Part shown: positions 1-42,076 of the stretch, in pieces
How positions within the stretch are numbered: position 1 is the stretch's first letter
Layout: each line of letters opens with the position of its first letter
Source of the DNA: Deltaproteobacteria bacterium
GTDB taxonomy: Bacteria; CG2-30-53-67
Direction: 5' to 3'
DNA length: 42,076 bases
NCBI GenBank assembly: GCA_013151235.1
Contig: JAADIO010000041.1
Span: 1-42,076 of the forward strand
Notes under the pieces: model-generated
Told to the model about the DNA's origin: nothing
The model's database searches: none
What the model saw: the letters and a program-made list of their open reading frames with translations, nothing else
Program-made: the position numbers and the translations under genes

Positions 1-137
1 CTCCCCACAACAGAGGAAAACTCCCCTGCCCCTTGTCCCTATCCCGCGAAGATACCATCTCCCTTTCTTCTCTCCCTTACGACCTGCAGTAATGAACCGA
101 TATCTTATCATAAAAAAGGTTTCAGGAGCAGGAAAAT

Positions 138-320
138 CGTAATGGGACAGATTCATGCTCAGTGTCAAGGGGCGGTCTGCCCCGGAGGGTCTTGACGAGC
201 CGACCGGAATCGATTTAAATCCCCCTGATAGAAGTCCGACCATGAATCCTGCCCCTGCCGATGAAAAAGGTTGTCGATCACCTGGAGATCGGTCAGGCCG
301 ATTACGTTGGATCATCCAGA
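138..320 (-). pseudogene. Rearranged relic of a PHP-domain metallohydrolase gene
   Basis: This stretch is a mosaic of four pieces of the intact PHP gene at 5265-6764, in the same orientation and order, with the intervening parts deleted. About 267-313 matches 6273-6320, 230-267 matches 5700-5738, 209-230 matches 5589-5611 and 138-214 matches 5365-5441, each with scattered substitutions. Read on the minus strand the first three blocks join in frame (VIGLTD..VIDNL, then FHRQGQDSWSDF, then YQGDLNRFR). The last block is out of frame with them at a junction sharing the bases TTCCGG, and the reading frame soon stops. There is also an in-frame TGA just before the first block. It cannot encode the enzyme. 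It starts within about 30 bases after the stop of the TPR glycosyltransferase gene. Bases 1-137 show no gene that I can support. Confidence 0.8.
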
Positions 321-344
321 ACAGCATTGGACACCTGTGTCTTG

Positions 345-2042
345 CTATCCGGGAGGACCTTTCGACAGTCCAAACCGTGTACGCAGATCATTTTTCTGCG
401 CCCGGTAGCCCTCGGGCGCCAAACGAATAAACCGTTCGGAGACCTTGGCGGCGCCAGCCGGGTTTCCTGTCAGCAGATAGGCCCTCGCCAGGTTGTACAT
501 GGCATCGTAATAGTAGGGGTTGCGCTTCAACGCCTTTCTGTAGGCATCCTCGGCTGCAGAGTAGTCCTTCGATATAAAATAGAGATTCCCGAGATTGTTG
601 AAAACGGGACTCTCGGCTCCGTCAAGTCGTGACGCCCTCTTCAGATATTCCCCGGCCTTTCTGTAATCATTTTTCTTCAGGGCCAGTTCGCTCATGTCGA
701 ACCAGAGTCGCCAGTTGCCCGGATCGATCGATACTCCCTTTTTCAGGCTCTTCTCCGCTCCGGTCAAGTCGTTCCGGTCAATCAGGGCCTGTCCCAGCAT
801 ACCGTAGAAATAGCCATCTTCGGGATATGCCCTGGAAAGCGTACCGAAGAACGAAACCTCATTATCGAAATTCGGTATCCGCTGCATCGTGCCTGCCGCA
901 TACAATACCAGCACCCCTGACACGGCAACGGCGGCCAACATGCCCGGCGAGACAGCGGAGGCATTCTTTAACGTAGAGCGCGCAATGGAGGCGCCGACAA
1001 TGAAGAGCCCGACGGATGGAAGATAACTCATGTGGTCCGCTGATGCGTACAGGCTGTTGATCGGCATGAATCCGAGGACCGGCAGGAGAAAGATGATGAA
1101 CCACAGCCCCCCGAAAAGGACCGTCCGCTCTTTGCGAAGAAAAAAGAGCAGGAACAGGAATGCAACGTCAATCACCACGGAGCCGGAGAAAGATACCCCT
1201 TTGAGGAAATAGAATCCGCTCAGGTGAACAGGCAGAAGGGATATGCGGAGATACTGCGCCAGGTTAACCGGAACATTCACCAGCCAGTCGGCAACCCTGA
1301 TCGACCCGAGGCCGGCCCCCACCCTGCCGATCACGACGCGATGTACGACGACGAAAGCTGCAAGAATGAGCGTATAGATGCTGAAATCTCTCCATCCAAT
1401 CACCGCTCGAAGATCCCGGTTCTTTCCACGCGACTCGTGCAGGTCGACGAGGAGGATGGTTGCGGGGAAGACAAACGCCAATTCCTTCGAACCGAGCGCA
1501 AGGAGGAAGGCGATACATGAAAGCACGAGCGAGACGGCTGGGCTACATCCCCTTTTCCGCCGGATGTAAAAGATCAGCGCCGGCAGAAGAAAGAATGAAC
1601 AGAGTATGTCGGTCCGCCCGGCGATCCATGCGACCGACGGAGCACGGGCCGGATGGGCGGCGAACAGGAGGGCCGAGACCATGGCAATCCAATAAGCGTC
1701 CAGCAGGAACCATATGAGGATAAAGACCTCGAACGAGACCAGACCGTGCATGACGATATTGAACAGGTGATAGGAGAAAGGGGCTCGCCCCGAAAGATCA
1801 TAGTTCATCAGATAGGTTATCGATGTAACGGGACGGTAGTAGGCGGACTGCCTTCCTTGCCCGATCGGACCGAAGGGGCTGGAAAATATCTGCGGGATAG
1901 ACCGGTTCTCATGCACCTTCGGGTCCTTCAGGATCAGGCTGGTATCATCCCAGAGAAACCCGGCACGCAGGTTTCCCCTATAGAGGACGAGTACTTCCAG
2001 CAATATCAGAATGAACCCGGCGATAACCCGTGACGGTTTCAT
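345..2042 (-). CDS. Multi-pass membrane glycosyltransferase-like protein with C-terminal TPR repeats
   Basis: This 565-residue protein has many hydrophobic helices over about residues 5-395, followed by roughly four tetratricopeptide repeats (about 410-545). The N-terminal FLWDD acidic pair (D32, D33), the YYRPVTS segment near 70 and the YHLFNIVMH segment near 95 resemble the TMTC/PMT-like GT-C fold, in which polyprenyl-phosphate sugars donate to acceptors on the outer face of the inner membrane. I chose the ATG at 2042, five bases after the upstream stop; an earlier in-frame ATG at 2120 would overlap the upstream gene by over 70 bases. It is the last gene of the UbiA-DprE1-DprE2 unit. The inferred role is a transferase using the lipid-linked pentose made by those genes. 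Neither the donor nor the acceptor can be read from the sequence. Confidence 0.8.
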   Translation of the reverse strand: MKPSRVIAGFILILLEVLVLYRGNLRAGFLWDDTSLILKDPKVHENRSIPQIFSSPFGPIGQGRQSAYYRPVTSITYLMNYDLSGRAPFSYHLFNIVMHGLVSFEVFILIWFLLDAYWIAMVSALLFAAHPARAPSVAWIAGRTDILCSFFLLPALIFYIRRKRGCSPAVSLVLSCIAFLLALGSKELAFVFPATILLVDLHESRGKNRDLRAVIGWRDFSIYTLILAAFVVVHRVVIGRVGAGLGSIRVADWLVNVPVNLAQYLRISLLPVHLSGFYFLKGVSFSGSVVIDVAFLFLLFFLRKERTVLFGGLWFIIFLLPVLGFMPINSLYASADHMSYLPSVGLFIVGASIARSTLKNASAVSPGMLAAVAVSGVLVLYAAGTMQRIPNFDNEVSFFGTLSRAYPEDGYFYGMLGQALIDRNDLTGAEKSLKKGVSIDPGNWRLWFDMSELALKKNDYRKAGEYLKRASRLDGAESPVFNNLGNLYFISKDYSAAEDAYRKALKRNPYYYDAMYNLARAYLLTGNPAGAAKVSERFIRLAPEGYRAQKNDLRTRFGLSKGPPG

Positions 2043-2047
2043 CGTCG

Positions 2048-2788
2048 TCACCCACCCCTTCCGCTCCGTTTGAATAGCGACTCCGGCGCCGCTTCTACAA
2101 GCATCATGATGTAGCGCCATATCCAGTGTGTATAAATCACGTTCCGTCTCCTCTGCTGCCCCCGGTATATCGACCGTGCCACAGCCTCCGGAGTGGATGT
2201 CAGCAGGGAAGGCAGGTTCATGCCTGCGGTCATCCTGGTCCTGACGAATCCAGGCTTCACCGTCATGACATGCACCCCTGCGCCGTATAGTCTGTTCCTG
2301 AGCCCTGATAGATAGGCGGTGAGCCCTGCCTTTGCCGATCCGTATATGTAGTTGCTCCCCCTCCCCCGGTCACCGGCGACCGAGCTGATCCCGATGATAA
2401 ACCCCTCTCTTCGCCTTTCGAGATCACCGGCAACGATATCGAGGAGACCGGCCACACCGGTGTAATTCGTATTGATAATCCGACGCGCTTCGACCGGATC
2501 GTGCTCGGCTCTTTCCTGGTCTCCCAGGAACCCCACGGCCGAAACCACCCCGAGCGGTTTCTCTCCCAGCCCCTCGTAAAATGCCTCGTGTGAATCAAAG
2601 TCGAGTATGTCAAGTTCCCTCGCCTCGGCCCTGCGTCCGGTCCTCACACCAATGTCCGCCACCAAGGGAGCAAGTGTCTCCCCGGCATCCCGCGCAGCAA
2701 GGATCAGGTCCCAGCCGTGCCGGGCATACTCGAGCGCAACCGCTCTTGCAATATCGCTCTTGGCCCCGATGATCAGCAGAATACTCAT
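2048..2788 (-). CDS. DprE2-like short-chain dehydrogenase/reductase
   Basis: This 246-residue classical SDR has a nucleotide-binding start (LLIIGAKSDIA, residues 4-14), an NTNYTG stretch near 106-111 and a catalytic triad in ISSVAGDR...YGSAK (S136, Y149, K153). In mycobacteria DprE2 reduces the 2'-keto sugar made by DprE1, giving decaprenyl-phosphoryl-arabinose with NADH. The match to that family rests on motif style (SSVAGDRGR.SN..YGSAKAG) and on the partner gene directly upstream, whose stop overlaps this start as ATGA at 2785-2788. That overlap implies translational coupling. Generic SDRs are hard to assign alone; here the pairing with a clear DprE1 homologue makes the call convincing. Confidence 0.85.
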   Translation of the reverse strand: MSILLIIGAKSDIARAVALEYARHGWDLILAARDAGETLAPLVADIGVRTGRRAEARELDILDFDSHEAFYEGLGEKPLGVVSAVGFLGDQERAEHDPVEARRIINTNYTGVAGLLDIVAGDLERRREGFIIGISSVAGDRGRGSNYIYGSAKAGLTAYLSGLRNRLYGAGVHVMTVKPGFVRTRMTAGMNLPSLLTSTPEAVARSIYRGQQRRRNVIYTHWIWRYIMMLVEAAPESLFKRSGRGG

Positions 2789-4083
2789 ATTCCCACCCTT
2801 TCAGACTGGAGCGACCGAAACGTACGGTCCATTCCGTTCTCCTTCCGGAATCGCCTGAACCTGTCTATCATCGGATACCCCTTTTCGAACGTATTCCTCC
2901 TTACGCGTACATCCTTTGCCAGATAGATCCGCCCCCCGTGATCGAGGACGAGTTCGTCAAGCCTGTCCAGAAGCGAAAAGAGTCCCGGCTCGATCTTAAA
3001 ATCGAGCGCAAGGCTGTACCCTTCAAGGGGAAAGGATAGATAGTTGTCGTTTGCCGGTCCGTAAAGTTTCAGGACCGCCAGGAACGACCCTTTGCCGGAA
3101 GCGGATATGGTATCAAGAATCTGTGACAGGCCTTTGTAACTCATCTCCATCGGGAGTATAAACTGGTACTGCGTGAAGCCGTTTCTCCCATAGATCCGAT
3201 TCCAGTGATCTACTGCGTCGAGGGGATAGAAAAATGTGTCCAGATCGACCCTGCTGCGTGATATCCGTCGGCGTATCCTTCCGTAATATAACCCGTTGAA
3301 TGCCCGGACAGTCCGGCTATTCAACATACATGACGGAAGATTGAACGGGACGCCTGGTCTGCGGGACGGCCGGTAACACAAATCTCCGTCATCGGCGAAA
3401 TCTCCGGTCATCAGTAATGCACGCCCAAGCTCCGGCCCACTCGCCAGGCAATCGATCCATGCAACAGAGTAAGGCACCTCCCGATATTCCTTGAAGGCCT
3501 CAAAGGTCTCGCTCAGGTCTTTTGTCTTAATGGTGGTCTGTTCCACATGTACAGAATGGATTCTTTTCATGCGGATCTTCGCGTCGAGTATGACGCCGGT
3601 CAAACCCATGCCTCCGCAGGTCGCGTGGAAGAGTTCGGAATTCATGCCGCTGGAACAGGTAAGGACCTCTCCGTCCGGCGTCATCATCCGGAATTCCACC
3701 ACGCAACTACTGAAACAGCCCGCCACATGGTGGTTTTTGCCGTGCACATCGCTCGCAATGGCACCCCCCACCGTGATCAGCTTGGTGCCGGGAGTGACCG
3801 AGAGGAACCACCCCCGAGGCACAAAAACCTCAAGTATCCCGGAGAGAAGCGCTCCCGCCTGAATGTGGAGAATCCCTTGCTCACGATCAAAGCCGAGAAA
3901 ACAGTCGTGCGGCACAACCTCAATCAGACTCCTCCCGAGGGCACTGTCTCCATAACTTCTTCCGTTCCCCCGCGGGATCATCTCATCGTTTGAATGCATA
4001 ATATCCACGAGATCGCTCTCCCGCTCGAACAGGAGACGCCGACACTCTATTTCAGGATACATCCCCCAGCTCGTACAGAGCAT
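2785..4083 (-). CDS. DprE1-like FAD-dependent polyprenyl-phosphoribose oxidase
   Basis: This 432-residue flavoprotein of the VAO/FAD_binding_4 and ALO type closely follows mycobacterial DprE1. The FAD-binding blocks PRGNGRSYGD (37-46, Y44) and TVGGAIASDVHGKNHH (104-119, H114) are present. The C-terminal segment FPLEGYSLALDF..IYLAKD carries K390, matching catalytic K418 of the tuberculosis enzyme. The residue equal to its Cys387 is Ala359; the 31-residue spacing to the lysine is conserved. DprE1 oxidises the 2'-hydroxyl of polyprenyl-phosphoryl-ribose, the first half of the epimerisation to arabinose. The ATG at 4083 has GAGGA about eight bases upstream. The gene lies between the UbiA-type gene and the DprE2-like gene, as expected for one pathway. 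The carrier lipid here is probably undecaprenyl rather than decaprenyl (inference). Confidence 0.92.
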   Translation of the reverse strand: MLCTSWGMYPEIECRRLLFERESDLVDIMHSNDEMIPRGNGRSYGDSALGRSLIEVVPHDCFLGFDREQGILHIQAGALLSGILEVFVPRGWFLSVTPGTKLITVGGAIASDVHGKNHHVAGCFSSCVVEFRMMTPDGEVLTCSSGMNSELFHATCGGMGLTGVILDAKIRMKRIHSVHVEQTTIKTKDLSETFEAFKEYREVPYSVAWIDCLASGPELGRALLMTGDFADDGDLCYRPSRRPGVPFNLPSCMLNSRTVRAFNGLYYGRIRRRISRSRVDLDTFFYPLDAVDHWNRIYGRNGFTQYQFILPMEMSYKGLSQILDTISASGKGSFLAVLKLYGPANDNYLSFPLEGYSLALDFKIEPGLFSLLDRLDELVLDHGGRIYLAKDVRVRRNTFEKGYPMIDRFRRFRKENGMDRTFRSLQSERVGI

Positions 4084-4147
4084 AAGCTGCTATCCTCATT
4101 ATTCGGTTCGAAGCCGCCGTAGACCAATTCGTCATCATCCGGCAAGT

Positions 4148-5053
4148 TTACAGATAGAGGATCCATGCAAAACAGACAATCCATCCGGCCAAAGTCCACT
4201 GGATGAAACGATCCTTCATTATAATCCTGGTGGGAGAACTGCTATCCTCCATGACCAGCGTAATCTGGAGATAACGGAGAATCCCCAGGATGACGAAAAT
4301 AACGGTGATGTAGAGATAGTGACTGTGGAATTTTTCAACAATATCCTCCGATGTTGTGTAGATCGTGTATGCCACGATCACCACGGACGCCATGATCCCC
4401 ATCGCTGTATTGAGAAAATGGATATTGTAGCCGTCGATAATCTTCCGCATCTTCTCTCCCGTGTCCAGATAGATCAACACATCGTCTCTCCTTTTTGCCA
4501 ATGCCAGGAACAGCGCAAGGAGGAAGGTCATGACAACAATCCATATTGAAAGGGGGATCCCGGTCGCCGCCGACCCGATGAAGAGACGGAGGACGAACCC
4601 GATAGCAATGGTAATAACATCGAGTATTGCAACATGTTTTAGATAGAGGGTATAGGCGATATTCATGGCAGCATAAGCAGCAAGAATGAAAAATGCAACT
4701 GCTCCAAGGATGCTGATCAACCCACCCCCCGCGGCAGCCAACATAGCCATCAGAAAAAACGCCTGCGTGGCGGATGCGGCACCCGAGGCAAGGGGTCGGT
4801 TCCTCTTTTCCGGATGATGACGGTCCTTCTCCATGTCGTGATAATCGTTAAATATATATACAGCACCGGCCGTGAGCGAAAAGGCGGCAAAGGCAATGAA
4901 TGCGTTCCACACAAGCTGGACATTCCCCACCCTGCCGGCGAAGAAAAGAGGTGCAAAGACAAAGAGATTCTTGATATGTTGATAAGGTCGCACTAAAAGC
5001 AAAAAATTCAGTCGGATATTCACTGGATCGGCACATCCCTTAAACGTCGACAA
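4148..5053 (-). CDS. UbiA-family polyprenyl-phosphate phosphoribosyltransferase
   Basis: This 301-residue integral membrane prenyltransferase-fold protein has about eight or nine hydrophobic helices. The first aspartate-rich motif is NDYHDMEKD (69-77), followed by HHPEKRNRPLASG (79-91), the signature of the 5-phosphoribosyl-diphosphate:decaprenyl-phosphate phosphoribosyltransferase subgroup. A second loop carries LALAKRRDD. The family makes polyprenyl-phosphoryl-5-phosphoribose, the substrate path leading to DprE1/DprE2. The start is a TTG at 5053 with AAGGGA nine bases upstream; a GTG at 5023 is the alternative. It is the first gene of its operon, with a promoter candidate just upstream. No separate phosphatase gene is visible in the unit, although the mycobacterial pathway uses one. 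Confidence 0.88.
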   Translation of the reverse strand: MSTFKGCADPVNIRLNFLLLVRPYQHIKNLFVFAPLFFAGRVGNVQLVWNAFIAFAAFSLTAGAVYIFNDYHDMEKDRHHPEKRNRPLASGAASATQAFFLMAMLAAAGGGLISILGAVAFFILAAYAAMNIAYTLYLKHVAILDVITIAIGFVLRLFIGSAATGIPLSIWIVVMTFLLALFLALAKRRDDVLIYLDTGEKMRKIIDGYNIHFLNTAMGIMASVVIVAYTIYTTSEDIVEKFHSHYLYITVIFVILGILRYLQITLVMEDSSSPTRIIMKDRFIQWTLAGWIVCFAWILYL

Positions 5054-5083
5054 TCAGTCTATTCCCTTGAATGGCAGGATTAG

Positions 5084-5112
5084 ATATTACAGAGAGGCAT
5101 ACAGTCCGTCAA
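5084..5112 (-). promoter_or_regulatory. Candidate sigma-70 promoter of the arabinose-donor unit
   Basis: On the minus strand TTGACG (5112-5107) and TAATAT (5089-5084) are separated by exactly 17 bases. Transcription would start near 5077, leaving a short leader that contains the AAGGGA ribosome site of the TTG start at 5053. The 210-base gap to the PHP gene contains nothing else I can identify. The promoter suggests that genes 345-5053 are transcribed separately from the exopolysaccharide genes upstream. Confidence 0.5.
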
Positions 5113-5264
5113 GAGGAATCCGTTCTGGACTTCCCCCAATTTTCAACGACTTCCTCCCCCTCTCACATTCTCTTTCCCTGGAGAGAGGATACTGAGAAAA
5201 CGACGTTGGTCGCTTCGATTGAGAGAATGGAGATATTTCCCAGAATACTCAATAATGGATACGA

Positions 5265-6764
5265 TCAGAATGGTCTCGCAGGTGCGGTACGTTTGTAGAA
5301 GATCGGATTGGAGATAATGCGGTGTTTCGGCGCACGAATCTCCACACGGATGTACCCCTTGACCCGCAAAGGGATAAATTCATACTCCTCGTCAAGGGGA
5401 AGTCTGCCGCTGAGAGTCTTGACGAGCCGACCGGAATCGATGAGGTCGGCCTCACAGAAGAGCTTTTCCTTTCCTTCGAGATAGACCGAGAGATGAACCT
5501 TCAGCGGCTTTCCCGCGCTCTTCACGGTCTCACCGGCATACGACCAGCTCAATCCGTCTTCGGTCGTGATGGAGAAATCGTCCAGCCGGAACCGATTTGA
5601 ATCCCCCTGATAAACGGCATACATCCGCCCCCTGCGCATGGCGTCAAGCACTGCGTTGCGGCTCTTCTCTTTCACCAGGAAGATGGTCTGTCCACGCCGG
5701 AAGTCCGACCATGAATTCTGCCCCTGCCGGTGAAAATCGAGACCGCAGATCCCCCAGGGGGGGTTCTTGCGTTTTCCCGCGCAATACTGCAGAAGTGTAC
5801 GGTCCCATTCCTTCCCCGGATCCGTCGCATGGATGGTATCTCCGTAGAGGGCTTCAAATCCGGTGTAGCCGTAGGTCCGCACAAGGTCCGATGGATGCGG
5901 CCCGGTATGCATCCGCACGGTCGGCAGGGAGATCCCGGCGATCTCTTTCCGGAAGACAGCCTCCCGGTCCCCGTAATGGGCCTCGGGATGGGCCCAGAAG
6001 GTCATCCCGCCATGTTCACGGACATAGTCAATCAACCGTTGATAGGGTGCAACCCCCTGGTCGCCGTGATAGGGGTCGAAGGGGGAACTCCGGAAAGGCT
6101 GCGCGTCCAGACCGCCGAGAATACCGATGATCAGCAGCACTTTGCCGGCGGTGCGGAAGATCCCCTTCCAGGAGATCAGTACCACACCGGCCAGCAGGAG
6201 CCCAAGGTAGACAAGGAAGCGGGGCAACAGGGCACGGACATTCTCCGTGGAGAAGCCGTTGTCCAGGATCGGAAGGTTGTCGATCACCCGGGGATCGGTC
6301 AGACCGATCACGTGGATATGTTTGCGCCAGTCGTGGGTAACCAGTTCCCCGCTACGGAGGGCCCCGGTCCAGTAATAGAAGGGAGCCGACTCCAGGCCCG
6401 GCACGAGGATGATCTCCGGATGGGCCGCATCGACGGCATCGACACGGGCCAGGTATTTCCGGATCCCTTCCTTCAGAACGGACCTGCGGGAACGGGTGAA
6501 AGAGAAGAGATGGGGAAATGGCGGCAGACCGTAACTCATCGCAATCCGGTCATGGTCGCTCAGAACGATGACATCGACCTGCCGCTCCCGGGCAAGTTTC
6601 ACCAGTTGGTCAAGAGTGTGCGCACCGCTGCTGAATTCCGAGGTATGGACATGAACCACGCCGGTGAGGGAGATCCACCCGCCGGCCTCTCCCGGGATGC
6701 AACAGACAAGGCCCCAAAGGATCAACCCTGCAAGAAAGGCGGTAGACCGTATGACAGTCCTCAT
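5265..6764 (-). CDS. Exported or membrane-anchored PHP-domain metallohydrolase
   Basis: This 499-residue protein starts with a signal-like hydrophobic segment (about 5-25). PHP metal-site motifs follow: VVHVHTSE (H38, H40), VLSDHD (70-72), PGLES (E125), HIHVIG (H149, H151), FWAHPEA (H259) and GLDFHR. The fold is used for phosphoesterases, including CehA/McbA-like exported members. Between the fourth and fifth motif blocks sits a hydrophobic pair of segments (about 182-198 and 207-219), an apparent membrane hairpin inserted into the PHP fold. The rest is a C-terminal beta-rich domain. The ATG at 6764 has GAGGA six bases upstream. The substrate is unknown; a polyprenyl-phosphoryl-sugar phosphatase role is possible from its place next to the UbiA/DprE genes, but that is only inference. 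A decayed copy lies at 138-320. Confidence 0.85.
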   Translation of the reverse strand: MRTVIRSTAFLAGLILWGLVCCIPGEAGGWISLTGVVHVHTSEFSSGAHTLDQLVKLARERQVDVIVLSDHDRIAMSYGLPPFPHLFSFTRSRRSVLKEGIRKYLARVDAVDAAHPEIILVPGLESAPFYYWTGALRSGELVTHDWRKHIHVIGLTDPRVIDNLPILDNGFSTENVRALLPRFLVYLGLLLAGVVLISWKGIFRTAGKVLLIIGILGGLDAQPFRSSPFDPYHGDQGVAPYQRLIDYVREHGGMTFWAHPEAHYGDREAVFRKEIAGISLPTVRMHTGPHPSDLVRTYGYTGFEALYGDTIHATDPGKEWDRTLLQYCAGKRKNPPWGICGLDFHRQGQNSWSDFRRGQTIFLVKEKSRNAVLDAMRRGRMYAVYQGDSNRFRLDDFSITTEDGLSWSYAGETVKSAGKPLKVHLSVYLEGKEKLFCEADLIDSGRLVKTLSGRLPLDEEYEFIPLRVKGYIRVEIRAPKHRIISNPIFYKRTAPARPF

Positions 6765-6824
6765 GGGACGTCCTCGTTCTCTTTCAGAAACTTTTTGACA
6801 AAAGATGGATCTCTCTTCGCCATC

Positions 6825-8345
6825 TTATGCAACCTCCACGGCATCGCGCAAAAGGTCCTGGACGATCCCGCCGTTCCCCGGATATTCGACGACCCGCACC
6901 TTCAGGGTCATAGGGTGAGTCCCCTCCTGCGCCAGTGTATTGTCAAATATGGTTTGCAAGCGTTCGATCAGGTAGCTCATCCCTTCCCCTTCCTCCGGGG
7001 TCATTACCACAAAACTCTCCCCCCCCATGTAGGAGACTACATCGGTGGCCCGGACATTTTCTTCAAAGAATCGTGCAATCCTTTGAAAACACCGTCTCCT
7101 CTCCTCCGGGTCGGAAAAGGCGGAAAGACGGCTCTGCAACCCTTTGAGATCAAAAAGTAGGAGGGCAAAGCTGTGATCACCGTAGCGGTCGCACCGCCGG
7201 ATTTCGTCGATGACCCGTCGGCTCATATATTGAAAACTGGGCAGGCCGGTCTCCCGGTCAACCATGGCCACCTGTTCCGACCGGCGGAGACGTACGGCCA
7301 GTTTCTCTTCGACAAAGCCAAGGGTTTTGAGTGCGAAGAGGATTCCCATGGCAATCAGCGCCAGCATCATCAGAGTGTATTCCGAGGGAATCAGGGTGAG
7401 GACGAAGGCGGTCAGGCCGAGGTGAATACAGAAGAAATAGATCAGGAGGACGACTTTCTTCTCCCGGATACCGAGTCGAACCAGGCGGTGATGGAGATGT
7501 TCCCCGTCGGCGGAGAAGATATTCTTCTTGACCTTGCTTCGACGGATCACGGCCATCAGGGTGTCGAGCACGGGCACCCCGAGCGCAGCGAGGGGGATCA
7601 TGAGGGCCATCATGGTCGCCCCCTTCTGCAATCCCTCAATCCCGACGACAGAGAGGACAAAACCTAAAAACATGCTCCCGGCATCCCCTAAAAAGATCCG
7701 GGCCGGAAAAAAATTATACCGGAGAAATCCGAGGCAACTCCCGGCCAGTACGGCCGTCAGCACCATCCCGGTCAGGTCGCCCCGGTGCCCTGCCACGGCA
7801 AAAAGCGTCAGGGATCCGATGAGGGCGACCCCCGAGGCCAGGCCGTCAAGCCCGTCGATCAGGTTCATGGCATTGACCATGGCCACAACCCAAAGAACGG
7901 TGACGATCCCCCCGGGGACCGGGCCGAGATGAAAATTCCCGCCCAAGGGGTTGGTGAGAAATTCGATTCGGACACCGGCCCAGGCAAGAGAAATCCCGGC
8001 CAGGATCTGCCCCCCCAATTTCCAGCGGGGCCGAAGAGAACGGAAATCGTCGACCAACCCGGTGAACAGGACCAGGGTCCCCCCGCAGAGAAATCCCGTG
8101 ACCGCCTTTTCTTTCATATTCAGGAGATCGGGAAATTTGATCGCCGTAACGAGAAAAACCGCCATGAACCCGGCAAAGATCGCCACACCCCCGAAGTAGG
8201 GGATATTCCGGGCATGGATCTTTCTCCCGCCCGGCCGGTCAACACAGCCGAGCCGCAGGGCAAGATGTCCGGCCACCGGGGTCGTAACAAGAGATGAGAG
8301 CAACGCTCCGGTAAAAAGAAAGAGATAAAAGATCCAGGGGGTCAT
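6825..8345 (-). CDS. MraY/WecA-family undecaprenyl-phosphate sugar-1-phosphate transferase fused to a degenerate GGDEF domain
   Basis: Residues 1-345 form a multi-pass phospho-N-acetylhexosamine transferase that loads the first sugar phosphate onto undecaprenyl phosphate. They show DD (99-100), NLIDGLDGLA (161-170), FLGDAGS (218-224) and HLHHR (283-287). Residues 355-506 are a GGDEF-type domain: it opens with VDRETGLPSFQYM, has FDLKGL at 398-403 and carries GGESF (441-445) where GGDEF is expected. The Glu-to-Ser change should abolish diguanylate cyclase activity. RATD (432-435) lies exactly five residues before the GG, the position of the inhibitory c-di-GMP-binding RxxD site. So the tail may sense c-di-GMP rather than make it. 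The gene is four bases downstream of a GT4 gene and belongs to the exopolysaccharide operon. Confidence 0.9.
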   Translation of the reverse strand: MTPWIFYLFLFTGALLSSLVTTPVAGHLALRLGCVDRPGGRKIHARNIPYFGGVAIFAGFMAVFLVTAIKFPDLLNMKEKAVTGFLCGGTLVLFTGLVDDFRSLRPRWKLGGQILAGISLAWAGVRIEFLTNPLGGNFHLGPVPGGIVTVLWVVAMVNAMNLIDGLDGLASGVALIGSLTLFAVAGHRGDLTGMVLTAVLAGSCLGFLRYNFFPARIFLGDAGSMFLGFVLSVVGIEGLQKGATMMALMIPLAALGVPVLDTLMAVIRRSKVKKNIFSADGEHLHHRLVRLGIREKKVVLLIYFFCIHLGLTAFVLTLIPSEYTLMMLALIAMGILFALKTLGFVEEKLAVRLRRSEQVAMVDRETGLPSFQYMSRRVIDEIRRCDRYGDHSFALLLFDLKGLQSRLSAFSDPEERRRCFQRIARFFEENVRATDVVSYMGGESFVVMTPEEGEGMSYLIERLQTIFDNTLAQEGTHPMTLKVRVVEYPGNGGIVQDLLRDAVEVA

Positions 8346-8349
8346 AATG

Positions 8350-9573
8350 TTATCCGGTCTTCCGGTTTGCGATCACCTTCTCGAAATCGCAGCGCTTCAA
8401 AGATAATTCAGGTACGGCGATCCCTTTTTGCTTCAGGCAAAGATCGTACACCGCAACAATCTCATCGACCATGGTCCCGGCATCAAACTTTTCGCCAATC
8501 CGCCGCCGGGCATTTTCCCCCATCCGAAGCCGCAGGCCCGGATCGTTGAGAAGCCGGAGCATCGCCTCCGCAAGGAGAGACGGTTCCCCGGGAGGAATCA
8601 ATATCCCTGTTTTCCCGTCAACCACGACATCGGGGATCCCCCCGACGGTTGTCGCCACCACGGCTTTCCCGGAGGCACCGGCCTCGAGGAGGACTCGGCC
8701 CATCCCTTCGTAGAAGGAAGGAAGGATACAGAAATCACAGAGGGCCGTGATCTCGGCAATCTTCGTCCGGAATCCCGCGAAGATAACCGATGCCTCGATC
8801 CCGTATTCCCGGACCCGTTCACGCAGGGAGGGTTCCAGGTCTCCCTCTCCCACGAGGAGGAGTTTTACATCAGGATGTTTCTTCAACACACCGGTTATCG
8901 CCTTCAGCGCGACGGTGTGTCCTTTGCCTTCCCAAAGCTTCGAAACAAAACCGATCACCGGGTCCGTCATCCCGAGACCGAGTTCGTTCCGGAGCCGTCC
9001 CTGTTCCGCCCGGTCATACTTACGAAAGGCCTCCAGATCGATCCCGCTGTAGATTTTCGAGTACGCCCCCTCCTGGAGGATTCCTTCCCGTTCCGCCCAG
9101 TCGATCATCGGCTGGGAGATATAGATCATCCGGTCCGCCCATCGGGCGGCCCGCCGTTCCAGTCTTTTAAAAAGAACCCGCCGGATCCACGGTTCATTGT
9201 CGTGGAAGGAAAAACCGTGGACCGTATGGATCACTACGGGGGTCTTTGCAATCTTCCCGGCCAGTCGGCCCAGGAACCCCGCCTTGGAGTTATGGGTATG
9301 GACGACGGTGATCTCTTCCCGGCGCAGAATCCGCACCAGTTCGAAGAGGGCCCGAAGGTCCTTCACCGGATGGAGCGGCTGCACCATGTTCCGCACCTCG
9401 TGAACGGCCATGCCGTTTCCCCGGACAATGTAATTAAGCATCCCCCCCGGGGCGCAGGCAAGAGAAACCTCGAAACGATCCCGGGGCGTCCGTTTCATCG
9501 TCAGGTAGGTGTTGATCCCCGACCCGCTTACGATCGGGAGGGTATGGACGTGCAGGACCTTGATCCGGTTCAT
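8350..9573 (-). CDS. Family 4 glycosyltransferase (GT-B fold)
   Basis: This 407-residue protein has an N-terminal acceptor-side domain (VLHVHTLPIVSGSGINTYL; VVHTHNSKAGFLGRL near 95-109) and a C-terminal nucleotide-sugar domain. The latter carries IGFVSKLWEGKGH and the GT4 E-x7-E motif in FYEGMGRVLLEAGASGKAVV. It should transfer a hexose from a nucleotide sugar to the growing lipid-linked repeat unit in the cytoplasm. The ATG at 9573 directly abuts the upstream stop (TGA ATG), with GGAG eight bases upstream. The four-base gap to the phosphotransferase gene supports one transcript. Sugar and linkage cannot be read from the sequence. Confidence 0.9.
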   Translation of the reverse strand: MNRIKVLHVHTLPIVSGSGINTYLTMKRTPRDRFEVSLACAPGGMLNYIVRGNGMAVHEVRNMVQPLHPVKDLRALFELVRILRREEITVVHTHNSKAGFLGRLAGKIAKTPVVIHTVHGFSFHDNEPWIRRVLFKRLERRAARWADRMIYISQPMIDWAEREGILQEGAYSKIYSGIDLEAFRKYDRAEQGRLRNELGLGMTDPVIGFVSKLWEGKGHTVALKAITGVLKKHPDVKLLLVGEGDLEPSLRERVREYGIEASVIFAGFRTKIAEITALCDFCILPSFYEGMGRVLLEAGASGKAVVATTVGGIPDVVVDGKTGILIPPGEPSLLAEAMLRLLNDPGLRLRMGENARRRIGEKFDAGTMVDEIVAVYDLCLKQKGIAVPELSLKRCDFEKVIANRKTG

Positions 9574-10785
9574 TCATGCCACTCCATGTCTGGCAGACCT
9601 GTCCGCAAATTCGACGACATTCGAGTGCGGCAGGGCAGCCTCCGCCCCGCGCAGAGAAACCAGTGGTCCCTCACCTGCGGCGGCAGCCCTCGGCCCTGCG
9701 GCAACAGTTTCCTCCACGACCTTTAAGACCTCCTCCGGACGGATTGACCAGAGGCAGTCCCGGTCCCGGCAATCAAAATTCGTACAAGGGCTGCAGACCA
9801 CTGGATGATAAAGCAGATGATGAAACCCCTCCCCCCCGTAAGGACCATACCGACCCGGCTTGCCCGGTCCGAAGAGGGCCACGACGGGGATCCCGACCGC
9901 CACGGCCAGGTGCATCGGGCCCGTATCGTTCGTAACCACCAGGTCACAGGTTTCGAACAGCGCCGCCAGCTCGGGAAGGGAAAGTTTTCCGGCCAGATCG
10001 ACGGGACGATGGTCCATCTCGGAGATAATCCGTTCTACAACAGGACGGTCGGCCTCACTACCGACGATCAGGATCTCCGCACCGGTCCTTTCCGTCAGCC
10101 GATCGGCAAGGGAGGCGAAATACTCCGCCGGCCACCGTTTATAGACGGCATCGCCCCCGGGGTTCAGGACAATACGAAGGCTTCCTCTTTTCCCCGCCTC
10201 CCCGGCCTGAAGAACCCCGGCGACACGGGAACGGTCTTTATCACTCACCGGAAACGCAAGCCCCTCTCCGGGATCTTCCGCCCCAACGAGGCGGACCACA
10301 TCAAGGTTCAGGTCAACCTCATGACGGGAGGCAAAGGCCGGGTCCTCCCAGGAGTCATCGATTGCGGCATCATAGAAGGTTCCCCGTCCGTCGGTGTTCC
10401 TCCCAACGGAAAATTTCGCCCCCACCACCTGCAACAGCAGCCGGAAGCGGAAGGCACCGCGGCGGGAAAAGAGATGATAGAGATTGACCGCCAGATCGTA
10501 TTGTCTGCTCCGGAGCTGACGGAGAAGATGGAACAACGGCTTGATCTCGGAGAGGACGATCCGGTTCTGCATCCCTTCCGTAGGGATCTCGAAAACATGG
10601 TCCACATAAAGGCATCGCTCCAGAAGAGGAACGCATTTCGGTGTCACCAGAAGATCAATCACCGCTTCCGGGAAGCGTGCCCGGAGAGCACGAAGAGCCG
10701 GTACGGCGAGGATCAGATCGCCGATTCCCGCCGCCTTGATCACCAGAATTCTCCCGGCCTTGCCCGACCATATTTTCGAGATCAT
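9574..10785 (-). CDS. Family 9 glycosyltransferase (heptosyltransferase-like)
   Basis: This 403-residue GT9 protein opens with ILVIKAAGIGDLILAVPALRALRARFPEA, the usual acceptor-binding start, and contains LNPGGDAVYKRWP, LVTNDTGPMHLAVAVGIPVVALFGP and a C-terminal cysteine group (CSPCTNFDCRDRDC) found in a subset of the family. Such enzymes use ADP-heptose or related donors in lipopolysaccharide or other surface glycans. The ATG at 10785 sits one base after the stop of the amidotransferase gene, with AGGAG nine bases upstream; an upstream in-frame ATG at 10839 would overlap that gene by over 50 bases and is less likely. The C-terminal 35 residues or so are low-complexity Ala-rich sequence. Confidence 0.88.
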   Translation of the reverse strand: MISKIWSGKAGRILVIKAAGIGDLILAVPALRALRARFPEAVIDLLVTPKCVPLLERCLYVDHVFEIPTEGMQNRIVLSEIKPLFHLLRQLRSRQYDLAVNLYHLFSRRGAFRFRLLLQVVGAKFSVGRNTDGRGTFYDAAIDDSWEDPAFASRHEVDLNLDVVRLVGAEDPGEGLAFPVSDKDRSRVAGVLQAGEAGKRGSLRIVLNPGGDAVYKRWPAEYFASLADRLTERTGAEILIVGSEADRPVVERIISEMDHRPVDLAGKLSLPELAALFETCDLVVTNDTGPMHLAVAVGIPVVALFGPGKPGRYGPYGGEGFHHLLYHPVVCSPCTNFDCRDRDCLWSIRPEEVLKVVEETVAAGPRAAAAGEGPLVSLRGAEAALPHSNVVEFADRSARHGVA

Positions 10786-10786
10786 C

Positions 10787-12706
10787 TCAACCCGCTCCTG
10801 TAAGAATACCTTCACGATGGGAGATTCGTTCCCGGTCAAGATAAAGACGGCACCAGACTTCCAGGGAAAGAAGCGCCCAGATCTGGTGCGTCATGACCCG
10901 TTTCCCCTGGAAATGATCGGCGATCATCGTCTCAAGACAGGCGGGCCGGAAAAACCCCCGTGCCGTCGACCGCGGGGCCAGCAGCATCTCCCGCACATAC
11001 CCCTCCAGGTCCCGGCGGAACCAGGAACCGATCGGGACCATGAACCCCTGTTTTTTCCTGTTCAGGATCGCAGACGGCAGGACCCCTTTCATCATCTCCT
11101 TCATCAATCCCTTCAGACGGAGCCCCCTCATCCTGAACGAGGTGGGGAGGGCCGACATGAACTCCACGAGACGGTGGTCGCAGAAGGGAACCCGGAGTTC
11201 CAGGGAATGATTCATGCTCATGGCATCTCCCATCAAAAGGAGGTCCGACGGGAGATAGGTCGTCAGATCGTGCAGCACAACATTCCCGACATAGTCCCCT
11301 CCCCCCAGGCACAGCCGGGCCGCCCGCCGGGCTTCCCCTCCCTCCACCGGCAGCAGTTCCCGGAATTCATCCGTATAGAGGGAGTCTTTCATCTGCGGAG
11401 TCACGAAGGTCGTCCAGTCGAGATAACGCTCCGCCGGATCGGTAAGCCCCCCCCGGGCAAAACGCTTGATCCAGCCGCCGATATTCCGGCTCCGGGTACT
11501 CTCGGGGATCCGCTCCGCGAGGGGCGGGACCACCCCCCTGCGAATCCACGACGGGACACGGTCATAGAGGCGGGAAAGACGCGCCCCTAAATAGCGGGGA
11601 TAGCCGAGAAAAATCTCATCGCCACCGATCCCGCTTAAAGCCACCGTCACAAAACGGCGGGTCTCCCGGGAGACGAGAAAGGTCGGGAGGGCCGAGGAAT
11701 CGGCGAACGGTTCCCCCACGGCTTCGATGATTTCCGGAAGGAGGGAGACCACATCGGGAGCCAGGATAAATTCATGATGATCGGTGCCGAAGGCGTCCGC
11801 CACGATCCGGGCCTCGGCCAGCTCATTATAGGAGGCATCTTCTTCTCCGTAACCGATGGTGAAGGTCTTCACCGGCTCGCTCATGCACTCCGACAGGAAG
11901 GCGACGATACAGGCCGAATCCATCCCGCCGCTCAGGAAGGCACCGAGGGGGACCTCGCTGATCATACGGGACCGGACGGCATCACGCAGCAGGGCAAGGG
12001 CCTGTTCCTTCGCCTCTGCGAAGGAAACCTTCTCCCCGGCCTCAGGCATGGGGGGCGTCCAGTAACGGCGGATGTTGATCTCACCCCGGTGCCAGGTCAG
12101 GCAATGGCCGGGAAGAAGCTTTTGGACGGAACGGAAGATACTCATCGGCGCCGGGACATAGAGAAGGCTCAGGTAGGCATCGACCGCCTCAGTCCTCAGG
12201 GTATTCAGCGATGGGTCGGCGGCAAGGAGCGCCCGGATCTCTGAGGCAAAGAGGAGACGGTCCCCCTGTTCGGCGTAGACCAGCGGTTTGATTCCGAGGC
12301 GGTCCCGGACCAGCAGGAGACGTTCCGCCCTGCGGTCCCAGAGGGCGAATGCGAACATCCCCTGGAGACGGGAAAGGCAGTCCTCCCCGTAATCTTCATA
12401 GAGATGAACGATCACCTCCGTGTCGGAAAAGGTGGAGAACTCATGGCCTCTCCGGACAAGGTCCCGCCGCAACTCCCGGTAGTTGTAGATCTCTCCGTTG
12501 AAGACCACACAGACCGATTTCTCTTCATTGAAGATCGGCTGGTGTCCCGAGGCAAGGTCGATAATCGCAAGGCGCCGCATTCCGAGGGAGACGGAGCGAT
12601 CCAAAAAGACCCCTTCGTCATCAGGGCCGCGATGAAAGATGGACCGGCACATCACCGACAGCAGGGATGGATCAGGCCTGCCCGCAATTCCAACGATTCC
12701 GCACAA
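10787..12706 (-). CDS. Asparagine-synthase-like glutamine amidotransferase
   Basis: This 639-residue protein joins a class II glutaminase domain and an ATP-pyrophosphatase synthetase domain. The N-terminal nucleophile must be Cys2. The codon before this Cys is TTG at 12706, with GAGGGA just upstream, so I place the start there rather than at 12727. Other landmarks are HRGPDDEG, GMRRLAIIDL, FNGEIYNY and SGGMDSACI (the pyrophosphate loop). AsnB paralogues are common in exopolysaccharide and exosortase-linked loci, where they probably amidate a sugar acid or precursor rather than supply asparagine; that role is inferred from context. It is the first gene of its minus-strand run (12706 down to 6825), after an AT-rich leader. 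Confidence 0.9.
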   Translation of the reverse strand: MCGIVGIAGRPDPSLLSVMCRSIFHRGPDDEGVFLDRSVSLGMRRLAIIDLASGHQPIFNEEKSVCVVFNGEIYNYRELRRDLVRRGHEFSTFSDTEVIVHLYEDYGEDCLSRLQGMFAFALWDRRAERLLLVRDRLGIKPLVYAEQGDRLLFASEIRALLAADPSLNTLRTEAVDAYLSLLYVPAPMSIFRSVQKLLPGHCLTWHRGEINIRRYWTPPMPEAGEKVSFAEAKEQALALLRDAVRSRMISEVPLGAFLSGGMDSACIVAFLSECMSEPVKTFTIGYGEEDASYNELAEARIVADAFGTDHHEFILAPDVVSLLPEIIEAVGEPFADSSALPTFLVSRETRRFVTVALSGIGGDEIFLGYPRYLGARLSRLYDRVPSWIRRGVVPPLAERIPESTRSRNIGGWIKRFARGGLTDPAERYLDWTTFVTPQMKDSLYTDEFRELLPVEGGEARRAARLCLGGGDYVGNVVLHDLTTYLPSDLLLMGDAMSMNHSLELRVPFCDHRLVEFMSALPTSFRMRGLRLKGLMKEMMKGVLPSAILNRKKQGFMVPIGSWFRRDLEGYVREMLLAPRSTARGFFRPACLETMIADHFQGKRVMTHQIWALLSLEVWCRLYLDRERISHREGILTGAG

Positions 12707-12827
12707 AATTCCCTCTTTTCCAAACAAAATCAGGGAAGGATAAAAAGAGCTTTCTATTTAATTTTAATACAGTCAGCAAATTTAGACAATATTTTATTAT
12801 CCAAAACATTGACGGGAAAAAGGGGTC

Positions 12828-12909
12828 AAAGGGGTCAAGTCTGCTCTTGGCTCACATTGATCCAGAAAAATTTTTCGTAAGGTAAGTCAAGAGCAGACTT
12901 GACCCCTTT
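12828..12909. repeat. Perfect 22-bp inverted repeat (REP/MITE-like element)
   Basis: The arm 12828-12849 (AAAGGGGTCAAGTCTGCTCT and two more bases) is the exact reverse complement of 12888-12909, enclosing a 38-base spacer. A short tandem duplication of AGGGGTCAA precedes the left arm. From memory, repeats of this 'GGGGTCAAGTCTGCTCTTG' type recur in genomes carrying REP-associated tyrosine transposases, but no transposase gene is present here. It lies in the divergent gap between the amidotransferase and nucleotidyltransferase genes, upstream of the latter's promoter. As RNA it could form a strong hairpin. Confidence 0.8.
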
Positions 12910-12925
12910 ATGGTTGAGATAACGG

Positions 12926-12954
12926 TTGATTTTAAGTATTGTTTAATTTATAAT
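12926..12954 (+). promoter_or_regulatory. Candidate sigma-70 promoter of the nucleotidyltransferase gene
   Basis: TTGATT (12926-12931) and a perfect TATAAT (12949-12954) are separated by 17 bases in an AT-rich stretch, unlike the surrounding GC-rich DNA. Transcription would begin near 12961, giving a leader of about 29 bases before the TTG start at 12990. The divergent amidotransferase gene has an AT-rich leader (about 12720-12810) with several weak -10-like boxes, none convincing enough to list. Confidence 0.6.
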
Positions 12955-12989
12955 TTATATATAGTTATGTTGTTTTATTGGAGTAATAC

Positions 12990-14072
12990 TTGAGATATTT
13001 TACCGTGGCCAACAAGAAGAAAAATCATGAACCGGAGAGACGGCTCATGACCCTCCTGAACCGGATCACCGGACTCGATAGGGAAGCCATCGGAACACTC
13101 CTTGAAAAAGGGCGGGACTGGGATTCTTTTTGCCGGACTTCCGTCGCCCTCCTTGCCGCTCCTCTCTTTTACTGGAACCTGAAACCGTGGGAAGGGCAGG
13201 AACCGATCGCCACCGAACTCATCCCCTTTCTCAGGGAGGAGTACCTGGAGACCCTGGCCCGGAACCTGTATCTCTTTCATGAGTGCGATACCGTCCTGGA
13301 AAAGCTGGCCGGCAAGGGGATCCCCGTCATCCCCCTGAAGGGAGCAGCCCTGGCACGGGACCTCTACCCTTCCATCGCCGTCCGTCCCATGTTCGATATC
13401 GATCTCCTGGTCCGCAGGGAGGATCTTCCCGCCGTCGACGAGGTCCTGCGGAAGAACCGGTACCGTCCCCTGTCCGCTCCGGACCCGGGTAAGGGTTTCA
13501 CTTACGAAAGCCACTACATCAAGGAGACGAAGGCCCCCGTCGTTCTCGAGATCCACTGGAACCTGGGGGAAGAGAACCGCTACCGGCTCGACATCGACGG
13601 GATCTGGAGCCGGGCCGTCCCGAATGCCGGGGGAACCGGCCTTGCAATGTCCGCCGAAGATACGCTCCTCTACCTGGCCCAGCACTTCTTCAAGCACTAT
13701 CTCTTCAAGCGGCTGATCTGGCTCTGCGACATCCACGAGTGGATCGGGCGGGAAGATATCCGCTGGGATCTTCTCATCGAACGGGCACAGTCCCAGTCGA
13801 TCGCCACCTTCCTCTTCTATACCCTGAAGATCTACGAGGACTTTTATGAAACGGACCTTCCCATCCGTCCGGAATCGATCCTGAAGATCGGCCCCCTCCG
13901 CAAAGCCGTCCTGAACGGCTATGTCCGCCGTTTTCCCATGTTCCGCTCCGTGGAAAAGGAGAACTACCTCCGCCAGCGGATCTTCGCCTTCAGTTGCATC
14001 GACCGGATGCCCGACCGTCTACGCTTTACAATGGATGCACTGCGGCGGGACCGGGAACGGCGGTCTGCCTGA
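12990..14072 (+). CDS. Nucleotidyltransferase-family protein (NTP_transf_5-like)
   Basis: This 360-residue protein resembles the uncharacterised nucleotidyltransferase family often found in exopolysaccharide and exosortase loci. Support comes from IPLKGAALARDLYPS (about 112-126), the RPMFDIDLLVRREDL segment (D-x-D, candidate metal ligands) and a downstream EIHWNL..., LAQHFFKH pattern. The start is TTG at 12990 with GGAG six bases upstream; a GTG at 13005 is possible. It is the only plus-strand gene within the polysaccharide block and its last 47 bases overlap the 3' end of the convergent GT9 gene. It has its own promoter candidate. The biochemical role is not established for this family; modification of a small molecule or sugar is a guess. 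Confidence 0.8.
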   Translation: MRYFTVANKKKNHEPERRLMTLLNRITGLDREAIGTLLEKGRDWDSFCRTSVALLAAPLFYWNLKPWEGQEPIATELIPFLREEYLETLARNLYLFHECDTVLEKLAGKGIPVIPLKGAALARDLYPSIAVRPMFDIDLLVRREDLPAVDEVLRKNRYRPLSAPDPGKGFTYESHYIKETKAPVVLEIHWNLGEENRYRLDIDGIWSRAVPNAGGTGLAMSAEDTLLYLAQHFFKHYLFKRLIWLCDIHEWIGREDIRWDLLIERAQSQSIATFLFYTLKIYEDFYETDLPIRPESILKIGPLRKAVLNGYVRRFPMFRSVEKENYLRQRIFAFSCIDRMPDRLRFTMDALRRDRERRSA

Positions 14073-15195
14073 ACGCTTTGCGGAAGGCCCTGAAAACTTC
14101 ATCCGGGAGAATCCCCCGCATACAATCATGGGTCTTCACCCTGCACCAGCCCCGGTTACAGCCGATACAGGGAAGATCATTCATACGAAAGACATGGTGT
14201 TCCATGCCCTGCGGCCACCATTGAACCGCCTTCGTCGGCCCCATGAAAGAAAAGGTCTTTGTCCCCACGGCACAGGCCAGATGGAGGGGCCCGGAGTTGT
14301 TACAGATCAGAAGATCGAGCCGGGAGAGAAAGACCGCGAAATCCCGCAGGGACGGAAAGGGGGGCGCAACCTCCGGCCTCATCCGCATCCGTTCCTGTAC
14401 CCGGCGGAGAATCTCCCAGTCGGACGGTCCGCCGCAAAGGACAACCCGTGCCGATCCTTTTTCAATCAGGAGATCCGACAGTTCAGCGAAATACTCCACC
14501 GGCCAGCGTTGCGTCCAGTGGGTGCCGCCGGGATGAACCCCGACGAGGGGAATTCCCTCATTTTTCCGGCCCACCGGATGACCCGGCCGGAACGGCTCCG
14601 TGGCGTTACCCGGCAGATCCAGCCGGACTTCCCGGGAGGGATTTTCAACCCCCAGCGGCACGAGGAGCGCAAGGAGCCGATCGACGGTATGTTTTTCACC
14701 GTCCGGTCCCGGCACAACCTCATCGAAGAAGACGCCCCTTCCGTCCTGACCGTAGCCGACGGAATAACCCGATCCGGCCAGTCCGGCAAGAAACGCGGGG
14801 AAGAGCAACCCGTCGGTGTTCAGGTCAATAACAAGATCAAATTCGTTTTCCCGGAGCGACCGGACAAGTCTCCGTATCCCGGTCAATCCTCCCCGACAGG
14901 TACCGACCATGACGTCATCCACCCCGGGACAAAGATCGAAGATTTCTCTGACGGCCGGAGGGCAAAGCACAAGGATTCGGGCGCCGGGGAAACGGCCCCG
15001 CAGGACGGAAACGCAGGGAAGGGAAAGAACGGCGTCCCCGAGCCGCTGCTGGGAAATAACCAGGATCCGTCCGGGAGATTCCGGGAACTTCCTTTTTGGT
15101 CTTCCCGCCCCGCAAAGAACGAGCAGGAAAAGCCCGCCCCTGCGAAGGGAAAGCAGGGATTTCTTCAGGAGGGACCGCATCCGATGAAAGATCAT
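14026..15195 (-). CDS. Family 9 glycosyltransferase (heptosyltransferase-like), second copy
   Basis: This 389-residue GT9 protein has a short basic and hydrophobic N-terminus (about 10-30, possibly membrane-associating) before ILVISQQRLGDAVLSLPCVSVLRGRFPGA. It also has VGVHPGGTHWTQRWP and LLICNNSGPLHLACAVGTKTF. A Cys cluster near the end (CIGCNRGWCRVKTHDC) parallels that of the other GT9 protein in this locus, so the two are related but not near-identical. The start overlaps the upstream GT4 stop as ATGA (15192-15195). Its 3' end overlaps the convergent nucleotidyltransferase gene, which makes it the last gene of the upstream minus-strand run. Confidence 0.88.
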   Translation of the reverse strand: MIFHRMRSLLKKSLLSLRRGGLFLLVLCGAGRPKRKFPESPGRILVISQQRLGDAVLSLPCVSVLRGRFPGARILVLCPPAVREIFDLCPGVDDVMVGTCRGGLTGIRRLVRSLRENEFDLVIDLNTDGLLFPAFLAGLAGSGYSVGYGQDGRGVFFDEVVPGPDGEKHTVDRLLALLVPLGVENPSREVRLDLPGNATEPFRPGHPVGRKNEGIPLVGVHPGGTHWTQRWPVEYFAELSDLLIEKGSARVVLCGGPSDWEILRRVQERMRMRPEVAPPFPSLRDFAVFLSRLDLLICNNSGPLHLACAVGTKTFSFMGPTKAVQWWPQGMEHHVFRMNDLPCIGCNRGWCRVKTHDCMRGILPDEVFRAFRKAFRQTAVPGPAAVHPL

Positions 15196-16319
15196 GAGGC
15201 CAGGATCTCCTCGTAGAGCAACTCGACCCTGCGTGCATGTTCCCGGAGGCTGAAATATTCCCGGACACGCTCCCTGCCCTTCTCTCCCATACGTAACCGC
15301 AAGGCAGGATCGTCCGCAAGTTTCCGCATCGCATCCGCCAGGGCATCGACATCCCCGAAGGGGACGAGCAGTCCCGTCACGCCATCTTCCACGATCTCAG
15401 GAACCGCATCGACGGCAAAGGCCACGACCGGTTTTCCGCAGGCCATCGCCTCGATGAGGACACGGCCGAAGGCCTCCGTCCGGGAGGGGAGGGCCAGTAT
15501 GTCAACGGAAGACATGACGCCGGGGATATCTTCCCGGTAACCGGCAAAGGTCACGGTACCGGACAATCCCAGACGGGCCGCCTGCCTTTCCAGATCCTTA
15601 CGATAGGGCGTCCGCTCTCCCACGATCAGAAGATGGAGACCGGCACCATCCTCACGTGCCTTCCTGAGCGCCCGGATCAGCTTGTCTCCCCCCTTGTCCG
15701 GCTCGATCCGTCCGATCAGCCCTATGACAACCTTTCCCGGCAGCCCGGAATCAGCCCGTTTCTCCGCCCGCCCGCCTGATTCATAGAGATTCGGGTCGAG
15801 CCCGTTATAGACGACCGTGACCTTCCGGCCTCGATCCCAGGGGAACCGGCCCGCCACGGCACGGGATATGGCAATTACGCGGGACGCCAGGGCATAGAGA
15901 AAACGGTCGTAGACCGGCTCCCTGGACGCGATCCGGACGTGCCAGACGAGGGGAATCCCCGAACACCGGGCGGCAAGCCCTGCATAGAAGGTCGAACGTG
16001 ATGCGTTCGTATGGACTATATCCACGCCTTCTTCCCGCATGACCCGGACCAGGCGCCGGACAACCCCCGCCGCCTTCAGAATATCAAGCCCGCGTAACGT
16101 GCCGAAGGGGATAATCCTGTATGGAACGGCCAGCCGGTCCAAATGCCCGGCAAGCTTCCCGGGCTCCGGAAGAACAACCATCGGGGCGAAACGCGTGCGG
16201 TCAATCCGTTGCAACAGCACGAGGAGGCTCTGTTGCCCCCCACCCGCCATCTCAGCCGTATGCTCCACGAAAAGGATTTTCTTTTTTTCAGGAGGGACAT
16301 CCCCCATTATTTTCTCCAT
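15192..16319 (-). CDS. Family 4 glycosyltransferase
   Basis: This GT4 enzyme of about 375 residues has ILFVEHTAEMAGGGQQSLL at the N-terminus, VDIVHTNASRSTFYAGLAAR in the acceptor domain, IGLIGRIEPDKGGDKLI and the donor-binding motif RTEAFGRVLIEAMACGKPVVAF. I chose the ATG at 16319, with AAGG seven bases upstream. A TTG at 16343, two bases after the upstream stop, is the longest alternative but lacks a ribosome site. It probably adds one sugar of the repeat unit on the inner face of the membrane. The donor is unknown. Confidence 0.88.
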   Translation of the reverse strand: MEKIMGDVPPEKKKILFVEHTAEMAGGGQQSLLVLLQRIDRTRFAPMVVLPEPGKLAGHLDRLAVPYRIIPFGTLRGLDILKAAGVVRRLVRVMREEGVDIVHTNASRSTFYAGLAARCSGIPLVWHVRIASREPVYDRFLYALASRVIAISRAVAGRFPWDRGRKVTVVYNGLDPNLYESGGRAEKRADSGLPGKVVIGLIGRIEPDKGGDKLIRALRKAREDGAGLHLLIVGERTPYRKDLERQAARLGLSGTVTFAGYREDIPGVMSSVDILALPSRTEAFGRVLIEAMACGKPVVAFAVDAVPEIVEDGVTGLLVPFGDVDALADAMRKLADDPALRLRMGEKGRERVREYFSLREHARRVELLYEEILAS

Positions 16320-16345
16320 AGTACAACCTTTCGGGAACAACAAAT

Positions 16346-17512
16346 TCAGGCTGCAATGATCCGGTTGAGGCGTGATGCGATTCGGCTCCAGGTATACTCC
16401 GAATAGACTCGCTCCCTGCCTTGCCGGCCCAACTGTCGTCGGAAAGTGTTTTCCTTCAAAAGAAACCGTATGGCCCCCGAAAGCGACTCGATATCATCCG
16501 GCGTGACGAGCAGGCCGGTTTCCTCATGTACGACGGCATCCTGAATCCCGCCGGAACGAGACCCGATGACGGCTTTCCCCATGGCGTTCGCTTCCAGATA
16601 GACAATCCCGAACCCCTCCACGTCCCCGTCTTCCTCGATTTCCACCGGGGTCAGCACAAAGAGATCGCACAAGGAATAATAGGCGGGAAGAGATTGTTCT
16701 TCTACAAACCCGGCAAAGATGACCCGGTCTTCGATCCGGAGATCTTTGACCAGGGTTTCCAATCGGCTTCTTTCCGGTCCCTCTCCAACGATGAGATAGA
16801 CCAGTTCCGGGAACTCCGGGGAGAGTTTTTTTACCGCACCGATCACCGTATCATGCCCTTTCCGCTTGACCAGTCTGGAAACCGTCAGGAGAACCGTTTT
16901 GTTACGGATTCCAAGCTGAGCCGCCAGCCGGGACGGGTCCGTATCCGCCGCCCATTTTTCCGGATGGATCCCGTTGGGAACGACAGTGATCCGCTCTCCC
17001 GATATCCCCAATCCCCGAATCGCCTCCGCGGTAAAACGGCTCACCGGCAATATCCCGTCGGCGCGCTGAAAGACCCGAATCATCCAGCGTTTGAAAAATT
17101 TGCTCCGCTGAGGTTCAAGAACATCCAGTCCGTGGGCAAAGACAAAATAGCGAACCCTCAGGAGATGAGACAACAGAAAGGAGACGATCCCGCAAGGGGA
17201 CCAGGTGTTATTCACGACAATCCGGATTCCGTGCCGAACCAGGATGTACACGGCAAAGAGGGTGATCACGACAATATTGCCGATCAAAGAATCCCGCAAC
17301 GGGTATCGGTAGACTCTTTTCCCTTGCAAATCCGGAACATCCCGGTCCATGCCGGGTACGTTCGGAGCGAGTACATAGACCTCGCCCCCTTGTTCCGTAA
17401 GCCCGGCAACGATCCCGAGGGCGTGCTCCGACATCCCCCCCGACATCGGCGGAAAATCAACCGTCACCATCAGGACCCGCTTAGGGTGATTCTGTTGTCT
17501 TCGCAACGGCAT
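16346..17512 (-). CDS. Family 4 glycosyltransferase
   Basis: This GT4 enzyme of about 388 residues has VLMVTVDFPPMSGGMSEHA (a PimA/PimB-like start), GILPVSRFTAEAI, LLTVSRLVKRKGHDTVI and EDGDVEGFGIVYLEANAMGKAVIG with the E-x7-E donor motif. A hydrophobic segment in the first domain (NIVVITLFAVYILV) may sit at the membrane. The start is the ATG at 17512, preceded by AAGGA at six bases. A GTG at 17554 overlaps the upstream stop as GTGA but has no clear ribosome site. It is part of the continuous minus-strand run. Confidence 0.88.
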   Translation of the reverse strand: MPLRRQQNHPKRVLMVTVDFPPMSGGMSEHALGIVAGLTEQGGEVYVLAPNVPGMDRDVPDLQGKRVYRYPLRDSLIGNIVVITLFAVYILVRHGIRIVVNNTWSPCGIVSFLLSHLLRVRYFVFAHGLDVLEPQRSKFFKRWMIRVFQRADGILPVSRFTAEAIRGLGISGERITVVPNGIHPEKWAADTDPSRLAAQLGIRNKTVLLTVSRLVKRKGHDTVIGAVKKLSPEFPELVYLIVGEGPERSRLETLVKDLRIEDRVIFAGFVEEQSLPAYYSLCDLFVLTPVEIEEDGDVEGFGIVYLEANAMGKAVIGSRSGGIQDAVVHEETGLLVTPDDIESLSGAIRFLLKENTFRRQLGRQGRERVYSEYTWSRIASRLNRIIAA

Positions 17513-17550
17513 TTCAAATCCTTTTTCCTTGAAGGTCCCTTTTCTTTTCG

Positions 17551-18528
17551 TCACATCCGAACGATGGAAAAGAGTTCCTTGATTCGGTCTTCATAGGTAT
17601 TCCCGGTCTGGATCTTCCGGAAACCTCTCTCACGGATGGTTTCCCGATCGTCAGGGTGCTCCAGGTAATAATGTATCTTTTGCCGAAGATCCTTTGCATC
17701 CCGATAGCAGATGACTTCGTCTTCCGGTTTCAGATATTTGGAAATTTCCTTCTTTTCATCCACGATCTGAAATCCGCCGCAACCGGCGATATCAAAAAAA
17801 CGCTGGTTCACCCCTTCAATGTCATCGTAATGATGAAGGTTCAGGTTGATTCGTGAAGCGTTAATGACACGGGTATGATCCATCCCCCGGACATCATGCC
17901 CCGTACAATGTCGCCGCATCGGGTCCTCCCCGGAAAGAGTCCGCCATCCGTCTCCCCAGATTTTCAGATCCACGTCGATAAGTCCGCTGAAGTAGGTTTT
18001 TCGAAAGGGATACATGGACCCGATAAAACCGACATCAGCCCCAAAACGTTCCCTCTCCCCCGGCGATAACGCAAGCCGCTTCTGGATCTCCACATCATAG
18101 GCGTGGGCCAGATAATAGACATTGTTCCACCCTGCATTACGGAGCGTACGATTCCAGTAGGGGTTCTTGGTAAAGAAATAATCATAAACCGCGAGGGCAC
18201 CCGCAACGCACGGATAAGCCATCGGCCGTGGATCGGGGAACCAGTTGATCAATGAACACCCTGCAATGCTCCGCGCCGCACGCAGTGTCTCCGGATAAAT
18301 CAATTCCCCTTTTTGCACAAAGATCAGATCCGGCGCCTGATCCTTCACGACGTTCAGCAGACGGCTGTTCATCCTTCGCACAAGGAGTGATCGCAAACCC
18401 GGCGCACGGAGTCTTACCCCCTTTCGGTAATCGAAAACATGAACCTCATGCCCGCACCGTTTCAGCGCTTGTGCCGTGGACCATCCAAAGGAACTGTAGA
18501 AATGCACCGCAACAAGCAATATCTTCAT
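17551..18528 (-). CDS. CgeB-like glycosyltransferase (GT-B)
   Basis: This 325-residue protein begins MKILLVAVHFYSSFGWSTA and has a C-terminal glycosyl-transferase-1-type domain (INASRINLNLHHYDDIEGVNQRFFDIAGCGGFQIVDEKKEISKYL, then YYLEHPDDRETIRERG), as in the CgeB/DUF3880 group seen in spore-coat and surface glycan loci. The start at 18528 overlaps the acyltransferase stop as ATGA, which favours this ATG over the longer option at 18561. Its likely role is addition of a repeat-unit or decorating sugar. Confidence 0.82.
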   Translation of the reverse strand: MKILLVAVHFYSSFGWSTAQALKRCGHEVHVFDYRKGVRLRAPGLRSLLVRRMNSRLLNVVKDQAPDLIFVQKGELIYPETLRAARSIAGCSLINWFPDPRPMAYPCVAGALAVYDYFFTKNPYWNRTLRNAGWNNVYYLAHAYDVEIQKRLALSPGERERFGADVGFIGSMYPFRKTYFSGLIDVDLKIWGDGWRTLSGEDPMRRHCTGHDVRGMDHTRVINASRINLNLHHYDDIEGVNQRFFDIAGCGGFQIVDEKKEISKYLKPEDEVICYRDAKDLRQKIHYYLEHPDDRETIRERGFRKIQTGNTYEDRIKELFSIVRM

Positions 18529-19202
18529 TGAGCTTCCGCCTGATTCTCTTGAGGAACCCAATCATGGGACCGGTCGTCCGTGCCGGTTGCTCCGATCCGA
18601 CGGATGATCTTCGCCGGATTACCGCCCACAAAACTCATCGAAGGGACATCCTTTGTCACCACGGCACCCGCCCCGACCACCGCACCGTCACCAATGGTCA
18701 CCCCGGCCAGCACCATCGCATTCGATGCAATCCATACCCCTTTGCCGATCGTAATCGGCCGACAACGAACGACACGCCTCCTGTCTGCATCGAGACATTC
18801 CATATCATGATAGGGTGTGAGAAGCCGGACGTTGTGTCCGAAGAAAGAATGCGGTCCGATGGTGATCGTCGCCGAGTCATCACAGAAGGTGTTCTGAAGG
18901 GCAACGTGATCCCCCACGATCATGTTCCCCCACAAGAAGCGGAACCCCCGGGCAATCGTTACCTCCCGGCCGACATGAATATTGCGTCTTCGAAAACGGT
19001 GGGACATTGGATAAGTGAGCAATCTTCGAATCCACCCGGATAGTTTCACCCACACCGGCCTTTTGCCGGTGAACGATCGTAACCGGTGCGGACCGAAGCG
19101 TTGGCCGCAACTCCGGCAGATCCGGTCATCCCTTTCGTATTCTTCCATAGGAACCATTTTCGTACTTCCACATACAGGGCAACGATCCATCGTTTTCCTC
19201 AT
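18525..19202 (-). CDS. Left-handed beta-helix acyltransferase with N-terminal zinc ribbon
   Basis: This protein of about 225 residues begins with a small two-CxxC zinc ribbon (CPVCGS ... CRSCGQ, within the first 35 residues). A basic hydrophobic linker follows, then hexapeptide repeats typical of CysE/LacA/NodL-type acyltransferases (NIHVGREVTIARG, MIVGDHVAL, ATITIGPHSFFGHNVRLLTPYHD, VWIASNAMVLAGVTIGDGAVVGAGAVVTKDVP, FVGGNPAKIIRR). It should transfer an acetyl or similar group to a sugar of the polymer; H128-type chemistry of the family is compatible with the TPYHD segment. The start at 19202 overlaps the flippase stop as ATGA. The zinc ribbon in front is unusual for this family. Confidence 0.85.
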   Translation of the reverse strand: MRKTMDRCPVCGSTKMVPMEEYERDDRICRSCGQRFGPHRLRSFTGKRPVWVKLSGWIRRLLTYPMSHRFRRRNIHVGREVTIARGFRFLWGNMIVGDHVALQNTFCDDSATITIGPHSFFGHNVRLLTPYHDMECLDADRRRVVRCRPITIGKGVWIASNAMVLAGVTIGDGAVVGAGAVVTKDVPSMSFVGGNPAKIIRRIGATGTDDRSHDWVPQENQAEAQ

Positions 19203-20644
19203 ACACCGGGGGTCGAAACTTTCGCCGGCAGTAATTGCTGAAGGATGTTCCAATCTTCCCGGTCAAAGGTTCGGAGAAACAGGAGAACAATGACATAAAC
19301 CGTGATTCCAAAAGGGATGGACAACAACAGGCTGTATTCACGAACACCATAAACGGCCATTCCCATCATACTGCTCCCGAGGATCGCCCGGAGCATGAAG
19401 GAGGAAATCTTCGGCACATAAACGTACTGCCGCACGGCCTTGTACGTGAGCGTCACCAGAATCACCTCCGTCAAAACGGTTGCCACACTGGCTCCTATAA
19501 ACCCGTAAAAGGGGATCAGGATCAGGTTCATGACAACATTGACCGCCGCACAGATCACCATATTATAGGTTGTGCAAAGTTGCCGGTTGGCGGAATTCAG
19601 GAGATTCCCGAACATCGCCGTCACAAAAGACAAGGCCAGGGTCCAGCTCAGGATCTTCAGGGCCGATGCCGATGCCGCATAGTCGGCCCCGTAGAGCATA
19701 CCGATAATCGGTTCCGCCAGCACCGCCAGTCCGGTCGCCATGGGGAACCCGATGAGAACGGAGTACTTCAGGGACCGTTCAAAAACTTTCTTCATTTTGT
19801 TCCTGTCCGTCTCGAAATATCTCGCGGTCATCGGGAAGAGGGCCTGGCTCAGCGCACCGGGGAGAAACATCAGGACTAGAACAATGTTATACGCCGCATT
19901 ATAATAACCGACCACGGCCATACCGATCATCTTGGAGAGCATCACGGAATCGACGCGGGCAAAGATACGTACGAAAACACTCCCCATTCCGAACGAACAG
20001 CCCTCCCGGACAATTCTCCACCATTGATTGAGATGGAAGCGGAAAAAGATGATTGTAAACCGGGCCCTCAGGATATAAAAGGTCAACACGAAGTGAATCA
20101 CATTGGCCGCCAGTACGGAAAAACAGAGGCCCACAACCCCATAACCGCTCATCAGAACAATGAGCCCGAAGGTGAGGACCAGTACACTACGCAGGACAGA
20201 GAGGATGGAACCGTATTCCATTCGTTCAAACCCCTGGAATACGGAAACCATGAGACCGCTGAAGGAATGAATCAGGTAGGCGGCTCCGAGGATGTAAACG
20301 ATCCAACGAACTTCCGATCCATATCCGAGGAGCCGGGTAATGAATACGATGACCCCCAAGGTCAGCACGGTATAGACCAGTTTCAACGCAAAGAAATCGG
20401 TCAAAATGGACGAGAGTCCTTCCCGGTCTCTGGCAACATCACGAATCAACAATTTCGTCAGACCGAGATCCGCCCAGACCACCAGGATTTCCAGCAGCGC
20501 TTTCGCAAAGGCGTATTTTCCAAAATCGACGGCCCCGAGTTTTCGAGCCACGTATATAACGAGGACAAAGGAAAGCAGATTGATCAGAAGGATTTCCGCG
20601 GAGAGAAAGGAGGTATTTTTCGCAACGCGTCTTAAGGTACCCAT
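19199..20644 (-). CDS. Wzx-type polysaccharide flippase
   Basis: This 481-residue membrane protein of the MOP/MATE-like oligosaccharide flippase family has about 12-14 hydrophobic helices. It starts MGTLRRVAKNTSFLSAEILL and contains YVARKLGAVDFGKYAFA and the VFQGFERMEYGSI segment typical of repeat-unit translocases. It would move the undecaprenyl-linked repeat unit across the inner membrane for periplasmic polymerisation. The ATG at 20644 is one base after the carbamoyltransferase stop; the longer frame to 20752 would overlap that gene by more than 100 bases. Confidence 0.9.
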   Translation of the reverse strand: MGTLRRVAKNTSFLSAEILLINLLSFVLVIYVARKLGAVDFGKYAFAKALLEILVVWADLGLTKLLIRDVARDREGLSSILTDFFALKLVYTVLTLGVIVFITRLLGYGSEVRWIVYILGAAYLIHSFSGLMVSVFQGFERMEYGSILSVLRSVLVLTFGLIVLMSGYGVVGLCFSVLAANVIHFVLTFYILRARFTIIFFRFHLNQWWRIVREGCSFGMGSVFVRIFARVDSVMLSKMIGMAVVGYYNAAYNIVLVLMFLPGALSQALFPMTARYFETDRNKMKKVFERSLKYSVLIGFPMATGLAVLAEPIIGMLYGADYAASASALKILSWTLALSFVTAMFGNLLNSANRQLCTTYNMVICAAVNVVMNLILIPFYGFIGASVATVLTEVILVTLTYKAVRQYVYVPKISSFMLRAILGSSMMGMAVYGVREYSLLLSIPFGITVYVIVLLFLRTFDREDWNILQQLLPAKVSTPGV

Positions 20645-20645
20645 A

Positions 20646-22355
20646 TCACGACCGGCTCTCCACAATATGGTTTCCCAGCACCAGAACGTCAACGCTGCCG
20701 GCAAGATAGGATCGGATCGCGTCTTCCGGGGAACAGACAATGGGTTCCTCATGCATGTTGAAGCTGGTGTTGATCACAAGAGGCAGTCCGGTGATCCTTT
20801 TGTATTCTGAAATCAACGAATGATATTTCGGGTTGTCCTGCTGCCGGACAACCTGAGGACGGGCCGTACGATCGATATGAGCAACTGCGGGGGCCGTTTC
20901 AACCTTGGAGTCTTTTACATCATAGGTCATGGTCATGAACCTTCCGGCCACATCCGAAGAGGACCATCCCGAATAATATTCTCCGGCATCCTCTTCCAGG
21001 ATGCTCGGGGCAAAAGGCATGAACTCCGTTCGCTTCAGTCTATCATTCAACCAGTCGTTAATCGATTTATCCGTCGGATCCGCAAGAATCGAACGGTTGC
21101 CGAGAGCACGAGGGCCGAATTCCATTCTTCCGGAGAAACGCCCGATAATTTTTTTCTCTTTCAGCAATTCCGCGGTTCTCCTTTCAGGATGTTCCTCATA
21201 TCGATATCGAAGTTGATGTTTTTCAAGCGCCTTGCGGATCTCTTCATCGGTGAACTCCGGGCCGAAATAAACATTCGGCTGGAAGACGGGAAGAGCTCTT
21301 TCCCCTTGACGCAGGGACTCCCGGGCCCAGGCGTTCATCGCAGCACCGAGAGCGAGTCCACTGTCCGACATGGCCGGCTGGACATAGACCCCGTCCACAC
21401 AGTCCAGCTCACGGATTCTCTGGTTCACCTTGACATTGCCGAAAACACCGCCGGAGAGCACGACATTTCGGATCCCGGTCATTTCTACGGCATCCCGAAC
21501 CATATGGGTCACCGTATCTTCCGTCAGTTGTTGAAGCGCCGCGGCGACATCCGCTTTTTGCACTTCATCGAGCAAATCGTCTACAACGGGGATTTCCCAA
21601 TGGTCATAATCTCTTGCCTTGAAAAGGCGGGGAATGTATTCGGAAAAAAAATCATGGCGCCGATCATCATATCGATTGATACGCTTGAACTTTTCATAAC
21701 AGGTCCCGGCATCCCCATAAGCCGCCAGCCCCGTGATTTTTCCTTCATGACGGGACGGCTTAAACCCGAAATGTTTTGTAATAAAGGTATAGAGAATCCC
21801 GGGGGAATAATACCCGTTGAATTCACGAATCTTTTTCAGGCCCCCCTGACGCCCCGCACTCACGGAACCACAGATAGATGAATCACCAATCCCGTCAAGG
21901 GTAATGACGGTCGCATCCTCCCAGGGGCCGGTATAATAGGCGCTCGACGCATGCGCCTCGTGATGATCAACTTCGAAAATCCGTATCCCCTTCAGGAAGT
22001 CCGGCACAACTCTTTTGATCTTTTTTGCGGTCAATAGTGCGTAGAGTATGCGGTTCGGCATGAGGACGCCGGTCTCCCGGTAGGTCTTATAGACATATTG
22101 CAGCATCTTCCGGGATCGGGCAATCGGAGACAAACCGGCCAGCGCAATCACATCGATCTTTTCCACTGCGATCTTCGAGATCCGCAAAACCTCTTTGATG
22201 GAGAGTACCGGGAAAGCACCTTCACACTTTTTCCGCGTCAACCTTTCCTCTGAGACCGCGGCAACCACTTTCCCATCTTTCACCAGGGCCGCACCGCTGT
22301 CATGTGCCTGGGCGGGGCTATCTGCTGAATATCCCCAAATTCCCAACGTGATCAT
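20646..22355 (-). CDS. NodU/TobZ-family O-carbamoyltransferase
   Basis: This 569-residue protein has the two-domain carbamoyltransferase arrangement. A Kae1-like N-terminal part shows AHDSGAALV, EERLTRKK, DHHEAHASSAYY (metal-binding His residues) and TLDGIGD. It continues with LSGGVFGNVKVN and a C-terminal YrdC-like-partner domain with GRMEFGPRALGNRSILADP. These enzymes move the carbamoyl group of carbamoyl phosphate, through an adenylate, to a hydroxyl of a sugar, so a carbamoylated polymer is predicted. The ATG at 22355 has GGAGGG seven bases upstream and overlaps the 3' end of the polymerase gene by 38 bases. Confidence 0.9.
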   Translation of the reverse strand: MITLGIWGYSADSPAQAHDSGAALVKDGKVVAAVSEERLTRKKCEGAFPVLSIKEVLRISKIAVEKIDVIALAGLSPIARSRKMLQYVYKTYRETGVLMPNRILYALLTAKKIKRVVPDFLKGIRIFEVDHHEAHASSAYYTGPWEDATVITLDGIGDSSICGSVSAGRQGGLKKIREFNGYYSPGILYTFITKHFGFKPSRHEGKITGLAAYGDAGTCYEKFKRINRYDDRRHDFFSEYIPRLFKARDYDHWEIPVVDDLLDEVQKADVAAALQQLTEDTVTHMVRDAVEMTGIRNVVLSGGVFGNVKVNQRIRELDCVDGVYVQPAMSDSGLALGAAMNAWARESLRQGERALPVFQPNVYFGPEFTDEEIRKALEKHQLRYRYEEHPERRTAELLKEKKIIGRFSGRMEFGPRALGNRSILADPTDKSINDWLNDRLKRTEFMPFAPSILEEDAGEYYSGWSSSDVAGRFMTMTYDVKDSKVETAPAVAHIDRTARPQVVRQQDNPKYHSLISEYKRITGLPLVINTSFNMHEEPIVCSPEDAIRSYLAGSVDVLVLGNHIVESRS

Positions 22356-23730
22356 TTTGTGTCCCTCCGACGGAATTGTCCCGGTTTTCAGTGGAATTTT
22401 TTTCAATAAAAGATAACTGAATCACCAAGCCCACCAGAAACCAGAACGGCTCCATGATCCGGACAATGATGAACGTATTGGCCCCGATCGCATGAACAAA
22501 CATGGCCGAACATCCGGCCAGCATCCCCAGCGCCAACCCTTTGGAATAGTCGGACCGACTCTTGCGATAGGCCGACAGAACCTCCCGGAAGAGTACGAGA
22601 AAGAGATACAGGAGGGCAGCAAGCCCTACGAGCCCGAGTTCCACCAACGTCCTGAAATACTGACCGTCGATGAAACCGTATCCGGTGATGCCATAGCCGA
22701 AAAGGGGATGATGGACGAAATCTTTCAGACATTGTTTCCAGCTCTTGACACGGGCCGATGTGGATGGATCCAGCGTCACCCCTTCGACCTGAATCGAATA
22801 GCGCCGGTTTCTTTCAAAGGTATAATGAAACCGTTCCTTGGCACTTTTCGGCGCAAGCAGCGGCGTCAATGCAATTGCCAGTACCGTAAAATAGATCAGC
22901 ACAGTCCTCCGGCGGCTGAAAAAGAGGAAGGTCCCCACCATCGGAATCATGGCGATCCAGGAACTTCGGGAAAGGGTATAGATGAAAGGAATGGTAAAGA
23001 GTGCCGCCAGACCGAGATAAACGGCCTTTTTCTTCTGGGTCCGGACGGTCAGAAAAAACCCGCCGCAAAGGGAAATCAGCAGCAGAAGATATCCGCCGAG
23101 GGTGTTCGGTTCTCCGTTCGCTCCCTCGAAGGGGGCGGACACACGAACACCCGAAGGGATCTGCATCATCCCGTATATGGAAATAAGAACACCCGTGACG
23201 AGGATCGCTGTAACGAACCGGCGCATCTGCGCTTCATCCCTGACATAATTGACGACCAGGAAATAGACGACAAAGTATTCGAGGTACTTCAGAACATAGA
23301 AGAACCCGCTCAAGGGGCGCACCCGTCCGAAAAAAACGCCCAAGAGGGTGGAGAAGGCACAGATGGCGGCATAGAGAAAGAGGGCATGGTTGATCGGGGT
23401 CTTCCGGATCAGCCCCATCTCCTTGAAGAGCGCGGTCCGGGCAAACCAGGAGAGCCCGATAATCACGAGGAGAATATCCTCCACCCGAAGCACCACTTCA
23501 TGACCTGAGCTACCGGCGACCTTGATTTCCGGAGAAAGGAGCATGGAGAAAATCAAGAGATAGAGGGCCGCCTCGATCCTGAGAATCGAGATCACAACGA
23601 TGGCAAAACCGACCGCCATCTTGAGAGCCGTCGCCGTTTCAACCCGGGAGAGGGTTTGAGTCGTTACCACGGCCAGCAGGAAAAGAATAACGTAGAAGAG
23701 ATTGACTTTTGTCCGGTTCGACAGGATCAT
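22318..23730 (-). CDS. O-antigen ligase/Wzy-type polymerase
   Basis: This 470-residue membrane protein has about 11-12 hydrophobic helices and a large periplasmic loop near residues 300-365. The family segment HHPLFGYGITGYGFIDGQYFRTLVELG marks the Wzy_C/O-antigen ligase domain. In a locus with flippase, Wzc and Wza it most likely polymerises repeat units; a ligase role cannot be excluded. The gap to the Wzc gene (23731-23868) is 138 bases and holds only low-complexity GGGTTCAGGGTTCAAAGTTC-like sequence. Confidence 0.88.
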   Translation of the reverse strand: MILSNRTKVNLFYVILFLLAVVTTQTLSRVETATALKMAVGFAIVVISILRIEAALYLLIFSMLLSPEIKVAGSSGHEVVLRVEDILLVIIGLSWFARTALFKEMGLIRKTPINHALFLYAAICAFSTLLGVFFGRVRPLSGFFYVLKYLEYFVVYFLVVNYVRDEAQMRRFVTAILVTGVLISIYGMMQIPSGVRVSAPFEGANGEPNTLGGYLLLLISLCGGFFLTVRTQKKKAVYLGLAALFTIPFIYTLSRSSWIAMIPMVGTFLFFSRRRTVLIYFTVLAIALTPLLAPKSAKERFHYTFERNRRYSIQVEGVTLDPSTSARVKSWKQCLKDFVHHPLFGYGITGYGFIDGQYFRTLVELGLVGLAALLYLFLVLFREVLSAYRKSRSDYSKGLALGMLAGCSAMFVHAIGANTFIIVRIMEPFWFLVGLVIQLSFIEKNSTENRDNSVGGTQNDHVGNLGIFSR

Positions 23731-23868
23731 GGCAACAGATACTCTGAGGGTTCAGGGTTCAAAGTTCGGAAGAGAACGGGCAGGAGACTGCGGGATGCGG
23801 CCGGCTTGCGGTAGTCGGAACGGCAGAGCCGCCGCAATACCTCGAATGCAATCATCCGGAATAAACAT

Positions 23869-26199
23869 TCACGACTGCTGCCAGAACATCCCCATCAGAA
23901 TCAAAAGAGCTGAAATCGTCAACAGGAAAAACTGGAACAGGGACACATGACTTTTCATCACCTTTAGCCTGGCACGCTGCAGCGATTTCTCCAAGCTCTC
24001 CAGCCACGCCTTCTTCCGGTCTTTTGCTTTACTTTCTTCTCCGTAGTATTTGGTCTGATACTGGGAGAGTGGATAATAACCGCTGATCTCGGCCGTAATG
24101 TCGTTTAAAACAATCCCTAAAACATTGGCCCGGACATTCTCCAGGTGCGTCTTGGCCCGTTTCAGGGCATTTCTCGGGATCCGGCCTGCCTGATAAACCA
24201 GGACCACTCCATCGACCTGGGGCGCGAGAATCGCGGCATCGGTGACCGGCAGGATCGGCGGACAGTCCATCAGGACGATATCATACTCTTTGCGAGCCTC
24301 TTTCATGAAATCGGTCATTCCCCTGGAACTGAGAAGTTCCGCCGGGTTGGGAGGGATCCCGCCGCAGGTCAGGATATGAAGGTTCTCCAGACCGGGAGTT
24401 CGCATGATATCATCCATATGGATCTTTCCCATCATCAGATCTGAAATATCCTTGACCGCCTCTCTCCAGGGGGTCTTTCCGAGAATCACGTCGGTCATCC
24501 CCGGATCTTTCGTCACACCGAAGATCTTGAAGATGGACGGCTTCCGGAGATCGCAGTTCACCAGCAAAACCTTGTTTCCCTCCTGGGCCTTGGTAATCGC
24601 CAGATTGGCCACGGTGGTACTCTTCCCTTCTTTTAAGGAGGAACTGGTAAAAAGAATCACCTGGCCCTTCTTCTTCAGGTTGGTAAACTGGATATTCGTC
24701 CGAAGGGTCCGGTAACTCTCCGCTACGGAAGACTTGGGTTTCAGCTGGGTGATCAGGTGGGCATGGCTCCCGAAAAGATCCTCCAACCGGGTTTCCTTGT
24801 CTTTGTTCTTGAGCAAGGTCTCTTTGATCTCGTTCACATCAATGTGCGGGATAACCCCGAGAACCGGGATCTGGAGATACCGCTCCACATCCTCAATGGT
24901 CCCGATAGAAGTATCAAGCGTTTCCCGGACCAGCGCCAGAACGAGTCCTATCATCAGCCCGATGATCAGCCCCACGAAGGTCGTGGACCAGAGCTTGTCG
25001 TTAATCCGGACGCCCCGGTCAGCCGAGCGGATCACGGTGACCTCGTCGGAGTGTTCCTTCTCCCGAATCTGTGCCTCCTGGAGCTTGGTCTGCAACAACG
25101 AATAGAGTTCTTCGTTTACCTTCACGTTTCGCTGAAGCCGGCTCAATTCGATCTCGTACTCTGGCAGTGTCTTGTTCCGTTCCTGCACGGCCGCCACCTG
25201 TTCTTTCAGGAGCTTTTCCCGCTGCGAATAGACCTCGTATTGATTGCGCAGTTCCCGAAGCATTTCCCTCTTGACATCCATGATCTTTTCGTCCAGGGCC
25301 TTGACCTGCGGATGTTCCGTCGTGTAATCGATGAGCAGATTGTTCCGGTTCAGAATCAGATCAACGAGTTTGCTGTTCAACTGGGCCAGGATGCTATTGC
25401 CGGTTTCAATATAGGGACGATCGGAAAGCATATCCCCCAGCGTGGCGATGGACAACTTCTCCAGCCGTTTGATCATCCTCTCCGTTTCGTCGGTCTTACG
25501 CTTTACGGTTTCCAGTTGTGTCCCGACCGTCTCCAGCTTATCCAGGGTCATCCGCACCTCACCATCAAGGGAGACCACTTTATTCTTCTCTTTGAAGTCC
25601 CGCAGGTACCCTTCCGCCGTCCTCAGTTTACGACGAGTATCCAATAGCTGATTCTGGATGAATTCACGGGTCCGTCTGGCCTCATCGGTCCGGCGATAGA
25701 CATGATAGGACCGGTATTCTTCAACGAGGGCGTTCGCAATCCGCTTCGATTGTTCGGCATCATCAGAGGAGACAATGACGTTGATAATGTTCGTATCCCC
25801 TTCCTGTTCCGTCCGGATCTGCCTTTGGACCTTACGCAATACGCCAAGGTAACGATCCGAGGCCTGGATCTCCTTCAGGGTCAGATCCTGCGGGATCAGG
25901 CCCAGAACCTTGCAGGCCCGGGCCACCACCGGGGTACTCTTGATTACCTCGGATTCACTGGCGATGTTATCCCAGGAGTTCCAGCTCAAGGTCTCAAGAA
26001 AAAGGCCGGCCACGGTACGGCTCTGCTCAATCTTGACGCTTGAAGTAGCCTCATAGATTGCAGGTTTCGTCACGGCGAAGAAAAAGCTCAACAGGGCAAT
26101 GAGCAGGGTCGTCATCACGATGAGGCGCTTCCGCTTCAGGAGAATAATCCCGTAATCTCTCAGGTCGAGTTCGTACTGCGAAGTATCGATGGATTTCAT
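23869..26199 (-). CDS. Wzz-Wzc polysaccharide co-polymerase and BY-kinase tyrosine autokinase
   Basis: This 776-residue protein has an N-terminal Wzz domain with a first membrane helix (about 25-42), long coiled coils (170-400) and a second helix (405-424), joined to a cytoplasmic bacterial tyrosine kinase. Kinase motifs are Walker A SSSLKEGKST (519-528), Walker A' LLVNCD (545-550, with Asn where Asp is usual in the first position) and Walker B IVLMDCPP (641-648). Tyrosines cluster at 708, 709, 714, 718 and 719. The tail does not end there as in most such kinases: a third hydrophobic helix follows (about 752-772). It would control chain length and export through phosphorylation cycles with the Wza protein encoded just upstream, 42 bases away. 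Confidence 0.93.
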   Translation of the reverse strand: MKSIDTSQYELDLRDYGIILLKRKRLIVMTTLLIALLSFFFAVTKPAIYEATSSVKIEQSRTVAGLFLETLSWNSWDNIASESEVIKSTPVVARACKVLGLIPQDLTLKEIQASDRYLGVLRKVQRQIRTEQEGDTNIINVIVSSDDAEQSKRIANALVEEYRSYHVYRRTDEARRTREFIQNQLLDTRRKLRTAEGYLRDFKEKNKVVSLDGEVRMTLDKLETVGTQLETVKRKTDETERMIKRLEKLSIATLGDMLSDRPYIETGNSILAQLNSKLVDLILNRNNLLIDYTTEHPQVKALDEKIMDVKREMLRELRNQYEVYSQREKLLKEQVAAVQERNKTLPEYEIELSRLQRNVKVNEELYSLLQTKLQEAQIREKEHSDEVTVIRSADRGVRINDKLWSTTFVGLIIGLMIGLVLALVRETLDTSIGTIEDVERYLQIPVLGVIPHIDVNEIKETLLKNKDKETRLEDLFGSHAHLITQLKPKSSVAESYRTLRTNIQFTNLKKKGQVILFTSSSLKEGKSTTVANLAITKAQEGNKVLLVNCDLRKPSIFKIFGVTKDPGMTDVILGKTPWREAVKDISDLMMGKIHMDDIMRTPGLENLHILTCGGIPPNPAELLSSRGMTDFMKEARKEYDIVLMDCPPILPVTDAAILAPQVDGVVLVYQAGRIPRNALKRAKTHLENVRANVLGIVLNDITAEISGYYPLSQYQTKYYGEESKAKDRKKAWLESLEKSLQRARLKVMKSHVSLFQFFLLTISALLILMGMFWQQS

Positions 26200-26241
26200 A
26201 ATACCTTTCCATATATAGAGAGGTTAATCTTCCGGCTCACG

Positions 26242-28767
26242 TTATTTCGTCAGGGTTCGAACACCCTTTCTATTCAGGTCGATTGTTGTACGCAGGGCCT
26301 CGAAGTTATAGGGAAAGAGTACTAAATCGAGGGCCGGCCTAACCTGTTGCAGGAAATGGCTCAAACCTGCAATCTTCGTTCTGGGCACATAGATGATATC
26401 ATTGTTCCGGAGTGTCAGATTGTCGGAAAGGTCCCCCGTCCGGAAAAAATGCTTGAGATTCACAGGGATCACCTCCGGTCGGGAGATATCTCCCCGAATG
26501 AGCCGCACGCTCTGTACCACGGCATCCTTGGTGAAACTTCCGGCCTGCCCGACGGCTTCAAGAACGTTCATCCCCTCTTTCAGGTCGAAGACCCCGGGAT
26601 TCTTCACCTCACCGAAGACAAAGACCTTGCTGACCCCCGCGGAGGTTTCCGGGATAAAAATCGAGTCCCCCGGATAGACGGGAATATTCTGGGAGAGGTC
26701 GGACTGAAAGATCGCTTTATAGAGATTGACGTAGAGGGTCGTGCCGTTCTTCCGGGTCACGGCAATCTTTTTCAGGTTCGCCGTCGGTTTCGGCCCGCCT
26801 GCAAGAGTCACCAGCTCCACAATCCGGGTCGGTTTTGTCAGGGTATAGATCCCCGGACCGGTCGGTTGTCGGACCAGGGAGTTGATGGCACCGAGAAGGA
26901 TCACCTCCTGACTGTGATGTTCCTTGATGAGAATATCGACGCGGGGGTGCTTGAAATATCGGCTTAATTGCTTCGTCAGCAGATGGTCCAGCTCCGTAAT
27001 CGTCAGCCCGGAAACCTTCAGATCGTCCACCATGGAAAAAGAGAGGGTCCCATCCGGACGGACCGGCACCTCATACTCGTCGGCGCTGAACTGCTTCCAG
27101 AAAGTGATCTTCAGTATATCTCCGGGACCGATCCGGTATTCATTCAGCATCTGATTCTTTTGGAATTCCTTCTGTTTCTTCCGGTCCTCTTCGCCGGGCG
27201 CCAGTCCGTCATCCACGCTGCGCAGATGTGTCACCACCACATCAACACGGCGGTTGGTCACCCCCTTGGCCCGAAGGGCCGCGCTCACCGGTTTCCCGTC
27301 GGCAAAACCGACCGTCGAGATCCGGGAGGACGGAATGGAAACTCTCCCTGCCAACAGGTCCCGGACCGCATCGGCCCGCTTCCTGGAAAGGGCCATGAGG
27401 GAACTCCCGTCGACAACCGATTCGCCGGTCTGGGCATGCCCCTCGATTCGGATACTCTCCACGCTCGGGGAAATCCGGATCAGATGAATCAGTTCCGCCA
27501 GGACGCTCTGTCCGGCGTCGGTGATCTCTATCCCTGTTGTTTTGAAGGGGATCCCGAACCGGGTAATTGCCCGGTAGGGCTTGACCGGATGTTCCGGCTC
27601 CGCAGCGACCGTGGGTCCGGCGGCATGCGCGCCCGTGTGTCGGCCGCCTAACCAGACCTGGACTCCTTCACTGTAGCTTGCCGCGACCAGATCCCGGTTC
27701 CCGTCGCCGTCCACATCGGCTACGGCCAGTCCGTAATAGGAACCTCCCTCCGGCAACTGTCCCTGAGAAAGGAGCCACCCCCCCGCACGGGAGGCAAGCC
27801 AGAGCCGGACACCCCGGGAGTTCACCGAGGTCGCTGCAAGATCCATCCGGCCATCGCGATTAAAGTCAGCCGCATCGACATCCCAGAAAAATCCCCGGTT
27901 CACGGGAAAAACGGCATCCTCCCAACCGCCCTGCCCGTTTCCGTACCAGACGCGTATCCCATGATAATAGGTGGTCGCCGCAATATCGATACGGCCGTCT
28001 CCATTCAGGTCCGCCGCCGTGACCCCCCAGAAATCCCCTTCCTTCGCCGGGGAGGGGAAGGCCGACCAAGCCCCGTCCCCGCTGCCCAGGAAGATCCGGA
28101 TCCCGCCCGGATGACCCCAGGTTGTCCCCACCAGATCGAGTCTCCCATCACCGTTCAAGTCGGTCACAGCAACATCCCGGTAGATATGGGCGGCATCGGG
28201 ACCGATTTCCGCGGTCCAGTTCCCGCGACCGTCCCCCAGCCAGACCTGGAGCCCGCCGTTCTCTTCGCCGGAGCTGTTGGCGCCGATAATATCGAGATGC
28301 CCGTCATGGTTTATGTCAACACATTTCAGGGCATTGTAGCTCCCCAGATCGGCAGGGGAGTTCCCTTTCCACCAGGTGCCGTCTTTTTTCTGAAGGAAGA
28401 CGACCACCCCTTTTAAATCCTGCTGTCCACCGATTATCATATCCAGCCGACCATCACTGTTCAGGTCTCCCAGTGCAATCGCCCGCACATCACCGCTCAC
28501 GGCAGGCCCCCGGGAAGCACGCCACTTACCGTTGCCGTCTCCCATCCAGAGGGCAATCCCGCCGGGGAGAAAGGAACCGGCGGCAAGATCAACAACTCCG
28601 TCACTATTGATGTCCCCCTGCACGACACAATGAAAGTGCCCGGCATGGATGGGGCCGGTTTCCTGCGACCAGAGGAGGGTCTTTCCCGACCCGCTCCCGA
28701 TCGCGGCACAACCCGCAAGAAGCAGGCAGAAAACACAGAACAAACTCACGGCAAGACGACTCACCAT
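26242..28767 (-). CDS. Wza-type export lipoprotein fused to an FG-GAP beta-propeller and an OmpA-like domain
   Basis: This 841-residue lipoprotein (LLLAGC, Cys20) has three parts. Residues about 45-375 hold seven FG-GAP/VCBS repeats with calcium-type DxNxDGxxDL loops near 52, 101, 151, 203, 253, 301 and 351, each followed by WLGDGxGxW-like strands; seven blades fit a closed propeller. Residues about 400-514 are an OmpA-C-like peptidoglycan-binding domain (IRIEGHAQTG, LSRKRADAVRDLL, GVTNRRVDVVV). Residues about 543-830 are a polysaccharide-export domain with SLBB repeats (YRIGPGDILKITFW, GEVKNPGVFDL) and an amphipathic C-terminal helix (FLQQVRPALDLVLF). The usual Wza is about 350-380 residues. 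It is the first gene of the operon, with GGAGA seven bases upstream of the ATG. Confidence 0.93.
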   Translation of the reverse strand: MVSRLAVSLFCVFCLLLAGCAAIGSGSGKTLLWSQETGPIHAGHFHCVVQGDINSDGVVDLAAGSFLPGGIALWMGDGNGKWRASRGPAVSGDVRAIALGDLNSDGRLDMIIGGQQDLKGVVVFLQKKDGTWWKGNSPADLGSYNALKCVDINHDGHLDIIGANSSGEENGGLQVWLGDGRGNWTAEIGPDAAHIYRDVAVTDLNGDGRLDLVGTTWGHPGGIRIFLGSGDGAWSAFPSPAKEGDFWGVTAADLNGDGRIDIAATTYYHGIRVWYGNGQGGWEDAVFPVNRGFFWDVDAADFNRDGRMDLAATSVNSRGVRLWLASRAGGWLLSQGQLPEGGSYYGLAVADVDGDGNRDLVAASYSEGVQVWLGGRHTGAHAAGPTVAAEPEHPVKPYRAITRFGIPFKTTGIEITDAGQSVLAELIHLIRISPSVESIRIEGHAQTGESVVDGSSLMALSRKRADAVRDLLAGRVSIPSSRISTVGFADGKPVSAALRAKGVTNRRVDVVVTHLRSVDDGLAPGEEDRKKQKEFQKNQMLNEYRIGPGDILKITFWKQFSADEYEVPVRPDGTLSFSMVDDLKVSGLTITELDHLLTKQLSRYFKHPRVDILIKEHHSQEVILLGAINSLVRQPTGPGIYTLTKPTRIVELVTLAGGPKPTANLKKIAVTRKNGTTLYVNLYKAIFQSDLSQNIPVYPGDSIFIPETSAGVSKVFVFGEVKNPGVFDLKEGMNVLEAVGQAGSFTKDAVVQSVRLIRGDISRPEVIPVNLKHFFRTGDLSDNLTLRNNDIIYVPRTKIAGLSHFLQQVRPALDLVLFPYNFEALRTTIDLNRKGVRTLTK

Positions 28768-28827
28768 AGGATCTTCTCCATCTTTCAGACAGTTGCAAAG
28801 GAATACAAATGACCGGTACTTAATAAA

Positions 28828-28855
28828 ATTCTATCATAGACCCTCAACCTGTCAA
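28828..28855 (-). promoter_or_regulatory. Candidate sigma-70 promoter of the polysaccharide export operon
   Basis: On the minus strand a perfect TTGACA (28855-28850) lies 16 bases before TAGAAT (28833-28828). Transcription would start near 28821, giving a leader of about 54 bases that includes the GGAGA site of the Wza fusion gene. It could drive the whole run from 28767 towards 14026. Confidence 0.65.
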
Positions 28856-28874
28856 GAAATTTGTATCGGAATTT

Positions 28875-28890
28875 TGGCACTTCTCTTGTA
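28875..28890 (+). promoter_or_regulatory. Weak sigma-54-like promoter box
   Basis: TGGCAC-TTCTC-TTGTA matches the -24 part of the sigma-54 consensus (TGGCAC-N5-TTGCA) exactly, but the -12 GC reads GT. It points towards gspC, whose start is over 200 bases further on. It overlaps one of the ATCGGAA repeats' neighbourhood. The imperfect -12 element keeps confidence low. Confidence 0.2.
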
Positions 28891-29044
28891 AGTGTTATCG
28901 GAACATTTCAATCGGAACTATAGAATCTTTTTCTGAAAGATCTCTTTTTAACAATTCAAACACAACTTCAGTTCCGTCAAAAAACAAACGACGTAAAGTG
29001 TGACGAAGACACTTCCGAAGGAGTTGTACACTCCCGTAATTTTC

Positions 29045-29073
29045 TTGACAAGAATAGGAATTTTAACTAAATT
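29045..29073 (+). promoter_or_regulatory. Candidate sigma-70 promoter of the T2SS operon
   Basis: TTGACA (29045-29050) is followed after 17 bases by TAAATT (29068-29073), four of six matches to the -10 consensus. Transcription would start about 25 bases before the gspC ATG at 29107, which has GAGG eight bases upstream. Confidence 0.5.
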
Positions 29074-29106
29074 AAAAGAACTTACACGATTTCCGAGGCC
29101 TTCTTA

Positions 29107-29943
29107 ATGAAGAAAGTGAATATCTTCCATCTCGTTCTGACCACGCTGATCATTCTCTTCGTGGCGGATATCTCCATGAAGATAATCAACAGCCGTCTTG
29201 ATCTAGACCTGCCGGAACAGACCACAAAGAAACCGACCTTCTCCGGGGAAAAAACCGTGAAACCCTTTTCCGCCTTCTCCCGAATCGCCGAACGGAAACT
29301 CTTTGAGAAACCGGCTCCTCCCGATACGGAGAAAAACAACCAAGAGGAGGATCTCTCCGATCATCCGCTGACAAACCTGAAGTTGATTCTCAAGGGGACT
29401 GTCGTCAGCACGAAAGGCAACTCCTTTGCCGTTATCGAGGACGAAAAATTGCGATCCCAGGACCTCTATCATATCAATGACAGCATCAGCAGCGGCGTCA
29501 CGATCGCCTCGATCCTGAACGACCGTGTGGTCATCAATCGGAACGGTAACAAGGAATTGCTCCTCATGTTCCAGGAGGACAAAAAAGGTCGTCATACACC
29601 TGCACGATCCGATCGACAAGCCGCGTCGCCGCTGGTCATCAAAAAATCGGAAATCCGGGAGGCCGTCACCGATCTGCGCTCCATCATGCGGGATGTGCGT
29701 ATCATTCCTCACTTCGCATCGGGGAAACGGGACGGATTCACCGTGACTTATGTCCGGAGGGGAAGCCGGCTCGCGGAACTCGGCCTGCTCCGAAACGACA
29801 TTATCAAGGACATCAACGGTACCCCGGCCGGCAATTTCAAGAACATCTTCGAGATCTTCAATAAATACGCCGATTCGGACAGTCTGGATCTCGGGATTGA
29901 ACGAAATAATGAATACATGAACATCAGTTACACACTGGAATAA
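29107..29943 (+). CDS. gspC: Type II secretion system protein C
   Basis: This 278-residue inner-membrane protein has a short cytoplasmic tail and one helix (about 9-27). A periplasmic HR domain follows (LKLILKGTVVSTKGNSFAVIEDEK...), then a linker and a C-terminal PDZ domain (VRRGSRLAELGLLRNDIIKDINGTPAGNFKNIFEIF). GspC links the inner-membrane platform (GspL/GspM) to the periplasmic N0 domain of the secretin GspD, encoded next. The first gene of the operon; the 66-base gap to gspD contains a good ribosome site (AGGAGCGGAGA). Confidence 0.93.
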   Translation: MKKVNIFHLVLTTLIILFVADISMKIINSRLDLDLPEQTTKKPTFSGEKTVKPFSAFSRIAERKLFEKPAPPDTEKNNQEEDLSDHPLTNLKLILKGTVVSTKGNSFAVIEDEKLRSQDLYHINDSISSGVTIASILNDRVVINRNGNKELLLMFQEDKKGRHTPARSDRQAASPLVIKKSEIREAVTDLRSIMRDVRIIPHFASGKRDGFTVTYVRRGSRLAELGLLRNDIIKDINGTPAGNFKNIFEIFNKYADSDSLDLGIERNNEYMNISYTLE

Positions 29944-30009
29944 GACAGCCGGCACAGCTCACAGCAATCGCAAAAATCGGGACTCACTATTGACAATCAG
30001 GAGCGGAGA

Positions 30010-32205
30010 ATGAACTTAAAAGGGACAAGAACTTTTTTCTACACGGTTCTGTTGGTCAGCATGATAATCCTCCCATGGGTCCGGACTCCGGTTGTCTCGG
30101 CCGAAGAACTGATCACCATGAATTTCGAAGATGCCGATATACGGATTCTGATCAAATTTATCAGTGAAATCACCCAGAAAAACTTTATTATCGACGACAA
30201 AGTCAAGGGGAAGGTGACCATCATCTCGCCGGAGAAGGTAACCATCCCCGAGGCCTACAACGTCTTCGAATCCATTCTGGATCTGAAGGGATTCACCCTG
30301 ATCCCTGCGGGTCAGGTCATCAAAATCGTCCCCAGTTCCGAGGCCAAGCAGCGGGGCATTCAAACGATTGTAGGCAAGGTTTCCGATCTCGGCGACCGGA
30401 AGGATGAATTCGTTACCCGGATCACCCGGCTGCGGTACGTCAATGCCGATGAGATTGCGACCCTGATTCGTCCCCTCTTCTCCAAGTACGGGAATCTCAT
30501 CCCCTACAAGGAGACGAACACTTTGATCATGACCGACATCAAATCGAACCTGCACCGGATCATGTCCATCATCAATCAACTCGATGTCAAGGGATACCAT
30601 GCAGAGCTCTACGTCATTCCCCTGCATTATGCCTCGGTCAGAACAATCTCGGACCATCTGAACAAGATTCTTGAACAGGGAGGAGCGGGTCTTCGGACCT
30701 CCTCGATTCGCAGGGTCCCTAACCGGCGCCGAAGGTCATTGACCGCGGGGACGGCATCATCCGTCTCGGGCGTCTCCACCTCGGCCAAGATTATCTCCGA
30801 CGAACGGACCAACTCCCTGATCGTCCTGGCCACGAAGAACGACTACGAAACCATTACCAAGCTCGTCGAAAGACTTGATGTCAAAGCCCCCTCCGGAACG
30901 GGACGGGTCAACATCTACTATCTTCAGAACGCCATCGCCGAAGAGGTCGTTGCCGTTCTCAACAAATTCATCACCGGCATCAATGCAGAAAAACAGAAAA
31001 AGGGAGGCCGGGGAGGCACCCGGCTTCCCAGCGAAACGGATATCAAAATCGTTGCCGACAAGGCGACCAATTCCCTCATCATTGATGCCAACCCCCAGGA
31101 TTACAAACAGATCAAGGACGTCATCGAGAAGCTCGACATTCCTCGTGCCCAGGTCCTGATCGAGGCCCTGATCATGGAGGTGCGGGGGAATGACACGATC
31201 TCCGTCGGTGTCGACTGGGAGACCCTTGGCGGGAAGATCGGGAAAGACGACTCCATTGATCGCCTTGGTTTCGGCGGCTCCATGGTGCAGGGAGATCTGG
31301 GGACAACGATCGCCGCTATTAATGCGGGAACCGCTCCTCCGCTGACCGGATTCAACCTCGGGGTCTTCGGAAATTTTATCGAATTCAACGGTCAGAAATT
31401 TCCTACGATCTCCGCCCTGATCAAGGCCGTGGCCAGCCGGTCCGATACGGATATCCTCTCAACCCCCCAGATCCTGACCATGGACAACGAGGAGGCAGAG
31501 ATCAAGGTCGGCGAGAACCGCCCCTTCCTGACCCAGGCCCGGACCGGCGGACAGGGTGTTAATGATGTTTTCCAGACATTCGACTTCCGCGATGTCGGCG
31601 TCACCATGAAGGTGACCCCCCACATCAGCCAGAATGGTTTCGTCCGGTTGAAGCTTTTCCAGGAAATCTCCAACGTCAATGCCCAGGCCACGGAAGGGAC
31701 GGGCGCCACGGCACCGGTCACGACGAAACGGTCCGCCGATACAACCGTTACGGTTCAGAACGGCCACACGATCGTTATCGGCGGGCTGATCGGGAATGAT
31801 GTCACGCAAACGGAGAGCAAGGTCCCCTGTCTGGGCGACCTGCCCTGGATCAAGTATCTCTTTCGTTCGACACGCACGGAAAAGACCAAAACAAACCTGA
31901 TGATCTTTCTCACTCCTCACATCATCATGAACCCCACGGAGGCGGCCCAACTTTCCGAATTGAAGGATCACGAGTTTAAAAAGTACCAGAAGAAAGACGC
32001 CCCGATGGAGCCCAGCAAACATTTTTACGGCCCGGAAGGAACCGCACCGAAGGAAAGTACCACACCGGCCCGGAAGGTGGCCGAGCCAACGGACAAAGCT
32101 GTCCTGCACAGGACCCCCCATCCAACCCCTTCCCCGGCACAGACCCGTCCGGAACCCCGGAAGGACCCGACACCGGAAGAAACACTCCCGGAAGGAAGCA
32201 AATGA
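30010..32205 (+). CDS. gspD: Type II secretion system secretin
   Basis: This 731-residue protein has a Sec signal ending near ...VVSA-EE (about residue 31), then an N0 domain (ITMNFEDADIRILIKFISEITQ), N1-N3 ring domains each ending in conserved TNSLIV/TNSLII segments, and the secretin core (VLIEALIMEVRG, GENRPFLT, VGVTMKVTPHIS, TTVTVQNGHTIVIGGLI, LGDLPWIKYLF). It assembles the outer-membrane channel. The C-terminal 70 residues are Pro/Thr/Lys-rich (PHPTPSPAQTRPEPRKDPTP) instead of a clear pilotin-binding S-domain; no pilotin gene is seen here. Its stop overlaps the gspE start (ATGA). Confidence 0.95.
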   Translation: MNLKGTRTFFYTVLLVSMIILPWVRTPVVSAEELITMNFEDADIRILIKFISEITQKNFIIDDKVKGKVTIISPEKVTIPEAYNVFESILDLKGFTLIPAGQVIKIVPSSEAKQRGIQTIVGKVSDLGDRKDEFVTRITRLRYVNADEIATLIRPLFSKYGNLIPYKETNTLIMTDIKSNLHRIMSIINQLDVKGYHAELYVIPLHYASVRTISDHLNKILEQGGAGLRTSSIRRVPNRRRRSLTAGTASSVSGVSTSAKIISDERTNSLIVLATKNDYETITKLVERLDVKAPSGTGRVNIYYLQNAIAEEVVAVLNKFITGINAEKQKKGGRGGTRLPSETDIKIVADKATNSLIIDANPQDYKQIKDVIEKLDIPRAQVLIEALIMEVRGNDTISVGVDWETLGGKIGKDDSIDRLGFGGSMVQGDLGTTIAAINAGTAPPLTGFNLGVFGNFIEFNGQKFPTISALIKAVASRSDTDILSTPQILTMDNEEAEIKVGENRPFLTQARTGGQGVNDVFQTFDFRDVGVTMKVTPHISQNGFVRLKLFQEISNVNAQATEGTGATAPVTTKRSADTTVTVQNGHTIVIGGLIGNDVTQTESKVPCLGDLPWIKYLFRSTRTEKTKTNLMIFLTPHIIMNPTEAAQLSELKDHEFKKYQKKDAPMEPSKHFYGPEGTAPKESTTPARKVAEPTDKAVLHRTPHPTPSPAQTRPEPRKDPTPEETLPEGSK

Positions 32206-33749
32206 TGAACCCGCAGAACAAAAGCATCGGGATGCCCCTTTTGAAGAAAATCCCGGAACCTCAGTTGAGCGAAGAGACACTGAATCGAATCCCCCGCAGT
32301 TATCTCAAACGTTTCCTCCTCTTTCCCTTTTTCGAGGACGACAGCGGAGTCCGGGTGGCGATTTCCGACCCGGCGAACATGGCCCCGCTGTACGACCTGG
32401 GCAAATTACTGCTCAAGCATGTCGAACCCTACACAGCCACGGAGGAGGAGATCAACCGGAGCATCAACCTCTACTTCGGAAGTGCCACCGATACGGCCGA
32501 GCGGGTCATCGACGATCTCTCGGGGGAGGAATTCGAAAATATTGCCGAAGAGTTGGAAGAGGTGCAGGATCTCCTCGATGCCGAAACCGAGGCGCCGATC
32601 ATCAAACTGATCAACCTGATCCTCTACCAGGCCGTAGAGTCCCGGGCCAGCGATATCCATCTCGAACCCTATGAAAAGGACATGCTGGTCCGATACCGGA
32701 TCGACGGTGTCCTCTACGAACGGCTCCAGCCTCCGAAAAAATTTCAGTCTGCTCTGATCTCCCGGATCAAGATCATGGCGAACCTCAACATCGCCGAGAA
32801 ACGTCTCCCTCAGGACGGCCGGATCAAGATCAAGATCGCGAACAAAGAAGTCGACATACGGGTCTCTATCATCCCCACCGCCTTCGGGGAACGTGTCGTT
32901 TTGAGGCTCCTGGACAAGAATGCCACGATCTTCGACCTCGAAGATATCGGCCTCGTGGACCGGAACTATAAACTCTTTTCCCGCATGATCCGGAAGAGTC
33001 ACGGCATCATCTTAGTCTCCGGACCGACGGGAAGCGGGAAAAGCACAAGTCTCTACGCCGCGCTGAACAAGATCAATTCCCCCGACAAAAACATCCTCAC
33101 CATCGAGGATCCGATCGAATACCAGATCAAGGGAATCGGACAGATCCAGGCCAATCCGAAGATCGACCTGACCTTTGCCAGGGGACTCCGGTCCATTCTC
33201 CGCCAGGACCCGGACGTCATCATGATCGGAGAAATCCGGGACTTGGAGACGGCGGAAATCGCCATCCAGGCCTCACTGACAGGACATCTTGTCTTTTCCA
33301 CACTCCACACCAACGATGCCGCCGGAGCGATCACCCGGTTGACCGATATGGGGATCGAGCCCTTTCTCGTTTCCTCCTCAATTCTCGGGATCATGGCCCA
33401 GCGCCTGGTCCGGGTGATCTGCCCGATCTGTAAAGTCTCCTACAAACCGACCCGGGCCGAATTAGAGGAGCTGGGCCTGGATCCGGATCGTGTGAAAAAT
33501 CCGGTTTTTTCACACGGAAAAGGATGCGATCAATGCCTTGAAACCGGATATCACGGAAGGACCGGGATCTATGAACTGATGGTGGCAAACGACAACATCA
33601 ACAAACTAATTATGCAGAATGCAGACTCAAACCGGATCAAGGAAAAATCGGTTCAAAACGGAATGCGAACCCTTCGGGAAGACGGCGCCTATAAGGTCCT
33701 GCAAGGGATCACCACCATTGAAGAGGTCCTTCGGGTCACGCAGGAGTAG
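32202..33749 (+). CDS. gspE: Type II secretion system assembly ATPase
   Basis: This 515-residue cytoplasmic hexameric ATPase powers pseudopilus assembly. The N1E-type domain binds GspL. The core has ASDIHLEPYE (149-158), Walker A GPTGSGKST (274-282), an Asp box with LTIEDPIEY, Walker B VIMIGEIRD and a His box (TGHLVFSTLHTNDA). The four-cysteine zinc motif is intact (CPIC ... CDQC). The start is ATG 32202 or 32205; GGAAGG lies upstream inside gspD. Downstream is an unusually long noncoding gap before gspF. Confidence 0.95.
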   Translation: MMNPQNKSIGMPLLKKIPEPQLSEETLNRIPRSYLKRFLLFPFFEDDSGVRVAISDPANMAPLYDLGKLLLKHVEPYTATEEEINRSINLYFGSATDTAERVIDDLSGEEFENIAEELEEVQDLLDAETEAPIIKLINLILYQAVESRASDIHLEPYEKDMLVRYRIDGVLYERLQPPKKFQSALISRIKIMANLNIAEKRLPQDGRIKIKIANKEVDIRVSIIPTAFGERVVLRLLDKNATIFDLEDIGLVDRNYKLFSRMIRKSHGIILVSGPTGSGKSTSLYAALNKINSPDKNILTIEDPIEYQIKGIGQIQANPKIDLTFARGLRSILRQDPDVIMIGEIRDLETAEIAIQASLTGHLVFSTLHTNDAAGAITRLTDMGIEPFLVSSSILGIMAQRLVRVICPICKVSYKPTRAELEELGLDPDRVKNPVFSHGKGCDQCLETGYHGRTGIYELMVANDNINKLIMQNADSNRIKEKSVQNGMRTLREDGAYKVLQGITTIEEVLRVTQE

Positions 33750-33815
33750 GAACAGAAACCAGAAATCAGGAATTAGAAACTGGGGATCAGCAATCGGCAG
33801 CCGGCAACAACCGGC

Positions 33816-33861
33816 AATTTCCGTCTCAAATTCTTTAGATGCAAGGCGCTCGATTTTTGAG
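33816..33861 (+). repeat. Partial copy of the element at 34119-34241
   Basis: The sequence ATTTCCGTCTCAAATTCTTT continuing through AGATGCAAGGCG and CGATTTTTGAG matches the left end of the 34119 element with a few substitutions. The rest of the element is absent, so this is a truncated, older insertion. Confidence 0.75.
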
Positions 33862-33976
33862 TTTGATGATTAACGTGGGAATTACCCAAGGCTTTACGAA
33901 AAGATCCGATCGCCCCGCGCGAAGGTTTTGAGGAGTAATGAAGAACGGTTGGTCATCTTTATTGGGTAACAAACAT

Positions 33977-34111
33977 TGATGAAGTCGTAAAAAGTCCGTT
34001 CGACCCTTCGACACGCTCAGGGCGAACGGTGTAAGTCATTGATATTCCGTTCGTGGTGAGCTTGTCGAACCATGAACGGAATCCGAAAAACGACTTTTTA
34101 CGACACCATCA
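33977..34111. repeat. Nested palindromic repeat (MITE-like) with GTCGTAAAAAGTC ends
   Basis: The left end TGATGAAGTCGTAAAAAGTC (33977-33996) is almost the reverse complement of the right end (34092-34111). Inside are a CCGTTCG/CGAACGG pair around CCCTTCGACACGCTCAGGG and a 14-base near-perfect stem ATTCCGTTCGTGGT/ACCATGAACGGAAT (34044-34082). From memory, repeats with these ends are widespread in Desulfobacterota and related genomes; a genome-wide search would confirm copy number. Confidence 0.8.
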
Positions 34112-34118
34112 AACATTA

Positions 34119-34241
34119 AATTCCGTTTCAAATGCTTCAGATGCAAGGCGCGCGATTTTTGAGGAATGAGGCGTACATTTTGTACGCTGCAGTGACGAGG
34201 AAATCGCAGCAACGCCGCAGATGAAGTATTTGAGACGGAAT
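34119..34241. repeat. About 120-base hairpin-forming palindromic element
   Basis: ATTCCGTTTCAAATGCTTCA at the left pairs with TGAAGTATTTGAGACGGAAT at the right; the arms continue inwards imperfectly to a perfect central hairpin GCGTACA-TTT-TGTACGC (34171-34187). The element ends about ten bases before the gspF ATG, so the gspF ribosome-binding region borders or falls in the hairpin. Confidence 0.8.
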
Positions 34242-34251
34242 CAAAGAGCCT

Positions 34252-35469
34252 ATGGCAGTCTACGAATACAAAGCCCTCAACAAAAAAGGCAAAACCATTA
34301 CGGGGGTCATTGATGCCGATTCCACCCAGGAGGCACGGAGCAAACTCCGGGAAGCGGAAGTCTTTCTGACCGATCTTTACGAAACAACCGCCGTCCAGGG
34401 AAAAAAGAGTTCCGCCAACATCGTCCTTTTTGCTCGAATCCGCCCCATTGAGATCTCGGTCATGATCCGGCAGATCTCCACGTTACTCAACGCGGGGATC
34501 CCCTTAGTGGAAACTCTGTCGGCGGTGATTGAACAGATCGACAATAAGGGCTTGCAAAAAATCATGTCCCAGGTCCGGGAATCAGTCCGGGAAGGAATGA
34601 GTTTTGCCGATGCCCTGTCCCGTCATCCCCGTGCCTTCTCATCATTGATGGTGAATATGATCCGCTCCGGCGAGAGCAGTGGCTCTCTGGACATTGTCTT
34701 GCTCCGGCTGGCCGATTTTCTGGAACAGCAGGTCGAGCTGAAACGGAAGGTCGGATCGGCATTGATCTACCCGGCGGTGACCATCTCGATTGCCCTGATC
34801 GTCCTGCTCTTTCTCCTCATCTATGTCGTCCCGTCGGTGACGCAGATTTTCGCCGACATGAAGCAAACCCTGCCGTTGCCTACGGCAATCCTCATTGTCA
34901 TCAGCCGTTTTACCCAGAACTACTGGTGGCTTTTCCTTTTTCTGATTCTTGCCGTCTTTTCCGGCATGAAAGCCTATACCCGGACCGAGCAGGGACGGAT
35001 CCATTTCGATCGTCTCAAGTTAAAAATGCCTCTCTTCGGATCTCTCGTCCGCAAGATCGCCATCACCCGTTTTTCCCGGACCCTGGGGACACTTCTGAAA
35101 AACGGAGTCCCCCTGCTGAACGCGCTGGACATCGTCAAGAACGTCGTCGGAAACAAGATCCTGGAGCAAACCATTGAAGATGCCCGAACCCATATCGGGG
35201 AAGGATCCACGATTCATGAGCCCTTAAAACGGAGCGGTGTCTTCCCTCCGATTGTCATCCACATGATCTTCGTAGGAGAAAAGAGCGGCACACTGGAGGA
35301 GATGCTGAACAAAGTGGCCGACACCACGGACAATGAGATCAACTCCACCATCAGCACTCTGACCTCCCTGTTGGAACCGATTATGATCGTCGGACTGGCG
35401 CTGGTGGTGGGCTTTATCGTCCTCTCGATTCTGCTGCCGATCTTTGAAATCAATCAATTGATCCGATAA
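34252..35469 (+). CDS. gspF: Type II secretion system inner-membrane platform protein
   Basis: This 405-residue protein has the GspF/PilC pattern: MAVYEYKALNKKGKTITGVI start, two T2SSF domains (about 70-190 and 270-400) and three hydrophobic helices (about 170-200, 220-245 and 375-400). Conserved segments include MIRQISTLLNAGIPLVETL and FSRTLGTLLKNGVPLLNAL. It couples GspE ATP hydrolysis to pseudopilus extension. Only a weak ribosome site (AAAGAG) precedes the ATG, directly after the repeat hairpin. It is otherwise complete and shows no decay. Confidence 0.95.
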   Translation: MAVYEYKALNKKGKTITGVIDADSTQEARSKLREAEVFLTDLYETTAVQGKKSSANIVLFARIRPIEISVMIRQISTLLNAGIPLVETLSAVIEQIDNKGLQKIMSQVRESVREGMSFADALSRHPRAFSSLMVNMIRSGESSGSLDIVLLRLADFLEQQVELKRKVGSALIYPAVTISIALIVLLFLLIYVVPSVTQIFADMKQTLPLPTAILIVISRFTQNYWWLFLFLILAVFSGMKAYTRTEQGRIHFDRLKLKMPLFGSLVRKIAITRFSRTLGTLLKNGVPLLNALDIVKNVVGNKILEQTIEDARTHIGEGSTIHEPLKRSGVFPPIVIHMIFVGEKSGTLEEMLNKVADTTDNEINSTISTLTSLLEPIMIVGLALVVGFIVLSILLPIFEINQLIR

Positions 35470-35487
35470 TGAAACAGGAGGTTGCCC

Positions 35488-35922
35488 ATGCTCGACCGGA
35501 AAGGCTTTACCTTAATCGAACTGTTAGTGGTCCTGGTCATTCTTTCGATCCTGGCCACCATTATCGGTCCCAAACTCTTCGGCCGGACGGAAGAGGCCCG
35601 GAGGACCGCCGCTATGGTGCAGATCCGGAATATTGAAAGCGCACTGGCCCTTTATGAACGGGACAACGGAAGTTTTCCCACGACTGAACAGGGCCTCAAA
35701 GCCCTTGTTGAAAAACCGTCGGGCGATCCGGTCCCCCCAAACTGGCACGAGGGAGGATACCTGGACAAAGGGAAGGTCCCGCTCGACCCTTGGCACAATC
35801 CCTATGTCTACCTCTCCCCCGGTGTCCACAGCAAGGAATATGATCTGGAATCCTATGGGGCGGATGGGGAAGACGGCGGCGAAGGGAAGTATGCGGATAT
35901 CGAAAGCTGGAACCTGGAATAA
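35488..35922 (+). CDS. gspG: Major pseudopilin
   Basis: This 144-residue prepilin has leader MLDRKG, cut before FTLIELLVVLVILSILA (Glu5 present). The C-terminal calcium loop (YGADGEDGGEGKYADIESW) is typical of GspG, as is NGSFPTTEQGLKALV. It forms the shaft of the pseudopilus. I chose ATG 35488, six bases after AGGAGG, over an in-frame TTG at 35482. No prepilin peptidase gene is present in this window. Confidence 0.95.
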   Translation: MLDRKGFTLIELLVVLVILSILATIIGPKLFGRTEEARRTAAMVQIRNIESALALYERDNGSFPTTEQGLKALVEKPSGDPVPPNWHEGGYLDKGKVPLDPWHNPYVYLSPGVHSKEYDLESYGADGEDGGEGKYADIESWNLE

Positions 35923-36463
35923 GCCGGGGCAAGGGGGCTTCACTCTCCTTGAGTTGATCGTCACCCTTCTGCTGATCACCATCGTCCTGAGTTTTACCCT
36001 GCCGAAGATCGGGAATGTCCTTTATTCCACGGACCTCAGGGAGTCGGTGCGGCAATTGCGGGCATTGCTGACCGCGGCCCGAAGCCTGGCCGTCGCGGAA
36101 GGAATCCCGCGACGGATTGTCTGCGATCTTTCCAAAGGAGAAATACATGTTGAACGGGCGGTGTACCACAAAGAAGGCGAAATCGAAACAGTCCGCTACG
36201 AGATGGATTCATCGATCCTGATCCATCGCTATACCCTTCCCCGCCACGTGAAGATCGAAGACGTGATCACCGAAAGCGGTGACAAAATCACGGAAGGAAC
36301 GGCGACCCTCCGCATCGGGATCAACGGCATGATTTTCGGGAACCGGATCCATCTATTGCAGAAAGAGAAACAGTACACACTGGTGATCAATCCTCTTACG
36401 GGGAGAATCACTGTCGAACAAGGTTATACGGAGGAAACCCGGAATGCCGACAACGGGGAATAG
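35891..36463 (+). CDS. gspH: Minor pseudopilin GspH
   Basis: This protein of about 190 residues has a leader ending ...KPGQGG and cut before FTLLELIVTLLLITIVLSFTLPKI (Glu5 present). The GspH/FimT-type C-terminal domain follows (LRALLTAARSLAVAEGIPRRIVCDL). The same frame is open far upstream, but the ATG at 35891, inside the end of gspG, is the only start giving a sensible prepilin leader; GAAGGGAAGT precedes it. The 32-base overlap with gspG suggests coupled translation. It helps form the pseudopilus tip complex. Confidence 0.85.
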   Translation: MRISKAGTWNKPGQGGFTLLELIVTLLLITIVLSFTLPKIGNVLYSTDLRESVRQLRALLTAARSLAVAEGIPRRIVCDLSKGEIHVERAVYHKEGEIETVRYEMDSSILIHRYTLPRHVKIEDVITESGDKITEGTATLRIGINGMIFGNRIHLLQKEKQYTLVINPLTGRITVEQGYTEETRNADNGE

Positions 36464-36842
36464 AGGTTTTACCCTGATGGAGGTCATTTTCGCCGTTGCC
36501 ATCATGGGAATCTCTCTCGTCACGCTCCTGAACCTGCAGATCAAGACGATTCGGCTGCAACAGGTCACCAACCATACCGAGGAAGCCACCCTCCTGGCCC
36601 AGGAAATGATGACCCGAAAGATGCTCGAAATTACGAGCAGCCCGTCCATGCCGCAATATTTCGATGAAGGGGATTTTGAGAAAGAGGAGTTTGCATCCTA
36701 TCACTGGGAATATACTCTGTCGGCCACGGATGCCGATTCCCTCTTCCGGATCGACCTGACCGTCTTCTGGAATCCGGAAGACAAGAAAAACAACTCCGTT
36801 ACGCTTTCCAGTTTTGTCACGATGAAGGCGGCCGGCCTATGA
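36444..36842 (+). CDS. gspI: Minor pseudopilin GspI
   Basis: This 132-residue prepilin has leader MPTTGNRG and FTLMEVIFAVAIMGISLVTLL (Glu5 present). It is short, like other GspI proteins, and nucleates the tip complex with GspJ and GspK. Its start overlaps gspH by 20 bases and its stop overlaps gspJ by four. Confidence 0.92.
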   Translation: MPTTGNRGFTLMEVIFAVAIMGISLVTLLNLQIKTIRLQQVTNHTEEATLLAQEMMTRKMLEITSSPSMPQYFDEGDFEKEEFASYHWEYTLSATDADSLFRIDLTVFWNPEDKKNNSVTLSSFVTMKAAGL

Positions 36843-37498
36843 TCCTTTACCGTTCCGAAAAGGGCCTGACCCTGTTAGAGGTTCTTGTTGCGATCGTGAT
36901 CCTCTCAATTATCCTGGGTGTGATCTATTCCTCTTTCCTGGGAACGACGAGAACGGCCTCGATTCTGGAATCGAGTGAAGATGCCTACCAGACGGCACAG
37001 GCATTCTTCGATATGCTCTCCCGTGAACTACGCGGCACTTATTACCGAAAAGGAAGGACGCCGGCCGGACTCCTCGGTATCGCCTCGGAATCGAGAGAAA
37101 ACCCGACGGATGCCGTCTATTTCCTGACCACCTCGCTGGGGCGGCGTACTCCGAAGAGTACCGACGGAACCCTCGCGGAGGTCGGCTATTTCTTTGATGT
37201 GGACGAGCTGAGCAACACCCGGCATCTGATTAAAAGTATCGACATGACCCCCGACATGGACCTTCGGAAAGGAGGAAAGTTTTATCCTTTAACGGACCGG
37301 GTGAAAAGTCTGAAATTCTCTTATTTCCAGGCCCGGGAGAACAAGTGGTTTGACCAATGGAAGAAACCCGATCTGCCCGACCTGATCCGCGTGGAGCTGA
37401 CCGTCCTCGACGATCAGGACCACCCGATTTATTTTCGGACCACCCTCCAGCCGATGCTGCGCCGGGGTAAAAAAATCAGGGGGAACCCGGTCCCATGA
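36839..37498 (+). CDS. gspJ: Minor pseudopilin GspJ
   Basis: This 219-residue prepilin has leader MILYRSEKG cut before LTLLEVLVAIVILSIILGVIY (Glu5 present). The body has DMLSRELRGTYY and a beta-rich C-terminus (VKSLKFSYFQ...LPDLIRVELTVLDD) characteristic of GspJ. It starts in an ATGA overlap with gspI and ends in one with gspK. Confidence 0.92.
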   Translation: MILYRSEKGLTLLEVLVAIVILSIILGVIYSSFLGTTRTASILESSEDAYQTAQAFFDMLSRELRGTYYRKGRTPAGLLGIASESRENPTDAVYFLTTSLGRRTPKSTDGTLAEVGYFFDVDELSNTRHLIKSIDMTPDMDLRKGGKFYPLTDRVKSLKFSYFQARENKWFDQWKKPDLPDLIRVELTVLDDQDHPIYFRTTLQPMLRRGKKIRGNPVP

Positions 37499-38481
37499 AA
37501 ACAGACCACGTCAGAGAAGGCAGGCGGCATAATGAGCGGGGGATCGCCCTGATCCTCGTGCTGCTCGTCGTCGGGGCACTTTCCGCTCTGCTTCTTGACC
37601 TGAACTATACCACCCGGATCAACCTCCATCTCGCTGACAATTTCCGGGACCAGACCCGTGCCTCCTTCCTGGCACGGGGAACCCTGGAGGCGGCCATCGC
37701 CCTGTTGCTGGCCGACGAGAACTTTGACTTCGACGATCCCGACAGCCCAGAGGATGCTATTTGGGCCACTCCCAACGTCCACGAAGAAGCAGGAGGCACC
37801 ATCCGGATCCAAATGGCCATTCACGATGAAGATGGAAAGATCTCCATCAACGATACGAAGAATCTTTTCCTGAAGAACTCCACTCAGGCGGGTCGGCTTC
37901 CCGGGCTCGCGCAGAACATCCAGTCCGTCCTTACACTGGACGACACCGTCATGGATTCGATCCAGGACTGGATTGACAGCGATAACGTGGTATTCAATTT
38001 CGGCGCCGAAAACGACTATTATCAATCACTTGATCCACCCTACGAGATCCGTAACGGAGAGATCTGGGACCTGACGGAGCTTTTCCGGATCCAGGGGATC
38101 GATGACCGTATTTATTACGGGGGCACCGAGGAAGTCCCCGTGGGACTCTCCGACATCTTCACCGATATCGGCGGGGATGACAAACCACGGAAGATCAATG
38201 TCAACACGGCTCCCGATGAAGTACTGGTCGCTCTCGGCGATCGATCCTTTGCCGATGAAGTCGAAGCGGCACGACCGATTGAGTCCTCGGCCGACCTGAA
38301 GGGACTCAACGGATATAGTGCCCTCCCCGAAAACATCCGGAAGATGCTCGATGTAAAATCGACCTACTTTTCCGTCGACACCAAAGTCAAAGTCAACCGG
38401 ATTGTGAAATCCGTTTATGCAGTCTTGAAAAGAATCCCAAATAATGATACGGTAAACATCGTCTACTGGCGCGAGGAGTAA
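37495..38481 (+). CDS. gspK: Minor pseudopilin GspK
   Basis: This 328-residue protein begins with ...RRHNERG then IALILVLLVVGALSALLLDL. The Glu5 of other pseudopilins is missing, as is normal for GspK, which caps the tip. The helix-hairpin-helix-like segments (KINVNTAPDEVLVAL) and acidic alpha-domain (SIQDWIDSDN) are typical. It is about the usual family length. Confidence 0.93.
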   Translation: MKTDHVREGRRHNERGIALILVLLVVGALSALLLDLNYTTRINLHLADNFRDQTRASFLARGTLEAAIALLLADENFDFDDPDSPEDAIWATPNVHEEAGGTIRIQMAIHDEDGKISINDTKNLFLKNSTQAGRLPGLAQNIQSVLTLDDTVMDSIQDWIDSDNVVFNFGAENDYYQSLDPPYEIRNGEIWDLTELFRIQGIDDRIYYGGTEEVPVGLSDIFTDIGGDDKPRKINVNTAPDEVLVALGDRSFADEVEAARPIESSADLKGLNGYSALPENIRKMLDVKSTYFSVDTKVKVNRIVKSVYAVLKRIPNNDTVNIVYWREE

Positions 38482-38490
38482 AGAGCGGAT

Positions 38491-40032
38491 ATGTCAAGAA
38501 TCATTACAGCAATTGAAATCTTCCGGGATGCTCTTTACGGTGTCGAGATCGGCGTGCAGCGGAAGCAGGTCGAAATTCTCCGGTTGATTGAGGAACCGTT
38601 GCGGAAAGATGCACTCACGTCGGAGGGGCTTTCGCTCTTCTTCACGGAGCACCAATTACACAAGGAGGAAGTCATTACCTCCGTGTCCGGAGACATGCTC
38701 ATCACACGAAGAGTCTCCGTTCCGTTCCGGGATCGGGGCAGGATCAACAAGATCCTCCCCTTCGAACTGGAACCTCTCGTTCCCTTCCCCCTTTCCGAGC
38801 TGGAGATCTGTTACCGGGTCCTGGAGCAGGATCGCGACCGAAGCAACCTCCTGGTCTACAGCCTCCCGAAGAAGGTGCTGGATCAACGTTCGTCACTCTT
38901 TGCCGATGCCGGAATTCCCCTTCAAATGATCGGGGTTTCTTCCCTGGCGGCGGCAAATGCACTCTTTACCCTCAAACAGATCGAAAAAAGCAAGACCATC
39001 CTCCACCTTCATGTCCTTCCCGATTTCAGCATCCTCTCCATCTACCGGATGGGCGTGTTGCAACACTTCGTAAATCTCACTTGGGGAGGGCAGGATCTCA
39101 CAAACAAGCTGACGTCCATTACCGGACTGAATGTGGAGACACTTCCGGAACGTTTTTCCTCCCTCACCCCGACGGAAAAAGATGAAATCACCCGTGCCCT
39201 CTCGGGGGGGGAAACCGAAATCGCCTCACAGATACGGAAAGAGTGTAACCTTTACCTGATGCAGCCACAAACGAGCATGCCCGAGACCCTTTATGTGACG
39301 GGATACACTACCGGACTTCCGCTCCTCATTCCGCTCCTTGAGAAAGCCGTTGAGGTGCGGGCCAAAACCCCCGATCCTTTGCCTGCATTGAAACATTCCC
39401 TTGCGGAAGGAACCCCGGGGACGGGTCTGCCGGCCCCTCTCGGTCTGGCTTTCATGTGGATGGGGAAGGATGCTCTGGGGAGCGTATTCCGCAGACAGAA
39501 AACCTCCTTTTTCTCAAGCATCATAAACTCCAAACAGGAACTGCGCCATGCGCTGATCATTGTGGCCATCCTGATCGTGGGATTTTTCACGGACTTTTTT
39601 GTGGGGATCCAGGCAAAAGAATATCACTATCACCGGCTTCAACAGGAAATGCGCCTACTCTTCCATGAGACATTCCCCGATGTAAAAAATATTGTGAATG
39701 AACTGGAACAGATGAAACTGAAGATGAAGGACCTGGAAAAACAGAATGAGATCTTCAAAACTGTTTTCGGAGAGAAACCTTCCGCCCTGGAGGTTCTGAA
39801 TGAGCTGAGTGTCCGGATCCCCAAAGACATTGAACTTGCCATCACGGATTTCACCATTGACGACAAATCGATCCGCTTCACGGGATGGACCGATACCTTC
39901 GAATCGGTGAACAAGATCGAAAAGGAACTCAGAAAGTCAACAATCTTTGTGAATGCCAAGGTCAGCAACGCCAAGGTCGGCAGAAACAAGAGCCGGATCA
40001 ACTTCCAGATATTAATTCCATTCAAGAAATAA
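38491..40032 (+). CDS. gspL: Type II secretion system protein L (PilM/PilN-like)
   Basis: This 513-residue bitopic protein has a cytoplasmic actin-like (PilM-type) domain over about 1-340 that should bind GspE (GDMLITRRVSVPFRDRGRINKILPFELEPLVPFPLSE). One membrane helix follows (about 352-372, ALIIVAILIVGFFTDFF), then a coiled coil and a periplasmic ferredoxin-like PilN-type domain (ELSVRIPKDIELAITDFTIDD). Ribosome site GAGGAG lies between gspK and the ATG. It is followed not by gspM but by a ParA-like gene. Confidence 0.9.
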   Translation: MSRIITAIEIFRDALYGVEIGVQRKQVEILRLIEEPLRKDALTSEGLSLFFTEHQLHKEEVITSVSGDMLITRRVSVPFRDRGRINKILPFELEPLVPFPLSELEICYRVLEQDRDRSNLLVYSLPKKVLDQRSSLFADAGIPLQMIGVSSLAAANALFTLKQIEKSKTILHLHVLPDFSILSIYRMGVLQHFVNLTWGGQDLTNKLTSITGLNVETLPERFSSLTPTEKDEITRALSGGETEIASQIRKECNLYLMQPQTSMPETLYVTGYTTGLPLLIPLLEKAVEVRAKTPDPLPALKHSLAEGTPGTGLPAPLGLAFMWMGKDALGSVFRRQKTSFFSSIINSKQELRHALIIVAILIVGFFTDFFVGIQAKEYHYHRLQQEMRLLFHETFPDVKNIVNELEQMKLKMKDLEKQNEIFKTVFGEKPSALEVLNELSVRIPKDIELAITDFTIDDKSIRFTGWTDTFESVNKIEKELRKSTIFVNAKVSNAKVGRNKSRINFQILIPFKK

Positions 40033-40090
40033 CGGGATTCTCCTGAAAGGGACGAAATGGCATTGCACCTGTTATCACGGCGGGAATTCG

Positions 40091-40852
40091 ATGAAGGTAA
40101 TTTCCATCATCAACCAGAAAGGAGGGATTGGAAAGACCACAACGGCCATCAATCTCTCGGCTTGTCTTGCGGAATTGGAGCAACGGGTACTCCTGATCGA
40201 TATGGACGCCCAGGCCAACGCCACAATCGGGCTGGATATCGATCCGGCCCGGTGCCGGAAGACCGTATACGATCTTCTGATCAACGAAGAAACGCCCTTC
40301 GAGGATGTCCGCTGCAAGACGATCCTGGATCGACTCGATCTCCTTCCGGGGCACATGGACTTGGCCGGTTGCGACGTTCAACTCGCACAAAGCACCAATC
40401 GTCCTTATCGGCTCGGCCATGCCCTGCAACGGGTGGACGGGGAATATGACTATACCATTATCGACTGCCCTCCCTCCCTCGGGGTGCTCAGTTTGAATGC
40501 CCTTCTGGCGTCGAGCGACATCATTATCCCGACCGAGGCAAAGTATTATGCAACCAAAGGATTCGACATGTTGAACAACATGCTGACCACCATCTCCATG
40601 CAATTAGGACACCGCATCCACCTCATGGGGATTCTGATTACCATGTTTGACAAAAGAACGACCCTGAACCGCATTTTTTATGAACAGATTCATGAATATT
40701 TCGGGGACAAGGTTTTCAAGACACGAATCCCGAGAAACATCACCCTGAGCGAAGCGGAAGTGTACCGAAAACCAATCATCCGATATGCCGCCAATTCGAC
40801 AGGAGCGAAGCACTATCGCCGTTTGGCCATTGAAGTCCTTTTCCATGAATAA
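40091..40852 (+). CDS. ParA/MinD-family ATPase inside the T2SS operon
   Basis: This 253-residue protein has a deviant Walker A KGGIGKTTT (K10 signature lysine, K15), Walker A' LLIDMDAQANATIG and Walker B YTIIDCPPSLG, the Soj/ParA pattern. There is no N-terminal DNA-binding domain and no ParB-like gene adjacent. ParA proteins form dimers with ATP on the nucleoid or at membranes and position plasmids, chromosomes or protein machines. Here it sits between gspL and the gspM-like gene, 58 and 45 bases from them, so a role in placing or coordinating the secretion machine is the best inference. The best Shine-Dalgarno sequence (AAAGGG) precedes another ATG at 40057, out of frame; the site just before 40091 is weak. 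Confidence 0.9.
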   Translation: MKVISIINQKGGIGKTTTAINLSACLAELEQRVLLIDMDAQANATIGLDIDPARCRKTVYDLLINEETPFEDVRCKTILDRLDLLPGHMDLAGCDVQLAQSTNRPYRLGHALQRVDGEYDYTIIDCPPSLGVLSLNALLASSDIIIPTEAKYYATKGFDMLNNMLTTISMQLGHRIHLMGILITMFDKRTTLNRIFYEQIHEYFGDKVFKTRIPRNITLSEAEVYRKPIIRYAANSTGAKHYRRLAIEVLFHE

Positions 40853-40897
40853 CGGCAACCGGGCCGTCCGGTAAAACATTCAGAAAGTGATCTATCC

Positions 40898-41851
40898 ATG
40901 CCAGACAAAGAAGACGAGCTTCGGAAAAAGACGAAAGAAAATCTTGACCCGAAAGGATGGGAGGCCCTTCTGGAGGGCGTTCCTCCAATCAACACACAAG
41001 CCTCTACACCCGACCCGGCCCCGTCCTCTTCGGAGCGGAAAGAGCATGTTCTCCGGGTCACGGATGAAACCGGTTTGACATCGGAGCAGACCCTCGCTGC
41101 GGAACCCGTTATCCCACCGGAAAAGACATCGGGCAAAGGTGGCGCCGGCGATCATGGGAAGGACCTATCCCGCGGGGAGAGTTCCTCAATGGAAGCGGAG
41201 GAAACGAAGGAGCATCTACAGCTCCCCCCCCCGGACCCGGAAATCAACAAGAAGAATCGATTCTCCCTTCTTGCGGACCGGATCCGCAAATTTCCTCAGA
41301 TCCGGAAGGCCCTGCAGTATTATCAGCACATCAGCCTTCGGGAACAGCGAATGGTGCTGGCCTCGATCCTTTTTCTCATTCTCATCTTTGTCTATTCCTT
41401 GATCCTGGGGCCTCTTATGGATCGCAATGCCCTGCTCAATCGGAAAATTAAAAAAAAGAGGGAAGAGATCACGGAGATGGTTCGTCTGCGATCCTCGGTC
41501 GTGCAGGATCGGGGCGGAATGGACCGGATCCGGAAGATCATCGAACAGCGGGGCAAGGATTTTTCCGTTTTTGCCTACCTGGAACAGTTGGCCACAAAAG
41601 CGGAGATGAAAGACAAGATCATCTACATCAAACCACAGCGGGAAACCCCGGTCGGTCGCTTCAAGGAATCCCTGGTCCAGATCAAACTCGAAAAGATCGG
41701 AATGGAAGCGTTGACGCGATATCTTTATCAGATCGAAACCTCGGAAGACCTTCTCTACATCAAAAACCTTCGGATGAAACAGGGCAAAGAAAGGGGGCAA
41801 ACCGGACTGAACGTCACGCTCTCCGTGGGAACCCTGATTCTGGGAAGCTGA
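40898..41851 (+). CDS. gspM: GspM-like T2SS protein with long cytoplasmic N-terminal extension
   Basis: This 317-residue protein has one helix at about 153-171 (MVLASILFLILIFVYSLIL), then a coiled coil and a PilO/GspM-like ferredoxin fold (IIYIKPQRE...SLVQIKLEKIGMEALTRYLYQIE). That C-terminal half is what GspM normally is. The first 150 residues are a predicted disordered, charged, Pro/Ser-rich region beginning with a basic peptide (MPDKEDELRKKTKENLDPKG). Usual GspM proteins place the helix near residue 20. Assignment rests on position after gspL and on fold style. The extension may bind the ParA-like ATPase (inference). No gspN or gspO follows. Confidence 0.8.
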   Translation: MPDKEDELRKKTKENLDPKGWEALLEGVPPINTQASTPDPAPSSSERKEHVLRVTDETGLTSEQTLAAEPVIPPEKTSGKGGAGDHGKDLSRGESSSMEAEETKEHLQLPPPDPEINKKNRFSLLADRIRKFPQIRKALQYYQHISLREQRMVLASILFLILIFVYSLILGPLMDRNALLNRKIKKKREEITEMVRLRSSVVQDRGGMDRIRKIIEQRGKDFSVFAYLEQLATKAEMKDKIIYIKPQRETPVGRFKESLVQIKLEKIGMEALTRYLYQIETSEDLLYIKNLRMKQGKERGQTGLNVTLSVGTLILGS

Positions 41852-41865
41852 AAGTCTTTTTTCTT

Positions 41866-41924
41866 CATCCAGTTCCTGGATGGAGAAAAAAAGCGGCAGG
41901 GAATTTTTCCCTGCCGCTTTTTTT
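41866..41924. terminator. Tandem hairpins with a strong bidirectional intrinsic terminator
   Basis: A small stem CATCCAG/CTGGATG (41866-41882) is followed by AGCGGCAGGGAA (41892-41903) paired perfectly with TTCCCTGCCGCT (41907-41918), with a T-run on one side (41918-41924) and an A-run on the other (41885-41892). It can end the T2SS transcript and the convergent gene at the window end. Confidence 0.92.
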
Positions 41925-41947
41925 ATGACAGTTTTACGACCTCCTTC

Positions 41948-42076
41948 CTACCAGCGCACCTTGCTTCCCTTCCTGCGAAGCAGAGCCAACACAAAGACCG
42001 GAAGGAGAAGCAGAACCACCGCAGGCAGGCCCTCCATCGGGGTGACCGGTGAAGAGGAAAGGGCACACCCCCCCCC
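41948..42076 (-). CDS. Partial gene: C-terminus with a Gly-Cys/hydrophobic/Arg sorting signal
   Basis: Only the last 42 codons are in the window, read from the edge to a TAG at 41950-41948. The product ends GGGCALSSSPVTPMEG, a hydrophobic helix LPAVVLLLLPVFVLALL and then RRKGSKVRW. Gly-rich/Cys, one transmembrane helix, and a basic cluster form the tripartite pattern of C-terminal sorting signals such as MYXO-CTERM, SYNERG-CTERM and GlyGly-CTERM. Such proteins are exported, then cut and sorted by an intramembrane protease (rhombosortase or myxosortase). The window ends in a run of C bases that codes the Gly stretch. The rest of the protein is unknown. It is convergent with the T2SS operon. 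Confidence 0.7.
   Translation of the reverse strand, partial: GGGCALSSSPVTPMEGLPAVVLLLLPVFVLALLRRKGSKVRW

Follow-up and report, generated by a model that had tools for sequence, protein, structure and literature searches.

A Wza-type exporter lipoprotein with a predicted seven-bladed propeller and an OmpA-like domain at its N-terminus, one apparent form of a modular exporter family

The window analysed here, the 42,076 nt contig JAADIO010000041.1 of a Deltaproteobacteria bacterium (GCA_013151235.1), encodes a propeller-OmpA-OPX (Wza-type) exporter lipoprotein of 841 aa, read from an ATG start at 26242..28767 on the minus strand and recognized from Pfam matches and relatives. Comparison with these relatives indicates that the fused exporter is real rather than an assembly error and belongs as one form to a modular family, in which the propeller appears to be the constant extra and the OmpA-like domain the variable one. 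We consider it probable that the protein is an OPX lipoprotein of the Wza type, part of a Wzx/Wzy-type cluster, whose N-terminus has acquired the propeller and, in the branch of the window, the OmpA-like domain, and that the propellers act as a docking collar.

The order of propeller, OmpA-like domain and exporter within one lipoprotein, as put forward in the original prediction, is confirmed by the Pfam layout and the lipobox. A signal peptide (residues 1–20; 28708..28767, on the minus strand like all features of this gene) ends, by sequence pattern, in the lipobox LAGC at residues 17–20, with Cys20 as the predicted lipidated residue; a lipoprotein signal is common, if not universal, in OPX/Wza proteins, and the other exporters of the window's family carry the lipoboxes LLGC, FPGC, AAGC and VGGC, with lipoboxes also found in the more distant relatives G157, G334 and G203. 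The FG-GAP/VCBS-type propeller (residues 22–381; 27625..28704), assigned from Pfam, motif and model, is matched above the gathering scores by FG-GAP_3 (E 3.5e-45) and FG-GAP (E 4.2e-25). It is followed by the OmpA-like domain (residues 404–513; 27229..27558), assigned from Pfam and alignment and matched at 408–497 (E 3.6e-10, 40.5 bits against a cut-off of 27.2), and by Poly_export (PES, D1; residues 542–614; 26926..27144; E 5.5e-19, 68.6 bits against a cut-off of 28), for which Pfam, PDB matches and hhalign agree. Two SLBB stretches after Poly_export (E 3.2e-21, above the gathering score, ending at about 794) are placed by Pfam and hhalign with approximate bounds at residues 615–711 (26635..26925) and 712–797 (26377..26634), and the C-terminal segment (residues 798–841; 26245..26376) aligns partially with the region of E. 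coli Wza that contains its membrane-spanning helix. Upstream of the gene, a promoter-like TTGACA-16-TAGAAT (28828..28855, minus strand) agrees with the consensus at 11/12 positions, a match by consensus only.

The seven calcium loops with a regular spacing of about 50 residues that had been claimed for the N-terminal part are present as seven Dx[DN]xDGxxD motifs at residues 52, 101, 151, 203, 253, 301 and 351, giving spacings of 49-50-52-50-48-50. That they form a closed seven-bladed propeller, as was also proposed, is likely from the predicted model of residues 25–381, in which AlphaFold places 28 strands, that is 7 × 4 (pTM 0.72, pLDDT 64); the input comprised two sequences only and the five models range in pLDDT from 30 to 64, so that confidence in the model is moderate, and a full-length prediction from three sequences reached pLDDT 30. 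A Foldseek search with the propeller model returned the EPTP domain of LGI1 (TMq 0.75), with CRTAC1 and bacterial PLL lectins also matching, and among proteins of solved structure CRTAC1 also comes closest to the propeller family in sequence (E 1.4e-11). Integrin alpha, PilY1, the P. velutina lectin and CRTAC1 carry, like the exporter propeller, Dx[DN]xDG loops on the blades of a seven-bladed fold, but these integrin-type 'calcium blade' propellers differ in not being fused to polysaccharide exporters.

The C-terminal half is, as claimed, an exporter of the Wza type, with Poly_export and two SLBB domains colinear with E. coli Wza (hhalign probability 99.2%, 263 columns, reaching residue 364 of 379 of Wza), and Wza chains in the PDB match residues 471–816 (best E 4.5e-25). 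Three OPX classes have been defined by what comes after the SLBB domains, class 1 by homology to at least 10 of the 34 residues of the outer-membrane-spanning Wza_C (PMC9603273). The alignment covers about 19 of the 34 Wza_C residues in the window exporter, while Pfam does not report Wza_C there; with Wza_C undetected by Pfam, the exporter might need a separate partner β-barrel, as in class 3. GfcC, the mark of class 2, has no Pfam match in the protein. With E. coli Wza (class 1; PF02563-SLBB-SLBB-Wza_C) the window exporter shares its lipoprotein nature, Poly_export, the two SLBB domains and a gene near a Wzc-type kinase in a Wzx/Wzy-type cluster; it differs in some 500 extra N-terminal residues, the propeller and OmpA, between lipid anchor and Poly_export, in the merely partial alignment of Wza_C and in belonging to another branch of the exporter tree. 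In class 2C/2D OPX proteins GfcC stands ahead of Poly_export (Saidi et al., 2022; PMC9603273), the place taken in the window by the propeller and OmpA. Additions on the N-terminal side of OPX exporters recur: TPR and AMIN domains precede Poly_export in exporters of about 825 aa of another lineage (L053 of G100, in which the domains were scanned, and L055 of G367). The window's genome also holds a second, short OPX protein in a 214-residue frame (L002, G000:C26:6803-7282), from which at least two export pathways are probable.

The fusion is present in 6/6 genomes examined from the window's family, which span three genera; in four of these the exporter is one uninterrupted frame and in two it lies as two halves at contig ends. 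Identity of the exporter within the family is 57–60% between genera and 79–90% to sister species, and the same fused architecture recurs in other phyla at 35–37% identity. The alternative of an assembly artefact or chimera, which draws on the fact that the genomes are draft assemblies, was thus checked against independent copies of the fused frame and is refuted by them: the same architecture at 57–79% identity within the family excludes both chance and mis-assembly, and we regard such an artefact as extremely improbable. A genome scan with peptide patterns found the sister MAG Dive96_bin10.193 as its sole match, and in two genomes of the same class from another family the best matches were long multi-SLBB exporters rather than the fusion.

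In a wider architecture search of 386 genomes, the full propeller-OmpA-exporter order was found outside the window's family in G157 (853 aa), in G334 (876 aa) and, split over contigs, in the G334 sister G203, which together represent two phyla besides that of the window. A propeller-exporter lacking OmpA occurs in two further phyla (G144, 789 aa; G221, 764 aa), the G144-type form being common to several genomes of its phylum, and one of these two phyla also contains an OmpA-exporter lacking the propeller (G080 and G350). The designation 'triple fusion' therefore holds for the window protein but not as the sole form of the family, in which either OmpA or the propeller is sometimes absent. Few genomes were sampled in each of the four non-window phyla with fused forms, and the phylum of G035, with zero matches at E 1e-48 in 195 genomes, shows that the distribution is patchy. 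Plasmid records gave no match covering 80% of the query, those listed being separate FG-GAP proteins and ordinary Wza, and a scan of viral contigs with the propeller profile gave distant FG-GAP matches only. A tree built from 42 exporter modules unites E. coli Wza with plain exporters in a group supported at 99/99 that contains none of the fused forms, and joins the window clade to the G157 clade at 98/93. Its deep branches are weak, and five changes account for the presence or absence of propeller and OmpA on it; the extension may have arisen once with later losses or have been transferred between lineages.

The propellers of these exporters, from five phyla of the sample, are homologous as judged from their sequences. 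The loop spacing of the window exporter recurs in the complete members of its family and is nearly retained in G334 (49-50-54-50-48-50), G144 (49-51-52-50-48-49) and G221 (47-50-56-51-48-50). Blade-to-blade scores were best at register offset 0 in every other seven-loop member compared (for example 104 against at most 73 when shifted in G334, and 76 against at most 57 in G144), and two FG-GAP control proteins preferred no register. Such near-identical spacing and blade-by-blade similarity point to one common propeller throughout the fused exporters, and the spacing and register tests rule out that each phylum recruited its FG-GAP repeats separately. Exporter propellers score at least 184 bits, against about 103 for the best free-standing FG-GAP proteins among the matches listed. 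Between the window and the other genera the propeller is 58–61% identical, the exporter core 64–79% and OmpA 30–38%.

The genes that follow the exporter place it in a polysaccharide pathway. The next gene encodes a Wzc-type polysaccharide co-polymerase with a tyrosine-kinase domain (PCP-BYK; 23869..26199, minus strand), and the third member of the conserved trio is a Wzy_C membrane protein of the O-antigen polymerase/ligase type (22318..23730, minus strand); this order is kept in 6/6 genomes of the window's family. PCP-BYK likewise follows the exporter in G334, G203, G144, G221, G080, G350, G055 and G094, with a Wzy_C protein a short distance further on in G144, G221, G080, G350 and G055; G157 has the fused exporter, with no recognized Wzc homologue within the stretch read. 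Together with glycosyltransferases, a Wzx-type flippase (Polysacc_synt; 19199..20752, minus strand) and a WecA-like initiating sugar-phosphate transferase with a C-terminal GGDEF-type domain (6825..8345, minus strand) complete the window cluster, and the presence of Wzx beside the Wzc and Wzy_C neighbours assigns the exporter to a Wzx/Wzy-type pathway.

An octameric ring in the outer membrane that exports polysaccharide characterizes the OPX/Wza family. Wza is anchored by its lipid on the inner side of this membrane, from where an N-terminal strand runs down to Poly_export, followed by the SLBB rings and a C-terminal helix. An extension inserted between lipid and Poly_export would, given this structure, be periplasmic, outside the ring and close to the outer membrane. 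We propose that the lipid-anchored chain holds the propeller and OmpA in the periplasm just beneath the outer membrane, with the export ring, built from the Poly_export/SLBB part, standing over the adjacent Wzc-type kinase and the C-terminal segment extending into the outer membrane region. Some eight propellers, one per ring subunit, would then encircle the ring as a rigid collar on which a partner (Wzc, the envelope) or the polymer could dock, with the OmpA-like domain as a secondary and variable contact that may have lost the ability to hold peptidoglycan. A rigid docking collar would be the most economical role for the propeller.

An extension that serves mainly as envelope anchor, with OmpA on the peptidoglycan and the propeller as a rigid spacer so that the exporter is held between wall and outer membrane, could be argued from the OmpA match above gathering score and from the OPX lineage of G100 with AMIN and TPR before Poly_export. 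OmpA-like domains bind diaminopimelate (DAP) through Asp271 and Arg286, in the numbering of A. baumannii OmpA (PMC12108004). Also in favour of an anchor, the Arg of this site is retained in the alignment in 11/11 fused proteins with an OmpA domain, and the window exporter resembles OprF, Acinetobacter OmpA and MotS in the family-level sequence match and the conserved LSxxRA Arg. Unlike in peptidoglycan-binding OmpA-like domains, however, the Asp is not conserved among the fused exporters: only G004, G334 and G203 have it, and its place is taken by Gln in the window, by Glu in G001 and G157, by Ser in G003 and G005 and by Gly in G002, G080 and G350, so that the window's domain has the Arg of the DAP-binding pair and lacks the Asp. 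OmpA is moreover the least conserved and fastest-changing domain of the exporter and is lost in G144 and G221, where the propeller remains. The replaced Asp, the fast change and these losses leave the wall anchoring that had been proposed for the window protein unsupported; such anchoring is doubtful from these alignments, weak or altered peptidoglycan binding by its OmpA-like domain is possible, and we hold an extension that is mainly an anchor to be unlikely. The case cautions against taking an OmpA match as wall anchoring.

The propeller might alternatively, and attractively, read the substrate as a lectin would, binding the polymer of the cluster at the periplasmic mouth to select, retain or pace it. 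This propeller subfamily rides on a sugar exporter, the lectin of Psathyrella velutina is a calcium-blade propeller that binds sugar (PMC3123361), and the fold matches include the seven-bladed bacterial lectins PLL of Photorhabdus and BP39L of Burkholderia (TMq 0.65–0.72). Identity of the model to these lectins is nevertheless 16–18%, many non-sugar propellers match it equally well or better, and the sugar genes behind the exporter vary among relatives while the propeller stays similar throughout; we judge substrate reading an improbable main role. More speculatively, and in our estimate quite improbably, the family would be a widespread OPX subclass in which an outer-membrane propeller ring forms a calcium-dependent, polymer-recognizing collar or gate that confers substrate selection. 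The docking collar remains our preferred reading.

The propeller-bearing exporter appears to be an undescribed variant within the OPX/Wza family. The original prediction knew of no described protein with this domain order, and no published account was found in the open-licence literature, neither for FG-GAP/VCBS with Poly_export nor for OmpA with Poly_export, although domain databases may list them uncommented; for Wza with a β-propeller, the sole matching paper appeared unrelated. The survey of OPX proteins scanned the Poly_export, SLBB, Wza_C and GfcC models only, and the word 'OmpA' is absent from its text (PMC9603273). The fused exporters constitute a recurring kind of OPX protein, set by a large ordered N-terminal module and found in five phyla of the sample, and offer a testable case of whether a Wza-type channel can bear a domain that recognizes its substrate or a partner.

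Some further features of these loci may be recorded. Free-standing FG-GAP propeller lipoproteins are encoded in the relatives G005 and G003 (L170:5813-7108 and L171:5230-6714, both minus strand); they are 37–39% like the exporter propeller, and none of the polysaccharide genes of the window has a homologue beside them in the stretch read. Genes for type II secretion, gspC among them, occupy 29107–41851 of the window on the plus strand, divergent from the exporter, and gspC-D-E-F lie upstream and divergent in those genomes of the family whose contig spans that side. The GGDEF-type domain of the WecA-like transferase scores 39.8 bits and reads GGESF in place of GG[DE]EF, and may be a sensor, either c-di-GMP-linked or degenerate, that acts where the pathway begins. 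At 2048–5053 (minus strand) a DprE2-like SDR, a DprE1-like FAD oxidase and a UbiA-type decaprenyl-phosphate phosphoribosyltransferase, scoring below the equivalog cut-offs, resemble the mycobacterial decaprenyl-phosphate arabinose route and hint at arabinofuranose in the polymer, while a NodU-type carbamoyltransferase beside the Wzy_C gene (20646–22406, minus strand) suggests that the polymer contains a carbamoylated sugar.
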